DNA from: Devosia sp. Root436
GTDB taxonomy: Bacteria; Pseudomonadota; Alphaproteobacteria; Rhizobiales; Devosiaceae
Direction: 5' to 3'
DNA length: 64,000 bases
NCBI RefSeq assembly: GCF_001426345.1
Contig: NZ_LMEM01000011.1
Span: 1-64,000 of the forward strand
Shown: one piece after another, positions 1 through 64,000 of the stretch
Layout of the letters: every line of letters starts with the position of its first letter
Position numbering within the stretch: position 1 is the first letter of the stretch
Program-made: the position numbers and the translations under genes
The notes under the pieces: generated by a model
What the model saw: the letters and a program-made list of their open reading frames with translations, nothing else
Told to the model about the DNA's origin: nothing
The model's database searches: none

Positions 1-11
1 ACCTGCATGGC

Positions 12-85
12 GGATGGCTCCTTTGCTCGGGTTGCCTGATAGCAAACCCATTTTGGCACTCAGATGCCGGGAGCGGGAGCCATCC
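12..85. repeat. Short inverted repeat beside a truncated gene
   Basis: The 10-mer ggatggctcc (12-21) is repeated in inverted orientation at 76-85, with 54 bases between the arms. Some looser similarity continues inward. The hydrolase reading frame from the right loses family similarity at about 94, just outside the right arm. This could be the end of a mobile element, a MITE-like insertion or a recombination scar. No transposase is visible in the 88 bases available and no clear target-site duplication was found. Confidence 0.4.
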
Positions 86-88
86 ACC

Positions 89-466
89 TCATCTGAAATC
101 GCTCACCAGCCGCCGCGCCTCGCGCACGCCCATCTTGCCCCTGGCCGGATCGATCGAGGCGAAGGGGATCAGGATGTCGGAATGTTCGGCGGCCAGCGTG
201 GCGATGTCTTCGTTATTGTAGCGGCGGTGGCCGGTCGCGGCCTCGGCATCCACGGCGAAGATGACCGCGGCAATGCGGCGCTGCCGGTAGTATTCGGCCG
301 TCTCGGGAATGGTCGGCGGGGTCTTGAAGGGCGAGTGGAAATATTGCGCCATCGCGTGCTGCAGGTCATCGTAGCCGTCATCGGCATGCATGCCGCAGGC
401 TTCTTCGGCATGGGTGTGGAAGTCGATGGCCACGATGTCGTCCAGATTCATCGGCGCGCCCATCAT
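89..466 (-). pseudogene. Truncated amidohydrolase, putative hydroxyphenyl-beta-ketoacyl-CoA hydrolase
   Basis: The 125-residue product has the N-terminal part of an amidohydrolase: the metal-binding start DFHTHAEE near residue 15, and a TIM-barrel segment ending VREARRLVSDFR. Family members are about 280 residues, so more than half is missing, including the later metal ligands. After the phenylalanine codon the sequence changes and stops at once next to an inverted repeat. In the beta-oxidative deacetylation route for hydroxycinnamates (described in Agrobacterium fabrum), a protein of this family cleaves the beta-keto-CoA thioester to the benzoate. Its start overlaps the end of the MarR gene by 4 bases, so the two were co-transcribed. 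It is probably inactive unless the distal part is supplied beyond the window. Confidence 0.7.
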
Positions 467-954
467 TTGAGCTCCGGCCAGCCGGCGATCTTGCGCGACA
501 GCCTGATCAACTGGGCATGCTCCTCGTCATCAAGCATGGACAAGGCCGCGCGATCGGAGCGGTACATCTTGTCGGCAGAGGCATCGATCTGCCTGCGACC
601 GGCCCCGGTGACGCTGAGCACGACGGAGCGGCGATCGTCATGCGGGATATGGCGGGCGATGAGGCCACGCTCTTCGAGGGCGCGGACCAGCTTGGTCATG
701 TTGGACCACTTGATCTTGAGCACGTCGGCCAGCACGCCCTGGCGAATGCCCGGATTTTCCGACAAAGCCAGCAGCACGGTGAATTCGGAGATCCGGATCT
801 CGCTCTCGCCGAAGACGGTGAAGAAACGCTCGAAGGCGGAAAGCTGGGCAATGCGCAGCACGAAGCCGCCCGAGATTTCGAGCTGGCCAAGCGAGACATC
901 GGCCTTGCCGGCCACGCCATCCACTTCCTCGTCGTCGAGCTTACGGACCGCCAT
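463..954 (-). CDS. MarR-family repressor, HcaR-like
   Basis: A 163-residue winged-helix regulator of the MarR family. It has an N-terminal dimerisation helix region, a recognition region around residues 65-105 (SNMTKLVRALEERGLIARH) and the typical wing DDRRSVVLSVTGAG. The ATG at 954 is preferred over the TTG three bases upstream because a GGAG sits about 8 bases before it. It is the first gene of a two-gene unit with the truncated hydrolase. MarR proteins of this kind (HcaR, CouR, FerR) sense hydroxycinnamoyl-CoA thioesters and repress fcs/ech genes. That role is inferred here from position beside the feruloyl-CoA synthetase operon. Confidence 0.75.
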   Translation of the reverse strand: MAVRKLDDEEVDGVAGKADVSLGQLEISGGFVLRIAQLSAFERFFTVFGESEIRISEFTVLLALSENPGIRQGVLADVLKIKWSNMTKLVRALEERGLIARHIPHDDRRSVVLSVTGAGRRQIDASADKMYRSDRAALSMLDDEEHAQLIRLSRKIAGWPELK

Positions 955-1272
955 CAATTGTTCTCCAGGTTCCAGATCGTCGCGCCACTGTTGGCGCAGG
1001 GATCGACTGCTACGACGAGAGCGACGGCAAAAGCCACCCGACCGATCGCCGCGCCGCGGGCATCAAGGTCCGTGCGCCAAAACCGTGGCGCTGGCGGCCC
1101 GATGGCCGCGCGAGCCGGATGCTGCGGAAATCCACCCCCGTCGGTCGCGTGCGGTGTCCCCCAACCCCGTCTGTTCGTGCGACCCGACATTGTTCACTTT
1201 CAAACTATTCGGAAATAAACGATCTGCCGTCAAGTGTAAAGCGCGGTTTCGGCCGAAATGACACCGCTATCA
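955..1272. other. Intergenic region between marR promoter and acyl-CoA dehydrogenase end
   Basis: This 318-base gap should hold the promoter for the leftward marR-hydrolase unit and the 3' end of the fcs operon. A perfect palindrome tttcggccgaaa lies at 1247-1258. The AT-richer stretch at about 1190-1240 (gttcactttcaaactattcgg and following) resembles regulatory DNA. I see no convincing gene and no classical terminator. Confidence 0.4.
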
Positions 1273-2874
1273 TCAGGCGCAGCGGGCGCTGTGCAGGGCA
1301 TGGCGTGCGGCCAGGATGCCGATGGCCTCGTCTGCCCCGAGGCGAAAGGCCATCCATGCCGAGACGGCGGTCCAGCCGGCGCGCATGTAGCTGTCGGCCC
1401 GGTAGAGCGCGGCGTCGGGATCGGCCTGCATGGCCAGCATCCGGGCGCTCAGGGCTTCGAAGCCGTCGAGCACGATGCCGACGGCTTGCGCCCGGCCGGA
1501 GGGCGCCGCGGCGGCAAGTTCGGCGCGCGCCTGTCGCAGGAAAACCGCCAGCCCCCGCCCCTCGTCGCGCCACAGGCGGCGGGTGAGGAAATCGAGCGCC
1601 TGCATGCCAGTCGTACCTTCATAAACCGCCATGACGCGGGCATCGCGCAGATATTGCTCGAGCGGATAGTCGCGGACATAGCCGGCGCCGCCCAGCACCT
1701 GGATGGCGGCGTGGGCCGTGTCGAAGCCCGTTTCGGCGCCGAAGGTCTTGATCAGCGGCAGCATCCAGGCGGCGAAATCGGCGAGACCGGCATCGGCTTC
1801 GAGCCGGGCCAGGTCCATTGCCGTTGCCAGTTCCAGCACGGCGGCGCGCAGGATTTCGGTGGCAGAGCGGATATCGTGCAATTGCCTGATGACATCGGGA
1901 TGGCTGCCAATAGTAGGTGGCGCCACATCCGGGCGTCCGCCCTGCCGGCGCTGGGTGGCGTAATCCTCGGCGATATCGGCCGCAGCCGAAGCCAGGCCAA
2001 GCCCCTGGCAACCGGTATGGAGCCGCATCGGCTCGATCATGGCAAAGAGCTGGGGGAGGCCCCTGCCCTCCTCGCCCAGCAGGATGGCGCGGGCGTCGCG
2101 GAAGCGCATGGCGCAGGTGGGCGAGCCGTGGAGGCCCAATTTTTCTTCGATCCGCTCGAGGGTGACGCCATTGGGCGCCCCCCCGATATGGTCGGGCACG
2201 AGGAAGAGGCTGAGGCCGCGCGTGCCCGGCCGGTCATTGGTGCGGGCGAGCAGGCAATGGCCGATGCGGCTGGCCAGGTCGTGCGAGCCGTAGGAAATCC
2301 AGATCTTCTGGCCGGTGATGGACCAATGGCCATCGCGCCGTTGGGCTTTGGTGCGGATGCGGCCGATATCGGAGCCGGCTTCGGGCTCGGAAATGCAGAT
2401 GGTGGCGGCCCATTCGCCCGAGACCAGTTGCGGCCCCCACTCCGCCGCGGTGGCCGCATCGGCGGTTTGCGCCAGCAGGTGGATGGCGCCGCGCGTGGCA
2501 CCCGCCGCCATCATCAGCGCCATGCAACCGCGATCGAATAATGGCGCGCAGGCGGCCTGCAGCGTCAAAGGCACATCCTGCCCGCCGAAGGCGGCGGGGG
2601 CGTCGATGCCCAGCCAGCCGGCTTCGGCATATTGGCGGAAGCCCTCGACAAAGCCCGGCGGCAGCACCACCCGGCTATCGGCCACCTGTGCGCCGACCCG
2701 GTCGCCGACGGCATTGAGCGGGGCAAGAACGGTTTCGGCAAAGCCCGCCGCCGCGTCGAGCATGGTGGCGACGATGACATTGTCGCAATCGGGCCGCAGC
2801 GCCTGCAGCCGCGCCCAGCCCGGCGTCAGCGCCAGCGTGGCAATGGTGCGGTCCGCCTGGTCGGCAAAGCTCAT
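1273..2874 (-). CDS. Acyl-CoA dehydrogenase family protein
   Basis: A 533-residue flavoprotein of the acyl-CoA dehydrogenase family, long subtype. It shows the N-terminal helical domain, the substrate/FAD signature ATICISEPEAGSDIG near residues 155-170, the ITGQKIWISYG strand, and the C-terminal helical domain with QVLGGAGYVRDYPLEQYLRDAR and YEGTTGMQALDF, where the catalytic glutamate is expected. It should oxidise a saturated acyl-CoA to the 2-enoyl-CoA. In this operon it probably lets dihydro-hydroxycinnamoyl-CoA (phenylpropionyl type) enter the ferulate/coumarate route. Its ATG overlaps the end of the SDR gene by 4 bases, so it is the last gene of the fcs-SDR-acd operon. Substrate is inferred from neighbours. 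Confidence 0.85.
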   Translation of the reverse strand: MSFADQADRTIATLALTPGWARLQALRPDCDNVIVATMLDAAAGFAETVLAPLNAVGDRVGAQVADSRVVLPPGFVEGFRQYAEAGWLGIDAPAAFGGQDVPLTLQAACAPLFDRGCMALMMAAGATRGAIHLLAQTADAATAAEWGPQLVSGEWAATICISEPEAGSDIGRIRTKAQRRDGHWSITGQKIWISYGSHDLASRIGHCLLARTNDRPGTRGLSLFLVPDHIGGAPNGVTLERIEEKLGLHGSPTCAMRFRDARAILLGEEGRGLPQLFAMIEPMRLHTGCQGLGLASAAADIAEDYATQRRQGGRPDVAPPTIGSHPDVIRQLHDIRSATEILRAAVLELATAMDLARLEADAGLADFAAWMLPLIKTFGAETGFDTAHAAIQVLGGAGYVRDYPLEQYLRDARVMAVYEGTTGMQALDFLTRRLWRDEGRGLAVFLRQARAELAAAAPSGRAQAVGIVLDGFEALSARMLAMQADPDAALYRADSYMRAGWTAVSAWMAFRLGADEAIGILAARHALHSARCA

Positions 2875-3632
2875 TTGGGCTGCATGCGGATGGCACCATC
2901 GAGCCGGATGACTTCGCCGTTGAGATACTGGTTCTCGATGGCGAAGCGGACGGCGTCGGCGAATTCGGCGGGGTCGCCCAGCCGCGACGGATAGGGGATG
3001 GCCGCCGCGAGGCTCTGCTGGGCGTCCTCGGGGAGATTGTGCAGCAGGGGCGTGAGGAAGATGCCGGGCGCGATAGTGTTCACGCGGATGCCGAAGCGGG
3101 CGAATTCGCGCGCCGCGGGCAGGGCCATGGAGACGATGCCACCCTTGGAGGCGGCATAGGCGGCCTGGCCGATCTGGCCCTCGAAGGCGGCGACCGAGGC
3201 GGTGTTGACGATAACGCCCCGGGCCTTGTCGTCACGCTCGGGGAGCGTGGCCATGCGCTCGGCGGCGAGGCGCAGCATGTTGAACGTGCCGACGAGGTTC
3301 ACGCGGATGACCGTTTCGAAGTCGGCTAAAGGCATGGTGCCCGCCTTGCCGAGGATGCGGGAGGCCACACCGATGCCGGCGCAGTTGACGAGGATGCGCA
3401 GGCCATCGGCGGCCTTGTTGGCGGTGTCGAGCGCGGCAGCAGCATCGGCTTCACTGGTGACGTCGCCGGCCAGGGCCACGCCGCCGATCTCGGTGGCGAT
3501 GGCGTGGGCCGCGTCGCGGTTGCGGTCGAATACATGGACCACCGCACCGCGCCGTGCCAGCAGCCGCGCCGTGGCCGCGCCGAGACCGGAGCCGCCGCCG
3601 GTCACCAATGCGCTGGAACCCTCGATCTTCAT
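2871..3632 (-). CDS. SDR-family 3-hydroxyacyl-CoA dehydrogenase
   Basis: A 253-residue short-chain dehydrogenase with the cofactor motif TGGGSGLGAATA near residue 11, NCAGIG, and the active-site YAASKGG. It most resembles HSD10-type 3-hydroxyacyl-CoA dehydrogenases, including the insertion carrying MATLPERDDKARGVIVNTASVAAFEGQ before the catalytic tyrosine. It is expected to oxidise 3-hydroxy-3-(4-hydroxyphenyl)propionyl-CoA to the beta-keto thioester. It overlaps fcs and the acyl-CoA dehydrogenase by 4 bases on either side. A GGGAGG about 7 bases before the ATG supports the start. Its presence in place of vanillin dehydrogenase points to the deacetylative route rather than the retro-aldol lyase route. 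Confidence 0.85.
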   Translation of the reverse strand: MKIEGSSALVTGGGSGLGAATARLLARRGAVVHVFDRNRDAAHAIATEIGGVALAGDVTSEADAAAALDTANKAADGLRILVNCAGIGVASRILGKAGTMPLADFETVIRVNLVGTFNMLRLAAERMATLPERDDKARGVIVNTASVAAFEGQIGQAAYAASKGGIVSMALPAAREFARFGIRVNTIAPGIFLTPLLHNLPEDAQQSLAAAIPYPSRLGDPAEFADAVRFAIENQYLNGEVIRLDGAIRMQPK

Positions 3633-5482
3633 GCGGCAGCCTCCCTGCTGATCTGGATCACATCGGCAGCGCCGGCATAGAGCGCAGCGACCAGGTCGGC
3701 GCGTTGCGCCAGCACGGCGCGCTGGTTGATCGAGCCCTTGTCGGTAACCTCGCCGCGCTCGAAGCGCAGCGGTTCGCTCATCAGCAATATGCGGCGGATG
3801 CGCGTGGCCGAGCCGGTCGCTTCGCGCTGATGGGCGGCCAGCCGTTCCGCCAGGGCCGCGCGGACCTTGGGATGGGCGAGAACCGCGGCATCATCAAGGT
3901 CCGGCTCGCCCGCCAGTTCGCGCAAAACGGGCATGAAGGGCACGACCAGCGCGCCCAGTTCGGGCCGGTTTTCGCCAGTGATGACGGCATCGCGGATGAG
4001 GCCGCCGAACTGGTTGACCAGTTGTGCGCGCAACACGCCGACGGCGACCCAGGTGCCGGTATCGAGCTTGAAATTCTCGGCGGTGCGGCCATCGAAATAG
4101 AAACCGGCACGCGGATCGCCCGGGGTGGCGAACTTCACTGCGTCGCCGATGCGGTAGAACCCTTCATCATCGAAGGCTTCGGCCGTCAGTTTCGGGTTTT
4201 TCCAGTAGCCCGGGGTGACATTGGGACCCTTCAGGCGCAGCTCGTATTTATCGCCCACGGGCACGAGCTTCACGGAGACGCCCTGGGAAGGGATGCCGAC
4301 ATTGCCCGGGCCCGATTGCGGCTCGGTGCAATAGAGGGCGAAGGGGCCGGTTTCGGTGGAACCCAGGCCGGTGGTCATGGGCACGCGTTCGCCCAGGGTC
4401 TGTTCGGAGAGCTCCACCAAAGCGTCCCAGCTATGCTGGGCCAGGCCCGCGCCGGCATACATCAGCATATTGAGGCGGGAGAAGAAATTGTGGCGCAGCT
4501 CGGCGTCGTCGCGCATGGCGCCAACAAGCATTTCGAAGCCGGCGGGGACGTTGAAATACCAGGTGGGGGCCACTTCGCGCAGGTTGGCGATGGTCTGGCC
4601 GATCAGCGACGGCGATGGCTTGCCGCGGTCGATATAATAGCTGCCGCCATTGTAGATGGTGAGGTTAAACACCTTGTTGCCGCTGGCGGTGTGGTTCCAC
4701 GGCGCCCAATCGACCAGGACGGGCGGCTCGTCGCGCATGAAGGCGTAGCAATCGGCGATCATTTCCTGGTTGGAACAGAGCATGCGCTGCGTCTGGATCA
4801 CCGCCTTGGGCGCGCCAGTCGTGCCCGAGGTGAAGAGGAATTTGGCGACCGTATCCGGGCCGGTCGTGGCGAAAGCGGCATCGACGGCGGGAGCCGGTTC
4901 GGTCGCGGCAATGGATTGGAACGTGTAGGTGTTGGCGCGGCCCACGGGCAGATTGCGCTGGGCGGAAAGCGCCATGTCGGGGCCGAAGACGGCATCGACG
5001 GCGGGGGCAAAATTGGCGCCGTCATCGACAAAGACCATGCCAGGCGCGATCTGGCCAGCAATCTCGCGCAGCTTGGCATAGCCAGACGAGGCGCTGGCAT
5101 AGGCCGGGGCGATGGCAGCCGAGGGTATGCCGGCATGCTGGGCGCCCAGCGCCATCAGTGCATGTTCGATGGAGTTTTCCGAGAGGATGACCAGCGGGTG
5201 CTCAGCGGAGAGGCCGGCAGCGAGGAGGAACGTGCCGATGCGGCGCACCTTGTCGAGCGCCTGGGCATAGGTGACGGTGTACCAGGGGCCGGTGCCCTGG
5301 CGGTCGGCCATCCAGACGCGGTCGGGGGCGGCAGTGGCCCAGTGGATCAGCCGCTCGTTGAGTCGCGCCGGATACGGGCCAAGCTTGTCCTCGCGCCAGA
5401 TGATATATTCGCCATTCGCCCGTTCCTCCCAGGCGATACGTGGCGACCACAGCTTGACGCTGCGCGCAGCCTTTGCGGCCAT
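3629..5482 (-). CDS. fcs: Feruloyl-CoA synthetase
   Basis: A 617-residue adenylate-forming (ANL) enzyme. The AMP-binding P-loop LFTSGTTGAPKAVIQT lies near residues 215-230, followed by TGLGSTETGP and the hinge region near GFYFDGRTAENFKLDTG. The length and the N-terminal EYIIWREDKLGPYP match feruloyl/coumaroyl-CoA synthetases rather than general long-chain ligases. It activates ferulate, p-coumarate or caffeate with ATP and CoA as the entry step. A strong GGAGGGGAAGG precedes the ATG. It is the first gene of the leftward operon fcs-SDR-acd and is divergent from the crotonase gene, with a candidate repressor operator between them. Confidence 0.88.
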   Translation of the reverse strand: MAAKAARSVKLWSPRIAWEERANGEYIIWREDKLGPYPARLNERLIHWATAAPDRVWMADRQGTGPWYTVTYAQALDKVRRIGTFLLAAGLSAEHPLVILSENSIEHALMALGAQHAGIPSAAIAPAYASASSGYAKLREIAGQIAPGMVFVDDGANFAPAVDAVFGPDMALSAQRNLPVGRANTYTFQSIAATEPAPAVDAAFATTGPDTVAKFLFTSGTTGAPKAVIQTQRMLCSNQEMIADCYAFMRDEPPVLVDWAPWNHTASGNKVFNLTIYNGGSYYIDRGKPSPSLIGQTIANLREVAPTWYFNVPAGFEMLVGAMRDDAELRHNFFSRLNMLMYAGAGLAQHSWDALVELSEQTLGERVPMTTGLGSTETGPFALYCTEPQSGPGNVGIPSQGVSVKLVPVGDKYELRLKGPNVTPGYWKNPKLTAEAFDDEGFYRIGDAVKFATPGDPRAGFYFDGRTAENFKLDTGTWVAVGVLRAQLVNQFGGLIRDAVITGENRPELGALVVPFMPVLRELAGEPDLDDAAVLAHPKVRAALAERLAAHQREATGSATRIRRILLMSEPLRFERGEVTDKGSINQRAVLAQRADLVAALYAGAADVIQISREAAA

Positions 5483-5515
5483 GACCTTCCCCTCCGGTCA
5501 GTCGGTTGCAAATTT

Positions 5516-5544
5516 GTTTACAAGGAAACTATCTACCTGTAAAC
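5516..5544. promoter_or_regulatory. Inverted repeat in fcs/crotonase divergent promoter
   Basis: GTTTACA at 5516-5522 and TGTAAAC at 5538-5544 form a perfect inverted repeat with a 15-base spacer, so the half-sites are 22 bases apart (about two helical turns). It lies between the divergent starts of fcs and the crotonase in an otherwise AT-rich stretch. A likely ligand is the HcaR-like MarR protein encoded at 463-954, which is inference. Confidence 0.55.
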
Positions 5545-5575
5545 GATCAAACATTGCTTTCCGGGGGACATGGCA

Positions 5576-6367
5576 ATGACCGCAGAAACCAGCGCTTTCG
5601 TGACCTATGAGCTCAGGGGCAAGGTGGCCCATATCGGGCTCAACCGGCCCGAAAAACGCAATGCCATGAACGACCGCTTCGTCGAGATGCTGGCCGATTC
5701 CATTGCCCGCGCCGAGCACGAGGCCAAGGCTGTGGTGCTGTTCGGGCATGGCGAGCATTTCTGCGCCGGGCTCGACCTGGCCGAGCATGTGGAAAAGACA
5801 CCGTTCGAAGGCGTGCGCGGCTCGCGCCGCTGGCACGCGGTGACCGCGGGCATGCAGCATGGCACCATTCCCTGGGTTTCGGCTTTGCATGGCGGGGTGA
5901 TCGGCGGCGGCATGGAACTGGCGGCGGCCACCCATATCCGCGTGGCGGATCGCTCGGCGTTTTTCGCGCTGCCCGAAGGCCAGCGCGGCATTTTCGTCGG
6001 CGGGGGCGGCTCGGTGCGCATCGCACGGCTGCTTGGCGTGGCGCGGATGAGCGACATGATGCTGACCGGGCGGGTGATCGCGCCCGACGAGGCCGAGCGC
6101 TGGAACCTGGTGCAATATGTGGTGGAGACCGGCACGGCGCGCGACCATGCGCACAAGCTGGCCGAGACCATGGCCACCAATGCCGAGATTTCCAATTACG
6201 CCATCATCAACGCGCTGCCGCGCATCCAGGACATGGCCAAGGAAGACGGGCTGTTCGTGGAATCGTTCATCGCCTCGTTCACGGCCACGAGCCCCGAGGC
6301 CGAGGAGCGGCTGCGGGCGTTCCTGGAGAAGCGCGTCGCGCGGATCAAGGCGCCGGACGCGGAATAG
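5576..6367 (+). CDS. Crotonase-family feruloyl/coumaroyl-CoA hydratase
   Basis: A 263-residue enoyl-CoA hydratase/isomerase-family protein. It has the first oxyanion-hole segment HFCAGLDLAEH (about residues 63-73), the second HGGVIGGGMELA, and an active-site glutamate candidate in LPEGQRGIFVGGGG. It should hydrate hydroxycinnamoyl-CoA to the 3-hydroxy thioester. Whether it also performs the retro-aldol lyase step to the aldehyde cannot be told from sequence, but no vanillin dehydrogenase is next to it and an SDR is. The second ATG (5576) is preferred to 5570 because GGGGGA ends 7 bases before it. Confidence 0.8.
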   Translation: MTAETSAFVTYELRGKVAHIGLNRPEKRNAMNDRFVEMLADSIARAEHEAKAVVLFGHGEHFCAGLDLAEHVEKTPFEGVRGSRRWHAVTAGMQHGTIPWVSALHGGVIGGGMELAAATHIRVADRSAFFALPEGQRGIFVGGGGSVRIARLLGVARMSDMMLTGRVIAPDEAERWNLVQYVVETGTARDHAHKLAETMATNAEISNYAIINALPRIQDMAKEDGLFVESFIASFTATSPEAEERLRAFLEKRVARIKAPDAE

Positions 6368-6418
6368 CCGGCACTGACGCGGTAGCTTTCGCGTGGCACT
6401 ATCGCTCCAAACCACCGT

Positions 6419-6522
6419 GTCATCCCGGCCTTGAGCCGGGATCCATCCTGAGATGGCTGATCGAGCCACCTTGCGGCTGCGGGGCGATCTCGGGACGGGC
6501 CCCGGCTCAAGGCCGGGGTGAC
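6419..6522. repeat. Extragenic palindromic repeat, GTCATCCCGGC class
   Basis: The left end gtcatcccggccttgagccg (starting 6419) is mirrored by a right end finishing ggctcaaggccggggtgac at 6522. About 55 bases lie between the arms. This is the dispersed tcatcccggc...gccggggtga palindrome type common in alphaproteobacterial intergenic DNA. A related copy, with cattcccgcg ends, occurs at 25029-25095. Confidence 0.7.
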
Positions 6523-6552
6523 ACCGTGGGTGGGGCGACCGCTCGACAAGCG

Positions 6553-6580
6553 AAAGGCCGGGCATTGCTTCCCGGCCTTT
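6553..6580. terminator. Bidirectional hairpin terminator
   Basis: aaaggccggg (6553-6562) pairs perfectly with cccggccttt (6571-6580) across an 8-base loop. It sits between the convergent ends of the crotonase gene (+) and the O-demethylase gene (-). A-rich on one side and T-rich on the other, it fits a rho-independent terminator working in both directions. Confidence 0.75.
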
Positions 6581-6585
6581 GACTG

Positions 6586-7998
6586 TTACCGCTTCTTGCT
6601 GCGCCAGCTGTCGGCGTAGTTTTCGCGAGCCTCGGCAGCATACGGCGTCGGGGAGACGCGGACGCGGATTTCGGCCTGCTTGTGGCGCTCGGTCGAGGTC
6701 TTCCTGGTGCCGCCATCGGGCTCGCCCCAGACCAGGGTGAGCACGTCGCCCACCTGGACATCGGCATTGACCACGCCGAGCGAGAGCATGCAGCGCTCGT
6801 TGTAGGAATAGCCGTTGAACATGGACATGCCGACTTGTCTGCCGTCGCGCAGCACCATGTCGGCACTGGTCGAGGCATAGTTGGGCTGTGGGAAGTCGAT
6901 CCACTTGTAGTGGTCTTCGCCAGGGCGGAAGGCCGAGGCGATGACATCGACGACATCCTCGGCATTCCACTCGAAGGTCACCTTCTTGCGATGGGTCTGG
7001 CCCTTCATTTTTTCGAGGGCGGCCTTGCCGACGAAATCGTCCTTTTTCCAGCCGATATAGAAGTCGTAGCCCAGCTCGAACGGATTGACGTAGTAATCCT
7101 CGATATTGTCCGAGACGAAGGAGCCGCCGATGGCCCCGATGGATTCGTAGCTGTCGGCCGCCAGCCAGTCGCGGTAGTCGGCCAGCATGCCGTCGCCGGT
7201 ATAGATGCCCGGCAGTGGCGAAGGAATCCAGCCCGATTCCAGCGTATTGGTGGAATAGGCGCGGCTGCCGCAGCGGACGAGGTCCACCTTGGCCTCGCGG
7301 GCGGCTTCGAGGATGCAATTGAGGATGTAGCTCTTGTCCTCGTATGGCCCCCAGATCTCCAGGCCCGGCGCGCCGGACATGCCGTGCCGCAGGGCGCGCA
7401 CTTTCTTGGACCCGACATTGATGAAATCGGTGTGGAAGAACTTGATGTCGGGGACCGGGCCACCGTGCATCTTCTCGAACACCTTCGTCGCCTCGGGACC
7501 CTGGATCTGGTAGCGATAATGGGTGCGCAGCACCCGTTCGCCCTCGGGCCGCGAGGTGGAGCGCGGGTCGTGCTTGACGCGGATGTTCCACTTGCCATTG
7601 GCGGCGCAGAACATCAGCCAGTTGCTGGTCGGCGCGCGGCCAACCAGCACGAACTTGTCCTGGCGCTCACGGAAAATGATGTGGTCGCCAATGACATGGC
7701 CGTTGGGCGTGACCGGCACGAAGTGCTTGGCGCGGTTCAGGTCAAAATTGGCGAAGGAATTGATGCCGTGATGGGAGAGGAATTTCTCCGCATCGGGGCC
7801 TTCGACCGTCAGCTCATCCATGTGGTGGGACTGGTCGAACAGCACGGCGGAATGGCGCCAGGCGGCCTGCTCGGTGCGCCAGTTGGTGAATTCAGGCGTC
7901 ACCACCGGGTATACATACATCCCGATCTGGGAATTGCGCAGCCGGCCCACAATGTCCGGATTTTCTCTCATGATGCCGCCAAGACTGGATTGCGCCAT
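6586..7998 (-). CDS. THF-dependent aromatic O-demethylase, LigM/DesA type
   Basis: A 470-residue protein of the GcvT/DmdA aminomethyltransferase superfamily. Features shared with LigM/DesA are FDQSHHMDELTVEGPDAEKF, RAYSTNTLESGWIPSPLPG, GSFVSDNIEDYYVNPFELGY and the C-terminal LVWGEPDGGTRK. LigM moves the methyl group of vanillate or 3-O-methylgallate to tetrahydrofolate, giving 5-methyl-THF plus protocatechuate or gallate; DesA does this with syringate. LigM is about 470 residues and DesA is longer, so length favours LigM. The start at 7998 follows GGAGGACATTGCG; an upstream in-frame extension has no family similarity. The context of pca genes, MetF-like, MetE-like and PurU genes supports methoxy-aromatic demethylation over DMSP demethylation (DmdA). 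Confidence 0.82.
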   Translation of the reverse strand: MAQSSLGGIMRENPDIVGRLRNSQIGMYVYPVVTPEFTNWRTEQAAWRHSAVLFDQSHHMDELTVEGPDAEKFLSHHGINSFANFDLNRAKHFVPVTPNGHVIGDHIIFRERQDKFVLVGRAPTSNWLMFCAANGKWNIRVKHDPRSTSRPEGERVLRTHYRYQIQGPEATKVFEKMHGGPVPDIKFFHTDFINVGSKKVRALRHGMSGAPGLEIWGPYEDKSYILNCILEAAREAKVDLVRCGSRAYSTNTLESGWIPSPLPGIYTGDGMLADYRDWLAADSYESIGAIGGSFVSDNIEDYYVNPFELGYDFYIGWKKDDFVGKAALEKMKGQTHRKKVTFEWNAEDVVDVIASAFRPGEDHYKWIDFPQPNYASTSADMVLRDGRQVGMSMFNGYSYNERCMLSLGVVNADVQVGDVLTLVWGEPDGGTRKTSTERHKQAEIRVRVSPTPYAAEARENYADSWRSKKR

Positions 7999-8027
7999 CG
8001 CAATGTCCTCCCATGTTCTTGCTATTA

Positions 8028-8037
8028 ATGTATACAT
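8028..8037. promoter_or_regulatory. TGTATACA operator upstream of the O-demethylase
   Basis: The perfect palindrome ATGTATACAT lies 30 bases upstream of the demethylase ATG. The identical 10-mer occurs before the MetF-like gene (14705-14714), and the 8-base core TGTATACA occurs before livJ (22011-22018). It probably overlaps the demethylase promoter. The likely ligand is the adjacent FCD-GntR regulator. Confidence 0.65.
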
Positions 8038-8165
8038 ATGTGCCGAAGGGGCGCGGGAATGCAAGCCGTTTTCACGGCGCAGGGGTGGGAAGATGGGGGA
8101 TTGTGGGGGCACTATGCCGCCACATACACCGCCCCCCTCAGGCTCTGCCAGATAGTGGGGCACTG

Positions 8166-8318
8166 CCCTTCTCCCTTGAGGGAGAAGGTGCCCGAAGGGC
8201 GGATGAGGGGTCCTGCGCTATCCACAATTGTCGAAGCAAGGGATGGCGCAGAACCCCTCACCCGGAAATCCGCTGGACGCGGATTTCCACCCATCTCCCT
8301 CAAGGGGCGAGGGGTGAG
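8166..8318. repeat. Large intergenic palindrome, cttctcccttgag class
   Basis: Left arm cttctcccttgagggagaag followed by cgaagggcggatgaggggt; right arm acccctcacccgg and then ctccctcaaggggcgaggggtg. The two ends are inverted and each contains its own hairpin. This mosaic element takes up most of the 352-base gap between the demethylase promoter and the GntR gene. Related copies are at 11960, 26196 and 35775. Confidence 0.75.
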
Positions 8319-8350
8319 CAAGAACCGATAGCGCGGCGAAGTGAAAGCGA

Positions 8351-9085
8351 CTAATGCCGGATCAGCGCTAACCCGGGAATCTTCTGCAGCAGGTCCAGGT
8401 CCTGGCTGAAGATGTATTCGAGATTACCCCGCGCGGTGCGGGCGTGTTCGCGGGCGATGAATTCGGCGCGGGCGCCTTCGCGGGCGGCGATGGCGTTGAG
8501 CATGGCGTGATGCTGCTCCTGCGCAGTGCGCAGCGAGCGGCGGAAGGCGGCGATTTCCATCTTGTTGGGCAGGAAAGCCGAGGGCGAGGCAAAGGGGAGC
8601 GCCGTGGCGCGCTCGACTTCGCGTCGCACGATCTCGCTGCCGGACAGACCGGCCAGTTCGAAATGGAAGGCGGCGTTGAGATCGGAATAGGCGTCGAAAT
8701 CGACGTCTTCCTCATTGGGGCCGAAACAGGCGTCGAGCCTGGTAACGATGGCCTGGATACTGGCCAGCGCCTCGGGCGCCACGCCGCGCTCGGCCGCCAG
8801 CCGCGCCGCCGTCCCCTCCAGCACGCCGCGCAATTCGATGGAATCGACCACGTCGGCATAGCCGAAGCGGCGCACCACGAAGCCGCCGCTGGGCAAGCGA
8901 TCGAGCAATCCCTCCTCGGCTAGGCGCGACAGCGCTTCGCGCACCGGGGTTCGCGAGATTTGCAGGGCCTCGGCCAGCGGCACCTCGAACAGGCGCATGC
9001 CGCCGGGCAGCTCGCCATTGATGATCTTTTCGCGCAGCTCGATGACGGCGCGGCGGCCGTGGGTGGCGACTTCACTGCTCTTCAT
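8351..9085 (-). CDS. FCD-domain GntR-family regulator
   Basis: A 244-residue regulator. The N-terminal winged helix (residues about 10-75) carries ISRTPVREALSRLAEEGLLDR, typical of GntR proteins. The C-terminal helical FCD ligand domain shows the expected acidic/histidine metal-site pattern, for example DLNAAFHFELA and EQHHAMLNAI. The start at 9085 follows AGGA at about 9 bases; an ATG 24 bases further upstream is also open. It sits between the O-demethylase and the ring-cleavage operon. VanR-type FCD regulators control vanillate demethylation in other bacteria. The repeated TGTATACA palindromes nearby have a size and symmetry suited to a GntR dimer. The effector is unknown. Confidence 0.82.
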   Translation of the reverse strand: MKSSEVATHGRRAVIELREKIINGELPGGMRLFEVPLAEALQISRTPVREALSRLAEEGLLDRLPSGGFVVRRFGYADVVDSIELRGVLEGTAARLAAERGVAPEALASIQAIVTRLDACFGPNEEDVDFDAYSDLNAAFHFELAGLSGSEIVRREVERATALPFASPSAFLPNKMEIAAFRRSLRTAQEQHHAMLNAIAAREGARAEFIAREHARTARGNLEYIFSQDLDLLQKIPGLALIRH

Positions 9086-9142
9086 GGGACGATTCCTGTT
9101 CCGCCGCATCCTATAGCAGCGCGTCGGGACGACGCGAAGAGG

Positions 9143-9994
9143 TCAGCCGCCCTGCCCGGTCCGCCGGGCCAGCACGTGCTGCACCGTTTCGGCCAGTGGG
9201 GCATCGGGCGCAGGCCCCGCCATGCCCATGGCATCCTGCACGGCGGCAATCTCGCGGGCCAGGCCGCCATGCAGGCCGAGCGCATCGAGCGTGGCGCCGC
9301 TTTCGCGCATTTCGGCGGCGCGGCGGTGGCCGTGGCGGGTGGTGCGCTCGAACTGGTAACTGGCAAAGCGCGACCAGTCGAGGCCGGGGAAAGACCCCGA
9401 AAGCGAGGCATAAATCTCGTCGAAACAGCCGGACGCCCTGGCAGCCAGCAGGGCTTCCACCGTGATGGCCTCGAGCCCCTTCACAAAGAGCGAGCGCACC
9501 ATCTTGATGGCGGTGGCCGCGCCGGGTTCGGCGCCGGCAAGGCTGGCGGAAAAACCCAGATCAAGCAATTCTTGCAGCAGGTTTGCCGCCTGTTTTCCTG
9601 CCAATAGCACGGGCGTTGCATGCTTTTTCGGGTGAACCGGGGCCATGACGGCCATATCGAGATAAAGCGCACCGGTCGCTTCGACGGCGGCTGCGGTTTC
9701 GCGCTTGCGATCCGGCGACACCGAATTGATGTCGATCAGCACCTGGCCCTGCCGCAAATGGGGCAATAAGGGCTCGACCGCCAGCAGGCTCTGGTCGGCG
9801 GTGACGGCGCTGAACACCCAGTCGGCTTCGGCGAGGCCCGATATGGCGACGGGGCTGGCGCCGCGCAGCTTCATGGCTTGGCGCATGGCGCCATCATCAC
9901 GGTCGAGCAGGATATCGTGGGCCAGCACCGCACGGGCCAGCCCATCGTGAAAGGCGCGCGCCGCCTCGCCATAACCCAGGAACCCGATTTTCAT
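9143..9994 (-). CDS. NAD(P)-dependent oxidoreductase with DUF1932 domain
   Basis: A 283-residue beta-hydroxyacid/6-phosphogluconate dehydrogenase-like protein. It has an N-terminal Rossmann motif IGFLGYGEAARAF, the substrate-loop-like DINSVSPDRKRE near residue 95, and the conserved lysine region GAATAIKMVRSLFVKG. The C-terminal helical part matches the DUF1932 type. The start at 9994 is chosen because AGGAGG lies about 9 bases upstream; an ATG 6 bases before it is too close to that site. It lies in the ring-cleavage operon between the GntR gene and purU. No step in the known gallate/4-oxalomesaconate pathway needs this family, so its job is open. Oxidation of a ring-cleavage or methoxylated intermediate is a guess. 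Confidence 0.72.
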   Translation of the reverse strand: MKIGFLGYGEAARAFHDGLARAVLAHDILLDRDDGAMRQAMKLRGASPVAISGLAEADWVFSAVTADQSLLAVEPLLPHLRQGQVLIDINSVSPDRKRETAAAVEATGALYLDMAVMAPVHPKKHATPVLLAGKQAANLLQELLDLGFSASLAGAEPGAATAIKMVRSLFVKGLEAITVEALLAARASGCFDEIYASLSGSFPGLDWSRFASYQFERTTRHGHRRAAEMRESGATLDALGLHGGLAREIAAVQDAMGMAGPAPDAPLAETVQHVLARRTGQGG

Positions 9995-10007
9995 GCGCAT
10001 CTGCCTC

Positions 10008-10856
10008 CTAGTGCTGGAACACCACGGTCTTGTGCTTGTTGACCAGCACGCGATCTTCCAGGTGCCAGGTGACGGCGCGGGCGAGAACGCGACGCTCGAT
10101 GTCGCGGCCCTTGCGCACGAGGTCCTCGGGCGTATCGGCGTGGCTGACCGGCTCCACATCCTGGCAGATGATCGGGCCTTCATCGAGATCGGCGGTGACA
10201 TAGTGGGCCGTGGCGCCGATCATCTTCACTCCGCGCTCATGGGCCTGGTGATAGGGCTTGGCGCCCTTGAAGCCGGGCAGGAAGGAATGGTGGATATTGA
10301 TGCAGCGGCCTTCGAGATAGGCCGAGAAATCGTCGGAGAGTATCTGCATGTAGCGCGCCAGCACCACCAGCTCGGCGCCGGTCTCTTCGATGATGGTCTT
10401 CACCCAGGCTTCCTGCTGTGCCTTGGTGTCCTTGCTGACCGGGCGATAGTGGTAGGGTATGCCCTCCATCAGCGTCAGGTTGAGCGCTTCGCGCGGATGG
10501 TTGCTGACGATGCCCACCGCCTCGATATTCAGCTCGCCGATCCGCATGCGATAGAGCAGGTCGCCCAGGCAGTGGTCGAATTTGGAGACGAGGAACAGCA
10601 CCTTGCGCTTCTGCCCGGCCGGGCGCAGCGAGAAATCGAGCTTGAGGCTGGTCACCTCCTCGGCGATGCCGGCGCGGAAATCGGCTTCCGGGGCCGCCAT
10701 GGAAAAGCCGACGCGCATGAAGAACATGCCGGTGGCCGGATCGTCGAATTGATGGGCCTCGTAGATATCGCCGCCATGGCGGGCGATGCGGGCGGCCACG
10801 GCCGCCACGATGCCGCTGCGATTGTTGCATCGCAGGGTGAGAATATAGCCGGTCAC
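10008..10856 (-). CDS. purU: Formyltetrahydrofolate deformylase
   Basis: A 282-residue protein with an N-terminal ACT domain ([30 protein letters not shown]) and a C-terminal formyl-transferase fold with [30 protein letters not shown] and the catalytic-type [17 protein letters not shown]. PurU hydrolyses 10-formyl-THF to formate and THF. A GTG start at 10856 is inferred because no in-frame ATG lies near the ACT domain start and the usual length is about 285. Its place among demethylation genes suggests it recycles THF loaded with methoxy-derived carbon once 5-methyl-THF has been oxidised to the formyl level. Confidence 0.9.
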
Positions 10857-10869
10857 TCTGGGTCTCGCC

Positions 10870-11928
10870 TCATGGGAAGATATGTCCGTCGAACAGTTTT
10901 CGCGCGGTCCGCAGCACGGCGGCATTGGTCACCGCGCCATCGCTGACAGCGACGATGACGCTCATTTCGCCGGTGGGATGTTCCACCGAGATCAGCTTTT
11001 CTTCACCATCGGGCACGCTGGCCAGTTCGGCCGCGGGGCCCGAGGACAGAAGGCACGCCGTGGCGACGCTGACCGCGCCGAGCACGCCGATGGCGTCGTG
11101 GCAGCGATGGGGGATGAAGGTGCGGGTGGCGATGGCGCCGCCTGCTGACGGGGCGGAGACCATGGTCATCTTGGGCACCGAGCTTTTGCTCACATCGCCC
11201 AGATTCATCAGCGGCCCGGCCTTGAGGCGGATGGCTTCGAGTTTTGCCCGCAGGGCGGCGTTGGCCTCCAGCGCCTCGGGCGTTTCCGTCCCCGATATGC
11301 CGAGATCGGCGGCCCGCATGACCACGCAGGGCATGCCATTGTCGATCAATGTGCAGGCGACGTCCTCGATCACATCCACCGCGTTGCCCGTAGGCAGCAG
11401 CGCGCCACAGCTCGAACCGGCGGTATCGGCGAAGGTGATGGGTATGGGCGCGGATGTGCCGGGCACGCCATCGATGCGCGCTTGGCCATCATAGCTGACG
11501 CGGCCGCCCGGCGTTTCGACGCGGGCTTCGGCCACCTGGCCGGTATTTTCCATGAAGATGCGGACCACGGTCTGGCCATCCTGCGCTGCCACCAGCCCGC
11601 GCTCGATGGCGAAGGGCCCGACCCCGGCAAGGATATTGCCGCAGTTCTGCGCGTCGGTGACCGTGGGCTGGTCGATGAAGACCTGCAGGAACAGGTAGTC
11701 GACGTCGATCCCTTCGCGGGTCGAGCGCTTCACCACCGCGACCTTGGAGGTCAGCGGATTGGCGCCACCCATGCCATCGATCTGGCGCGGATCCGGCGAG
11801 CCCATGACCTTGAGCAGGAAGGCGTCGCGGTCGGCCGGGTCGGCAGGCAGATCCGAGGCGAGGAAATAGCCGCCCTTGGAGGTGCCGCCGCGCATCCACA
11901 TGCAGGGGATGCCTGCGCTGGTGGACAT
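10870..11928 (-). CDS. galD: 4-oxalomesaconate tautomerase, PrpF family
   Basis: A 352-residue PrpF/diaminopimelate-epimerase-fold protein. Recognisable segments are the N-terminal [13 protein letters not shown], the cysteine-containing [14 protein letters not shown] near residue 95, and [15 protein letters not shown]. GalD interconverts the keto and enol tautomers of 4-oxalomesaconate in gallate degradation. Other PrpF proteins isomerise aconitates or act as the LigU isomerase, so the specific call depends on its neighbours. Immediate co-localisation with GalC/LigK-like aldolase and GalB-like hydratase genes makes the 4-oxalomesaconate assignment likely. GAGGATAACCTG precedes the ATG. A mosaic repeat separates it from the aldolase gene. 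Confidence 0.82.
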
Positions 11929-11959
11929 CAGGTTATCCTCGACAATGGAGCGCCCCCGG

Positions 11960-12119
11960 ACCCTAACCCTCGCTCCTTGAGGGAGAGGGTGATTTTTGCG
12001 GCGCTCAGCCGGAAAAACCGGGTGAGGGGTGCTGCGTCATCCCATGCCTTGATGCGTATGGATAGCGCGGCACCCCTCATCCGCCCTTCGGGCACCTTCT
12101 CCCTCAAGGGGAGAAGGGG
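11960..12119. repeat. Large intergenic palindrome, cttctcccttgag class
   Basis: Left arm around ctccttgagggagagggtg, then ccgggtgaggggtgctgcg; right arm cacccctcatccgcccttcg and accttctccctcaaggggag. The element sits inside the ring-cleavage operon between galC and galD, so it must be transcribed and could lower downstream expression or stabilise upstream mRNA. Confidence 0.75.
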
Positions 12120-12135
12120 AAAGCGCCCCGACCGC

Positions 12136-12807
12136 CTAGACATATTTCAGTCCCTTCTCGGCCAGCTTCTCGCGCATCTTGTAGATGTCGAGGCCGAGTT
12201 CCCCGGCGGCGAGGCGTTGGCGCTTGCCTTCCTCGGCGGCTACGCGGGCCTCGGCCTTGTCAGCCACATCAGCGGCCTCGTCGCGGCGCACCACGCAGAC
12301 GCCGTCGTCATCGGCGACGATGACGTCGCCGGGATTGACCAGGGCGCCGGCGCAGACGATGGGGACGTTGATCGAGCCCAGGGTTTCCTTGACGGTGCCC
12401 TGGGCGAAGATGGCTTTCGACCAGACCGGGAATTGCATGGCGGTGAGATCGGCCACGTCGCGCACGCCGGCTTCGATGATGAGGCCCTTGCAACCGCGCG
12501 CCCTTGCCGAAGTGGCGAGCAGGTCGCCGAAATAGCCATCTTCGCTGGGGCTGGTCGGGGCCAGCACCATGATGTCGCCAGCGTGAAGCTGTTCGATGGC
12601 GACATGGACCATCCAGTTGTCGCCTGGCGGCGCGGAAATGGTCACCGCCGAAGCGGCGAGCCGGGCGCCGGAATAGATGGGGCGCATATAGGCGGCCAGC
12701 AGGCCCTTGCGACCCTGCGCCTCGTGCACGGTAGCGACGCCGCAGGCCGCCAGCCGGTCGATGACGGATTGTTCGGCCCGCGCGATATTCTGCACCACGA
12801 CGCTCAT
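12136..12807 (-). CDS. galC: 4-carboxy-4-hydroxy-2-oxoadipate aldolase, LigK/GalC type
   Basis: A 223-residue RraA-fold class II aldolase. It carries the family features [12 protein letters not shown] near the N terminus, [22 protein letters not shown], and the pyruvate/metal-binding stretch [14 protein letters not shown] followed by [11 protein letters not shown]. LigK/GalC cleaves 4-carboxy-4-hydroxy-2-oxoadipate to pyruvate and oxaloacetate, and many members also decarboxylate oxaloacetate. It abuts galB (the ends share one base) and precedes galD, the same functional set as the gal operon of Pseudomonas putida. The RraA fold is also used by non-enzymatic RNase inhibitors, but the gene set argues against that here. 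Confidence 0.87.
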
Positions 12808-13535
12808 CAGAGTTCATCCACGGTGCGCGGATAGATCGACTGGAAGCCCTCGGCATATCTGGCGGGGCGCCCGCCGGACTGCCCCCCCGAATTGCGGGTG
12901 AAGTGGTTGGCCCGGTTCTCGGCGACATTCTTGTAATAGTGCCAGAGGTGTTCCTGGCCAGCCATGGCCTGGATGGCGGCCCATTTCTTGTCCCAGACAT
13001 CCGATATGTCGAGGAACACGTCGGGCGTCCAGTTCATCTGCTCGGTCTGGTGCGGCTCGAACAGGTAGACCTGCGGCGCGCCGAGGATTTTCTGGCCCGG
13101 ATTGTGGCCCCAGGCCTGGGCAATGGCGCGGCATTCCAGGGTCCACTGCGACACATACATGTGGTCGGTGTTATAGGGATCGTATTTGGAATGGGTCATC
13201 ATAAAGCTGGGCTGGACTGCACGCATCACGTCCACCAGCCGGTCCTTGGCCTCGCGGGTCATTTCCAGCGGATAATCGCCGAGATCGAAGAACTGGATGT
13301 CGTGCACATCAAGCGCCTTGGCGGCATTCTCCGCCTCGACACGCCGGCCCGCCTTGACCTTGTCGAGCGTCATGCCCTCCTGCTTCCATAGCTTGGCGCT
13401 TTCGCCGCGCTCGCCATAGGAGAGGCACACCACGGTCACTTCGTAACCCCTGGCGGCATGGGCAGCGATGGCGCCGCCACAGCGCCAGACAAAGTCGGCG
13501 GAATGGGCGCTGACGATAAGGGCTGTTTTGGCCAT
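12807..13535 (-). CDS. galB: 4-oxalomesaconate hydratase, GalB type
   Basis: A 242-residue PIG-L/LmbE-fold zinc hydrolase homologue. The usual AHPDD metal motif appears as AHSADFVW at residues 10-17, the form seen in GalB proteins that work as hydratases instead of deacetylases. Further segments are [11 protein letters not shown] and [14 protein letters not shown], the latter with likely metal ligands. GalB adds water to 4-oxalomesaconate (keto form) to give 4-carboxy-4-hydroxy-2-oxoadipate, the substrate of the aldolase encoded next. The start at 13535 lies 5 bases from the dioxygenase stop codon, so the genes are tightly coupled. Confidence 0.85.
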
Positions 13536-13540
13536 GTCTT

Positions 13541-14500
13541 CTAGTCCTTCTTGCCCACCGGGGGCGTGCCATGGGTATGGAATGTCTCGATCGTCTTGAG
13601 GCCCCAGGCCTGGCCACGCTTCCGCTCGGTCTCGGTCCAGGTCACCGTCGGCCAATCCGGCCGCAGGATCAACCGTGCCCCGGCATTGGCCAGTTCGACG
13701 CGATTGCCCGCCGGCTCCCAGACATAAAGGAAGAAGGTGCCCTGGATGGCGTGCTTGTGCGGGCCGGTTTCGATATGGACGCCATTTTCGAGGAAGATAT
13801 CGGCGGCGCGCAAGATGTCCTCGCGCTGGTCCACGGCATAGGTGACGTGGTGGAAGCGGCCGGTCTCGCCGGTATGATCTTCCGAATAGGCGACGTCATA
13901 GCTCTTGTTGTTGACGGTGAACCAGCAGCCGCCCAGCCGTCCATTGTCGAGCAGGATTTCTTCGGTCACCCGGCTGCCCAGGGCCTGGGTCATGAAGGCC
14001 TTGATGGCGCGCACATCCTTGGCCAGCAGGTTGAAGTGGTCGAGCCGGCGGGGTGAGCAGCCGCGGCCATGATAGCGCTGGGCGATATTCTTGAGCGCCG
14101 GACGCTCCTCGGGCGGAGCTTCATAGACGCGCGTGTCGTAGTAGAGCTCGAAAATGTGGCCATCGGGGTCGGTGAAGCGGAAGGCGCGGCCGTGGCCCTC
14201 GTCGCCATCGACCCAGCCGATGGCGCAGCCCATGGCCTCGATCACCTTCACCCGCCGCTCCAGCGCCTCGGGCGATGACGTGCGGTAGCCGACATGGCCG
14301 ATGCCGGTGGTGTGGTGGCGGGTCAGCTTGAGCGTGTGAAACTCGTAATCGTCGAAGGCGCGCAGCCAGGCGACGCCATCTTCGAGCAGGCTGGCAGTGA
14401 GCCCATAGACGCGGGTGAAGAAATCGAGGCTCTCCTCGAACCGGTCGGTATAGAGCTCGATGTGACCGAGATGGGCGACGTCGAAACACGGCTCGGCCAT
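13541..14500 (-). CDS. Type I (VOC) extradiol ring-cleavage dioxygenase
   Basis: A 319-residue protein with two vicinal-oxygen-chelate domains (about 8-122 and 150-270), as in BphC/catechol 2,3-dioxygenases. Probable Fe(II) ligands are intact: His155 in RRLDHFNLL, His217/218 in GRFHHVTYAVD and Glu269 in GNRVELANAG. It is the first gene of the leftward operon dioxygenase-galB-galC-galD-purU-oxidoreductase. The downstream enzymes process 4-oxalomesaconate, which normally comes from gallate by type II enzymes (GalA, DesB, LigAB). A type I enzyme in this slot is unusual. Candidate substrates are gallate, 3-O-methylgallate or a related O-demethylated triol. GGAGG precedes the ATG at 14500. Confidence 0.78.
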   Translation of the reverse strand: MAEPCFDVAHLGHIELYTDRFEESLDFFTRVYGLTASLLEDGVAWLRAFDDYEFHTLKLTRHHTTGIGHVGYRTSSPEALERRVKVIEAMGCAIGWVDGDEGHGRAFRFTDPDGHIFELYYDTRVYEAPPEERPALKNIAQRYHGRGCSPRRLDHFNLLAKDVRAIKAFMTQALGSRVTEEILLDNGRLGGCWFTVNNKSYDVAYSEDHTGETGRFHHVTYAVDQREDILRAADIFLENGVHIETGPHKHAIQGTFFLYVWEPAGNRVELANAGARLILRPDWPTVTWTETERKRGQAWGLKTIETFHTHGTPPVGKKD

Positions 14501-14596
14501 GCGGTTTTCCTCCCTGCTGCTTCCCGCGCGACCAATGCAGCGGCCCGCCGTTTCGGCGTGTTCCGCTGGTCCGTAGCGCTGGTCGCTGCGCAGTAT

Positions 14597-14606
14597 GTGT
14601 ATGCAC
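14597..14606. promoter_or_regulatory. Degenerate TGTATACA-like site before dioxygenase operon
   Basis: GTGTATGCAC is a palindrome with one mismatched pair and resembles the TGTATACA operator. It lies 97 bases upstream of the leftward dioxygenase start. The 236-base divergent region 14501-14736 also holds the perfect copy at 14705. It could be the operator for the ring-cleavage operon, but the match is weak. Confidence 0.4.
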
Positions 14607-14683
14607 TATGCTGCATTGATAGCGGCGATGCAACGGCCCTCCACACGGGAATTTGCCGCTTACGGGCGGTTTCACGACTCTTC

Positions 14684-14714
14684 TTGATTCGACTCGCAAT
14701 CACTATGTATACAT
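14684..14714 (+). promoter_or_regulatory. Promoter with overlapping ATGTATACAT operator
   Basis: TTGATT (14684-14689) and TATACA (14708-14713), 18 bases apart, look like -35 and -10 boxes for the MetF-like gene. The perfect palindrome ATGTATACAT (14705-14714) covers the -10 box and ends 22 bases before the ATG. A bound regulator there would block RNA polymerase, which fits repression relieved by an aromatic effector. Confidence 0.6.
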
Positions 14715-14736
14715 AATGTAGCTGAGGAGGATCGGT

Positions 14737-15657
14737 ATGGACCTGCTGAATTTCGACATGCGTCCCAGTGCACGGCCCGCGCCAGCGCGACCGGCCGACA
14801 TGACCGGGGGCTGGTCCATCGAGGTCATGCCCCGCACCGCCGCCAAGATCGAGGACTTCCGGGCGCTGCTGCCAGCGGGCACGCGCGTCTATATCGCCCA
14901 CATTGCCGGCACCGATATCGAGGACATGGTGGCGACGGCGCGGCGGCTGCATGAGGACGGTTTTCCGGTGATGCCGCATTTCCCGGCGCGCGGTATTGCC
15001 GACAAGGCCATGCTGGACGAATGGATCAAGCGCTATCGCGACGAGGCGGGCGTTACCCAGGCGCTGCTGCTGGGCGGCGGCTATGCGACGCCGGTTGGCA
15101 CCTTCGAGAGTTCGATCCAGATGATCGAGACGGGGCTGTTCGACCATCACGGCTTTACCCATCTGCATGTGGCGGGCCACCCTGAGGGCAACAGGGATAT
15201 CGACCACGGCGGCAGCACCGCCAATGTCGACAGCGCCCTTCTCTACAAGCAGGATTTCGCCTCGCGTACCGATGCCGAAATGGCCATCGTCACCCAATTC
15301 GCTTTCGATACCCAATCGGTGACGGCATGGGCCGAGCGCATCGCCGATATGGGCGTGACCCTGCCCATTCATGCCGGCATTGCCGGGCCGGCCAAGCTGC
15401 AGACGCTGATCCAGTTCGCGCTCAGCTGTGGCGTCGGGCCGTCGATCGGCGTGCTGCACAAGCGGGCACGCGACCTGACCAAGCTGCTGATGCCCTATGA
15501 GCCGACCGAAGTGGTGGCCGGCTTTGCCGACTACAAGGCACGCCATCCCCATAGCCTCATCAGCCAATTGCATGTGTTCCCGCTGGGCGGCATCAAGACC
15601 GCTGCGGAATGGATGAAAAACCACGCGCCCGCCGAGGCGGAGCTGATCGCGACCTGA
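14737..15657 (+). CDS. Methylenetetrahydrofolate reductase family protein
   Basis: A 306-residue TIM-barrel protein of the MTHFR family, with ALLLGGGYATPVGTF near residue 115, HVAGHPEGNRDID near 145, and TQFAFDTQSVTAW followed by LPIHAGIAGPA, the expected flavin/folate-site strands. Its N-terminal SIEVMPRTAAKIEDF resembles the LigH/MetF-like group found beside aromatic demethylases. In a demethylation setting it would oxidise 5-methyl-THF from the O-demethylase back to 5,10-methylene-THF. AGGAGG ends 8 bases before the ATG. Its promoter carries the TGTATACA palindrome. It is probably not the housekeeping metF, because it lies in a catabolic cluster. Confidence 0.85.
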   Translation: MDLLNFDMRPSARPAPARPADMTGGWSIEVMPRTAAKIEDFRALLPAGTRVYIAHIAGTDIEDMVATARRLHEDGFPVMPHFPARGIADKAMLDEWIKRYRDEAGVTQALLLGGGYATPVGTFESSIQMIETGLFDHHGFTHLHVAGHPEGNRDIDHGGSTANVDSALLYKQDFASRTDAEMAIVTQFAFDTQSVTAWAERIADMGVTLPIHAGIAGPAKLQTLIQFALSCGVGPSIGVLHKRARDLTKLLMPYEPTEVVAGFADYKARHPHSLISQLHVFPLGGIKTAAEWMKNHAPAEAELIAT

Positions 15658-15663
15658 TCTCGC

Positions 15664-15671
15664 GTATACAT
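15664..15671. promoter_or_regulatory. Partial TGTATACA site before the MetE-like gene
   Basis: GTATACAT matches eight positions of ATGTATACAT; the left-most bases differ. It lies about 100 bases before the MetE-like ATG. A further palindromic gtgtacac occurs at about 15727-15734. Either could serve the same regulator; both are weaker than the copies at 8028 and 14705. Confidence 0.4.
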
Positions 15672-15771
15672 TCCCAACGAATAGGGCGCTGCGCGGCATC
15701 GAGACTTGCCGAGCAGGGCCTTGGCTGTGTACACGAAGACACGATCGCGCCGCTTTCCAGGAGACTTTTCG

Positions 15772-16896
15772 ATGACCATTGCCCGCCCGCCTTTCCGCGC
15801 CGACCACGTCGGCTCCCTGCTGCGCAATGCAGCGGTGAAAGAGGCGCGTCACCGCTTCCATGACGAGAAGGCCATTTCCCGCGAGGACCTGGCCGAAGTC
15901 GAGGATGCGGCGATCCGCGAGGCGATCAAGCTGCAGCAGGATGTCGGCCTGCCCGTGGTGACCGACGGCGAAATCCGCCGCTCGTTCTGGCACTACGATT
16001 TCATGGCCGAGCTCGATGGCTTCAAGTTCGTCGAGCGCGACGTGGCCACCGGCCATAACTTCAAGGGCGCCAATACGCGGCCGATCTTCCCCACCATTAC
16101 CGGCCCCGTCGATTTCCCGGCCGACCACCCGATGCTGGAGCATTTCAAGTTCGTGGCGGCCAATACCAGCGTCATGCCCAAGATCTCGATCCCCGGCCCG
16201 AGCTGCTGCCATTTCCGCGTGGCCAAGGACGATATCACCCACAAGCCCTATCACGACGATGTGGAACTGCTGTTCGCGGACCTGGCCAAGGCCTACAAGA
16301 AGGCGGTCAAGGGCTTCTACGATGCCGGCTGCCGGTATCTGCAGATGGACGACATCTTCTTCGCCTATCTGTGCGACCCCAAGATCCGCGCCGAGAAGCA
16401 GGCGCAGGGCCTCGATCCCGATTGGCTGATCGAGCAATATGCCAAGATGATGCATGACGCGATCGATGGGCGGCCGGACGACATGGTCATCGGCATGCAT
16501 ATGTGCCGGGGCAATTTCAAATCGACCTGGATCGCCGAAGGCGCCTATGACCCGGCGGCCGATGCCGTGTTCAACAAGACCGGCGTCGATATCTATTTCA
16601 TGGAATACGACACCGAACGCGCCGGCGGGCTCGATCCGCTGCGGCTTTTGCCCAAGGGCAACAAGCGCGTCATGCCCGGCTTCATCACCACCAAGACGGG
16701 CGAGCCGGAAAGCCTCGACAGCCTGCGCCGCAAGTTCGATGAAGCCGGCAAGTTCGCCGATATCGAGCAGATGGGCATCGCCCCGCAATGCGGGTTCTCG
16801 TCCACCGAGGAAGGCAATGCCATCACGGTGGACGACCAGAAGCGCAAGCTGGAGCTGGTGGTGAAGACGGCCGAGGCGATCTGGGGTTCGGTTTAG
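15772..16896 (+). CDS. Short MetE-like cobalamin-independent methyltransferase
   Basis: A 374-residue protein matching the C-terminal catalytic half of cobalamin-independent methionine synthase. It begins RADHVGSLLR and keeps the zinc ligands His243 and Cys245 (HMCRGN), Glu278 (FMEYD) and Cys340 (APQCGFSS). Full MetE is about 750 residues; this form lacks the N-terminal half. Such core proteins can take methyl groups from 5-methyl-THF to homocysteine or another thiol. Beside an O-demethylase and an MTHFR it offers a second outlet for the methoxy-derived methyl group. CCAGGAG precedes the ATG. The true acceptor is unknown. Confidence 0.82.
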   Translation: MTIARPPFRADHVGSLLRNAAVKEARHRFHDEKAISREDLAEVEDAAIREAIKLQQDVGLPVVTDGEIRRSFWHYDFMAELDGFKFVERDVATGHNFKGANTRPIFPTITGPVDFPADHPMLEHFKFVAANTSVMPKISIPGPSCCHFRVAKDDITHKPYHDDVELLFADLAKAYKKAVKGFYDAGCRYLQMDDIFFAYLCDPKIRAEKQAQGLDPDWLIEQYAKMMHDAIDGRPDDMVIGMHMCRGNFKSTWIAEGAYDPAADAVFNKTGVDIYFMEYDTERAGGLDPLRLLPKGNKRVMPGFITTKTGEPESLDSLRRKFDEAGKFADIEQMGIAPQCGFSSTEEGNAITVDDQKRKLELVVKTAEAIWGSV

Positions 16897-16925
16897 ACCC
16901 GTTTATCAGTGCCGCAGGGCGTGGG

Positions 16926-17053
16926 CTCCCTCTCCCCTGAGGGGAGAGGGTGGGGTGAGGGGTTCAGAGCCGCTTCAGGCACCATGCTCTGCACCAGCGC
17001 TGAACCCCTCACCCGGCCCTTCGGGCCGACCTCTCCCCTCAGGGGAGAGGTGA
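16926..17053. repeat. Large intergenic palindrome, ctctcccctcaggggagag class
   Basis: Left arm ctccctctcccctgagggga with gggtgaggggttcag; right arm ctgaacccctcacccgg and cgacctctcccctcagggg ending ggtgac. Near-identical copies are at 20527-20654 and 22128-22256. It lies between the convergent MetE-like (+) and livF (-) genes and could act as a transcription barrier. Confidence 0.8.
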
Positions 17054-17124
17054 CGTCAGATCCGCTCAATATGCGATGGCCGCCGTAAGGGACGTGAGCG
17101 AAGAAGCCTATAAACCAGCGCTCG

Positions 17125-17830
17125 CTAGGCCCCCAGCTTCAGCCCCAGATAGCGCTCCAGCGTCGCGTCGTCCCGCAGCAAATCCGCCGATTTCGCACGG
17201 TGGGCGATCATGCCGCGTTCGATGATGATGGCCTCCTGCGTCAGGCTTAGGGCCACCTCGGCATGCTGCTCCACCAGCACCAGGGCTATGCCCTCGTCGG
17301 CAGCCATCTGGCGGACGGCCGACGTCAGTTCCTCGACGATGATGGGGGCCAGCCCCTCGAAGGGCTCGTCGAGCAGCAGCACGGATGGATTGGTCATCAG
17401 CGTACGGGCAATGGCCAGCATCTGCTGTTCGCCGCCGGAAAGCTGATTGCCCATATTGGCGCGGCGCTCGGCCAGGCGCGGGAACAGCGCGTAGATAGCG
17501 GTGAGATTCCAGCGGCCGGGGCGGGCGATGACGGTGAGATTTTCCTCCACCGACAAAGAGGGGAAGATATCGCGCTCCTGCGCCACCCAGCCGAGGCCAA
17601 GGCGGGCCCGCTTATGCGGGGCCAGCCGGGAAATGTCCTGCCCGCGCCAGTAGATTGCGCCGCGCGCCAGCGTGACGAAGCCCATCGCCGTCAGCAGCAA
17701 GGTCGTCTTGCCGACGCCGTTGCGGCCGAGCAAGGCGAGACTTCCGTTGGCGGGCAGCGTCAACGACACGCCATCGAGCACCACGGCTTCGCCATAGCCG
17801 GAGCGGACGTCGCGGAATTCCAGCAGCGGC

Positions 17831-17838
<8 letters not shown>
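17125..17838 (-). CDS. livF: Branched-chain-type ABC transporter ATPase LivF
   Basis: A 237-residue ABC ATPase of the LivF family. Walker A is GRNGVGKTTLL near residue 36, followed by WVAQERDIFPSLSVEENL, the signature LSGGEQQMLAIARTL, Walker B VLLLDEPFEGLAP and the switch histidine in LVEQH. The start at 17838 is chosen over 17844 because TGGGG lies about 7 bases upstream of the former. It overlaps livG by a few bases and is the last gene of livJHMGF. The transporter probably takes up an aromatic acid, since livJ shares an operator with the demethylase gene. HAAT-family systems commonly carry aromatic acids as well as amino acids. Confidence 0.87.
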
Positions 17839-18588
<750 letters not shown>

Positions 18589-18589
<1 letters not shown>

Positions 18590-19575
18590 CACTTGCTCCT
18601 GTCCACGATACGGGCCAGGAAGCCCAGAATGCCCTTGGGCATGAACAGCACGACGACCATCAGCAGCAGTCCGATGCCGAAATACCAGTATTGCGGATTG
18701 ATGCCGGCAAGCTGGTCGCGGGCGACAAGGAAGATGATGGTGCCCAGGATCGCGCCATAGAGCCTTCCGGTGCCGCCCAGGATGAGCATGACCACCACAT
18801 CGGCCGAGCGCTCGAAGCTGAGGGAATCTAGCGCCACCGTATTGGTGGTCTGCGCCATCAACCCGCCGGCAAGGCCCGCAATGGCGGCCGAGATGGCATA
18901 GACCAGCCGCAGGTGTCCCTTGTGGTCGGCGCCGATGGCCGGCATGCGCTTGACGTTTTCGCGGATGCCGCGCAGGGCCAGGCCGAAGCTGGAATTGACC
19001 AGCCGGCGGCTCAGGAGGAAGCACAGGAACAGCACGGCCAGCGTATAGGCATAGCCGGTATAGCCCCAGAGATCGAACTTGAACTGGCCCAGGATGGGCC
19101 AAGTGCGAATGCCGCGCAACCCGTCGGTGCCCCCGGTCAGGTCGTGCAGGGCATTGGCCAGTTCATAGGTCAGCAGGCCAAGGCCGAGCGTCACCATGAT
19201 CAGGGCCAGATGCTGGACGCGGGTGATGAGGAAGCTCACCACATAACCGATGATGCCGGCAAACAGGCCCGCCATGAGCAGGCCCGAGATAGGCTCGCCC
19301 CAGCCGCGCACGCTGATGATGCCGGCGAAATAGGCGCCCAGCCCGAAGAACATGGCATGGCCCAGCGTCACGATGCCGGCATAGCCCAGGATCAGGTCGA
19401 CCGAGATGGCGAACAATGCGGCAATGGCGATCTGGCTGGCCAGCGGCAGATAGGTCGGCAACAGGATGAAGGGCAGCAGGGCCGCCAGCCAGAACATGAT
19501 TTCAAAGGGTGACCAGCGGCTGCGGCGGCGCAGCCAGTCACGCGATTCGATGGGGGCGGCGATGGGCGTGGTCAT
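18589..19575 (-). CDS. livM: Branched-chain-type ABC transporter permease LivM
   Basis: A 328-residue polytopic permease with about nine hydrophobic segments. The LivM signature runs DLILGYAGIVTLGHAMFFGLGAYFAG, followed by GLALRGIRENVKRMPAIGAD, the EAA-like cytoplasmic loop that docks on the ATPases. A 30-residue charged N terminus (ESRDWLRRRSRWSPFE) precedes the first membrane helix. The start at 19575 follows a GGGAGG-type site. The stop codon overlaps the livG start as ATGA. Confidence 0.88.
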
Positions 19576-19585
19576 GTCAGCCTCC

Positions 19586-20449
19586 CTAACGCTTGCCGAA
19601 CAGGCCGAGCGGCCGCACGAGCAGGATGGCCACCAGCAGCAGGTAGATGAGGAAGCTGCCGATTTCGGGCCAGAAATACTTGCCGGCGACATCGCCGATG
19701 CCGAGCAGTGCGGCGCCGGCGAAGGAGCCGGTGATCGAGCCCAGCCCGCCCACCGACACCACGATCAGCACATAGACCAGCATCTGGAAGCCGAAGGAGG
19801 GCGAGAGCCCGACGATCTCGACCGCCAGCGCGCCGCCGAGGCCGGCAAGGCCGCAGCCCAGAGCGAAGGTGATGGCGAAGACGCGTTCGACATCGAGGCC
19901 AAGCCCCTGGGCCATGCGCTGGTTGTCCACGGCGGCGCGGATCTGCGCGCCCAGCCTGGTGCGTTCCAGCCCGAAGACCAGCAAGGCGGTGATGATGAGG
20001 GCCACGACAATAATGAAGGCGCGATAGATGCCGAAGCGGACGCCGCCGAATTCCACCGAGCCGCGCAGCCAGGACGGCAGGATGATGACCTGTTGCACCG
20101 TGCCGAAGATGAAGGTGGCGGCCGCGGCGGCAACGAAGACCACGCCGATGGTGAACAGCACCTGGTTGAGCTCACCGGCCTTGTAGAGGCGGCGGAACAG
20201 GCTGCGTTCGATCAGTACGCTGAGCAAAGCCATGGCGATGAAAGCCATGGGCAGCGCCGCGAGGAACGGCAGGCCGAGCTGGCGCATCACGGTGACGGCG
20301 ACATAGCCGCCGAACATGCCGAAGGCGCCATGCGCCAGGTTGATGAAATTCATCATGCCCAGGGTGACCGACAGGCCAACCGACAGCAGGAATAGCAGCA
20401 TGCCGAAAGCAAAGCCGTCGAACAGGACAATGGCAATCTGGCTGATCAT
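19586..20449 (-). CDS. livH: Branched-chain-type ABC transporter permease LivH
   Basis: A 287-residue permease with eight or so hydrophobic segments. The LivH hallmarks are GLSVTLGMMNFINLAHGAFGMFGGY near residue 25 and RAAVDNQRMAQGLGLDVERV, the cytoplasmic coupling loop. It forms the membrane channel with LivM. A repeat and a hairpin fill the roughly 300 bases between it and livJ, which probably lowers permease expression relative to the periplasmic binding protein. Confidence 0.88.
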   Translation of the reverse strand: MISQIAIVLFDGFAFGMLLFLLSVGLSVTLGMMNFINLAHGAFGMFGGYVAVTVMRQLGLPFLAALPMAFIAMALLSVLIERSLFRRLYKAGELNQVLFTIGVVFVAAAAATFIFGTVQQVIILPSWLRGSVEFGGVRFGIYRAFIIVVALIITALLVFGLERTRLGAQIRAAVDNQRMAQGLGLDVERVFAITFALGCGLAGLGGALAVEIVGLSPSFGFQMLVYVLIVVSVGGLGSITGSFAGAALLGIGDVAGKYFWPEIGSFLIYLLLVAILLVRPLGLFGKR

Positions 20450-20526
20450 GGAATTGGTCCTAGCGGATCATGCTGCTTGTTGGGCAATTCACTGCCCCGT
20501 TTTCTTTGCTTTCCCACCGGGCGTTG

Positions 20527-20654
20527 GCTCCCTCTCCCCTCAGAGGAGAGGGTGGGGTGAGGGGTTCAGTGCTTGTGTGAGCACGGTGCCCGACGCAGCG
20601 CTGAACCCCTCACCCGCCCCTTCGGGTCGACCTCTCCCCTGAGGGGAGAGGTGA
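20527..20654. repeat. Large intergenic palindrome, ctctcccctcaggggagag class
   Basis: Left arm ctccctctcccctcagagga with gtgaggggttcagtgct; right arm gctgaacccctcaccc and cgacctctcccctgagggga. It sits between livJ and livH inside the transporter operon. Ends and internal segments match the copies at 16926 and 22128. Confidence 0.8.
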
Positions 20655-20713
20655 CTTCGGCTTCCACTCCATAGGCGATCGCCCGCTTGAAAGAGAGCAG
20701 GTGCCGTCCCGTG

Positions 20714-20742
20714 GCTGGGGTGTGGCTGTGCCACACCCCAGC
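20714..20742 (-). terminator. Strong hairpin after livJ
   Basis: gctggggtgtggc (20714-20726) pairs perfectly with gccacaccccagc (20730-20742) across a 3-base loop, 10 bases past the livJ stop. No T-run follows, so it is more likely an mRNA-stabilising or attenuating hairpin giving excess binding protein than a complete terminator. Confidence 0.6.
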
Positions 20743-20751
20743 AAGCCATGC

Positions 20752-21930
20752 CTACTTCGCAGCGCCGTGCAGCGGGTCCTTTACGTCGGGGATCTCGTGC
20801 ACGATCACGTTCTGCAGCTTGCCATCCACTTCCTGGATTTCGCGGATGTAGACGGTCTGGATCACGTCACGGGTTTCCGGATCGATCGACATCGGGCCAC
20901 GCGGGCTGTCCCAGGACATGCCCTTGGCGGCTTCGACCAGGGCATCGCCATTGGTGTCGCCATTGGTGGCCTTGAGCGCCTCATAGATGAGGTGCATGCC
21001 GTCATAGCCGCCGATGGAGAACAGGTCGGGCTCGCGGCCGTTATTGGCGGCGGTATAGCCGTCGACATAGGCCTTGTTGAGCGGATCGTCGCGTTCCAGC
21101 GTGTAGTGGAAGGTCGTGATGATGCCGCGGGCGGTTTCGCCCATGCTCTCCAACGCTTCGGGGTGGGTCAGCTCGCCCTGGCCGAGCACCTTGATATCGG
21201 GCGGGGCGAGGCCACGATCGACCAGCGCCTTGCCGATAGCGGCAGGCTGGGCGCCGCCAGGCACGAAAATGTATACAGCTTCAGGGGCGGCATCGGCGAC
21301 GCGCTGCACATAGGCCGAGAAGTCGGGGTTGGCGACCGGGGTGCGGTCGGCGCCGACAATGGTGCCACCCATTTCGGTGAAGCCCTTGGCGAAGGAGGCT
21401 TCGGCGTCGATGCCGGGGCCGTAGTCGGCGACCAGCGTATAGGCTTCGCGGATGCCCTGCTCATAGGCCCATTTGCCGAACGAGTAGTTGAGCTGCGGGA
21501 TGGTGACCGAGGTGCGCACGATATAGGGCGACTGCTCGGTGACGACGGAGGTGGCGGCATTCATCACCACCATCAGCTTCTGCGCTTCGGTGGCGATTTC
21601 GGCGGCACCGAGCGCCTCGGGCGTCAGCGCAAAACCGGCGAGAATATCGACATTGTCGCGCACCACCAGTTCCTGTGCCAGGCGGCGGGCGACGTCGGGA
21701 GCCGGGCCGCCGGTGTCGCGCTTGATGAGCTCGATCTTGCGGCCGGCAACCTCGTCGCCATGCTCGGCGATATAGAGGTCAATACCGGCCTGGAGCTGGT
21801 TGGCGGCATCGGCGAACGGTCCCGAATAGGGCAGGATGACGCCGATCTTGATGGTTTCCTGCGCCATGGCGCCGGATGACCAGGCCAGGCTGAGCCCCAG
21901 CACCGCGGCCACTGCTGTTCTTTTCAACAT
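20752..21930 (-). CDS. livJ: Branched-chain-type ABC transporter substrate-binding protein
   Basis: A 392-residue periplasmic binding protein of the type I LivJ fold. The signal peptide MLKRTAVAAVLGLSLAWSSG...AMAQ is followed by the mature start ETIKIGVILPYSGPFADAANQ. The middle region has GGPAPDVARRLAQELVVRDNVDILAGF, and the hinge and second lobe follow normally. Leu/Ile/Val versus aromatic binding cannot be read by eye. Its promoter contains TGTATACA, shared with the O-demethylase and MetF-like genes, so an aromatic acid such as vanillate, syringate or protocatechuate is the better guess. GGAGG lies 7 bases before the ATG. Confidence 0.85.
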   Translation of the reverse strand: MLKRTAVAAVLGLSLAWSSGAMAQETIKIGVILPYSGPFADAANQLQAGIDLYIAEHGDEVAGRKIELIKRDTGGPAPDVARRLAQELVVRDNVDILAGFALTPEALGAAEIATEAQKLMVVMNAATSVVTEQSPYIVRTSVTIPQLNYSFGKWAYEQGIREAYTLVADYGPGIDAEASFAKGFTEMGGTIVGADRTPVANPDFSAYVQRVADAAPEAVYIFVPGGAQPAAIGKALVDRGLAPPDIKVLGQGELTHPEALESMGETARGIITTFHYTLERDDPLNKAYVDGYTAANNGREPDLFSIGGYDGMHLIYEALKATNGDTNGDALVEAAKGMSWDSPRGPMSIDPETRDVIQTVYIREIQEVDGKLQNVIVHEIPDVKDPLHGAAK

Positions 21931-22010
21931 GAATTCCTCCCTTGAAGACTTTTTGACGAGATGGCACCGGGCCTTTTGCAGCCTCATTAAGCGCCATCCT
22001 AACGATGAAC

Positions 22011-22018
22011 TGTATACA
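22011..22018. promoter_or_regulatory. TGTATACA operator upstream of livJ
   Basis: The core palindrome TGTATACA lies 81 bases upstream of the livJ ATG, in its probable promoter, with TATACA usable as a -10 box on the minus strand. It matches the cores at 8029-8036 and 14706-14713 exactly and links the transporter to the demethylation genes. Confidence 0.6.
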
Positions 22019-22127
22019 CGATACCCGGCTTCGCCAAGGGAAAGCTGGGGGCTGCTTTATGCGCCAAGCCATTGAAACGGCTGGACGCTTACCCCGTACC
22101 AGACCCACCAGCTCCACCGAGCGCAGG

Positions 22128-22256
22128 CTCCCTCTCCCCTCAGGGGAGAGGGTGGGGTGAGGGGTTCAGTGCTGGTGAAGGCATCTTGGCCTCGCGCAAC
22201 GCTGAACCCCTCACCCGAGCCTTCGGGTCGACCTCTCCCCTGAGGGGAGAGGTGAC
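22128..22256. repeat. Large intergenic palindrome, ctctcccctcaggggagag class
   Basis: Left arm ctccctctcccctcagggga with gtgaggggttcagtgctgg; right arm gctgaacccctcacccgag and cgacctctcccctgagggga ending ggtgac. It lies between pcaF (end 22295) and the livJ promoter, so most of the 364-base gap is repeat plus promoter. Confidence 0.8.
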
Positions 22257-22294
22257 TTTGCTCCACTCCACGGACGATAATAACCCTCCCCTGC

Positions 22295-23497
22295 CTAGAC
22301 GCGTTCGAGAGCCACGGCGATGCCTTGGCCGACGCCGATGCACATGGTGGCCAGCGCCCGCCTCCTGCCGCCCAGCGATAGTTCGAGCGCCGCCGAACCG
22401 GCGATGCGGGCGCCGCTCATGCCGAGCGGATGCCCGAGCGCGATGGCGCCGCCATTGGGGTTTACATGCGCCGCGTCCTCGGCAATGCCCAGCTCGCGCA
22501 GCACCGCGATGCCCTGGCTGGCAAAGGCCTCGTTGAGTTCGATCACGTCGAAATCGGCCGGCGTGAGACCGAGACGGGCGCAAAGTTTTTTCGTCGCGGG
22601 CGCCGGGCCCATGCCCATGATGCGCGGCGGCACGCCAGCCGTGGCCCCGCCCAGGATGCGGGCAATAGGGGTGAGGCCATGCTGTTTCACCGCCGCTTCG
22701 GAGGCGACGATCAGCGCCGCGGCACCGTCATTAACGCCGGAGGCATTGCCGGCCGTCACCGTGCCATTGGGAAACAGCGCCCGCAGCTTGCCGAGCGTTT
22801 CGCTGGTGGTGCCGGCACGCGGATGTTCGTCGGTGTCGATGACGATGGGATCGCCCTTTTTCTGCGGGATGGTGACCGGGGTAATTTCCCGCGCCAGCCG
22901 CCCATTCTGCTGCGCCGCCACCGCCTTGTCCTGGCTGCGCACGGCAAAGGCGTCCTGCGCCTCGCGGCTCACGCCGAATTCCTGCGCCACGTTCTCGCCG
23001 GTCTCGGGCATCGAGTCGGTGCCATGCAGCTTCTGCATCAGCGGATTGACGAAGCGCCAGCCGATGGTGGTGTCGTAAATCTCGGCATTGCGCGAAAAGG
23101 CCGTGCCGGCCTTGGGCAGCACGAAGGGCGCGCGGCTCATCGATTCCGTGCCGCCGGCAATCACCAGATCGGCCTCGCCCGATTTGATGGCGCGCGCCGC
23201 CGTGATGACCGCATCCATGCCCGAGCCGCAGAGCCGGTTGATGGTGGTGCCGGTGACAGTGACAGGCAAGCCCGCCAGCAGCAGGCTCATGCGCGCCACG
23301 TTGCGATTGTCCTCGCCGGCCTGGTTGGCATTGCCGAAGATCACGTCATCGACCGCTTCCCAGTCGAGGCCCCCATTGCGGGCGGCCAGCGCCATGAGCG
23401 GAATGGCGCCCAGGTCGTCGGGCCGAACGGCCGACAGCGCGCCGCCGAAGCGGCCGATGGGGGTGCGGATATAGTCGCAGATATAGGCCTCAGTCAT
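22295..23497 (-). CDS. pcaF: 3-oxoadipyl-CoA thiolase
   Basis: A 400-residue thiolase. Active-site cysteine is in NRLCGSGMDAV near residue 90; the C-terminal half has NGGAIALGHPLGMSGAR with the catalytic histidine and MCIGVGQGIAVALE with the second cysteine. The N-terminal YICDYIRTPIGRFGGALS matches beta-ketoadipyl-CoA thiolases. It cleaves 3-oxoadipyl-CoA to succinyl-CoA and acetyl-CoA, the last step of the beta-ketoadipate pathway. The start at 23497 follows GGAGGT. It is the last gene of the pca gene series and lies directly after pcaJ. Confidence 0.9.
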   Translation of the reverse strand: MTEAYICDYIRTPIGRFGGALSAVRPDDLGAIPLMALAARNGGLDWEAVDDVIFGNANQAGEDNRNVARMSLLLAGLPVTVTGTTINRLCGSGMDAVITAARAIKSGEADLVIAGGTESMSRAPFVLPKAGTAFSRNAEIYDTTIGWRFVNPLMQKLHGTDSMPETGENVAQEFGVSREAQDAFAVRSQDKAVAAQQNGRLAREITPVTIPQKKGDPIVIDTDEHPRAGTTSETLGKLRALFPNGTVTAGNASGVNDGAAALIVASEAAVKQHGLTPIARILGGATAGVPPRIMGMGPAPATKKLCARLGLTPADFDVIELNEAFASQGIAVLRELGIAEDAAHVNPNGGAIALGHPLGMSGARIAGSAALELSLGGRRRALATMCIGVGQGIAVALERV

Positions 23498-23498
23498 C

Positions 23499-24170
23499 TC
23501 ATACCTCCGGTACGACAAGGTCGGCGACAGTGCCGGCAAGCAGCAGCTCTGCCCCGGTCACGGCCTGCAGCGCATCGAGGCTGAGGCCGGGCAGCTTTTC
23601 GCGCAGCACGAAACGGCCGCCTTCGATGTCGATCACGGCGAGGCTGGTATAGACGCGGGTGACGCAGCCGACGCCGGTCAGCGGCAGGCTGCAGCGCTTC
23701 ACCAGTTTGGGCCGGCCATCCCTGGTGACGTGATCAGTAATGACGGCGACGCGCTTGGCGCCATGCACCAGGTCCATCGCCCCGCCCACCGCCGGCACGC
23801 CCTTGGGGCCGGTCGACCAGTTGGCCAGGTCGCCATTCTCGGCCACTTCATAGGCGCCGAGGATCGCCACATCCAGATGCCCGCCGCGCACCATGGCGAA
23901 GCTCTCGGCATGGTTGAAGAAGGCCGCGCCGGGCTTGAGCGTCACCGCTTTCTTGCCGGCATTGATCAGGTCCCAGTCCTCCTCGCCTTCGGCGGGGGAT
24001 TCACCGAAATTGAGGATGCCGTTCTCGGTGTGGAAAATGGCCTGCCTGCCGGGCGGCTGGAACTTGGCCACCATTTCGGGAAAGCCGATGCCCAGGTTCA
24101 CATAGGCCTCGTTCTCGATATCCTGCGCGGCGCGCCAGGCGATCTGGGCGTTGGAAAGCTTGTCGCTCAT
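23499..24170 (-). CDS. pcaJ: 3-oxoadipate CoA-transferase subunit B
   Basis: A 223-residue beta subunit of a class I CoA-transferase. The catalytic glutamate is in FHTENGILNFGE near residue 50, preceded by NLGIGFPEMVA. It joins PcaI to transfer CoA from succinyl-CoA to 3-oxoadipate. Its start overlaps the pcaI stop by 4 bases and its end lies one base before the pcaF start, so translation is coupled through pcaI-pcaJ-pcaF. Confidence 0.9.
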   Translation of the reverse strand: MSDKLSNAQIAWRAAQDIENEAYVNLGIGFPEMVAKFQPPGRQAIFHTENGILNFGESPAEGEEDWDLINAGKKAVTLKPGAAFFNHAESFAMVRGGHLDVAILGAYEVAENGDLANWSTGPKGVPAVGGAMDLVHGAKRVAVITDHVTRDGRPKLVKRCSLPLTGVGCVTRVYTSLAVIDIEGGRFVLREKLPGLSLDALQAVTGAELLLAGTVADLVVPEV

Positions 24171-24889
24171 GCGTAGGCCACCCCGTCGCGCATCAGCGCT
24201 TCTTCCTGCCGCGCATCGGCCACTTCCACCACACGATTGACGAAAATGCCTGGCGTGATGACCGCTTCCGGATCGATCTCGTCCGGTTCCACCACTTTTG
24301 TCGCCTGCACGACAGTCAGGCCGGCGGCGGCGGCCATCAGCGGCGAGAAATTGCGCGCCGCCTTGCGATAGGTCAGGTTGCCGTGCCGATCGGCCAGTTC
24401 CGCCTTGAGCAGCGCCACATCGGCCTTGAGCCAGCGCTCCTGCACATAGGCCCGCCCCTCGAATTCGGCCACCGGCTTGCCCTCGGCGAGATCGGTGCCA
24501 TAGCTGGTCGGCGTATAGAAAGCCGGGATGCCGGCCCCGCCGGCACGGATGCGCTCGGCCAAAGTGCCCTGCGGCACCAGTTCGAGCCCAATCTCGCCAG
24601 CCAGGTACTTTTCGGTAAAGGCGCGCGGATCGGACGAACGCGGAAACGAACAGATCATCTTGGCGACCATGCCGGCATCGATCATGGCGGCGATGCCGAT
24701 ACGGCCATTGCCGGCATTGTTGTTGACCACGGTGAGCTTGCCGGGGCTGCCGGTGGCTTTGAAGCGGTCGATCAGCGCGTGGATCAGCTCGATCGGCGCC
24801 CCCGCGCCGCCGAAACCGCCGATCATCAGCACCATGCCATCCTCGATGTCAGCCAATGCGGCTGTGAGATCGACGACCGTCTTGTCCAT
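24167..24889 (-). CDS. pcaI: 3-oxoadipate CoA-transferase subunit A
   Basis: A 240-residue alpha subunit of a class I CoA-transferase with the glycine-rich CoA-binding segment MIGGFGGAGAPIELIHAL near residue 22, VVNNNAGNGRIGI, and the C-terminal EVITPG-like PEAVITPGIFVNRVV. It forms the heteromer with PcaJ. The ATG at 24889 begins the conserved MDKTVVDL; longer in-frame sequence upstream runs into a palindromic repeat and is not coding. Confidence 0.9.
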   Translation of the reverse strand: MDKTVVDLTAALADIEDGMVLMIGGFGGAGAPIELIHALIDRFKATGSPGKLTVVNNNAGNGRIGIAAMIDAGMVAKMICSFPRSSDPRAFTEKYLAGEIGLELVPQGTLAERIRAGGAGIPAFYTPTSYGTDLAEGKPVAEFEGRAYVQERWLKADVALLKAELADRHGNLTYRKAARNFSPLMAAAAGLTVVQATKVVEPDEIDPEAVITPGIFVNRVVEVADARQEEALMRDGVAYA

Positions 24890-25028
24890 GAAGCCTGTTT
24901 CCTGTGGGTCTTGCCCGCGACCTACGCATTGGCGCGGCACACTCGCAAGGAGATTTGTGCGATATGTTGCATTTGTTCGAATATCGCCCAAATCCGGGGT
25001 GATACCGGGTTTGAAATTGCCCCTCGAC

Positions 25029-25095
25029 GTCATTCCCGCGAAAGCGGGAAACCCTTTCGCGGCAAAGGGGGATTCCCGCTGTCGCCGGAATGACG
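25029..25095. repeat. Extragenic palindromic repeat, GTCATTCCCGCG class
   Basis: gtcattcccgcgaaagcggg at the left is mirrored by a right end reading gattcccgctgtcgccggaatgac. This is a widespread class of alphaproteobacterial palindrome. It lies between pcaI and pcaB within the pca gene series and has the same class of ends as the element at 6419-6522. Confidence 0.7.
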
Positions 25096-25113
25096 CAGGT
25101 ACAGGATCAACAG

Positions 25114-26145
25114 TCACGCCAGATGAAGCTGCTCCACCAGGCGCACGCCCAGCCGCAGGCTGGCGCCTGTGGTGACCAGCATGGGCGGCAGGGTCAGCCA
25201 TTCCAGGGTCCAGGCCGCGCCCGAGCGCTCATATTCATGCAGCATGGCCTGGCCCAAAGTGCCGGAGAGGCCGGCATTGTAGCGGGCCAGGGCGACCAGT
25301 ATCTCGGCATTGACAGGGTTGGCCTTGTGCGCCATGGCCGACGAGCCCCCCGCCCCTTCGAGCCGCAGCGCGCCGACCTCGCTTTGCGCCAGCAAAGCCA
25401 CATCGGCGCCCAGCTTGCCCAGCGAGCCGCTGATCAGCGCCAGCAGGTTTCCCAAAGCCACGATGGGGTCGCGCGTCGCCTGCCAGGGTTCGGCCAGGCC
25501 GAGATCGAGCCGGCGGGCCATGGCCGCAGCGATGGCGTCGCCATGCCCCTCGAAACTGCCGCGATCGCCCACCGGCCCGCCCAGTTGCACCACCAGCAGG
25601 GTGCGGCGCATCGCTCCCAGCGCGCGCAGATGGCGCTGCAACGGCGCGCGCCAGCTCTCGATCTTGGCAGCCCAACTCGTGGGCAGGGCCGCCTGCATGC
25701 GGGTATGGGCCATCAGCGGGCGCGCGCCGGCATCGGTGCCCAGCGCGTCGAGCCGTTCCAGCAGGGCGGCGAGCCGGGATTCATAGAGGTCGAAGACGCG
25801 GGCCAGTTGCAGCATGAGGGCCGTGTCGATCACGTCCTGGCTGGTGGCGCCTCGATGCAGGGCGGCGCGATGCGACTCGGCCACCGTGGCCCGCAATTGC
25901 CGCAGCAGGGCCGGCACCACGACACCATCCTGCGCCATGCCGGCAGCGAGGGCCGCCCGGTCGGGCACGAAAGCGGCGATGGCCGACTTGATGGCGAGGG
26001 CCGCCCCCTCCTCGATCCAGCCGCAGTCCACGCTCGCCTCAGCCAGGGCAGCTTCCACCGCAAGCATGGCAGTCAGTTGCGCATCGTCGGACAGCAGCGC
26101 GTCGATTTCGGCATCGCCGGCAAGGGCGGAGAGCAATGGGTTCAT
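25114..26145 (-). CDS. pcaB: 3-carboxy-cis,cis-muconate cycloisomerase
   Basis: A 343-residue aspartase/fumarase superfamily protein. The catalytic-loop signature GGSSAMAHKANPVNAE near residue 270 corresponds to the family GSSAMPxKxNP. The earlier HRGATSQDVIDTALMLQ segment holds the second signature. It converts 3-carboxymuconate to 4-carboxymuconolactone. It is somewhat shorter than PcaB of pseudomonads (about 450), as is usual in rhizobia. A mosaic repeat separates it from pcaG. Confidence 0.88.
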   Translation of the reverse strand: MNPLLSALAGDAEIDALLSDDAQLTAMLAVEAALAEASVDCGWIEEGAALAIKSAIAAFVPDRAALAAGMAQDGVVVPALLRQLRATVAESHRAALHRGATSQDVIDTALMLQLARVFDLYESRLAALLERLDALGTDAGARPLMAHTRMQAALPTSWAAKIESWRAPLQRHLRALGAMRRTLLVVQLGGPVGDRGSFEGHGDAIAAAMARRLDLGLAEPWQATRDPIVALGNLLALISGSLGKLGADVALLAQSEVGALRLEGAGGSSAMAHKANPVNAEILVALARYNAGLSGTLGQAMLHEYERSGAAWTLEWLTLPPMLVTTGASLRLGVRLVEQLHLA

Positions 26146-26195
26146 GGGGGAATGCTACAGGCGTTTGCGGTTGGGCAAAAGGCTTGGCCTTTGCT

Positions 26196-26352
26196 TCCCC
26201 TCTCCCCTTGAGGGAGAGGGGGGTTCTGCCGCGTTTAGCGGAAGAACCGGGTGAGGGGTACCGCGCCATCCTATGCTCCAGAAGCAAGGAAGGGACCCCT
26301 CATCCGCCCTTCGGGCACCTTCTCCCTCAAGGGGAGAAGGGAGGAGGTGACG
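26196..26352. repeat. Large intergenic palindrome, cttctcccttgag class
   Basis: Left arm cctctccccttgagggagag with ccgggtgaggggtac; right arm gacccctcatccgcccttcg and accttctccctcaaggggag. It fills nearly all of the gap between pcaG and pcaB. Its internal part gcgtttagcggaagaaccgg resembles the copy at 35775. Confidence 0.75.
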
Positions 26353-26365
26353 TCAGCGCCACCCC

Positions 26366-26986
26366 TCACATATCGAAGAACACCGTCTCCTTGTCGCCCT
26401 GCAGGTGGATGTCCAGCATGTAGCGCGGCACGGGCCCATCTTCCTTGCGGGCGATCAGGGTCAGGCGGCGGCGAGGATCCATGATCTTGTTGAGCACGAA
26501 GTCCTTGCCATTGGCCTCGGTCTCATCGTCGAAATAGAGCCGCGTCTGCAGCCCGATATTGATACCGCGCGCCACGATCCACAGGTTGACATGGGGCGCC
26601 ATCGGCTTGCCGTCCGGGCCGGGCACCGGGCCGGGCTTGATGGTCTCGAAGGTGAAGATGCCCTCAGCATTGGTGGGTTGGCGGCCCCAGCCGGTAAAGG
26701 CCGGCGCCGAATTGGAGTTCGGGCCCATGGGTGCCACATAGGAGCCATCGGCATCGGCCTGCCAGATTTCCACCAATGCGTCGTTCACCACGGCGCCCGA
26801 GCCGTCGAATATCCTGCCCGATATGGTGATGCGTTCACCCTTGGTATTCTCGGTCAGCATGGTGCTGCCCGGATCGGTGGCATAGACGCCCTTGATCTCG
26901 GCGAAGTTGGGCGTCAGCCCGATATGGACATAGGGGCCCGCCGTCTGCGACGGGGTCTCTTTCAGTGTCGGAACCGGATGCAGCAT
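26366..26986 (-). CDS. pcaG: Protocatechuate 3,4-dioxygenase alpha subunit
   Basis: A 206-residue intradiol dioxygenase alpha chain. It opens with ETPSQTAGPYVHIGL, has the beta-sandwich core GRIFDGSGAVVNDALVEIWQADADG near residue 55, and the PHVNLWIVARGINIGLQTRLYF segment that replaces the iron-binding histidines of the beta chain. It forms the (alpha-beta) dioxygenase with PcaH. The ATG at 26986 shares a base with the PcaH stop (ATGA), giving tight coupling. Confidence 0.92.
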   Translation of the reverse strand: MLHPVPTLKETPSQTAGPYVHIGLTPNFAEIKGVYATDPGSTMLTENTKGERITISGRIFDGSGAVVNDALVEIWQADADGSYVAPMGPNSNSAPAFTGWGRQPTNAEGIFTFETIKPGPVPGPDGKPMAPHVNLWIVARGINIGLQTRLYFDDETEANGKDFVLNKIMDPRRRLTLIARKEDGPVPRYMLDIHLQGDKETVFFDM

Positions 26987-27732
26987 CAGTTCCCCTCCAG
27001 CTTGTTCTCGAACATGGTCGAACGGCGGCCGCGCAGCACGATATCGAAGCGATAGGCCAGCGCGTCCATGGGCGTCGTATTGTGGCGGTCGAGCCGGGCG
27101 ACGAGCTGGTCGATGGCCGACTTGTCGGCGATGGAGCCGACGATGGGGCATTGCCAGATCATCGGGTCGCCCTCGAAATACATCTGGGTGATGAGCCGCT
27201 GCGCGAAGGCGTGGCCGAAGACCGAGAAGTGAATATGGGCGGGGCGCCAGTCGTTGACGCCATTGGGCCAGGGATAGGCGCCCGGCTTGATGGTGCGGAA
27301 GGAATAAAAGCCGTTTTCGTCGGTGACGGCCCGGCCGCAGCCGCCGAAATTGGGGTCGAGCGGGGCGAGATAGGCTTCCTTGCGGTGGCGATAGCGGCCT
27401 CCGGCATTGGCCTGCCAGAATTCGACCAGCGTATCGGGCACAGCCCGCGCATTCTCGTCGAGCACCTGGCCATAGACGATAATCCGCTGGCCGATGGCCT
27501 CGCTGCCATCCTGGCTGTAATTGCGGATCAGGTCGTTATCGAGCGGATTGAGACTGGAATGGCCGAAGGTCGGCCCGGTCAGTTCCGAAGCGGTGCCGCC
27601 CAGCGACAGCAAGGCGTGTCTGGGCGCGCGGAAAGTGGTGCTCTTGTAGCCAGGCGTATTGGCCGGAGGATGCCAGGCCCTGTCGCGCTGATAGAGCGCC
27701 CCGTCCGCGCCCGGTAGTATGATGCCGCTCAT
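26986..27732 (-). CDS. pcaH: Protocatechuate 3,4-dioxygenase beta subunit
   Basis: A 248-residue catalytic beta chain. The non-haem Fe(III) ligands can be placed at Tyr114 ([11 protein letters not shown]), Tyr153 (GAYPWPN), His166 and His168 (RPAHIHF). It opens protocatechuate between the hydroxyls to give 3-carboxy-cis,cis-muconate. Upstream it overlaps pcaC by 4 bases. All ligands are present, so the enzyme should be active. Confidence 0.93.
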
Positions 27733-28115
27733 TGTCCCGTCTCCCGCCTGGCCAGTTCGTCCTTGGCAATTCTGAATGCCCGGTTGGCGGCCGGCACACC
27801 GGCATAGACCGCCACATGCAGCAGGGCTTCCTTGATATCATCCGGCGAGCAGCCGGTATTGACAGTGGCCCGCACATGCATGGCCACTTCCTCATCATGC
27901 CCCAACGCCGCCAGCAGCGCGATGGTCAGCATGGAGCGTTCGCGCTTGCTGAGCCCCGGCCGCGACCAGACCGAGCCCCAAGCCCCTTCGGTGATGAAAG
28001 TCTGGAAGTCGTCGTCGAAGTCAGTCTTGCGCGCGACGGCGGCATCGACATGGGGATTGCCCAGCACCGACCGGCGCGTCGCCATGCCTTGCTCGAAGCG
28101 CGTGGGTTCAGCCAT
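27729..28115 (-). CDS. pcaC: 4-carboxymuconolactone decarboxylase
   Basis: A 128-residue AhpD-like helical protein. It shows [31 protein letters not shown], typical of PcaC, and the [24 protein letters not shown] core with histidine and cysteine residues. It decarboxylates 4-carboxymuconolactone to 3-oxoadipate enol-lactone. It overlaps both pcaD and pcaH by a few bases. Confidence 0.92.
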
Positions 28116-28902
28116 GGCCGTTCTCCTTGAGGAACTGCGCGATCAGCGCGGCCAAAGCCGCGGGCTGCTCGATGGATGGAATATGGCCGACGCCGGGCAG
28201 GATTTCAAAACGGGCCCCGCCAATGGCCGCGGCGCAGCTTCGCACCAGGTCCACCGGCGTCGAGCGATCCGCCTCGCCGGCCACGACCAGCGTCGGCATG
28301 GCTATGCGGCCGATTTCGGCCGTCAGATCGGTATCGCGCAATGTGGCGCAGGTGGCGGCATAGCCGTCAGGGTCGCTGCGCAGGAACAGATTGCGCCAGC
28401 CGGCCAGTTCATCTTGCCGCTGCTGCTGGAAGCCGGGGCTGAACCAGCGGTCCATCACCATGTCGGCAATGGCGCCCAGCCCCTGGGTGCGCACGGTGTC
28501 GATACGGGCATTCCAGCCGACGGCATCGCCCATCTTGGGCACCGTGTCGCACAGCACCAAAGCCGCCAGCCGGTCCGGGGCCTGCAGCGCAAAGCCCTGG
28601 GCGATCAGCCCGCCCACCGAAACCCCGGCCAGCGCCAGCCGCCCGATATCGAGATGATCGAGCAGCCCCGTGAGGTCGGCCACATGATCTTCCAGCGCAT
28701 AGTCGCCCGGCGGCGTGTCGCTGAGGCCGTGGCCACGCTTATCATAGGACAGGATGCGGTAGTGGCCGGACAGGCGCGCGATCACGCCATCCCAGATGCG
28801 CGCATCGGTGCCCAGCGAATTGGTCAGCGCCAATACGGGCGCGCCGGCGGGGCCGGCAAGCCGGTAATGCAGCAGCACGCCATTGATCCGAACGAAATCC
28901 AT
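28108..28902 (-). CDS. pcaD: 3-oxoadipate enol-lactonase
   Basis: A 264-residue alpha/beta hydrolase. The nucleophile elbow GVSVGGLIAQG near residue 95 holds the catalytic serine; VVAGEADRSTP and GVGHIPSIEQP carry the likely aspartate and histidine. It hydrolyses 3-oxoadipate enol-lactone to 3-oxoadipate. GGGGGAGCGGA before the ATG at 28902 sets the start. It is the promoter-proximal gene of the pcaDCHGB operon, divergent from pcaQ. Confidence 0.92.
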   Translation of the reverse strand: MDFVRINGVLLHYRLAGPAGAPVLALTNSLGTDARIWDGVIARLSGHYRILSYDKRGHGLSDTPPGDYALEDHVADLTGLLDHLDIGRLALAGVSVGGLIAQGFALQAPDRLAALVLCDTVPKMGDAVGWNARIDTVRTQGLGAIADMVMDRWFSPGFQQQRQDELAGWRNLFLRSDPDGYAATCATLRDTDLTAEIGRIAMPTLVVAGEADRSTPVDLVRSCAAAIGGARFEILPGVGHIPSIEQPAALAALIAQFLKENGHG

Positions 28903-28970
28903 TCCGCTCCCCCTGCCCCGATATAAGGCGCCGGCGGCGGGTGAGTAAAATGAGTAGTGCGAAACAAGAT

Positions 28971-28986
28971 ATAACCTATAGATTAT
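28971..28986. promoter_or_regulatory. Putative PcaQ-binding site
   Basis: ataacctatagattat is an imperfect palindrome (one mismatched pair) of form ATAAcC-N4-GaTTAT. The site described for PcaQ upstream of pcaD in Sinorhizobium meliloti is ATAACC-N4-GGTTAA, so this is a close match. It sits 69 bases upstream of pcaD in the pcaD-pcaQ divergent region. Confidence 0.75.
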
Positions 28987-29004
28987 AGGCCACGATGTTG
29001 CAGT

Positions 29005-29108
29005 CACCTCCCTCCCCCCTCGCCGGGAGGGATCATGGCTGGGGGCGTTGGCCCGGATGTCAGGGCCAAACACTCCCTTCCCAACCTCTCCCGTCACGAG
29101 GGAGGAGC
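29005..29108. repeat. Intergenic palindrome, ccctcccccctcgccgggagg class
   Basis: Left arm cctccctcccccctcgccgg; right arm cccaacctctcccgtcacga and ggagg, with the middle ggcgttggcccggatgtcag. A related element is at 38066-38165. It lies just upstream of pcaQ. Confidence 0.6.
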
Positions 29109-29156
29109 CAAACGAGGCTGGGACATGATCGTGCCATCATAACCGGAGCCCCAAAA

Positions 29157-30077
29157 TTGCCTCAGCCTATCGATCCCCGCGTCAAGCTGCGGCATCTGAC
29201 CTGTTTCCTCGAAGTGGCGCGGCTCCGGAGCATGGTCGGGGCCGCCGCCGCCCTCAATGTCAGCCAACCCGCCGTGTCCAAGACTATCCAGGAGCTGGAG
29301 CAGCTTCTCGGCGGTGCCCTGTTCGATCGCAGCAAGCGCAATCTCTTTCTCACGCCGTTCGGCGAGAGCTTTCACCGCTATGCCTCGACCAGTGTCGCGG
29401 CCCTGCGGCAGGGGCTGGACCTGGCGCGGGGCAGCCATGGGGCGGCTGTGGTGCGGGTCGGCGCGCTGCCGACCGTTTCGGCGCGCATCCTGCCGGCCGC
29501 GGTGGAAGCCTTCACTGCCGGCAGCCCCGGCGTCCATACCCGCATCACCACCGGCCCCAACGACTACCTGCTGAGCCTGCTGCGCACCGGCGATGTCGAT
29601 TTCGTCATCGGCCGCATGGCCGAGCCCGACGCCATGGCGGGGCTGTCCTTCGAGCATCTTTATTCGGAGCGGGTGGTGATGGTGGTGCGGCAAGGCCACC
29701 CGCTGCTGGGCGAGCGCGCCTTCAACCTTTCGATGATCGAGCGCTACCAGACCATGATGCCCACGCCCAGCTCGCTCATCCGCCGGCTGGTCGATCGGAT
29801 GCTGCTGACCCATGGCATTACCGAGCTGCGCGACGAGGTGGAAACGGTCTCCGACGCCTTCGGCCGCGCCTATACGAGCCAGACGGATGCCGTCTGGATC
29901 ATCTCGGAAGGCGTCGTCGCTCGCGACCTCGAAGCGGGGCTGCTTGCGCGGCTGCCGGTCGATACCAGCCAGACCACCGGCCCGGTCGGCTTCACTACCC
30001 GCACCGAAACCACACCCAGCCTCGCCGCCAGCAGCCTGATCCAGTCGGTGCGCGAGGTGGCTGCGGGCGTGAAGTGA
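29157..30077 (+). CDS. pcaQ: LysR-type activator of the pca operon
   Basis: A 306-residue LysR-family regulator with an N-terminal helix-turn-helix, VKLRHLTCFLEVARLRSM then AAALNVSQPAVSKTIQELEQ, and a periplasmic-binding-like effector domain. Sequence and position identify PcaQ, which activates pcaDCHGB in response to beta-carboxymuconate or carboxymuconolactone. The start is taken as TTG 29157 because GGAG lies 8 bases before it, the predicted length fits the family, and more upstream frame falls in a repeat. Confidence 0.88.
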   Translation: MPQPIDPRVKLRHLTCFLEVARLRSMVGAAAALNVSQPAVSKTIQELEQLLGGALFDRSKRNLFLTPFGESFHRYASTSVAALRQGLDLARGSHGAAVVRVGALPTVSARILPAAVEAFTAGSPGVHTRITTGPNDYLLSLLRTGDVDFVIGRMAEPDAMAGLSFEHLYSERVVMVVRQGHPLLGERAFNLSMIERYQTMMPTPSSLIRRLVDRMLLTHGITELRDEVETVSDAFGRAYTSQTDAVWIISEGVVARDLEAGLLARLPVDTSQTTGPVGFTTRTETTPSLAASSLIQSVREVAAGVK

Positions 30078-30111
30078 GGGCCGCTTCCCCCCTGCCCTTG
30101 AGGAAGAAGCC

Positions 30112-30942
30112 CTACCCCTCCCGATTGCGAAAAGCCGCCGGGGTCACGCCCAGCACGCGCTTGAGGACCCGGGTGAAATAGGCTGGGTCCTCGTAGCCCA
30201 GCCCGGCCCCGATCTGCTTGATGGTGAGGGTGGAGAACAGCAATTGCCGCCGCGCCTCGAGCGCGATGCGCCGCTCGATCACGGTCAGGGCCGAGATGCC
30301 GAGTTCCTGCCGGCAGACACGATTGAGATGGGTCGGGCTGATGCCAAGGTCGCGCGCATAATCGGCGATGCGCCGGGTCTCGCGGAAACGCTGGTCCACC
30401 ATCCAGCGAAAGGCCGTAGCATGAAAGCGGGCACGGGCCGCGCCGGCATTGCGCGGTGCCGGCAGGGTGCGTGCACGGTGCAGAGCCACGAGCAACAGGG
30501 TGATATGGGCGCGCATGGCCAGGTCATGCCAGCCGCCGGGCCGGTCGGCCTCGGCCAGCAATATGTCGAGCATGGCGTTGACCGCCGCCGTGCCGCCGGT
30601 GATGACGCCTGCCGGCGGCGTTTCCAGCCCTTCGGCCAGGTCGCGCTCCATCAGCGTCACCACCACGCCCTCGACATCGTTGCTGAACACATAGCCATGC
30701 ACGGTCAGCGCCGGCACGACGACGATGGCGGGGGGCCTGAGATCGAAAGGCTCGCCATCGAGCGTCACATAGGCCCAGCCGCCAGTCAGGATCAGGATCT
30801 GGAAAAAGCGCTCATGCCGATGCGGGGCGATGCGATAGCCATGCAGCCGGCTGCGCGACTGGATGGTTTCCCAATGCAGCCAGTCCTGCTGGCGGGCGCT
30901 GTCGGCCTCACCATAAAGCGCATATGTCGGAACCCGGTCCAT
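30112..30942 (-). CDS. pobR: AraC-family regulator of pobA
   Basis: A 276-residue regulator with an N-terminal cupin-like effector domain (HRHERFFQILILTGGWAYVTLDG) and two C-terminal AraC helix-turn-helix motifs (DLGISPTHLNRVCRQE and IKQIGAGLGYEDPAYFTRVLKR). It is divergent from pobA, the usual arrangement of AraC-type PobR, which activates pobA with 4-hydroxybenzoate. The start at 30942 (MDRVPTYALYGEAD) is preferred because it matches the family N terminus and leaves an 87-base promoter region; an ATG at 30978 is also open. Confidence 0.87.
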   Translation of the reverse strand: MDRVPTYALYGEADSARQQDWLHWETIQSRSRLHGYRIAPHRHERFFQILILTGGWAYVTLDGEPFDLRPPAIVVVPALTVHGYVFSNDVEGVVVTLMERDLAEGLETPPAGVITGGTAAVNAMLDILLAEADRPGGWHDLAMRAHITLLLVALHRARTLPAPRNAGAARARFHATAFRWMVDQRFRETRRIADYARDLGISPTHLNRVCRQELGISALTVIERRIALEARRQLLFSTLTIKQIGAGLGYEDPAYFTRVLKRVLGVTPAAFRNREG

Positions 30943-31014
30943 GTTCGGATAGTGCAAGAGATTGCACCCCCTGTCCATTCACCAACCCGCCCTGAATGCG
31001 CATGCTGATGCTAA

Positions 31015-32187
<1,173 letters not shown>

Positions 32188-32285
32188 CGTTCGCGGAAAC
32201 TCCGGGCCCCTTCCCTGCCGCCATTCCCGGTGATGACGGCAGGCCGGTCATCTCGCCGGCCTTCGAGGTTGCTCGGGAGAATACC

Positions 32286-32412
32286 GGCTGCCCCGGCTCG
32301 GGCAAGAGTACCGCCCTGCGCTGCATCAACCGGCTGGAAAGGTCCCGTCCGGCATGATCGAAATCTGCGAGCGGCAGGTGAACGATCCCAGGCTCGACCT
32401 GCGCGCGACGCC
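32286..32412 (+). pseudogene. Remnant of an amino-acid ABC transporter ATPase
   Basis: One frame reads GCPGSGKSTALRCINRLERSRPA and then stops. The next frame continues SGMIEICERQVNDPRLDLRA. Joined by a one-base shift near 32352, they match the Walker A region and following strand of GlnQ/HisP-type ATPases. Nothing of the gene is recognisable before about 32286 or after about 32412, so only some 42 codons survive. The rest of the gap 32188-32425 holds no feature I can name. Confidence 0.65.
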
Positions 32413-32425
32413 TCGTCGTCGCGGC

Positions 32426-33250
32426 CTAGACCTTGTAGATGCGCTCGGCATTGCGGTGCAGCAGGCTGGCCTGTTCGTCGGCGCTGGCGGCCTTGATGAT
32501 CGCGTGCGTGGCCTCGACCCAATCGGTGAGGGTGCCGCCCGTGGTGGTGGCGACGGGGTGATCGGAGCCCCAGACCACGCGATCCCAGCCGAAACTCTCG
32601 ATCATGTGCTCGACATAGGGGCGGAGCGTTTCGGCGGTCCAGCCGGGGTCGCAGTGATTGACCAGGCCCGAGACCTTGCCGACGACATTGGGATTGCGGG
32701 CGATTTCGGCGATCGCGGCACGCCACGGATCGAGGCCGAGCCCGTTGATATCGGGGTTGCCGCAATGGTCGAGGATGAAGGTAACGTCGGGCGCCCGCTG
32801 CGCCAGCGCCACGCCGAGCCGGAGCTGGTCGGCGCGCAGGCAGAGATCGAAGCTCAGGTCATAATCGGGCAGGTGGCGGATGTTCTCGATGAAGAGGTCC
32901 GATTGGCTGAGTTCGTCGGGGGATTCGTGCAGGATGCGGCGGACGCCTTTGACGTGGGCGTGTTCGCTCAAGTGTTCGATCTGGTCGACGAAGTTCATGT
33001 GCTCGGGCCGGCAGGCGACGATGGCGCCGGCAATGCGCGGCAGGCCGAGCACGAATTCGGTCTCGCCCAGCATGTCGGCTTCGGCGACGTCGACCTCCAT
33101 GTGGAGGGCGGATTCCACGCCCAGCGGCACGGCCTCGGCGAAATAGGCCTCCAGGCTCCAGGGCCTGTTGAGCGCGGGTTTGCCGGCGAGCCAGGGATAG
33201 GCGAAGCGGTCGGGGTAGATGAGGTGCAGGTGGGTATCGAGGATGCGCAT
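32426..33250 (-). CDS. Amidohydrolase-family sugar lactonase, L-fuconolactonase-like
   Basis: A 274-residue TIM-barrel hydrolase of the COG3618 type. It has DTHLHLIYPDRFAYPW at residues 5-20, FILDHCGNPDI near residue 160, and the C-terminal VVWGSDHPVATTTGG with the conserved aspartate. Members hydrolyse L-fucono- and L-rhamnono-lactones or 2-pyrone-4,6-dicarboxylate. The nearby L-fuconate dehydratase and SDR support a fuconolactonase role, though a LigI-like lactonase cannot be excluded by eye. It lies 2 bases after the IclR gene and is co-transcribed with it. Confidence 0.75.
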   Translation of the reverse strand: MRILDTHLHLIYPDRFAYPWLAGKPALNRPWSLEAYFAEAVPLGVESALHMEVDVAEADMLGETEFVLGLPRIAGAIVACRPEHMNFVDQIEHLSEHAHVKGVRRILHESPDELSQSDLFIENIRHLPDYDLSFDLCLRADQLRLGVALAQRAPDVTFILDHCGNPDINGLGLDPWRAAIAEIARNPNVVGKVSGLVNHCDPGWTAETLRPYVEHMIESFGWDRVVWGSDHPVATTTGGTLTDWVEATHAIIKAASADEQASLLHRNAERIYKV

Positions 33251-33252
33251 GT

Positions 33253-34020
33253 TCAGGCCTCCGGCGAGCGCCGGGTGACGTCGGCGCCGGCCTGCTGCAG
33301 CAGTTTAAGCACCGTCTGCATGTCGGGTGCATCACGTTTGTCGAGGCGCTGGGTATAGGGGCAGGTGAGGACGGCGATGACTGTGCCGAGCGGGCCGAAG
33401 ATCGGTACGGTGAGGTTGGAAACGCCGGAAACCTGGGCGCTCGGCATCATTTCGAAGCCCTGTTCGCGCACGGTTTCGAGCCGGGCTTCGAGGCCTTTGG
33501 GCATCTTTTCGGGGCTGCCCATATCCTGCTCCTCCAGCATCAGCAACCGCTCCTGGGGGGTGGCGAAGGCCAGGAAAACGTGACCGGATCCGGTATTGAC
33601 CAGCCCGATGCGGCTGCCGACGCGGATCGAGACATTCCAGTAGCCGGGACCATCGACCTGGGCGATGACGACGAGAATATTGCGGTCCTGCACCACCATA
33701 TGGACGGCCTGTTCGGCCCGCAGCGCGAAGTGGCGCAGCACCGGCATGGCCTGGCTGACCATGCGATGCAGGGGGGGCCTGGCATGGCCCAGTTCGAACA
33801 GTTTCAGGGTGATTTCGTAGCGGTCTTCGGGGGTGCGGCGGACATAGTCGCGGCGCACCAGCCGGTCGAGCATGCGGTAGATTTCGTTGGGCGAACGGTC
33901 CAGCGCCTTGGCGATTTCGGCCTGGCTCAGCCCGTCGGCCGTGCGCGCCAGGAGCTCCAGAATGTCGAGCCCCTTGTCCAGCGCCGGGGCGCGATAGCGG
34001 TCGTTGGCGTCCTCTGTCAT
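33253..34020 (-). CDS. IclR-family regulator
   Basis: A 255-residue IclR-type regulator. The N-terminal winged helix is LDILELLARTADGLSQAEIAKALDRSPNEIYRMLDRLVRRDYV; the rest is the GAF-like effector domain with SRIGLVNTGSGHVFLAF and SGVSNLTVPIFGP. It is the first gene of an operon with the lactonase and is divergent from the sugar ABC transporter. Two palindromic sites lie in between. It probably represses the sugar operons and responds to a sugar acid or lactone. Confidence 0.87.
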   Translation of the reverse strand: MTEDANDRYRAPALDKGLDILELLARTADGLSQAEIAKALDRSPNEIYRMLDRLVRRDYVRRTPEDRYEITLKLFELGHARPPLHRMVSQAMPVLRHFALRAEQAVHMVVQDRNILVVIAQVDGPGYWNVSIRVGSRIGLVNTGSGHVFLAFATPQERLLMLEEQDMGSPEKMPKGLEARLETVREQGFEMMPSAQVSGVSNLTVPIFGPLGTVIAVLTCPYTQRLDKRDAPDMQTVLKLLQQAGADVTRRSPEA

Positions 34021-34042
34021 GTGCCTCCCTCAAGCGCCCCAT

Positions 34043-34061
34043 TGCTAACAGACTGTTAGCA
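34043..34061. promoter_or_regulatory. Perfect inverted repeat, probable IclR operator
   Basis: TGCTAACA (34043-34050) and TGTTAGCA (34054-34061) form a perfect repeat around 3 bases. It starts 22 bases upstream of the IclR ATG, in the divergent promoter region, as expected for autoregulation. Confidence 0.65.
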
Positions 34062-34097
34062 TCTGGTGTCACCAATCGCGCTTTCACGCCAGTCGCA

Positions 34098-34111
34098 ACT
34101 GACATGTTAGT
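34098..34111. promoter_or_regulatory. Second, imperfect IclR-type operator
   Basis: actgacatgttagt shares the gttag/ctaac half-site with the repeat at 34043-34061. It is nearly palindromic around the cat/atg centre. It lies closer to the ABC transporter promoter, 76 bases before the ATPase start. Confidence 0.5.
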
Positions 34112-34187
34112 CCTTGCAAGCGCACTTCATTTATGAATAGATTGTTTGCAGGCGCATCGCAAGAATGCGCGGGAGGACAAATCCAGC

Positions 34188-35750
34188 ATGCCGACCCCCA
34201 TCCCGACAGCAGTGTCATCGAGCGGAGATGCCGGCTCGACTCCGCTTGTCGAGATGGTGGGCATCGACAAGAGCTTCCCCGGGGTCCGGGCGCTGTCGCA
34301 GGCGCGGTTGGAACTTCGGGCCGGCGAGGTCCATGCCCTGATGGGCGAGAATGGCGCCGGCAAGTCGACGCTGATGAAAATCCTGTCGGGGGTCTATTCG
34401 CGCGACACCGGCACTATAAGGCTCAATGGCCAGCCCGTGGATATCGTGTCGCCGCGCCAGGCGCAGGACATGGGCATCGGCATCATCCATCAGGAACTGG
34501 CGCTGATGCGCGACCTGACGGCGGCGCAGAACATCTTCATCGGCCGCGAGCCGCGCCGCTTCGGCCTGCTGGATGAAGGCGCGCTCAACCGCGACGCCCA
34601 GGCCATCTTCGATTCGATGAACCTCAGGCTGGAGCCGACGGTGAAGGTCGAGACGTTGACCATTGCCCGCCAGCAGATGGTCGAGATCGCCAAGGCGCTG
34701 AGCTACAAGTCGCGTGTGCTGATCATGGATGAACCGACGGCGGCGCTGAACGATGCCGAGATCGCCGAGTTGTTCACCATCATCAACAGGCTCAAGGCCG
34801 AGGGCGTCGGCGTGGTCTATATCAGCCACAAGATGGACGAGATCAAACGTATCTCGGACCGGGTGACAGTGATGCGCGACGGCGAATATGTCGGCACCGT
34901 GCCGGCAGCCGATACGCCGATCGAGACCATCATCTCGATGATGGTGGGGCGCACGCTGACCAATGAGGCGCTCGACATCCCCAATACTGCCGCCAATCCG
35001 GTGGCGCTGGAAGTGCGCGGGCTCAACCGCGGCCGCGATATCCGCGATGTGAGCCTCACCGTCCGCAAGGGCGAAATCCTGGGCCTGGCCGGACTGATGG
35101 GCGCCGGGCGGACGGAAGTGGCCCGCGCCATTTTCGGCGCCGATCCGCGCGACAGCGGCGAAATCTGGGTCAATGGCCAGAGGGTCGGCATATCCTCGCC
35201 CAAGGATGCGGTGCGCGCGGGCATCGGCTATCTCAGCGAAGACCGCAAGCATTTCGGCCTCGCGACCGGGCTCGACGTACGCAACAATATCGCGCTGGCC
35301 AGCCTCGAGCGCTTTAGCGGACCCGGTGGCGTGCTCAATGACGGGGCGATGCGCGAGGTGGCGGAGAAATATATCCGCCAGCTCTCCATCAAGACCCCGA
35401 GCGATACACAGGAAGCAAGGCTGCTGTCGGGCGGCAACCAGCAGAAGGTCGTCATCGCCAAATGGCTGCTGCGCGACTGCGATATCCTGATCTTCGATGA
35501 GCCCACGCGCGGCATCGATGTCGGCGCCAAGGCGGAAATCTACAAGCTGCTGAACGCGCTGGCCGAGCAAGGGCGGGCGATCATCGTGATTTCATCCGAG
35601 CTGCCGGAGATTTTGCGGCTGAGCCATCGCATCGCGGTGATGTGCGAAGGGCGACTGACCGGCACGCTGCCGGGCGGGTCATCGCAGGAAGAGATCATGC
35701 GGCTGGCCACGCAACGCGAGCCGGCGATGGAGATGCGACATGCGGGGTGA
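34188..35750 (+). CDS. Sugar ABC transporter ATPase, RbsA type
   Basis: A 520-residue tandem ABC ATPase. First domain: Walker [18 protein letters not shown] near residue 60, Walker [12 protein letters not shown]. Second domain: [16 protein letters not shown] in place of a canonical Walker [15 protein letters not shown] signature, and [16 protein letters not shown]. This fits CUT2 family importers of ribose, fucose, rhamnose and similar sugars. GGGAGGA precedes the ATG at 34188. A mosaic repeat separates it from the permease gene. The lactonase and dehydratase nearby point to L-fucose or a related 6-deoxy sugar or pentose. Confidence 0.88.
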
Positions 35751-35774
35751 TGCGATCCTTGGTACGGCGCAATT

Positions 35775-35923
35775 CCCCTCTCCCCTTGAGGGAGAGGGTG
35801 GTTTTCCGCGTTCAGCGGAAAACCGGGTGTGGGGTGCTGCGCCATCCCATGCTTCGACGTTCGCGGTTAGCACAGCACCCCTCATCCGCCCTTCGGGCAC
35901 CTTCTCCCTCAAGGGGAGAAGGG
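35775..35923. repeat. Large intergenic palindrome, cttctcccttgag class
   Basis: Left arm cctctccccttgagggagag with aaccgggtgtggggtgct; right arm agcacccctcatccgccctt and accttctccctcaaggggag. It interrupts the sugar transporter operon between the ATPase and permease genes. Confidence 0.75.
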
Positions 35924-35959
35924 CAATGGCCCAGGCATCCGCGCCTTGGGAGAAAACCA

Positions 35960-36955
35960 ATGACTGATACCGCAGCAACCCCAGCCAAATCCGGCGTTCG
36001 CATCTCCGGGGCCTTTCACCGGCTGCTGGCCTTTTCGGGCCTGATCGCGCTGGTGGTGGTGTTCAGCCTGGCTTCGCCCAACTTCATGCAGACGCAGAAT
36101 GTGCTGGCCATCCTGCAGGCCACGTCGGTCAACGGCGTGCTGGCCATTGCCGCGACGCTGGTGATCATTACCGGCGGCATCGACCTCAGCGTGGGCACGC
36201 TGATGACCTTCTGTGCGGTCATAACCGGCGTGGTGCTGACCTATCTCGGGCTGCCGCTGCCGGTGGGCATTGTTGCCTCGATCTTGGCGGGCACGGCTTG
36301 CGGGCTGGTTTCGGGCACGATCATCGCAAAGCTCAAAGTGCCGCCCTTCATCGCCACTTTGGGCATGATGCTCATCCTCAAGGGCCTGTCGCTGGTCATT
36401 TCGGGCACGCGGCCGATTTATTTCAATGACACGCCCGGCTTCGACCAGATCGCCCGCGGTTCGCTGGTGGAGGCGGTGCTGCCCGCCGTGCCGATACCCA
36501 ATGGCGTACTGATCCTGTTCGGCGTGGCTTTGCTCGCGGCCTTCGTGCTGAGCAAGACGGCGCTTGGCCGCTACACCTTCGCGCTGGGCAGCAACGAGGA
36601 AGCGGTGCGCCTGTCGGGCGTCAATGTCGATCGCTGGAAGATCGCGGTCTATGCGCTGGCCGGCAGCGTCTGCGGCGTGGCGGGCCTGCTCATCGCCAGC
36701 CGACTCAACTCGGCGCAGCCGGCCCTGGGACAGGGTTACGAGCTCGACGCCATCGCCGCGGTGGTCATCGGCGGCACCTCGCTGTCGGGCGGACGCGGCA
36801 CCGTGCTCGGCACGCTGATCGGCGCGCTCATCATTTCCGTGCTGGCCAATGGCCTGCGCATCCTTTCGGTGGCCCAGGAATGGCAGACGGTCGTGACCGG
36901 CTCGATCATCATCCTGGCCGTCTATGCCGATATCCTGCGACGCCGCACACTTTAG
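35960..36955 (+). CDS. Sugar ABC transporter permease, RbsC type
   Basis: A 331-residue permease of the CUT2 family with eight to ten hydrophobic segments. Typical stretches are TGGIDLSVGTLMTFCAVITGV near residue 65, GTIIAKLKVPPFIATLGMMLI, and the cytoplasmic loop ALGRYTFALGSNEEAVRLSGVNVDRWK that contacts the ATPase, then GYELDAIAAVVIGGTSLSGGRGT. GGGAGA lies 6 bases before the ATG at 35960. It forms the homodimeric channel. Confidence 0.88.
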   Translation: MTDTAATPAKSGVRISGAFHRLLAFSGLIALVVVFSLASPNFMQTQNVLAILQATSVNGVLAIAATLVIITGGIDLSVGTLMTFCAVITGVVLTYLGLPLPVGIVASILAGTACGLVSGTIIAKLKVPPFIATLGMMLILKGLSLVISGTRPIYFNDTPGFDQIARGSLVEAVLPAVPIPNGVLILFGVALLAAFVLSKTALGRYTFALGSNEEAVRLSGVNVDRWKIAVYALAGSVCGVAGLLIASRLNSAQPALGQGYELDAIAAVVIGGTSLSGGRGTVLGTLIGALIISVLANGLRILSVAQEWQTVVTGSIIILAVYADILRRRTL

Positions 36956-37074
36956 GCGCCGGTTTCGCTGCGCCCCCGAGCACCCTCGCAAGGGATCGCG
37001 TTCAAGGCGCCAACAAGAGGGCGGCAACGCCTCACCAGAAGACGACGCATTCAAAACTCAACGGGAGGACTTCA

Positions 37075-38019
37075 ATGCTCACCAGACGTACTTTGCTCGG
37101 CGCCATCAGCGCCATCGCACTTCTCTCGGCCGGCGGCGCTGCCTCGGCCCAGGAGAATTATGACATCGCCCTGATCTCCAAGGGCTTCCAGCACCAGTTC
37201 TGGCAGGCGGTGAAGGCCGGTGCCGACCAGGCTGCCGCCGATCTGGGCGTGACCGTGACCTTCGAAGGTCCGGAAAGCGAAACCCAGGTCGACCGCCAGA
37301 TGGACATGCTGGCCGCCGCATTGTCGCGCGGCCCCGACGCCATCGGCTTCGCGGCACTCGACAGCCAGGCTGCAACCCCGCTGCTGCAGCAGGCCAAGGA
37401 TGCCGGCATTCCGGTCATCGCCTTCGACTCGGGCGTCGACAGCGACATTCCGCTGACCACCGCGACCACCGATAACGTGGCGGCTGCCGCTTTGGCGGCC
37501 GACGTGATGGCCGAACTGATCGGCGGCGAAGGCAAGGTTGCCGTGGTGGCTCATGACCAGACCAGCCGCACCGGCATCGACCGGGTCGACGGCTTCGTCA
37601 ACCGCATCAAGGAAGCCTATCCCAATATCGAAGTGGTGACCGTCCAGTACGGTGGCGGCGACCAGTTGCAGTCGACCGAAATCACCAAGTCGATCCTGCT
37701 CGCCAATCCGGACCTCAAGGGCATTTTCGGCGCCAATGAAGGCTCGGCCATCGGCGTTGCCAATGGCAAGACCGAACTGGGCAGCAATGTCGTGGTCATC
37801 GGCTTCGACTCCGGCGCGGCCCAGAAGGGCATGATCACCTCGGGCGTGATGGCCGGCGCCATCACCCAGAACCCGGTCGGCATCGGCTACCAGACCGTGC
37901 AGGCCGCCGTGAGCGCACTCAAGGGCGAAGCCCTGCCGCCGGTGATCGATACCGGCTTTTATTATTACGATGCCAGCAACATGAACGACCCGGAAATCGC
38001 GGCCGTGCTGTACGACTAA
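37075..38019 (+). CDS. Sugar ABC transporter substrate-binding protein, RbsB type
   Basis: A 314-residue periplasmic binding protein. The signal peptide MLTRRTLLGAISAIALLSAG...ASAQ is followed by ENYDIALISKGFQHQFWQAVKAGAD, the standard type I sugar-binding start. Later GVDSDIPLTTATTDNVAAAA and GANEGSAIGVANGK are typical of the ribose-binding family. GGGAGGA precedes the ATG. The sugar is not directly readable; the nearby L-fuconate dehydratase suggests L-fucose or a stereochemical relative. Confidence 0.88.
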   Translation: MLTRRTLLGAISAIALLSAGGAASAQENYDIALISKGFQHQFWQAVKAGADQAAADLGVTVTFEGPESETQVDRQMDMLAAALSRGPDAIGFAALDSQAATPLLQQAKDAGIPVIAFDSGVDSDIPLTTATTDNVAAAALAADVMAELIGGEGKVAVVAHDQTSRTGIDRVDGFVNRIKEAYPNIEVVTVQYGGGDQLQSTEITKSILLANPDLKGIFGANEGSAIGVANGKTELGSNVVVIGFDSGAAQKGMITSGVMAGAITQNPVGIGYQTVQAAVSALKGEALPPVIDTGFYYYDASNMNDPEIAAVLYD

Positions 38020-38065
38020 AACCAATATGGGCGTGGCAGCAGATTGCCACGCCCACCGAACGGCT

Positions 38066-38165
38066 CCTCCCCCTTGACGGGGGAGGTTGGGAGGGGGTGT
38101 TGATAGCCCCGATACCCGGGCCAAACACCCCCCACCCTTGATCCCTCCCCGCAAGGGGGAGGGAG
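38066..38165. repeat. Intergenic palindrome, cctcccccttgacgggggagg class
   Basis: Left arm ctcctcccccttgacggggg with gttgggagggggtgttgat; right arm ccaaacaccccccaccc and atccctccccgcaaggggga. It falls between the binding-protein and SDR genes and is related to the element at 29005. Confidence 0.7.
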
Positions 38166-38192
38166 ACGACTGAGACTTCAAGGATCAAATCA

Positions 38193-38924
38193 ATGGCCGA
38201 CCTGTCAGGGAAAATCGTCCTCATTACCGCCGCCGCGCAGGGCATTGGCCGGGCCTCGGTGGAGGCCTTCATCAAAGCCGGGGCCAGGGTGATCGCCACC
38301 GACATCAATGCGGAGAAGCTCGGCGAACTCGATGGCATGGCCGGGGTCACGACGCGCGTGCTCGATGTGCTCAGCGCCGAGGCGGTGAATGCGGCGGTGG
38401 CCGAGATTGGACATATCGACGTGCTGTTCAACTGCGCCGGCGTGGTCCATTCCGGCACGGTGCTGGAGATGAGCGATGCCGATCTCGATTTCGCCCTGGA
38501 CCTCAATATCAAGGCGCAGATCCGCACCATCCAGGCCATGCTGCCGCAGATGCTGGCGCGCCGGGATGGCTGCATCATCAACATGGCGACGGTGGCCTCG
38601 TCGGTGAAGGGCGTGCCCAACCGGGCGGCCTATACGATCTCCAAGGCGGCGGTGATCGGGCTGACCAAGTCCATCGCGGCCGACTACACGACCCAGGGCA
38701 TCCGGGTGAATGCCATTGCGCCGGGCACAGTGGATTCGCCGAGCCTGCACGAGCGCTGGCATGCCACGGGCGATTTCGAGGGGGCGAAAAAAGCCTTCAT
38801 CGCGCGCCAGCCGATCGGCCGGATCGCGCGGCCGGAGGAGGTGGCGGACCTGGCGGTCTATCTGGCCGGCGCAACCTACACGACGGGGCAAGTCCATATC
38901 ATCGATGGCGGCTGGACGGCCTGA
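38193..38924 (+). CDS. SDR dehydrogenase, 2-keto-3-deoxy-L-fuconate or L-fucose type
   Basis: A 243-residue short-chain dehydrogenase with the cofactor site LITAAAQGIGRASVEAF near residue 10, FNCAGVVHSG, the active-site serine stretch MATVASSVKG, and YTISKAAVIGLTKSIAADY. It resembles SDRs annotated as 2-keto-3-deoxy-L-fuconate dehydrogenase, but L-fucose dehydrogenases belong to the same superfamily. Only one SDR lies in this locus, so one of the two oxidation steps must be encoded elsewhere or handled by an unrelated enzyme. Confidence 0.78.
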   Translation: MADLSGKIVLITAAAQGIGRASVEAFIKAGARVIATDINAEKLGELDGMAGVTTRVLDVLSAEAVNAAVAEIGHIDVLFNCAGVVHSGTVLEMSDADLDFALDLNIKAQIRTIQAMLPQMLARRDGCIINMATVASSVKGVPNRAAYTISKAAVIGLTKSIAADYTTQGIRVNAIAPGTVDSPSLHERWHATGDFEGAKKAFIARQPIGRIARPEEVADLAVYLAGATYTTGQVHIIDGGWTA

Positions 38925-38926
38925 TT

Positions 38927-39718
38927 TCAGGACGCCAGACGCACGGTGCCGTCTGCCGCCACTACCCGATTCCGGCCGGCGGCCTTGGCGGCATAGAGCT
39001 GCCGATCGGCTTCATTGAGGATGTCATGCAGGCTTTCGCTGTTCGCAAGATAGCTGGCGACCCCAAGGCTGACGGTGACGGCCGGCGGCGTCCGATTCTC
39101 GAAGGCCAGCGCGGCCACGGTCTTGCGCAGGACTTCGGCGATGACCGCCGCACCGGCGCCATCGGTGCGATGCAGCAGGGCGACGAATTCCTCGCCGCCG
39201 AAGCGCGCGAAGCAGTCGCTGGTCCGCAGCGCCTGCCGGCAGGCCTGCGCCACGTCAAGCAGCACCTCGTCGCCGATGCTGTGGCCATGGGTATCGTTGA
39301 TGGCCTTGAAATGGTCGATGTCGATCATGACCACGGCAAAGGCTGTGCCGGTGACCTGGGCTTCGGCAAAGGCGCGTTCGGCCTGCGCCATGAAATAGCG
39401 GCGATTGGCGACGCCGGTCAGTGCATCGGTTTCGGCCGCCAGCGTCAGCGCCGTCTGGGCCACATTGAGCTTGTAGACCATGGAGATCGCCACCAGCGAC
39501 AGGCCCGGTGCGCTGACCAGCGGCGAGGCCACGGCAACGATCATGTTGTACCAGAAATAGGCCCGGGAATCGGGCATCAGCAGCATGACCGCCGCAGTGC
39601 ACAGCACGGAGGCCGTGATCGCTATCATCGTGCTCAGGGCCAGCGAGCGCACGAGGCCCAACCGCAGCAGCCAGAAGTAATAGCGCTGATAGGTTCGCTC
39701 GATAATCTTGTCCGTCAC
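38927..39718 (-). CDS. Diguanylate cyclase with membrane-spanning N terminus
   Basis: A 263-residue protein with four or so hydrophobic segments (residues about 20-110) followed by a GGDEF domain. The active site reads FGGEEF. The inhibitory I-site RTSD lies five residues before it, so feedback by c-di-GMP is expected. The GTG start at 39718 is preferred because the 24-residue extension from an ATG at 39790 is basic, unlike the family, and would leave only 48 bases to the divergent dehydratase. It is convergent with the SDR gene and unrelated in function to the sugar locus around it. Confidence 0.85.
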   Translation of the reverse strand: MTDKIIERTYQRYYFWLLRLGLVRSLALSTMIAITASVLCTAAVMLLMPDSRAYFWYNMIVAVASPLVSAPGLSLVAISMVYKLNVAQTALTLAAETDALTGVANRRYFMAQAERAFAEAQVTGTAFAVVMIDIDHFKAINDTHGHSIGDEVLLDVAQACRQALRTSDCFARFGGEEFVALLHRTDGAGAAVIAEVLRKTVAALAFENRTPPAVTVSLGVASYLANSESLHDILNEADRQLYAAKAAGRNRVVAADGTVRLAS

Positions 39719-39838
39719 GTCCCGCTCCCGTCGTCCACTCCGGTTCGGCCGATATTGCCACGCCCGAGGCTCCGTACCGTTAACCGGCATGCTTAACGCA
39801 TCCCCCGCCGCGCCTTTTTCAGTTCAGCCGAGTTTGCC

Positions 39839-41113
39839 ATGACCAGGATCACCGCCCTCTCCACCCACGATCTCCGCTTCCCCACCTCGGCTTCGCTGGA
39901 TGGGTCGGACGCGATGAATCCCGATCCGGATTATTCGGCGGCCTATGTGATCCTGGGCACTGACGGGCGCCATGAGGGGCACGGACTGACCTTTACCATC
40001 GGGCGGGGCAACGAGGTGGTGGTGGCCGCGATCAAGGCGCTGGAAAGCCGCGTGGTCGGGCTGGAGCTGGACTGGATCGCCGAAAATCCCGGCCGCTTCT
40101 GGCGGCATGTGACCGGCGACAGCCAGCTGCGCTGGATCGGGCCGGACAAGGGGGCGATGCACCTGGCGACGGGCGCGGTGGTCAATGCGGTGTGGGACCT
40201 GCTGGGCAAGGCGGCCAGCAAGCCGGTGTGGCAGCTGGTGGCCGACATGAGCCCCGAGCAGCTCGTCGCCATCATCGATTTTCGCTACCTCACCGATGCC
40301 ATCACGCCGGACGAGGCGCTGGCGATTTTCAGGAAAGCCGTGGCGGGCAAGGCTGAGCGGATCGCGACGCTCAAGGCGGAAGGCTACCAGTGCTACACCA
40401 CTTCGGCGGGGTGGCTGGGCTATTCCAACGAGAAGCTGACGCGGCTGGCGACAGAGGCGGTGGGCCAGGGCTTCCAGCACATCAAGATGAAGGTGGGGCG
40501 CGATCTCGACGACGATATCCGCCGGCTCGAAATCGTGCGCGAGATCATGGGGCCAGACCGCTATCTGATGATCGACGCCAACCAGGTTTGGGAGGTCGAT
40601 CAGGCGATCGACTGGGTGAAGGCACTGGCGAAGTTCAACCCCTATTTCATCGAGGAGCCGACCAGCCCGGACGATGTGTCAGGGCACAGGTCCATCCGCA
40701 ATGCCATCGCGCCGATCAAGGTGGCGACCGGGGAGATGTGCCAGAACCGCATCCTGTTCAAGCAGTTCATCAAGGATGGGGCGATCGATATCGTGCAGAT
40801 CGACGCCTGCCGGATTGGGGGCTTGAATGAGGTGCTATCGGTGCTGGTGATGGCGGCCAAGTATGGGTTGCCGGTGTGGCCGCATGCCGGGGGTGTAGGG
40901 CTCTGCGAATATGTGCAGCATCTGTCGATGATCGATTATCTGGTGGTTTCGGGGACCAAGGACGGGCGGGTGATCGAATATGTCGACCACCTGCACGAGC
41001 ATTTCGTGGAACCCTGCGACATGCGCAACGCGGCCTATATGCCGCCGAAGCTGCCGGGGTTTTCGATCGAGATGAAGCCGGATTCGATCCGCCGAAACAC
41101 GTTTCACAGATAG
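39839..41113 (+). CDS. L-fuconate dehydratase
   Basis: A 424-residue enolase-superfamily protein (mandelate racemase group). Catalytic and metal residues can be placed: Lys216 and Lys218 (IKMKVG), Asp246 (MIDANQ), Glu272 (FIEEPT), Glu299 (VATGEM) and His349 (WPHAGG). The N-terminal HDLRFPTSASLDGSDAMNPDPDYSAA matches L-fuconate dehydratase/ENOSF1 proteins. It dehydrates L-fuconate to 2-keto-3-deoxy-L-fuconate. It is transcribed alone, divergently from the diguanylate cyclase; no strong Shine-Dalgarno is visible. Confidence 0.88.
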   Translation: MTRITALSTHDLRFPTSASLDGSDAMNPDPDYSAAYVILGTDGRHEGHGLTFTIGRGNEVVVAAIKALESRVVGLELDWIAENPGRFWRHVTGDSQLRWIGPDKGAMHLATGAVVNAVWDLLGKAASKPVWQLVADMSPEQLVAIIDFRYLTDAITPDEALAIFRKAVAGKAERIATLKAEGYQCYTTSAGWLGYSNEKLTRLATEAVGQGFQHIKMKVGRDLDDDIRRLEIVREIMGPDRYLMIDANQVWEVDQAIDWVKALAKFNPYFIEEPTSPDDVSGHRSIRNAIAPIKVATGEMCQNRILFKQFIKDGAIDIVQIDACRIGGLNEVLSVLVMAAKYGLPVWPHAGGVGLCEYVQHLSMIDYLVVSGTKDGRVIEYVDHLHEHFVEPCDMRNAAYMPPKLPGFSIEMKPDSIRRNTFHR

Positions 41114-41129
41114 CGCGACATCGCGCTAT
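41110..41129. terminator. Bidirectional hairpin over two stop codons
   Basis: atagcgcga (41110-41118) pairs perfectly with tcgcgctat (41121-41129). The stop codons of the convergent fuconate dehydratase and EmrB-like genes lie within the two arms. The compact hairpin probably terminates both transcripts. Confidence 0.55.
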
Positions 41130-42688
41130 TCCGCCATGGCGTGGGCGCGTTCGATGGCCAGCTGTTCCCTGGTCTTGGCGGTCTTTTCCTTCTTGGGGCC
41201 GCGCAGCAGCAGGATCAGCGGGATGGAGCCGAGACTGAGCAGCATCATTAGCCAGAAGTCGTCGAGATAGGCCAGGATGGCCGATTGCTGGGTCACCAGG
41301 CCATTGACGATGGCGATGATCTGGGGATTGCCGCTGAGCAGGCCCGGCATCTGCGTGGCCACATTGGGCGACGTCGCCGTCAGCCGCGTGGCCAGTTCGG
41401 CATGATTGACCTGCATCATGCTCGACAGCACGGCCACGACCAGCGAGATGCCGATGCCCTGGCCGAGATTGCGGACCAGGCTGAAAACCGAGGTGGCATC
41501 GGCCCGCAGATGCGGCGCGATGGTGGCGAAGGCCATGCTGGACAAAGGCACGAAGATAAAGCCCATGCCGAAGCCCTGCAGGGCGCCGGTGATGATGATG
41601 GGCATATAGTCCATCTGCAGGTTGAAGCCGGTCATCATCCAGAGCGACCAGGTCATCATCACGGCGCCGAACAGCATCATGATGCGCGCATCAACCTTGC
41701 CGCTGAGCCGGCCGACCACCATCATCGAGAGCATGGTGGCCACGCCGCGCGGCGCCATCAGCAGGCCGGTGAAGATCACCGAATAGCCCATGAGATTCTG
41801 CAGCAGCGGCGGCAGCAAAGCGAGGCCGGAAAACAGGGTGATGCCGACCACCAGCATGAACAGGGATGCCAGGTTGAAATTGAAATCCTTGAATATCCGC
41901 AGGTCGATGAACGGCGCATCGCCGGTCAGGCTGTGGACCAGGAATACCCAGATGCCGGTGATGACCAGGCCAAGCTCGATCCAGGTTTCGGGGGAGTCGA
42001 ACCAGCCATTGCCGGCGCCGCGGTCGAGCATCATCTGCAGGGCACCGATACCCAGGGCCAGCATGCCGAAGCCGAAGAAATCGAAGCGCCGGCGCTTGAT
42101 CGGGGTTGCGGGCATATAGAGCACCAGCATGGTCACGGCCAGGATGCCGACGGGGACATTGACCAGGAATACCCAGCGCCAGTCGAAGCTCTCGGTCAGC
42201 CAGCCGCCCAGGGTCGGCCCGATGATCGGCGCCACCATGATGCCCATGCCGTAGATCGCCATGGCCTGGCCGATCTTTTCCTTGGGATTGATCGATAGCA
42301 GGACGGTCTGCGCCAGCGGCGCGATCATGGCGCCGCACAGGCCCTGCAGCACGCGGAACAGCACCATTTCGGGCAGGCTGGTGGCAATGCCGCACAGGGC
42401 CGAGGCGATGGTGAAGCCGATGACCGCGAAGATGAACAGCCGCCGCTGGCCGAGCCGGTCGCTCATCCAGCCGGTCAGGGGCGTCGCGATGGCGGCGGCG
42501 ACGATGTAGAAGGTCAGGACCCAGTTGATCTCATCCTGCGCGGCGCCCAGCGAGGACGCCATATGTGGCAAAGCCACATTGGCAATGGTGGTGTCGAGCA
42601 CCTGCATGATGGTGCCCAGCATCAGGGCCAGGGTCAGCAGACCCTTGTTCCTGACGATGAGGGCAGGCTGGGAAACGGCGTCGGCCAT
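41126..42688 (-). CDS. EmrB/QacA-type multidrug efflux MFS transporter
   Basis: A 520-residue DHA2-family transporter with about 14 hydrophobic segments. Motif C-like and A-like stretches are visible: LDTTIANVALPHMASSLG in helix 1, GWMSDRLGQRRLFI between helices 2 and 3, and MGIMVAPIIGPTLGGWLTE in helix 5. It is the last gene of a marR-emrA-emrB operon and should export hydrophobic drugs or aromatic compounds through an EmrA adaptor and an outer membrane channel encoded elsewhere. Confidence 0.88.
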   Translation of the reverse strand: MADAVSQPALIVRNKGLLTLALMLGTIMQVLDTTIANVALPHMASSLGAAQDEINWVLTFYIVAAAIATPLTGWMSDRLGQRRLFIFAVIGFTIASALCGIATSLPEMVLFRVLQGLCGAMIAPLAQTVLLSINPKEKIGQAMAIYGMGIMVAPIIGPTLGGWLTESFDWRWVFLVNVPVGILAVTMLVLYMPATPIKRRRFDFFGFGMLALGIGALQMMLDRGAGNGWFDSPETWIELGLVITGIWVFLVHSLTGDAPFIDLRIFKDFNFNLASLFMLVVGITLFSGLALLPPLLQNLMGYSVIFTGLLMAPRGVATMLSMMVVGRLSGKVDARIMMLFGAVMMTWSLWMMTGFNLQMDYMPIIITGALQGFGMGFIFVPLSSMAFATIAPHLRADATSVFSLVRNLGQGIGISLVVAVLSSMMQVNHAELATRLTATSPNVATQMPGLLSGNPQIIAIVNGLVTQQSAILAYLDDFWLMMLLSLGSIPLILLLRGPKKEKTAKTREQLAIERAHAMAE

Positions 42689-42712
42689 AGCGAAATCCGG
42701 ACTTTGGCTGGG

Positions 42713-43840
42713 TTACTTGCCCTGGAGCTTGTCGAGCGTGGAGCGGCCGGTATCGACGCTGACCAGCGCGCTCATGCCAGACCGCAGCGGCGCTTCGGAC
42801 GCAGCGAAATCGATGCGCACGGGAATGCGCTGGACGACCTTGACCCAGTTGCCGGTGGCGTTCTGCGCCGGGATCAGGGAGAATTCCGAGCCGGTGGCGG
42901 CGCCGATGCTCGACACCGTGCCCTCGATGGCGACGCCGGGCATGGCGTCGACGGTGATTTCGGCCGGCATGCCGATGCGGATGGCGCCGAGCTGGGTCTC
43001 CTTGAAATTGGCCTCGACCCAGGTGCCGCCGGTTTCGACCAGACTGGCAATGGTGGTGCCGGTGGACACGAACTGGCCCACATTGAGGCTGGCGACCTGG
43101 CTTAGGACGCCATCGGCCGGGGCCACGACCTCGGTCTTGCCGAGATTGCGTTCGGCCAGCGCGACCTGCGCCAATGCGGCCTTGACCGCCGGATGATCGT
43201 CAGTGGCAATCGCGGGGTCGCCGCCCAGGGCGGCGGCGGCGGCGGCCACCTGCTGCCCGGCGGTGGCAACGGCATTCTGCGCCGTCTGCAAGGACAGCTT
43301 GGGCTGGTCGAGCGTGGCGGTGGAGGCAATGCCCTGGGTCACCAGGCTGTTCTGGCGGTCAAAGGTGGCCTGCTGGATATCCAGCGTGCTGCGAGCCGAC
43401 GACAAAGCGGTCTGGGCGGTGCCGTAGCTGACCTTGAGCTGCTCGACATTGACGCGGGCCGATCCGAGCGCGGCATTGGCCTGATCGAGGGCGATGCGAT
43501 AGGGTTCCGCATCGATGGCGAACAGCACGTCGCCGGCATGCACCATCTGGTTCTCGGTGACGTTGACGGCGGCGATGCGGCCGGCGATATCGGAGGAGAT
43601 CGAGACCTTGACCTGCTGCAGATAGGCGTTGTCGGTTTCTTCGTAGCGCCCGCCTGTCAGGTAGAAATAGCCGCCCCCAGCCGCCAGCAGCAGCGGAACC
43701 GCCACCATCAGCGCGAGCCGGCCGGTGCGCCGCTTGCGGGGCGGCGCCGCCGGTGCGGCGGGAGCGATCGCGTCGAGCTCGACCCCTGCCGGGGCGGCGA
43801 CAGTCGAGCCGGGCTTCGGTTCGGAAACGTGGGTATTCAT
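42713..43840 (-). CDS. EmrA/HlyD-type membrane fusion protein
   Basis: A 375-residue periplasmic adaptor. A proline/alanine-rich cytoplasmic N terminus is followed by one transmembrane segment (about 42-62), then the lipoyl half ETDNAYLQQVKVSISSDIAGRI, a coiled-coil hairpin (about 110-215) and the second lipoyl half VVAPADGVLSQVASLNVGQFV. It links the EmrB-like pump to the outer membrane. Its start overlaps the MarR stop codon (ATGA). Confidence 0.88.
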   Translation of the reverse strand: MNTHVSEPKPGSTVAAPAGVELDAIAPAAPAAPPRKRRTGRLALMVAVPLLLAAGGGYFYLTGGRYEETDNAYLQQVKVSISSDIAGRIAAVNVTENQMVHAGDVLFAIDAEPYRIALDQANAALGSARVNVEQLKVSYGTAQTALSSARSTLDIQQATFDRQNSLVTQGIASTATLDQPKLSLQTAQNAVATAGQQVAAAAAALGGDPAIATDDHPAVKAALAQVALAERNLGKTEVVAPADGVLSQVASLNVGQFVSTGTTIASLVETGGTWVEANFKETQLGAIRIGMPAEITVDAMPGVAIEGTVSSIGAATGSEFSLIPAQNATGNWVKVVQRIPVRIDFAASEAPLRSGMSALVSVDTGRSTLDKLQGK

Positions 43841-44301
43841 CAGGCAGGATCCTTCTGCTCGGCAGGCAGGCTGTTGAGATTGTTGCGAATGGCCGTGAGA
43901 CCGTGGACCAGCGCCGCCAGTTCGGCAGCGCTCATGCCCTGTACGGCGGAGGCATAGAGTTCGATCCCGACGGCCTTGGCCGTGTCGAACAGGGCGCGGC
44001 CATCGCCGGTCAACTGGACGACCTTGGCGCGGCTATCGGCGGGATCCTGTTCCCGGCGGACCAGGCCGCGTTTTTCGAGGCGGTCGAGAATGCCGCTGAC
44101 GGTCATGGGATCGGCGTCGATGGCGGATGCCAGCACGACCTGCGATATGCCGCCCCTGCGGGCCAGTTCGGCCAGTGCCCGCCATTGCGGCAAAGTGAGA
44201 TCGTGGCGGCGCGCTTCTTCCTCGAAGCGGCGGCGAAAGGTTCGGGCCACCTCGTAGATCAGGTAACCCACCGAAGTTTCGGAAGGATTTGACGGCTGCA
44301 T
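43840..44301 (-). CDS. MarR-family repressor of the efflux operon
   Basis: A 153-residue MarR protein with the winged helix LPQWRALAELARRGGISQVVLASAIDADPMTVSGILDRLEKRGLV and wing EQDPADSRAKVVQLT. It is the first gene of the emrAB-like operon and probably represses it, with release by the exported drug or an aromatic acid. A short palindrome lies 35 bases upstream of its start. Confidence 0.85.
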   Translation of the reverse strand: MQPSNPSETSVGYLIYEVARTFRRRFEEEARRHDLTLPQWRALAELARRGGISQVVLASAIDADPMTVSGILDRLEKRGLVRREQDPADSRAKVVQLTGDGRALFDTAKAVGIELYASAVQGMSAAELAALVHGLTAIRNNLNSLPAEQKDPA

Positions 44302-44335
44302 CGGGCGCGCGCTCCAAAAGACCGTCTACATATAA

Positions 44336-44347
44336 TAAGCAGGCTTA
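44336..44347. promoter_or_regulatory. Palindrome in the marR-emrAB promoter
   Basis: TAAGC (44336-44340) and GCTTA (44343-44347) flank two bases within an AT-rich stretch (tataataagcaggcttacaa). It is placed as expected for a MarR operator overlapping the promoter. Confidence 0.5.
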
Positions 44348-44469
44348 CAATATATAGCGTTTTCTTTTGCGTATCGGGAATTCGTGGGGCGCATGCGTGT
44401 GATCCCCGCGAAGACGCGAGGTTTATGATTCGATCGACGGCTGGAGGTCTGTCCTGCAACGCGAAGCAA

Positions 44470-44499
44470 GACACCGCGCGCCGCATGGCACGCGGTGTC
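44470..44499 (-). terminator. Hairpin downstream of the first tctA
   Basis: gacaccgcg (44470-44478) pairs with cgcggtgtc (44491-44499) across a 12-base loop, 46 bases past the tctA stop codon. It could end the leftward Tct operon before the marR promoter. No strong T-run follows. Confidence 0.45.
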
Positions 44500-44544
44500 C
44501 GGGAGCGTATGCCGATCAATACGCGGATGCGTCCGGCGCGAAAT

Positions 44545-46038
44545 CTATTCGCCGTTGGCACCGGCGCCACGACCCTTGAGCTGCGCATAGACCATGTAGG
44601 CCAATGCCAGCAGGGTCAGACCAACCAAGGTGGCCGAGATCGGGCGGGTGATGAAGGGCATGAGATCGCCACCCGAGAACATCATGGCGCGGCGCAGGTT
44701 GGTCTCGAAGATCGGACCCAGCACGAAACCAAGAACCATGGGGCCGAGTGGAAATCGATATTTTTCCATGCAGTAGCCGAGGACACCGAAGCCGAGCATA
44801 ACCCATACCTCGAACAGGCGGTTGCCCGACGCATAGGTCCCCACGACCATGAGCACGACCAGGATGGGCAGCAGCAAATGGCGCGGGACCAGCAGGACGC
44901 GCGGGAAAAGGCGGATGGTCAGCAACTGGATGACCAGCAGCAGGACGGTGGCGGCGAAAAACGCCGCATAGATCATGCCGATGAGATCCGGCTCGTTGCG
45001 GAACAGCAGCGGGCCGGGCTGCAGACCGTGGATGGTGAAGCCGCCGATGAGAACCGCGGTGACGCCGTCGCCGGGAATGCCCAGGGTGATGAGTGGCAGC
45101 AGCGCGCCGCCGACGCTGGCATTGTTGGCTGTTTCGGACGCGTAGATGCCGGCAACATTGCCCTTGCCGAAGCTCTCGGGCTCCTTGGAGGCCTGGCGGG
45201 CCGCGCCGTAGGCCACCAGGTTGGAGGCGGAGCCGCCAATGCCTGGCAGGATGCCGATGAGGATGCCGATGACGGCCGAACGCAGCATGTTCCAGCCGTT
45301 ACCGACGAATTCGGAGAGCCGGATACCGGTGCCGCGAATGTCGAAATTTGGCTTGATGCGCAGCGACGGCTCGACGAGCTGGCGGATCATCTCGGAAATG
45401 GCGAACAGGCCGACCATGAACGGCACGATTCCGATACCGGCGGCCAGGTCGATGGAGCCGAAGGTGAAGCGCTGGGATGCACCGATGGGCGCGAAACCGA
45501 CGGTCGCGATGGCGAGGCCGAAAGCGGCCGAGAGCAGGCCCTTGACCATATTGGACTGCGACAGCACCACGACCAGCATCAGCGCGGCGACGGTGAGGGC
45601 GGTGAACTCATGAGCGCCAAAACGGATGGCGAGTCGCGCCAGGCTGGGCGCGAAGGCCACCAGCACCAGCAGGCTCAATAGTCCGCCAACGGCACTGGCC
45701 ACCATGCCGGTCGCAAGAGCCTTGGTCGCTTCGCCGGCACGCGCCAAGGGATAGCCGTCGAAGGTGGTCGCGATCGAGGACGGCGTGCCCGGGATGCGCA
45801 GCAGCGTCGCGGAGACCAGACCGCCGGTAACGCCGCCGATATAGGTGGCGACCAGGGTGGCGATGCCGACGTCGGGCGCCATGGCGAAGGTGACCGGCAG
45901 CAGCAGCGCCACCGCCATGGTGGCGCTGAGTCCCGGCAGCGCGCCGAAGAACAGGCCGACCAGCAGGCCGCCGACCATGACGGCCAGGGTGGTCGGTATC
46001 ATCAGCTGGGCCAGATTGACGAAGAAGAGTTCGAACAT
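44545..46038 (-). CDS. Tripartite tricarboxylate transporter large permease TctA
   Basis: A 497-residue membrane protein of about twelve segments, TctA family. Hallmarks are VGLFFGALPGLSATMAVALLLPVTF near residue 30, TYIGGVTGGLVSATLLRIPGTPSSIATTFDGYPLA, and the repeated IGILPGIGGSASNLVAYGAARQ. It is the main channel of a solute:sodium/proton symport system served by a periplasmic TctC protein. It follows tctB by 4 bases. With the enolase-like, DapA-like and FadR-type genes next to it, a sugar acid or dicarboxylate substrate is likely. Confidence 0.88.
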   Translation of the reverse strand: MFELFFVNLAQLMIPTTLAVMVGGLLVGLFFGALPGLSATMAVALLLPVTFAMAPDVGIATLVATYIGGVTGGLVSATLLRIPGTPSSIATTFDGYPLARAGEATKALATGMVASAVGGLLSLLVLVAFAPSLARLAIRFGAHEFTALTVAALMLVVVLSQSNMVKGLLSAAFGLAIATVGFAPIGASQRFTFGSIDLAAGIGIVPFMVGLFAISEMIRQLVEPSLRIKPNFDIRGTGIRLSEFVGNGWNMLRSAVIGILIGILPGIGGSASNLVAYGAARQASKEPESFGKGNVAGIYASETANNASVGGALLPLITLGIPGDGVTAVLIGGFTIHGLQPGPLLFRNEPDLIGMIYAAFFAATVLLLVIQLLTIRLFPRVLLVPRHLLLPILVVLMVVGTYASGNRLFEVWVMLGFGVLGYCMEKYRFPLGPMVLGFVLGPIFETNLRRAMMFSGGDLMPFITRPISATLVGLTLLALAYMVYAQLKGRGAGANGE

Positions 46039-46042
46039 GGAC

Positions 46043-46531
46043 CTATCCAAACAAAACGCCGGGCAGCGGGACGCCGATGCCGAGCTTGAGGCCGGTACCC
46101 ACGACCAGGGAAACCAGCACTGCCACGAGGACCGCAACGACACCGCCGCGCAGCGAGCGCGTGCCGAGCAGGAAGATGGCGATGGCAAGAAAGATGAAGG
46201 TCGACAGCGTGAAGCCCAGCCGCTCGAATAGCACGGCATAGGCCAGCAGGTTGACCGCATGGATAGCGCGCAGCAGCAGCGGCTCCGGCGGGATCAGCGT
46301 TGCCGTATCGGCCTCGTCGAATAGCGGCGCATCGGTGGACACCTCCACGGCGGGATTGCGCAGGCTCAGCATGGCGCCGAGGATGGCGATCACCACCCCG
46401 AGCACCAGCGGCAGCACCTGTGGACCGGGGTCGCCCTCGCCAAGCATGGGGGCGGCGATCTGGGTTGATGCCCAGGCCATCACAACCCCAAGTATGAAAA
46501 GACCCGCACCAATAAGGCGGTCGGCAGCCAT
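46043..46531 (-). CDS. Tripartite tricarboxylate transporter small permease TctB
   Basis: A 162-residue protein with four hydrophobic segments (about 8-28, 38-55, 90-125 in two parts, 130-150). It has the loop GEGDPGPQVLPLVLGVVIAILGA characteristic of TctB. It forms the membrane part with TctA. A strong palindromic hairpin lies between it and the upstream tctC. Confidence 0.82.
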   Translation of the reverse strand: MAADRLIGAGLFILGVVMAWASTQIAAPMLGEGDPGPQVLPLVLGVVIAILGAMLSLRNPAVEVSTDAPLFDEADTATLIPPEPLLLRAIHAVNLLAYAVLFERLGFTLSTFIFLAIAIFLLGTRSLRGGVVAVLVAVLVSLVVGTGLKLGIGVPLPGVLFG

Positions 46532-46553
46532 GTCATTCCTCCCTGGAAAAGCC

Positions 46554-46571
46554 GGGCCGCCATGGCGGCCC
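46554..46571 (-). terminator. Intra-operon hairpin between tctC and tctB
   Basis: gggccgcc (46554-46561) and ggcggccc (46564-46571) form a perfect GC-only stem with a minimal loop, 13 bases past the tctC stop. Without a T-run it is probably an mRNA-stabilising or attenuating element, raising binding protein over permease levels. Confidence 0.55.
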
Positions 46572-46583
46572 GACCGGGTAGCA

Positions 46584-47528
46584 TTATTCCATCAGCGACT
46601 TGACGAAGGCCAACTCGCTTTCGAGGAACTCGGCCGTTTCGGCCGGCCCGCGGAAAGACGGCACCTGGGCGGCGGTTTCGAGCGCCTCTGCAAAGGCCGG
46701 GTCGGCCTGCATCGCATCGTAGACGGCCTCGAATGCTGTCACCGCCGCTGGGTCCATATTGGGCGGACCATAGACGGTGAAGACCAGCGGGAACGAGATG
46801 TCCACGCCCTGCGACGCCGTGGTGGGGAAATCGGGCGCGAAGGGATCGGCATTCTTGTTGATGACGGCGAGTACCTTGATCTGGCCATCCTCGGCATACT
46901 GACGGGCATTGGCGACGCTCATGGAGATGACGTCGACCTGTTCGCCCAGCAGGGCGATGATCCGGTCGGACTCGCCGCCCGCATCGACCACGCGCATGGC
47001 GCCATCCGACAGGGCATTGATGGCATCGCCCTTGATCTGGGTCGTGCCGCCGAATTGCGAACCTATGGTGACGCTGTCCGGATTGGCCCTGGCGTAGTCG
47101 GCCAGTTCCGGCAGGGTCGAATAGGGTGCATCGGCGCGCACGGCGTAGACGTCGTTATATTCGGCGACGGTGGCCAGAGGCGTCAGATCGCTATAGGCGA
47201 AGGGGGACTGGCCCGAGAGGTTGGTGGTGTGAACGGCCGCGTGCCACACGTAGAGAGTGCTGCCATCGCCGGGCGCAGTCGCGACTGTCTGGGCCGCCAC
47301 GACACCGCCGCCGGCCGGCTGATTGACGATGGCCGTCGAAGCGACAGAGTGCTTCTGGAAGAATTCGCCGAAGACGCGGGCATCGACATCGGTCGAGCCG
47401 CCAGGGGCGGCCGGCACCATGATGCGGACGGAATCGACGGGGTAGTCGATCTTGTCCTGGGCCTGGGCGGCGCCGAGCGCCACCAGGCTGATGCCGATAC
47501 CGGCAAGCAGGGTTGTGATGGATTTCAT
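46584..47528 (-). CDS. Tripartite tricarboxylate transporter binding protein TctC
   Basis: A 314-residue periplasmic solute-binding protein (Bug/TctC family). The signal peptide MKSITTLLAGIGISLVALGA...AQAQ is followed by YPVDSVRIMVPAAPGGSTDVDAR and IVNQPAGGGVVAAQTVA, the two loops that close over the carboxylate. It supplies TctAB. GGAGGAG lies 6 bases before the ATG. Confidence 0.88.
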   Translation of the reverse strand: MKSITTLLAGIGISLVALGAAQAQDKIDYPVDSVRIMVPAAPGGSTDVDARVFGEFFQKHSVASTAIVNQPAGGGVVAAQTVATAPGDGSTLYVWHAAVHTTNLSGQSPFAYSDLTPLATVAEYNDVYAVRADAPYSTLPELADYARANPDSVTIGSQFGGTTQIKGDAINALSDGAMRVVDAGGESDRIIALLGEQVDVISMSVANARQYAEDGQIKVLAVINKNADPFAPDFPTTASQGVDISFPLVFTVYGPPNMDPAAVTAFEAVYDAMQADPAFAEALETAAQVPSFRGPAETAEFLESELAFVKSLME

Positions 47529-47559
47529 GAAAGTCTCCTCCTGTGATTTTTTTTGCCGG

Positions 47560-47955
47560 TCAACCGGCGTCGCTCTCCGAGAACGCGCCGGTGTCGGGAT
47601 TGGCATCGACGTATTCATGCTGGAAGTTGTCGATATTGAAGACGGCGACGACGGTCCCTTCCTCAAGCGCGATTGGGGAATGGGTCAAGCCCGTGGGGAT
47701 CATGGTGCCTTCGAACTGGCGCATGACGATGGGCTCATGGCCTTCGACATCGATCTGCAGGCCCCCCTTGAGAATGAGCCAGCCCTCGTCGCCATTGGTA
47801 TGACGATGCCAGGGAAAGCGGCCGGTCACCTCGGCGATGCGCAGGTTGTATTTGTCATCCAGCCGGAACACGTTGAAATTGGTGCGCGGCGGATGGCCTT
47901 CGAGCATGTCCATCACGTTGAAGACGCGCAGGGCTCCCAATCCGTTTTCGCTCAT
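47560..47955 (-). CDS. Small cupin-domain protein
   Basis: A 131-residue single cupin. Motif 1 reads GRFPWHRHTNGDEGWLILKGG, with both histidines and the glutamate position; motif 2 reads MIPTGLTHSPIALEEG. It lies between the enolase-like gene and tctC with gaps of only 11 and 31 bases, so it is part of that operon. Such cupins are often sugar or keto-acid isomerases or sensors. No specific reaction can be assigned. Confidence 0.75.
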   Translation of the reverse strand: MSENGLGALRVFNVMDMLEGHPPRTNFNVFRLDDKYNLRIAEVTGRFPWHRHTNGDEGWLILKGGLQIDVEGHEPIVMRQFEGTMIPTGLTHSPIALEEGTVVAVFNIDNFQHEYVDANPDTGAFSESDAG

Positions 47956-47966
47956 TTGCGGTCTCC

Positions 47967-49163
47967 TCAGTCCGAAACGTAATTGGCGCCGTGGGCCGGG
48001 CGATCCCACTCGACCAGCGGGGCGCGCAGCGCTTCGAGCTTGTCGCGGTCGAGCTCGAAGCCCAGGCCCGGCTTGGTGGGGATGATCAGGCGCGAATCTT
48101 CATACTTGAGCGTCTCGGTGACCACGTCCTCGGTGTAGAGCAGCGGTCCGACCGGATCGCCGGCATAGTGCAGTTGCGGCACCACGGCGGCCAGATGCGC
48201 ATTGGCCGCGGTGCCCAGGCTCAGTTCCTGGGTGGTCGAAATGAGGCATTTGAGGCCTGCCGCCTCGGAGAGATCAAACAGCTTCTTGGCCTGGTAGATG
48301 CCGCCCGACTGGATGGTGATATTGAACACATCCACCGCATTGGCGCGGATCATCCGCATGGCCTGAGCGAAGCTGGAAATATGCTCGGAAATATCCACGT
48401 CGATCCGCTTGCGCAGCTCGGCCATGCCCTCATAATCCTCGACCAGGGTGGGGCTCTCGATCAGCTCGAACCCGTATTGCTTGAAGCGGTCGTAGATGCG
48501 CAGGGTGTCGCGCCAGTGATGGTGACCCTGGAAATCGAGCGCCTTGAGCCGCACCCTGTCGCCGAAGCGGTCGCGGAAGGCGATGAGGAACTTCTCGTCC
48601 TGCTCGAAATTGACGCCGACATAATAGCGGAAGCGGGTGACGCCCTCGGCGACCAGCTGGTCCATATAGCCCAGGTAGCGCTCGGTATCGCTTTCCTTCT
48701 TGGCCTGGAACACCGGATAGGTGATCTCGAAGCTGTCGCGCTGCTTGCCGCCGAGCAGGTTATAGACCGGCGTGCCGAAGGCCTTGCCGACAATGTCGTA
48801 GAAGGCCATCTCCACGCCCGCCGCGATCTGGCTGGCCGGCGTGAAGGGCGGGTAGGTGTTAGCGTAGCGGAAATAGGACGGCATGTAGGCCAGCAGGCGC
48901 TCATGCAAGGCCGCGATCTCGAAGGCGTTCTGGCCCAAGGCCACCTTCTCGATGCCCACCCGCACCGCCTCGGGGTCGGGCATGTACATGCGGTAGCAAT
49001 CGAGATCGGAAATCTCGCCCAGCCCGGTAATGCCGGCATCGGTCGAGAGCTCCAGGATCATATGCGAGCTGATGGCCCCAGTGCGGCGCTTGGTCTGAAT
49101 GGTGGTGAGCTTAACGCCCGTGATGCGGATAGTGTCGCGGGGCTTGACGTCGGTATGCAGCAT
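47967..49163 (-). CDS. Divergent enolase-superfamily protein
   Basis: A 398-residue mandelate racemase/muconate lactonizing enzyme-type protein: capping domain about 1-140, then barrel. The three acidic metal-ligand positions look kept (Asp210 in ALDFQG, Glu236 in LIESPT, Glu260 in DISEHI). The usual KxK general-base pair is replaced: the position reads FRYYVG, giving Arg179 and Tyr181. His213-215 (GHHHW) follow the first ligand. It is the first gene of the leftward operon with a cupin and TctCBA. Either it uses a different base or it is a distinct dehydratase/lactonase subgroup. The substrate is probably a sugar acid. Confidence 0.75.
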   Translation of the reverse strand: MLHTDVKPRDTIRITGVKLTTIQTKRRTGAISSHMILELSTDAGITGLGEISDLDCYRMYMPDPEAVRVGIEKVALGQNAFEIAALHERLLAYMPSYFRYANTYPPFTPASQIAAGVEMAFYDIVGKAFGTPVYNLLGGKQRDSFEITYPVFQAKKESDTERYLGYMDQLVAEGVTRFRYYVGVNFEQDEKFLIAFRDRFGDRVRLKALDFQGHHHWRDTLRIYDRFKQYGFELIESPTLVEDYEGMAELRKRIDVDISEHISSFAQAMRMIRANAVDVFNITIQSGGIYQAKKLFDLSEAAGLKCLISTTQELSLGTAANAHLAAVVPQLHYAGDPVGPLLYTEDVVTETLKYEDSRLIIPTKPGLGFELDRDKLEALRAPLVEWDRPAHGANYVSD

Positions 49164-49225
49164 TCAGGGGTCTTTCAGTTGGTCGCGGGTCGCTTCGCCG
49201 GAAAGGTCGTATCACGCGAAAAGCT

Positions 49226-49264
49226 GTTATACAATCTCCCGCCATTTACAAAATCATTATACCA
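49226..49264. promoter_or_regulatory. Paired TTATACMA sites in the divergent promoter
   Basis: ttatacaa (49227-49234) and ttatacca (49257-49264) are direct repeats 30 bases apart (about three turns), in the AT-rich region between the enolase-like and DapA-like genes. The region probably holds both promoters, and the repeats are candidates for the FadR-type regulator or RNA polymerase contacts. Confidence 0.4.
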
Positions 49265-49305
49265 AACTATGCAAGAGCTAATTGCAGAGAAGAGGCAGAA
49301 ACATC

Positions 49306-50235
49306 GTGACGCAGACAGATATTGCCGCCCGCCTCGGTCGCACGGTGGTCGCCGTACCGCCCGTTGCCTGGACCAGCGGACTCGACCTGGCCGAAAGCGA
49401 AAATCGTAAACTAATCAAACACATCGAGAGTGGCGGCGTTGGCGCCCTGCTCTATGGCGGCAACGCTAATCTCTATCACTACGATCGCGGACGCTTTGGC
49501 GCACTGATCGACCTGCTTGCCGACGCCGCAGCGCCGCAGACCGATGTCATCCCCTCGATAGGCCCGGATTTTGGAAAGTTGTTGGACGAAGCCAGAATCC
49601 TGCGCGGCCGCAGGTTTGCCGGGGTGATGGCTCTGCCGATGAGCTTCCCGACGCATCCGGCGGGGATCGAGAAGGCCCTGCGGGCCGCGGCCGATTCGCT
49701 TGGCGCGCCGCTGATCCTCTATATCAAGCGCGAGCACTATCTGGCGCCGGACCGGGTGGCGGCCATGCTGAATGATGGCGCGATCTGCTTCGTCAAATAT
49801 GCCGTGGAGCGGCCCGACCCCTCCGGCGACCAATATCTGTCAGACCTTTGCAGCGCCATCGGTCCGGGCAATATCGCCAGCGGCATGGGCGAGACGCCGA
49901 TCCATGTGCACCTGCCCGACTATGGGCTGCGTACCTATACATCAGGCGGGGTCTGCATCGCGCCGAATGCGGCGATGGCGATCCTGGCGGCCTATCGGAC
50001 GGGCGACCGGGCCGAGGCCAGCCGGCTATCGGCGCCATTCCTGCATTTCGAAAAGGTTCGCGCGGCAATCAACGGCTTTTCGGTGATGCATGACGCGGTG
50101 ACCCTTTCGGGCATTGCCGATATGGGCCCGATCCTGCCCATGGCGGGCAATGTCGTCGAGGCGGACCTGCCGAAGGTAAAGCAGGCGGTGGCCGCCCTTG
50201 TAGCGCTCGACAAGACCTGCCAGAAATCGGCGTGA
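49306..50235 (+). CDS. DapA-family (dihydrodipicolinate synthase-like) aldolase
   Basis: A 309-residue TIM-barrel protein of the class I pyruvate-lyase family. The Schiff-base lysine is probably Lys164 (CFVKYAVE) and the conserved tyrosine Tyr139 (LILYIKREH). The N-terminal substrate loop reads LLYGGNANLYHYD instead of the usual GTTGE form, so the substrate differs from dihydrodipicolinate. It may split or dehydrate a 2-keto-3-deoxy sugar acid made by the divergent enolase-type enzyme. GTG 49306 is preferred over an upstream TTG because the family start fits; the Shine-Dalgarno (AGAGG) is weak. Confidence 0.75.
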   Translation: MTQTDIAARLGRTVVAVPPVAWTSGLDLAESENRKLIKHIESGGVGALLYGGNANLYHYDRGRFGALIDLLADAAAPQTDVIPSIGPDFGKLLDEARILRGRRFAGVMALPMSFPTHPAGIEKALRAAADSLGAPLILYIKREHYLAPDRVAAMLNDGAICFVKYAVERPDPSGDQYLSDLCSAIGPGNIASGMGETPIHVHLPDYGLRTYTSGGVCIAPNAAMAILAAYRTGDRAEASRLSAPFLHFEKVRAAINGFSVMHDAVTLSGIADMGPILPMAGNVVEADLPKVKQAVAALVALDKTCQKSA

Positions 50236-50242
50236 ATCGATA

Positions 50243-50253
50243 TTGTCCAACAA
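50243..50253. promoter_or_regulatory. TTGT-N3-ACAA palindrome before the FadR-type gene
   Basis: ttgtccaacaa is a perfect palindrome around 3 bases, 15 bases before the regulator ATG. FCD-GntR regulators commonly bind short sites of this form, so it may be an autoregulatory operator. Confidence 0.45.
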
Positions 50254-50268
50254 GGGGCGCCCCAGCGC

Positions 50269-50988
50269 ATGTCCGAATCCGTTCCGCTACAGAACCCGAA
50301 AGGCGCCAGCGGGCGGACCCTGAGCGATGCTGTCTACGAGCAGGTCTATGAACGCATCTCCTCGGGCGAGTGGTCCGAGGGAACGCGGCTGCCGACCGAA
50401 GTGGAAATGGCCGACAAATTCGGTGTCTCGCGCACCGTCATTCGCGAGGCACTGCTGCGCCTGCGCATCGACGGGCTGGTTGCTTCCAAACAGGGCGCCG
50501 GTACGCGGGTCATCGGCGCGCCCAGCCAGCGGGTCATGGAATTTGCCGAGCCCGGCAGCGTGGCCGATATCCAGCGCTGCTACGAATTCCGGGTCGGTAT
50601 CGAGGGGGAGGCGGCGCGCCTTGCGGCGCAGCGGAACTCCAAGACGCGGATCGCCGATATCGAGGCCGCACTCGAGGCGATGGATCGTTGCATAATCGAG
50701 GGTGGGCTGGGGGCGGACGAAGATATCGCCTTCCATATCGCCGTCGCCCAAGCCAGCGAGAACGACTATTTCGTCCGCACCATCAAATCGGTCACCAGGG
50801 CGATCCGTGTCGGCATCGCCATTGCCGCCACGCTATCGACACGGCCGAGCCGCGAGCGCCTGACCATAGCCAACAACGAACATCGCGCCATTTTCGCCGC
50901 GATCCGCAATGGCGAGGCCGAACTCGCCCGCGAACGCATGCAGGCTCATATCGAAAGCGCCCGACGCCGCGTTTTTGTCGGCCGCTAG
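50269..50988 (+). CDS. FadR/FCD-type GntR regulator
   Basis: A 239-residue GntR-family protein. The winged helix contains RLPTEVEMADKFGVSRTVIREALLRLRIDGLV; the C-terminal FCD domain has the ligand/metal residues in DEDIAFHIAVAQASEN and NNEHRAIFAAI. It follows the DapA-like gene by 33 bases and probably controls that gene and the divergent Tct/enolase operon in response to a sugar acid. Confidence 0.87.
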   Translation: MSESVPLQNPKGASGRTLSDAVYEQVYERISSGEWSEGTRLPTEVEMADKFGVSRTVIREALLRLRIDGLVASKQGAGTRVIGAPSQRVMEFAEPGSVADIQRCYEFRVGIEGEAARLAAQRNSKTRIADIEAALEAMDRCIIEGGLGADEDIAFHIAVAQASENDYFVRTIKSVTRAIRVGIAIAATLSTRPSRERLTIANNEHRAIFAAIRNGEAELARERMQAHIESARRRVFVGR

Positions 50989-51164
50989 GCAGCGCGGCGT
51001 CCGGCTGGAAGGTTAGTCAGGGTCGAAACCGGGTGCCGAGCCAGTCGAGCTGGCGCAGGCCTGTTCGAACTGAATACCGTCACATCTGTAACTCTCACTC
51101 GGGGGCGTGCGGCTGCTAGAGCTGTGCAACCGGCCAAATATGGCCACATGCACAGGAGATGAAA

Positions 51165-51332
51165 ATGCTTCGACCCTGGATCAACCGCTACCGCCATTGG
51201 CGCCTTCGCCGCCAGACCATCGGCACTCTGCATTCGTTCGATGACCGCCGGCTGGCCGATGTCGGGACCTTTCGCGACAGCATCGAACTTTTCGTGGCCG
51301 CGCGGGACGGCGCAGGCACTTCTCAAGGATAG
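51165..51332 (+). CDS. DUF1127-like small basic protein
   Basis: A 55-residue protein beginning MLRPWINRYRHWRLRRQT, with the DUF1127-type core LHSFDDRRLADVGTFRDSIE. DUF1127 (YjiS-like) proteins are short, arginine-rich and common in alphaproteobacteria, where some affect RNA or phosphate/carbon metabolism. AGGAG lies 6 bases before this ATG. The propeller-protein gene begins 6 bases after its stop, so the two are likely co-transcribed. The preceding 176 bases (50989-51164) hold its promoter region and no other gene that I can see. Confidence 0.7.
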   Translation: MLRPWINRYRHWRLRRQTIGTLHSFDDRRLADVGTFRDSIELFVAARDGAGTSQG

Positions 51333-51338
51333 GCGATC

Positions 51339-51959
51339 ATGAACAAGCGCGCAGAGATCGTGAGCGAATTTACCGGAAATGCCGGCGGGCCGGTTCATGG
51401 CGTCAGTTTCGATGGACGCCATGTCTGGGCCGCCACGGGCGACCGGCTGCGGTGTTTCGACCCGGAAACCGGAGCGGAAGCCGGCTCCATCGACGTGCCG
51501 GCCCATGCCGGCACTGCCTATGACGGCACATATCTGTTCCAGATTGCCGACGCCGTCATCCATAAGGTCGATCCGCAGACCCGCAAGGTCGTAGGGACCA
51601 TCCCGGCGCCGGGTGCCGGGATGGATTCGGGGCTGGCCTGGGCGGATGGCTCGCTCTGGGTGGGCCAGTATCGCGATGGCCAGATCGTGCAGATCGATCC
51701 CGATAGTGGCGTGGTGCAGCGCATTATCCAGACCAACCGCTTCGTGACCGGGGTGACCTGGGTGGATGGCGAATTGTGGCACGGCTACTCGAACGATGGC
51801 GATGGCGGCATCGCCCGCATCGATCCGGCCAATGGCAATGTGCTGGCGGTGCTGGACATGCCGGGCATCAGCGTCTCCGGCCTCGAGTCCGACGGGGCGG
51901 ACCGGTTCTTCGTCGGCGGCGGCAATAGCGGCAAGGTCCGCACCGTCCGCCGCGGCTGA
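51339..51959 (+). CDS. Glutamine-cyclotransferase-like beta-propeller protein
   Basis: A 206-residue protein of repeated beta-sheet blades: VHGVSFDGRHVWAATGDRLRCFDPETG, then similar AYDGTYLFQIADAVIHKVDPQTRK, GLAWADGSLWVGQYRDGQIVQIDPDSG and VTWVDGELWHGYSND. It resembles Vgb/YncE or plant-type glutaminyl cyclase propellers, but is short (about five blades) and has no signal peptide. Enzyme activity is not assured. It probably works with the DUF1127 protein encoded just upstream or the convergent regulator. Confidence 0.65.
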   Translation: MNKRAEIVSEFTGNAGGPVHGVSFDGRHVWAATGDRLRCFDPETGAEAGSIDVPAHAGTAYDGTYLFQIADAVIHKVDPQTRKVVGTIPAPGAGMDSGLAWADGSLWVGQYRDGQIVQIDPDSGVVQRIIQTNRFVTGVTWVDGELWHGYSNDGDGGIARIDPANGNVLAVLDMPGISVSGLESDGADRFFVGGGNSGKVRTVRRG

Positions 51960-51962
51960 TCC

Positions 51963-53171
51963 CTATCCGGGCTCGGGCAGGAGCAGTGTCGTCGGAAATC
52001 CGGGCAGCGTCCGCAGGCTCCAGCGCTGCGCCCGGCCCCGGCCGATAGCCTGGACTTTCCCGGCATGTTGCAATTGGCCCAGTGCCCGCTGGACGGTGCG
52101 GGCGCTGATATCGAGCACCAGTGCCAGCGCCGAACTCGACCACAGCTCGCCATCGGCCAGCAGGGCCATGATGGCGGCATTCTGGTCGTCGAGCGGAAAG
52201 GCCAGGACGGCCACGTCGCCGCTCCGGGGGATCAAGCGAAATCCGGCCAAAGTCGCGGATAGCCCGGCGCGCGGGGCGATGAGCTGGCGCAGCCGCGTGA
52301 TCTCGACGCGCAACCGGGCCCGGTGCGATTCATCGGCATGCCTGGCATGGAAGGCGCGCGCCAACAGGGTCTCCCTTGTAGCGTCACCCGGCCAGGCATC
52401 GCCCAGGGCGTGCAGCAGGGCAAAGAGCACCGGCCGCGTCGATAGCGGGATGATATCGCCACCCTGCCGCAACCCGTTGCGGGTCGCGTCGACAACGAGG
52501 ACGTCGGAGGCCAGCAGGGTTTCGACCTCGTCCAGCGAAATCGCCGTTTCGACGCCTCGCCGGCGCAGCAGTGCGGCCGGTCCTTCGAGCGACCGGCGCG
52601 CCGCATCCACCTCTGCGATCAGCGCTGGTATGCCCGACTGCCCCGCGGCCTGGCCGGCTCGCACCAGGGCCTGCCGGGCCAGCGCGACACGCAGCCGCCG
52701 AATATCCATGCCGGCGTGAACCAGCCAATAGGCGGCCCGCAAGGCCGGTGGCAGGCTTTCGGGTGCCAGCATCGCCAGTCCGTCCGCAGCGCGGTCGAGT
52801 CGGCCCAATAGAAGATGGCGGCGGGCCTGGATGATCCCGGCATGCGCCGCGTTCGCCACGTCGCCCCTGTGCAGGAGGATGGTCCGAGCCTCTTCCAGCT
52901 TCTCGGGGGGCCAGGCCAGGTCTCGGGAAACAAGGGCAATCTCGGCCTCGGCGAGGAGGCAGCGGGCGCGCGATACCGCCTCGCGCCTGCCAAAGCCCCG
53001 CGCTGCCTGCTTCAGCAGAGCCCGCGCCCGCGTGAAATCGCCCAGTTGCGACATGGCGATGCCCCGCAGCGCCAGGGCCTCCGGATCATCGCGCAGCGCT
53101 ACCCGATTGAGGGCACCGAGCACATCACCTGTCGCCAGCGCCAGGGCTGCCGCATTGAGAATGGAATCCAT
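51963..53171 (-). CDS. TPR-like protein with C-terminal winged-helix domain
   Basis: A 402-residue protein in three parts. Residues about 1-190 are Ala/Leu/Arg-rich helical repeats of TPR/MalT-like style. Residues about 200-330 resemble a SARP-type DNA-binding/BTAD region (SHRARLRVEITRLRQLIAPRAG). Residues about 340-400 form a winged helix (SSSALALVLDISARTVQRALGQLQHAGKVQAI). ATG 53171 is taken; a GTG at 53204 is also open and neither has a clear Shine-Dalgarno. It is convergent with the propeller gene with 3 bases between them. The overall domain order suggests a one-component regulator sensing a protein or small ligand through its helical repeats. Confidence 0.6.
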   Translation of the reverse strand: MDSILNAAALALATGDVLGALNRVALRDDPEALALRGIAMSQLGDFTRARALLKQAARGFGRREAVSRARCLLAEAEIALVSRDLAWPPEKLEEARTILLHRGDVANAAHAGIIQARRHLLLGRLDRAADGLAMLAPESLPPALRAAYWLVHAGMDIRRLRVALARQALVRAGQAAGQSGIPALIAEVDAARRSLEGPAALLRRRGVETAISLDEVETLLASDVLVVDATRNGLRQGGDIIPLSTRPVLFALLHALGDAWPGDATRETLLARAFHARHADESHRARLRVEITRLRQLIAPRAGLSATLAGFRLIPRSGDVAVLAFPLDDQNAAIMALLADGELWSSSALALVLDISARTVQRALGQLQHAGKVQAIGRGRAQRWSLRTLPGFPTTLLLPEPG

Positions 53172-53255
53172 CGGGTCCAGGCCAAGAGGAAGGCGTGAGA
53201 GCACACCATAGCGCCGAAACCGCTCAGCGACGAGGCGCGTGCCGCGAACCCGGCT

Positions 53256-55103
53256 CTACGGGGTCGCAGGCGGTTTGCGCTTGCGGATGGCCTTCGACAT
53301 GTTGCGCATGGAGCGCCCCAGAAAGGCCTGCCGCTCGCTTTCCTCGGTCAGGTTGGCGCTGCGCAGGCGCAGGATATCCTTGCGGGCGATCAGCCCGACC
53401 AGCACATGCGTCGCCGGATCGACCACCGGGATGCGGCCGAGATCGGCGGCAATCATCAGATCGGTGACCCGCCCAACCAGATCGTCGGGATGGGCGACGG
53501 TGACCGAGGCATCGGACACCAGATCATAGAGCGTCTGATCGGCATGGTCGCCTTCCGCCCGCCAGCGCAGGGCATCGGCGCGCGACACCATGCCGACCGG
53601 CACGCCGCCGGGCAGCACCACCGGATAGGAGCGGTGGGCATGTTCGGGCTGGCCGAAAAAGGCGGTGGCCTCGTTGATCGGCATTTCGGCCGGCAAGGTG
53701 TCGACCGTCTTGACCATGATCTCGAAGGCCCGCGTCAATTCGAAGGGATCGGTGCCGTATTCGCGGGTGATGTGACGGCCCCGCCGGGCGATCTTTTCGG
53801 TCAGGATCGAGCGGCGCAGCGCCAGTACGGTGAAGGCATAGGCCGCTACCGTGGCGGTGAACAGCGGGATCAGCAGGTGCACATTGCCGGTCAGCTCGAT
53901 GATGAACAGAGTGCTGGTCAGCGGTGCGCGCATGGTGCCGCCCATCATGCCGCCCATGCCCAGCAGTGCCCACAAAGCCGGATCACCGGGCAGCACCAGC
54001 CCCACGAGGTAGCCCAACGTGCCGCCAAGAATCAGCAGTGGCGCCAAGACGCCGCCCGAGGTGCCCGATGCCAGGGCCACCAGCCAGATCACGCCCTTGA
54101 CCAGGAGGATCGCGACGACGGCCTGGACCATCATATGGCCCGAGACGAGGCCGGCGATGACATCGTAACCGACGCCCAGCGCCCGTGGTTCGATCAGCCC
54201 GCCTAGCCCCACCACAAGCCCGCCGATGGCCGGCCACCACATCCAATGGATCGGCAACCGCTCGAAGGCGTCTTCGAGCTTGTAGAGCAGGTTGGTCAGC
54301 AGGCCCGATTGCAGACCCGACAGAATTCCCATGCCGGCGCAGAGCAGCAGCCCCCACCACGGCAGGTCGAACCCGACCTGCCTGGGAAACAGCGGCGCCG
54401 CATCGAACATCAGGGGGCGCCAGCTCATCGAGACCATGGCGGCCACGGCGACCGGAATGAAGCTGCGGGGCTTCCATTCGAACAGCAGCAGCTCCACCGC
54501 CAGCAGCACCGCGGCCATCGGCGTGCCGAAAATCGCGGTCATGCCGGCGGCGGCGCCCGCAACCAGCAGCGTCTTGCGCTCGGCGGCGCTCAGATGGAAC
54601 AGTTGCGCAAAGAGCGAGCCTATGGCGCCGCCGGTCATGATGATCGGGCCTTCGGCGCCGAACGGGCCGCCGCTGCCGATCGAAATGGCGGAGGACAAAG
54701 GCTTGAGCACCGCCACCTTGGGCGACATGAGGCTGCCCCCGATCAGGATCGCCTCGATGGCCTCGGGAATGCCGTGGCCGCGGATTTTCTCGGAGCCGAA
54801 CCGCGCCATCAGCCCGATCACCAGCCCGCCGCAGACCGGCGCAAGCACCATCCAGGGCGAGCGCGTCACTGTCCCCATATCCAGCGGGACCAGGCTGAAC
54901 TTGCCCAGCCAGATCAGGTTGGACACGATGGCGATCAAATCCACCAGCAGCCACGCCGCCACGGAGGCCGCGGTCCCGATGACCACCGCCATGCCGATCA
55001 ACAGCAGAACCCGCTTGTCCGTGGTGAAATCGGCCAGCCCGCGGGGTGCGGCTGCACCATGCCCGGATGCGCCGGTTCGGGTGGCTGTGGCGCGGTCCTG
55101 CAT
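53256..55103 (-). CDS. ClC-family chloride channel/antiporter with CBS domains
   Basis: A 615-residue protein. The membrane part (about 30-440) has the ClC filters SIGSGGPFGAEGPIIM (the GxEGP gating glutamate is present), ASGTSGGVLAPLLILGG and GMMGGTMRAPLTS. Two CBS domains follow (about 470-590), ending in a basic tail RKRKPP. Note GSGGP where many ClCs have GSGIP. It should move chloride or another anion in exchange for or together with protons. ATG 55103 is preferred, following AAGGA. Divergent from a MarR gene. Confidence 0.87.
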   Translation of the reverse strand: MQDRATATRTGASGHGAAAPRGLADFTTDKRVLLLIGMAVVIGTAASVAAWLLVDLIAIVSNLIWLGKFSLVPLDMGTVTRSPWMVLAPVCGGLVIGLMARFGSEKIRGHGIPEAIEAILIGGSLMSPKVAVLKPLSSAISIGSGGPFGAEGPIIMTGGAIGSLFAQLFHLSAAERKTLLVAGAAAGMTAIFGTPMAAVLLAVELLLFEWKPRSFIPVAVAAMVSMSWRPLMFDAAPLFPRQVGFDLPWWGLLLCAGMGILSGLQSGLLTNLLYKLEDAFERLPIHWMWWPAIGGLVVGLGGLIEPRALGVGYDVIAGLVSGHMMVQAVVAILLVKGVIWLVALASGTSGGVLAPLLILGGTLGYLVGLVLPGDPALWALLGMGGMMGGTMRAPLTSTLFIIELTGNVHLLIPLFTATVAAYAFTVLALRRSILTEKIARRGRHITREYGTDPFELTRAFEIMVKTVDTLPAEMPINEATAFFGQPEHAHRSYPVVLPGGVPVGMVSRADALRWRAEGDHADQTLYDLVSDASVTVAHPDDLVGRVTDLMIAADLGRIPVVDPATHVLVGLIARKDILRLRSANLTEESERQAFLGRSMRNMSKAIRKRKPPATP

Positions 55104-55150
55104 GTAACGTCCTTGCTGCGGCCCAAAGGGCGGAAATGATGCGCGCCGAT

Positions 55151-55169
55151 TATATCGTATTACGATATA
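55151..55169. promoter_or_regulatory. Perfect 9-bp inverted repeat, probable MarR operator
   Basis: tatatcgta (55151-55159), one base, tacgatata (55161-55169). It is a perfect palindrome in the 97-base region between the divergent ClC and MarR genes and includes TATA-like -10 sequences for both. A bound MarR dimer could repress both genes. Confidence 0.65.
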
Positions 55170-55200
55170 ATACAATCCCGCTCAGAAGGAGCAGCCAAGT

Positions 55201-55629
55201 TTGAGTGAGACCCAGCCCGAGCGACTGAGCCAGACCGATTATGAGGTTCTGGCCAATTTCAGATATGCGCTGCGGCAGTTTACCGCCTTCAGCACCCGCG
55301 CCGCCCAGGCGGCCGGTCTGCCGCCCCAGCAACATCAGGCGCTGCTGGCGATCAAGGGACATGCCCAAGCGGAAGCGATGACCATCGGCGTGCTGGCCGA
55401 ACGGCTGCTCATCGCCCCGCAAACCGCCACCGAACTGGTCAATCGTCTGGCCGAGGCCGGCCTGGCCGAGCGCGTGGCCGATCCCCACGACCGCCGACGC
55501 CACGCCCTGGCGCTGTCGGCAAAGGCCGAGTCCCTGCTCAATTCGATGACCCTGGTTCACCTGCGCGAGTTGCAGCAACTGGCCCCCAGCCTGGTTGAAC
55601 TGCTGCAGGTGCTCAACCGCGCCGATTGA
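55201..55629 (+). CDS. MarR-family regulator
   Basis: A 142-residue MarR protein: RYALRQFTAFSTRAAQAAGLPPQQHQALLAIKGH, recognition segment LIAPQTATELVNRLAEAGLAERV and the wing DPHDRRRHALALSAKA. The start codon is TTG at 55201 with AAGGAG about 9 bases upstream. It is divergent from the ClC channel and overlaps its promoter region. It likely controls the channel and itself through the palindrome at 55151. Confidence 0.85.
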   Translation: MSETQPERLSQTDYEVLANFRYALRQFTAFSTRAAQAAGLPPQQHQALLAIKGHAQAEAMTIGVLAERLLIAPQTATELVNRLAEAGLAERVADPHDRRRHALALSAKAESLLNSMTLVHLRELQQLAPSLVELLQVLNRAD

Positions 55630-55758
55630 GGGCGGCAGGGAGCCGGCGGCTTCCGACATTCGAGGCGCGGCCCGGCGAAGGCTTGGCGATATCAGTGCGG
55701 TGGGTGACATGACTGCGCTGTTGGCGGGGATATTCAAGCAAGCGCGCAGGCAAACGCA

Positions 55759-55791
55759 AACCGGCGCCGCTTCATGAGGGCGGCGCCGGTT
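55759..55791 (-). terminator. Hairpin terminator of the second Tct operon
   Basis: aaccggcgccg (55759-55769) pairs perfectly with cggcgccggtt (55781-55791) across 11 bases, 26 bases beyond the tctC stop. On the minus strand it is followed by ttgcgtttgcc, which is moderately T-rich. It probably ends the leftward operon and may also block readthrough from the MarR gene. Confidence 0.65.
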
Positions 55792-55816
55792 GCTCAGGTT
55801 GACGGCGGTGAAACGA

Positions 55817-56791
55817 TCAGGTCGCCTGCACCAGGCCGGCCTCGACCAGCGGCCGGATCGATTCGATCTCGCGGTGCATCTCCGCACGCATTTCTTCGGG
55901 CGTATTGGCCACCGCAGTCAGGCCGAGCGAAGCCAGCTTTTCCTGGGCTGCGGGCGTTTCGGTCCATGCCTTGATGGTAGCATTGAGCTTGTTGACGATG
56001 TCGGCAGGCATGTCCTTGGGGCCTACGGCGCCAAACCACAGGGTCTGCTCATAGCCGTCGATACCCTGTTCAGCCACGGTCTGAACCTCGGGAAGTTCCG
56101 GAATCCGCGCCGCAGTGGTGACGGCAATGGCGCGGATCGCATTCGCCTGGATATGGGGAACGTAGTTCGATGGCGCATCGAGGGCAAAGTGGATGTGCCC
56201 ACCCAGCAGATCGGCCACGAGCGGTGCCGAGCCCTTGTAGGGAATGTGGTTGACCTCTATGCCGGCCATCTGCCCGAGGATGGCGGCGGCGATATGCCCC
56301 TTGGTCCCCGCGCCTGGATTGCCGATATTCACCTGGCCGGGATTGGCCTTGGCATAGGCGATGAGGTCCTGAACCGTCGTCGCCGGGGCCGACATGCTGC
56401 CACTCAGCAATGCAGGGCTTTCACAGACGATGGTGATCGGGGCGAAATCCACTTCCGGATCGTAGGCCAGATTGGTCTGCACCACCTTGTTGGCCGCTAG
56501 GGGCGCACTGCCGGTGACCATGATCGTATAGCCATCGGGCGCGGAGCGCGCGAGCCGGCTGCCTGCAATGGCCCCAGATGCACCCGGATGGTTCTCGACG
56601 ACGAATTGCTGGCCATATTGCGCCGTCAGTTCATCGGCAACCAGTCGCGCGATGATATCGCTGGTGCCGCCGGCCGGATAGGCCGAGATCACCACCCCGG
56701 TCTTGCTGGGCCAGTCGTCGCCCCGCGCCAGCCCCGTCGATGCCAGTACCGCGGCAGTGCCGCCGAGCACCATGAATTCCCGTCTCTTCAT
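55817..56791 (-). CDS. Second tripartite transporter binding protein TctC
   Basis: A 324-residue Bug/TctC-type periplasmic protein. It has a signal peptide with twin-arginine-like start MKRREFMVLGGTAAVLAS, the loop SAYPAGGTSDIIARLVADEL and NHPGASGAIAGSRLARSAPDG. NIGNPGAGTKGHIAAAILGQMAGIEVNHIPYKGS is a strong family match. It is the last gene of the leftward operon, separated by 126 bases from the NTF2-like gene. The substrate is presumably a carboxylate degraded by the upstream aldehyde dehydrogenase/SDR/aldolase genes. Confidence 0.88.
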   Translation of the reverse strand: MKRREFMVLGGTAAVLASTGLARGDDWPSKTGVVISAYPAGGTSDIIARLVADELTAQYGQQFVVENHPGASGAIAGSRLARSAPDGYTIMVTGSAPLAANKVVQTNLAYDPEVDFAPITIVCESPALLSGSMSAPATTVQDLIAYAKANPGQVNIGNPGAGTKGHIAAAILGQMAGIEVNHIPYKGSAPLVADLLGGHIHFALDAPSNYVPHIQANAIRAIAVTTAARIPELPEVQTVAEQGIDGYEQTLWFGAVGPKDMPADIVNKLNATIKAWTETPAAQEKLASLGLTAVANTPEEMRAEMHREIESIRPLVEAGLVQAT

Positions 56792-56917
56792 TGTCGTCTC
56801 CTCCCTCTACGTGATCGAATTGGTTGTCTCTAACGCCCTTCGATATCGACATGAGTAAGGCCACACCTGGCGGCACGAAAGCGAGGACTGGCTGCATTCC
56901 GCCTCTTGGAACGCCGG

Positions 56918-57541
56918 CTAGCCGATACCGGTGAGCCAACGGTCCTGCTCGGCGTGAAAGGCGTCGAGTTGGGCGGGCTGGTCGTCCCCCAGCAGCTGCT
57001 GGCTGACCTTCACGCCGCGCGTGTGCTGGATATAGGTCAGGAACTTATAGGACGGGCGCATCGCCGCCAGCAGCGACCAGTCCAGCGGCATGGCTTGGGA
57101 CGGGTTGACCGGTTTCATCACGTCGCGCTCGAAAAGCACTTCGAAAGTCAGCAGCTTCCAGCCCTCGGCCTCCCGCACGGCGCGGGAAAAGAACCGGCAG
57201 AAGACGTGGAAATCGACCTCCACACCCTCGATCTGCGCGCGATTGAAGATCATGGCCGGACTCTCCACGGTCGCCCGGTCGCCCTCCACCCGGGCAAAGG
57301 CCGGGAAGACCCAGTGCTTGCTGTTGCCGGTGCCGCTCATCCATTTGCGCGTGGCCGCCACATAGGCTTCCCCGCCCTGCCCGTCATACCAGCTGGTGCG
57401 GATATAGGCGTCGCGGTGGAAGCATGCGCTCATCACGTCGAACCGGCGCTGGTCGCGGGCAAAACGCTCGCGCCGCACCAGATCGAAAAGCTCTTCCCGG
57501 TCGAGCAGGCTCTGCAGGCGCGTCTCATTGTCCTGATTCAT
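56918..57541 (-). CDS. NTF2/SnoaL-like protein
   Basis: A 207-residue protein with the cone-like NTF2 fold: N-terminal helices LDREELFDLVRRERFARDQRRFDVMSACFHRDAYIRTSW, then strands with HVFCRFFSRAVREAEGWKLLTFEVLFERD. Related proteins include dioxygenase small subunits, scytalone dehydratase and SnoaL. No catalytic pair can be asserted. It lies between tctA and tctC of the operon, an unusual slot, and probably acts on the imported compound. ATG 57541 chosen with GGGGAT upstream; an ATG at 57562 is also open. Confidence 0.68.
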   Translation of the reverse strand: MNQDNETRLQSLLDREELFDLVRRERFARDQRRFDVMSACFHRDAYIRTSWYDGQGGEAYVAATRKWMSGTGNSKHWVFPAFARVEGDRATVESPAMIFNRAQIEGVEVDFHVFCRFFSRAVREAEGWKLLTFEVLFERDVMKPVNPSQAMPLDWSLLAAMRPSYKFLTYIQHTRGVKVSQQLLGDDQPAQLDAFHAEQDRWLTGIG

Positions 57542-57566
57542 GGGTATCCCCTGGTTGGGCATGGTG

Positions 57567-59072
57567 TCAGTCAGCTTCCTGCAAACCCTCCTCGCGCACC
57601 CGCCGGAAGCGGGGCGAGACGATCGACAGGAGCAGCACGGCGGCGACGATCAGCGTGCCGAGGCTGAGCGGGCTGGTGAAGAAGACGCTGGCATCGCCAT
57701 GCGACAACATCAGCGTCCGGCGCAGGTATTCTTCCGCCATGGGGCCCAGGATCAAAGCCAGGATAAGCGGCGCGGGCTCGGCCCCCACCTTGCGGAAGAA
57801 ATATCCCAGCAGGCCGAACAGGGCCATCATGTAGACATCGAAGACGCTGTTGTTGATGGAATAGACCCCGATCGTGGTGAAGACGCAGATCATCGGGAAC
57901 AGGAAGCGATAGGGCACCGAGATCAGCTTGGCCCACATCCCGACCAGAGGCAGGTTGAGGATCAGCAGCATGAGATTGCCGATCCACATCGAGACGACCA
58001 GGCCCCAGAACAGAGCCGGTTGCTGCGTCAGGATATCGGGGCCGGGCTGCACGCCCTGAATGATCAGCGCACCGATCATCAATGCCATCGTCGCCGTGCC
58101 CGGCAGGCCAAGCGTCAGCATGGGGATGAACGACGTTTGCGCCGCGGCATTGTTCGCCGCTTCAGGTCCGGCAACGCCCTCGATCGCTCCCTTGCCGAAT
58201 TCCTCGGGGTGACGGGAGAGTTTCTTTTCGAGCGCATAGGAGGAGAATGACGCCAGCAGCAGGCCGGCGCCCGGCAGAACACCGAGCAAAACGCCGAGCC
58301 CGGTACCACGCACGATCGGGCCGGACATCCGCTTCCAGTCTTCGCGGGAAGGGAACAGCCCCTTGACCGCCGCTACGCCCGCCGACCGGGTGCGCTCGGT
58401 TTCGAGATTGGCCAGCACGTCGCCAAGGCCGAAGATGCCGGTGGCGACGACGACGAAGTTCAACCCGTCGAGCAGGTTGGGCGAGCCGAATGTATAGCGC
58501 GCGGCGCCCGAATTGACATCGGTGCCGATCATGCCGAGCAGCATGCCGAACAGCGCCATGCCGAAGGCGGTCAGCAGCGAGCCGCTGGTCAGCACCATCG
58601 AGGTGACGAGGCCGAGCACGATCAATGAGAAATATTCGGTCGGGCCGAAGGTGAGCGCGAAACTCGCCAATAGCGGGGCCGCGATGACGATGAACAGCGT
58701 GCCCACCGTACCGGCGAAGAAGCTGCCGATTGCAGCGGCGGCAAGGGCCCTTCCGGCGCGGCCCTGCTTGGCCATTTCGTGCCCGTCGAGGGTCGTGACC
58801 ACCGACGATGCCTCACCCGGCAGGTTCATCAGGATGGCCGTGGTCGAGCCGCCGTACTGGGTCCCGTAGAAGATACCCGCCAGCATGATCAGCGCGGTAT
58901 CGACCGGCAGGCCGAAGGTGAAGGGCAGTAGCATCGAGATGGTCGCGATGGCGCCGACCCCGGGCAACACGCCCACCGCCGTTCCGAGCAGGACGCCAAA
59001 GAAGCAATAGATGAAGTTGGAGAAGGTGGTGGCCGTTGCAAAACCGAGCATCAGCCCGCTGAAGATATCCAT
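57567..59072 (-). CDS. Second tripartite transporter large permease TctA
   Basis: A 501-residue polytopic permease of the TctA family with [26 protein letters not shown] near residue 32, [36 protein letters not shown], and [26 protein letters not shown] 59072 follows GGAGAAG. It works with the TctB encoded 19 bases upstream and the TctC at the end of the operon. Confidence 0.88.
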
Positions 59073-59091
59073 GTCGAACTTCTCCGATGTC

Positions 59092-59553
59092 CTAGACGCC
59101 CAATGCCGGTAGCCACGATCCGGCAATCGGGATCGGCAGACCCAGCAATTTGACGAAAACGAGGGCGCAAACCGCCGAGAAGGCCGCCGCGCCGGCCGTC
59201 GCCTTCCAGCTCAACTGGAAACCCACGCTTGCCGTGGCCGCACCGACCGTCAGCAGCATGACTGCAAGCGGCAGGCCCAGCTTCTCCACCAGCAGGCCGA
59301 ACAGCGCGACCGCACCGGGCACGATGAGCAAAGGCAGCCACCTCGCGGAGGTGATTTCTTCCGACGCTGCAAGCCGCGCACGCACCAATATGGCAATGCC
59401 GGTCAATCCCAGCAGCGTCGCGATGATCACCGGGAAAAATCCCGGCCCCATCCGGCCGGCGCTGCCAAAAGGATATTGCACCGCCATCAGCAGGGCGATG
59501 CCGCCGATCACGGCAAACAGGCCCCCCAAGGCGGTATCCTGACTTATCTTCAT
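59092..59553 (-). CDS. Second tripartite transporter small permease TctB
   Basis: A 153-residue protein with four hydrophobic segments. FAVIGGIALLMAVQYPFGSAGRMGPGFFPVIIATLLGLTGIAIL matches the TctB N-terminal region. It is encoded directly before tctA, 42 bases after the aldehyde dehydrogenase gene, so transport and oxidation genes share one transcript. Confidence 0.83.
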   Translation of the reverse strand: MKISQDTALGGLFAVIGGIALLMAVQYPFGSAGRMGPGFFPVIIATLLGLTGIAILVRARLAASEEITSARWLPLLIVPGAVALFGLLVEKLGLPLAVMLLTVGAATASVGFQLSWKATAGAAAFSAVCALVFVKLLGLPIPIAGSWLPALGV

Positions 59554-59595
59554 CTGCTCCCCCTAAATCTTCATTCTCGAAGTATCGATATGCTG

Positions 59596-61011
59596 TCAGC
59601 CGAGCACGGCCTTGACCTCGAGATATTCCCGGAAGCCAAACACGCCGAATTCCCGCCCATTGCCCGACTGCTTGTAGCCCCCGAAGGGCAGACTCCTGTC
59701 GAAGGCCGCGCCATTGAGATAGACGCGCCCCGCCCTGATCCGCCTGGCCAGCTTGCGCGCCCGCTCCGGGTCTTTTGATTGCACAAACCCGGCCAGGCCG
59801 AACGGGGTATCGTTGGCGATCTCGATGGCCTCGTCCTCGGTTTCGTAGCCGATGATGGACAGCACCGGGCCAAAGATTTCTTCCCGCGCAATCCGCATCT
59901 GTGGCGTGACATCACCGAAGACGGTCGGACGCACATAATAGCCCCGGTTCAGTTCTACCGGGCGACCCGGTCCGCCCGCGACCAGCGTCGCGCCTTCGTC
60001 GATGCCGGCCTGGATGAGGCCTTGTACCTTGTCGAACTGTGCCTGGCTGACCAGCGGCCCCATGGTCGAAGCCGGATCGAGCGGGTCGCCCAGCCGGATG
60101 CTCGCAATGGCCGCCTGCGCGGCCTCGAAGGCCGCCTCCCGCTGCGAGCGATGCACGAGCATGCGGGTCGGCGACTGGCAGTTCTGGCCGGCATTGGTGT
60201 TGCAGGCATGGACCCCGGCAATGACCGACGATCGGATATCGGCATCGCTGAGGATGATATTGGCCGACTTGCCGCCCAGTTCCTGCGCCACCCGCTTGAC
60301 CGTATCGGCAGCCAGCTTGGCGACCCTGATGCCGGCAGCGGTCGAGCCGGTGAACGAGACCATGTCGATATCCTTGTGGGCGGCGATGGCCTCGCCCACC
60401 GTCGGCCCATCGCCATTCACTAGGTTGAAGACGCCCGGGGGCAGCCCGGCATCGTCGATGACCTCGGCCAGCAGCATGGCGCTGAGCGGGGCGAGCTCAC
60501 TGGGCTTGACGACCACGGTGCAGCCGGTCGCAATTGCCGGGGCCACCTTGGAGGCGACCTGGTTGAGCGGCCAGTTCCAGGGGGTGATCAGCCCACAGAC
60601 GCCGATCGGCTCGTGCCGCACAATGCCGGCGCCCATACGCTCTTCGAACGGGAAGTCGGCCAGGACGCGCGCGGCCTCTTCGAAATGGAAGAGTGCGACC
60701 GTGGCCTGTCGTTCGGTCGCAAAGGTGATGGGTGCACCCATTTCGAGCGTCATGGTGTGGGCCAGTTCGGGCAAGCGGGCCCGGAACCCTTCGATGATCC
60801 TCGCCAGCCAGGCGAGACGCTGTTCGACACTCGTTTCGGAATAGGTGATGAAGGCGGCACGCGCGGCCGCTACGGCCCGGTCCACATCCTGGGTCGAGCC
60901 CAGGCTGATGCGGGCGAAGGTTTCCTCGGTCGCAGGATTGACGACACCCAGGGTCGATGGCACGGCCGGGTCCACCCAGCCGCCATCGATATAGAATTTC
61001 AGCTTGTCCAT
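59596..61011 (-). CDS. NAD(P)-dependent aldehyde dehydrogenase
   Basis: A 471-residue aldehyde dehydrogenase. Features: TPWNWPLNQVASKVAPAIATGC near residue 140, the glycine-rich FTGSTAAGIRVAKLAA, catalytic glutamate in QELGGKSANIIL, catalytic cysteine in NTNAGQNCQSPTR, and IFGPVLSIIGYE. The active site is complete. The substrate is unknown; the operon with an SDR, an HpcH/HpaI aldolase and a Tct transporter suggests that it oxidises an aldehyde released by an aldol cleavage. Confidence 0.88.
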   Translation of the reverse strand: MDKLKFYIDGGWVDPAVPSTLGVVNPATEETFARISLGSTQDVDRAVAAARAAFITYSETSVEQRLAWLARIIEGFRARLPELAHTMTLEMGAPITFATERQATVALFHFEEAARVLADFPFEERMGAGIVRHEPIGVCGLITPWNWPLNQVASKVAPAIATGCTVVVKPSELAPLSAMLLAEVIDDAGLPPGVFNLVNGDGPTVGEAIAAHKDIDMVSFTGSTAAGIRVAKLAADTVKRVAQELGGKSANIILSDADIRSSVIAGVHACNTNAGQNCQSPTRMLVHRSQREAAFEAAQAAIASIRLGDPLDPASTMGPLVSQAQFDKVQGLIQAGIDEGATLVAGGPGRPVELNRGYYVRPTVFGDVTPQMRIAREEIFGPVLSIIGYETEDEAIEIANDTPFGLAGFVQSKDPERARKLARRIRAGRVYLNGAAFDRSLPFGGYKQSGNGREFGVFGFREYLEVKAVLG

Positions 61012-61129
61012 CGGTTTCCGCTCATTGTCGGCGCGCTGCCGCGCGGCTGGTTCGTTCGCTACCGTAGTGGATCATGCCTGCCTCCCGACAACTTTCCTGC
61101 AGAGCGTTCCGTCAGGCGAAGTCGGAGGT

Positions 61130-61891
61130 CTAGAGGTGCCTGCCTTCGTCGACCGGCACGACAATGCCGGTCGAACTGGTCAGGTTGACAATGCAGGCGA
61201 TGACCGCGCGCGCGACATCGTCGGGCGTGGTGATATGGGCGAGAGGCAGTTTGTCGGCGACGGCCTTGAGTTGTTCGCGTGTGCGCCCGGGAACGAAATT
61301 CGTATCGACACCCGCGGGAGAGACCGAGAAGACGCGAATACGCGGTGCCAGCGCTTTCGCCAGTGCGATGGTCAAGGCATCGACGCCCGCCTTGGCCGAC
61401 AGATAGGCCAGGCTGCTGCCCAGCCCCGTCCGGGCGGCAATGGATGAAATGTTGACGATGGCGGCGCTGTTGCCGCGCTCCAGCAGGGGGCGGAAGGCGC
61501 GCATCACCGCGAAGGGGCCCTGCAGGTTCACCCGCACGGTCTGCTCGAAAATGGCGTCGGTCAAAGCGTCCAGATCATTGGCAGGAACAGGCGTTGTCGA
61601 GCCGCCACTATTGACCAGGGCGTCGAGGTGGCCATAGCGATCTTCGACCGCCGCCGCCGCCGCCGCAATGGAATCCGGATCTTCCACGGCGATGCGCAAT
61701 GCGCAGTGCCCCGATCCTGCAAGGCCGGCGACAACCTCATCGGCCAGTGCGGAACGGCTGTTGTAGCCGACCACCACGGCCGAGCCCATGGCGGCAAGGC
61801 GCGCCGCCGTTGCCCGGCCGATGCCGCCGCTGCCGCCGGTCACCAGTGCCGTCCTGGGCAGGGTAAGGTTTGGAATCTCGATGAGCGGCAT
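61130..61891 (-). CDS. SDR-family oxidoreductase
   Basis: A 253-residue short-chain dehydrogenase with the cofactor site VTGGSGGIGRATAARL near residue 17, NSGGSTTPVP in place of the usual NNAG-type motif, ISSIAARTGLGSS and the active-site YLSAKAGVDAL. The NSGG variant is seen in some SDRs and need not inactivate it. The gene is in line with HpaI-like aldolase (34-base gap) and aldehyde dehydrogenase genes. Substrate unknown. Confidence 0.83.
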   Translation of the reverse strand: MPLIEIPNLTLPRTALVTGGSGGIGRATAARLAAMGSAVVVGYNSRSALADEVVAGLAGSGHCALRIAVEDPDSIAAAAAAVEDRYGHLDALVNSGGSTTPVPANDLDALTDAIFEQTVRVNLQGPFAVMRAFRPLLERGNSAAIVNISSIAARTGLGSSLAYLSAKAGVDALTIALAKALAPRIRVFSVSPAGVDTNFVPGRTREQLKAVADKLPLAHITTPDDVARAVIACIVNLTSSTGIVVPVDEGRHL

Positions 61892-61925
61892 GGCTAATTC
61901 TCCCTGCGGCAGCGATGCGCAAATC

Positions 61926-62699
61926 CTAGCTGGTGTAATCCTTCAGCGCAGCACCTGCAGCCGACCGAATAAAACCGTGGTCGCTCGCCAATACCATGGC
62001 GGTTGCCCCAAGATCGGAGACGAAACCGAAGTCGGCCTTGCTGGTCGGCAGCATCATCAGGGGAACGCCGGCATCGCGCGCCGCCGCAGCGACCCGCCCG
62101 CTGATCTCCGCCACTTTGGCACCGGCTTGCGGATCGCCACCGAATGACGCGGCCAGGTCGCCCCGACCGACGAACAGCGCGTCGATGCCCTCGACCCGGG
62201 CAATATCGCCGGCCTTGTCGATGGCATGCTGGTCCTCGATCATGGCCACCACCGCAACCCGGGCATCCTGCTGTTCCATGTGGCCCGTCGGCCCGACGCT
62301 GCCCCAGGTGCTGGCGCGCGTCAGCCCGGCAAAGCCACGGCTGCCGCCTGCATAGCGGCTGGCACGCACGATGGCTTCTGCCCGCTCCACCGACGTCACA
62401 TGCGGCACCATTATGCCCATGGCGCCGCAATCCAGGGCCGAGAGGATATTGGCAGGGGTGAATTCGGCGACGCGCACCAGCGGCGCGATGTTGGATGCAC
62501 GAGCCGCCAGGATCATGAGGTCGGTCATGGCGCGGTCGAGCGGCGCATGCTCCTGGTCGATGATCACGAAGTCATAGCCGATCGGTCCCAGCATCTCGAT
62601 GACCTGGGTGGTCGGCAGCTTGAGAAATGTCCCGAACAGGCGCTGGCGCTTGAGCAGGCGGTCACGGAACGACGTAAAGGCTGGGCGCGGTTCGGTCAT
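61926..62699 (-). CDS. HpcH/HpaI-family aldolase
   Basis: A 257-residue class II pyruvate aldolase-type barrel. FGTFLKLPTTQVIEMLGPIGYDFVIIDQEHAPLDR (residues about 22-56) carries the base histidine; MGIMVPHVTSVERAEAIVRASRY and MIEDQHAIDKAGDIARVEGIDALFVGRGDLAASFG hold the metal glutamate and aspartate. It should cleave a 4-hydroxy-2-oxo acid to pyruvate (or oxaloacetate) plus an aldehyde, which the aldehyde dehydrogenase in the operon may oxidise. GAGGAAACCGAC precedes the ATG at 62699. It is the first gene of the leftward operon. Confidence 0.87.
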   Translation of the reverse strand: MTEPRPAFTSFRDRLLKRQRLFGTFLKLPTTQVIEMLGPIGYDFVIIDQEHAPLDRAMTDLMILAARASNIAPLVRVAEFTPANILSALDCGAMGIMVPHVTSVERAEAIVRASRYAGGSRGFAGLTRASTWGSVGPTGHMEQQDARVAVVAMIEDQHAIDKAGDIARVEGIDALFVGRGDLAASFGGDPQAGAKVAEISGRVAAAARDAGVPLMMLPTSKADFGFVSDLGATAMVLASDHGFIRSAAGAALKDYTS

Positions 62700-62879
62700 G
62701 TCGGTTTCCTCGTTTCGGTCCTTGTAGTGAGGTACCGCGCCATTGCCCTGCTCGAACCCACGCCATTTCTTACCGCGAAACGCCAGGTCCGTTTCTGTCG
62801 GCGAAACGGTCCGGCAATCCTGTTGCTCCGCGCACCCCCGAATGCGAGCCCAAGGGACATATGTTTCAGGAGCGAAAGC

Positions 62880-63773
62880 TTGGCCGACCCCACCATCATC
62901 AGTTGCGCCGTGACCGGCAATATCACCACGCTCGCGCAGACGCCCTATCTGCCGGTATCGCCCGAGCAGATCGCCAATGCGTGCCTTGAGGCCGTGCGGG
63001 CGGGCGCGGCGATCGTGCATATCCATGTCCGGCATCCCGATGGACGGCCTAGCATGGAGATGCAGCATTACCGGGAAGTGGTCGAGCGCCTGCGCGCGGC
63101 GGACGAGGACGTCATCATCAACCTCACCACCGGGCCCGGCCAGCGCTTCGTTCCCAGCCCGGACGATCCGAGCGTTGCCGCGCCGGGAACCACGCTGATC
63201 CGGCCCGAACCGCGCGTCGCGCATATAGCGGCATTGCGGCCGGAGCTGTGCAGCCTCGACCTCAACACCATGTTCTCGGGCTCGTCGGTCGTCATCAATA
63301 CGCCCGACAGTGTGGCCGTGATGGCCGATATGATACGGACATCGGGAGTGCGCCCGGAGCTCGAAGTGTTCGACACCGGCGACATCCAACTCGCCAATCA
63401 CTTCATCGAACAGGGAAAGCTCGATACGCCCGCCCTGTTCCAGATCGTGCTTGGAATCCGCTATGGCGCGATCGCCACGCCCGAAACGCTGAGCTTCATG
63501 AAGTCGCTGCTGCCGCCGGGCTCCCATTGGGGTGGCATCGGCATCGGCCGCTGGGAATTTCCGATGCTGGCGCAGTCCTGGCTGCTGGGCGGCCATGTCC
63601 GCGTCGGGCTCGAGGACAATATCTATCTCGAAAAGGATGTCCTGGCGGAAGGCAATGCGCCGCTCGTCGAGAAGGCCGTCCGCATCATCCGGGATCTTGG
63701 TGGAACGATCGCGACGCCCGGCCAGGCGCGCGAAATCCTGAACCTGAAGCGGCAGGGTCCCATCCCGGCCTGA
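62880..63773 (+). CDS. Beta-keto acid cleavage enzyme (BKACE, DUF849) family protein
   Basis: A 297-residue TIM-barrel protein with the BKACE zinc motif AGAAIVHIHVRHPDGRPSME (His-x-His) and downstream GLEDNIYLEKDVLAEGN. BKACEs condense a beta-keto acid with acetyl-CoA to give acetoacetate and a new CoA thioester, as Kce does in lysine fermentation. A TTG start at 62880 is inferred from AGGAG 7 bases upstream and the family N terminus ADPTIISCAVTGNITT. It is divergent from the HpaI-aldolase operon and is followed by another gene after 47 bases. Confidence 0.83.
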   Translation: MADPTIISCAVTGNITTLAQTPYLPVSPEQIANACLEAVRAGAAIVHIHVRHPDGRPSMEMQHYREVVERLRAADEDVIINLTTGPGQRFVPSPDDPSVAAPGTTLIRPEPRVAHIAALRPELCSLDLNTMFSGSSVVINTPDSVAVMADMIRTSGVRPELEVFDTGDIQLANHFIEQGKLDTPALFQIVLGIRYGAIATPETLSFMKSLLPPGSHWGGIGIGRWEFPMLAQSWLLGGHVRVGLEDNIYLEKDVLAEGNAPLVEKAVRIIRDLGGTIATPGQAREILNLKRQGPIPA

Positions 63774-63820
63774 ACAAGCAGGGCGGTTCCGGCCCGCAAT
63801 TCAACGACAAGGAGGCAGAC

Positions 63821-64000
63821 ATGTACGTGCAGAGCGATCCACGATCCACCCTGGCCAAGGAGCCCAAATCCACCGCCCGGGTCCATGATAGCTTTTTCGG
63901 CTCCCAGCTTGCCCTGTTCTACGAGACCGAGCCACAGGCCAGCGACAGCAATGGCGACACCTGGATCAGCCGTGGCCAGAACTTCATCGTCGCCTATAGC
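63821..64000 (+). CDS. Unidentified protein, 3' end beyond the window
   Basis: Sixty codons are visible, starting ATG 63821 after AAGGAGGCAGAC, and the frame is open to the window end. The N terminus reads MYVQSDPRSTLAKEPKSTAR, followed by VHDSFFGSQLALFYETEPQA and then a tryptophan- and glycine-containing segment. I do not recognise the family. It has no signal peptide or membrane segment in this part. Its position 47 bases after the BKACE gene suggests an operon. Confidence 0.6.
   Translation, partial: MYVQSDPRSTLAKEPKSTARVHDSFFGSQLALFYETEPQASDSNGDTWISRGQNFIVAYS

Follow-up and report, generated by a model that had tools for sequence, protein, structure and literature searches.

A VOC-family extradiol dioxygenase encoded with galBCD in Devosia sp. 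Root436 is a likely type I gallate dioxygenase

Cleavage of gallate opens the way into tannin breakdown and into one branch of syringyl-lignin catabolism. In Devosia sp. Root436, the lower-pathway genes galB, galC, and galD follow a gene for an extradiol dioxygenase of the VOC family, the only dioxygenase gene beside them; the lower pathway starts from 4-oxalomesaconate (OMA). The gallate dioxygenases GalA and DesB are placed in the LigB superfamily, or type II (PMC4250580, PMC3962378). A preliminary description of this DNA had proposed that the VOC enzyme, a type I protein, replaces them. Our analysis supports the proposal in part: both genomic checks, the search for type II genes and the survey of VOC-galBCD linkage, agree with it, while the cleavage itself is predicted from sequence. 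We consider the VOC gene a likely type I gallate dioxygenase gene and a nonorthologous replacement of GalA/DesB. Gallate is its probable main substrate (probability about 0.74), which it would convert to OMA in the role of the type II enzymes, and that the protein feeds galBCD in some way is very probable.

Gene content of the locus and the genome

The window, the whole stretch of 64,000 nucleotides analyzed here, comes from contig NZ_LMEM01000011.1 (assembly GCF_001426345.1; 3.92 Mb in 16 contigs, scored 99.97% complete). From position 14500 down to 6586, the minus strand carries, in order, the genes for the VOC protein, GalB, GalC, GalD, PurU, a DUF1932 protein, a GntR regulator, and LigM. 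The predicted gallate dioxygenase is an open reading frame of 319 amino acids (13541 to 14500), followed after 5 nt by galB (12807 to 13535), for a predicted 4-oxalomesaconate (KCH) hydratase of the PIG-L family. GalB has the PIG-L domain (PF02585, 90.2 bits) and reaches no NCBIfam cut-off; some of its homologues carry the database name 4-oxalomesaconate hydratase. galB overlaps by one base with galC (12136 to 12807), encoding 4-carboxy-4-hydroxy-2-oxoadipate aldolase (TIGR02798, 387.8 bits; cut-off, 304.5), and galD (10870 to 11928) encodes 4-oxalomesaconate tautomerase (NF033377, 542.9 bits; cut-off, 440). The order of dioxygenase, galB, galC, and galD first described is thus borne out by the reading frames from 14500 to 10870, with GalC and GalD past their NCBIfam cut-offs and GalB assigned by its PIG-L domain. 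As the 207-nt gap between galC and galD contains one arm of a dispersed repeat, we can only infer a common transcript for the four genes. Promoter and terminator scans returned 1 and 3 sites, respectively, versus 0.8 and 1.6 in shuffled sequence. The repeat belongs to an intergenic family with palindromic arms, found at 8173 to 8265, 12018 to 12110, 16907 to 17056, 20514 to 20657, and 22109 to 22258.

Further along the same strand lie purU (10008 to 10856, scanned as 10008 to 10925), for a formyltetrahydrofolate deformylase of one-carbon handling (TIGR00655, 325.4 bits; cut-off, 285.95); a DUF1932/NAD-binding dehydrogenase gene (9143 to 10000, scanned as 9143 to 10201; PF09130, 55.9 bits); a GntR-family (FCD) regulator gene (8351 to 9085, scanned as 8351 to 9109; PF00392 and PF07729); and ligM (6586 to 7998, scanned as 6586 to 8163). 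LigM, a tetrahydrofolate-dependent vanillate/3-O-methylgallate O-demethylase, scores 656.7 bits against NF047885 (cut-off, 580) and 573.1 bits against the DesA syringate O-demethylase model NF047633, below its cut-off of 800; elsewhere in the genome nothing exceeds 21.1 bits as a second LigM. Diverging from the VOC gene on the plus strand are two genes, one methylenetetrahydrofolate reductase-like (metF-like; 14800 to 15657, scanned as 14737 to 15657; 34.3 bits with TIGR00676, below the cut-off of 293.7, and no Pfam match), the other cobalamin-independent methionine synthase-like (metE-like; 15772 to 16896, scanned as 15706 to 16896; NF005085, 434.5 bits; cut-off, 313). Outside the operon, between 22295 and 32187, NCBIfam models identify the protocatechuate 3,4-cleavage branch (pcaF, pcaB, pcaG, pcaH, pcaD, and pobA). 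All exceed cut-offs, PcaB falling just under that of TIGR02426 and passing that of NF004631. On the other side, next to ligM, the region from 1273 to 6367 holds acyl-CoA dehydrogenase-like, SDR-like, acyl-CoA synthetase, and enoyl-CoA hydratase genes, which may form a module for hydroxycinnamate side chains.

The VOC gene is present in a single copy in the genome. That the window holds no LigAB/DesB-type gene had been noted before, along with the suggestion of a genome-wide search for LigAB, DesB, and GalA homologues; the observation extends to the entire 3.92-Mb genome, in which the type II domain of the LigB superfamily (PF02900) has no match, the same search being positive in 4 of 14 control genomes. 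OMA is described as arising by gallate cleavage, by hydrolysis of PDC, or by hydrolysis of CHMOD with isomerization (PMC12314914). A genome search with the LigI-like amidohydrolase of a related locus gave no close match, the best (25% identity, 21.4 bits) being a stretch at 32549 to 33238, in a protein whose own best NCBIfam match, at 81.8 bits and below cut-off, is fuconolactonase. A MgaC-like hydrolase query likewise found no close match in the genome (best, 28% identity). With no close gene of either kind, the PDC and CHMOD routes are without candidates here, so gallate cleavage is the best-fitting of the described sources of OMA. The label "LigI-like" is our own; the protein is a PF04909 amidohydrolase and scores best in NCBIfam with 4-sulfomuconolactone hydrolase (275.4 bits, below the cut-off of 500). 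"MgaC-like" and "MgaD/YciI-like" are likewise labels only, both proteins scoring below all NCBIfam cut-offs. In the LigAB sets discussed below, LigB scores above cut-off with a class III extradiol model, and the LigA-like partner reaches no cut-off.

Residues and fold of the VOC protein

The VOC protein matches PF00903 at residues 152 to 270 (86.1 bits) and PF22247, a catechol 2,3-dioxygenase-like N-terminal domain, at residues 69 to 121 (34.4 bits), both above cut-off. Neither PF02900 nor the NCBIfam gallate dioxygenase model NF009904 is among its Pfam and NCBIfam matches. With TIGR03211, the catechol 2,3-dioxygenase equivalog, it scores 306 bits, 14 below the cut-off of 320.2. Alignment to the ligands of homoprotocatechuate 2,3-dioxygenase, His155, His214, and Glu267, points to His155, His218, and Glu269 as the 2-His-1-Glu iron-ligand residues. 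All 110 translated rows, the copy from the window among them, keep the three residues. The earlier picture of a two-domain VOC enzyme with intact ligands is therefore upheld, with His218 singled out from the His217/218 given originally. Possible internal stops had been flagged in the VOC matches of genomes G278, G141, G110, G162, G183, and G206 of the order sample and G340 of the phylum sample; the aligned part of the 110 rows re-read, the G278, G141, and G110 loci included, contains no stop codon.

Structure prediction and comparison, also proposed at the outset, gave a concordant result. A model built from 56 sequences (pLDDT 85.3, with residues 300 to 306 and 316 to 319 below 50) matches solved type I extradiol dioxygenases and places the protein in their fold; a model from the single sequence reached a pLDDT of only 47.6 and was of no use.

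Most type I extradiol enzymes keep a catalytic His at a position where the VOC clade has Tyr. Tyr201, His248, and Arg276 are found in 136 of 136 rows at 59% identity or more, 14 of these rows being second readings of genes included before. The compared Thermus, Rhodococcus, and 9wgj sequences lack both Arg276 and His248, which so appear, at the level of these alignments, specific to the clade among the sequences compared. Tyr201 was considered as a gallate signature and dropped, since Geobacillus 9wgj also has it. The clade, a large one whose members go by either "catechol 2,3-dioxygenase" or "VOC family protein" in databases, may well constitute a second, independently evolved family of gallate dioxygenases, and we lean toward this view: it would have arisen inside the VOC superfamily from catechol 2,3-dioxygenase stock, Tyr having replaced the acid-base His and a newly gained Arg276 holding the gallate carboxylate. 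The clade in any case poses the question of how extradiol cleavage proceeds with Tyr in place of the usual catalytic His.

Recurrence of the VOC-gal linkage

To survey synteny, we inspected the loci of the best 80 of at least 574 confirmed relatives (74 to 90% identity), 11 of the 80 loci being shorter than 15 kb. The linkage recurs, as the preliminary description had thought worth surveying: 57 of these best 80 loci have all of galB, galC, and galD and 61 have at least one gal gene, leaving 19 at which none is seen, in a set that includes the 11 loci under 15 kb. The commonest orders among the best 80 are VOC-galB-galC-galD (41 loci) and galB-VOC-galC-galD (10 loci). Within the same best 80, ligM is nearby at 42 loci, a DUF1932 gene is present at 50 (at 47 alongside VOC and one or more gal genes), LigAB is nearby at 12, and a LigI-like gene is found at 5. 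On a tree, the "gal nearby" label requires 18 changes versus 23.3 in shuffles, the deepest placements lying on long branches, so the loci with gal genes nearby are not a single clade. Members of the VOC clade are found in alphaproteobacteria, in some Enterobacterales, and in one or more actinomycetes.

Co-occurrence was examined in two genome samples, with galD defined by NF033377 above its cut-off and VOC orthologues by about 70% identity or more. Among 247 genomes of the order, 59 have galD; it is present in 19 of 19 VOC genomes, which span 12 families and include the source genome, versus 40 of 228 others (Fisher P = 1.2e-13, a value that overstates independence because the genomes are related). 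In 15 of the 19, VOC and galD are at most 10 kb apart. The phylum sample (396 genomes) gives 13 of 13 VOC genomes at 70% identity or more, 5 of them shared with the order sample, versus 64 of 383 others (P = 2.4e-10, again overstating independence among related genomes). For more distant relatives, galD is found in only 8 of 16 genomes at 61 to 65% identity in the order sample and with 2 of 12 matches at 48 to 64% in the phylum sample. Three sequences stand outside the order-sample classes: in G206 the match is split, in G124 it is at 33%, and in G133 it is an additional copy at 45%.

Type II genes were scored with a 150-bit line for PF02900, a threshold chosen for this analysis and not a family cut-off, below which matches were left unsorted. 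By this measure, PF02900 reaches 150 bits in 4 of the 19 order-sample VOC genomes and stays below it or is absent in 15, with 5 having no match at all. Of 50 VOC genomes drawn from the best 80 loci, 16 have PF02900 above 150 bits, 24 have weaker matches only, and 10 have none; 9 of these 10 carry gal genes beside VOC. In the order sample, 19 of the 59 galD genomes have neither a VOC relative at 61% identity or more nor PF02900 at 150 bits or more, so that galD by itself requires neither enzyme; another source of OMA or another role for GalD is possible in these genomes. They include G053, G064, G199, and G264, the last two belonging to the same genus as the window.

Substrate, competing explanations, and known systems

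In the route that we propose, LigM would demethylate 3-O-methylgallate (3MGA) to gallate, and the VOC enzyme, whose substrate and product we infer, would cleave the ring next to the third hydroxyl to give OMA directly, with no aldehyde step. Tautomerization by GalD, hydration by GalB, and cleavage by GalC would then convert OMA to pyruvate and oxaloacetate. Vanillate would be demethylated by the same LigM to protocatechuate and pass to the pca genes of the window, with purU and the met-like genes handling the methyl carbon. This methoxy-aromatic setting, part of the original description, is appropriate to the 42 of the best 80 loci with ligM nearby; units with no annotated demethylase nearby also exist, making it one setting among several. 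On the pAt plasmid of a walnut-derived Agrobacterium tumefaciens, a tannase gene (PF07519, 437.9 bits) comes after galB-VOC-galC-galD, and no O-demethylase is annotated within the 19 kb around this unit. Tannases free gallate from tannins, and plants of the walnut family are reportedly rich in them. Among all loci examined, a tannase beside VOC-gal occurs only at this one. An A. vitis plasmid from grapevine has galB-VOC-galC-galD with a carboxylesterase in the tannase's place, and a Rhizobium plasmid and a Thioclava plasmid carry units of LysR, DUF1932, galB, VOC, galC, and galD with no demethylase annotated nearby. The DUF1932 gene is a member of all four plasmid units, from Agrobacterium, A. 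vitis, Rhizobium, and Thioclava.

The preliminary description had left the substrate as gallate or 3MGA, and of the two, gallate fits better, as judged from gene content. Were 3MGA the compound mainly cleaved, the product would be CHMOD or PDC, then hydrolyzed to OMA, an explanation favored by the LigM and one-carbon genes near many loci (ligM at 42 of the best 80) and by the LigI-like PF04909 amidohydrolase, by our own reading, near 5 of them. It is nevertheless unlikely: the Devosia genome has no close LigI-like or MgaC-like gene, LigM would itself use up 3MGA, and the walnut Agrobacterium unit ends in a tannase. Moreover, 12 of the best 80 loci hold, besides VOC-galBCD, a separate LigA-LigB-hydrolase-YciI-like set resembling the 3MGA genes of Pseudomonas sp. 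NGC7, although the gene-by-gene matching of this set to MgaAB, MgaC, and MgaD is by analogy and should be taken as presumptive. Gallate as the substrate has points against it too: PF02900 above 150 bits in 16 of 50 VOC genomes, LigAB nearby at 12 of the best 80 loci and no gal gene seen at 19, the lower share of galD among more distant relatives, the galD genomes with neither enzyme, the single tannase locus, and the catechol 2,3-dioxygenase name of the nearest solved relative.

The near miss of the TIGR03211 cut-off, together with solved relatives that act on catechols and relatives in Geobacillus and Thermus, could instead suggest a conventional catechol or alkylcatechol 2,3-dioxygenase whose linkage to galBCD is incidental. 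The invariable presence of galD with the VOC orthologues (19/19 in the order and 13/13 in the phylum) makes this very unlikely, and no hydroxymuconic-semialdehyde pathway is named among the gene families of the best 80 loci or the 10 operon-region proteins; in contrast, the Thermus locus has dmpG and an acetaldehyde dehydrogenase gene adjoining its dioxygenase gene. We give still less credence to a protocatechuate 4,5-dioxygenase whose semialdehyde product is oxidized by the DUF1932 enzyme en route to OMA. It would account for the DUF1932 gene at the 47 of the best 80 loci that have it together with VOC and one or more gal genes, gallate catabolism, to our knowledge, requiring no oxidoreductase, but the route via PDC needs LigI, for which the genome has no close gene, and pcaGH in the same window takes protocatechuate.

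Two kinds of more distant loci deserve mention. In L172, L173, and L176, relatives at 63 to 64% identity adjoin galB-like, galC-like, and LigI-like genes and a gene for a protein of 282 to 283 amino acids, possibly akin to 4,5-dihydroxyphthalate decarboxylase; the copy scanned, that of L172, has no Pfam or NCBIfam match. On a Roseomonas gilardii plasmid (L197), a relative at 62% identity shares its gene run with a Rieske oxygenase of the VanA type, a reductase of the VanB type, a class III extradiol dioxygenase, and a hydrolase, so that type I and type II ring-cleavage genes occur together.

Among type I enzymes (catechol 2,3-dioxygenases, homoprotocatechuate 2,3-dioxygenase, and AphC), the Devosia protein is set apart by its galBCD setting, its score below the TIGR03211 cut-off, and Tyr201, His248, and Arg276. 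The closest solved sequence, 9wgj from Geobacillus (51.6% identity), shares Tyr201 and has Ser for His248 and Tyr for Arg276. The 9wgj entry is deposited as "Catechol 1,2-dioxygenase," while an identical database protein, of the VOC family, is named catechol 2,3-dioxygenase of Geobacillus zalihae. The syringate pathway of Pseudomonas sp. NGC7 comprises VanA1B1, MgaAB, MgaC, MgaD, and GalDBC (PMC12314914). The Devosia genes resemble it in the galBCD lower pathway, as do 12 of the best 80 loci in their LigAB/hydrolase/YciI-like set. NGC7 differs in using VanAB for demethylation and then the two-subunit MgaAB on 3MGA (PMC12314914), whereas Devosia has LigM and a type I enzyme and no PF02900 gene in its genome.

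We found no type I gallate dioxygenase in the open-access literature, a search outside which preprints and most subscription papers fall; reaction and fold are each known, and it is their combination that we did not find described there. Surveys seek LigB-superfamily genes at the gallate step, the gallate tally of the NGC7 study, for instance, taking in only desB, ligAB, and galA (PMC12314914). If the clade cleaves gallate, many alphaproteobacteria have been overlooked, its database names are misleading, and a second kind of gallate dioxygenase would be available for lignin conversion. GalA of Pseudomonas putida KT2440 and DesB of Sphingobium SYK-6 would share with the Devosia enzyme the predicted reaction from gallate to OMA and the same GalB/GalC/GalD lower pathway (PMC12314914). 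Those proteins belong to the LigB superfamily, whereas the Devosia protein has VOC domains and no PF02900, a domain missing from its genome altogether; gallate cleavage would then have arisen in two unrelated folds.
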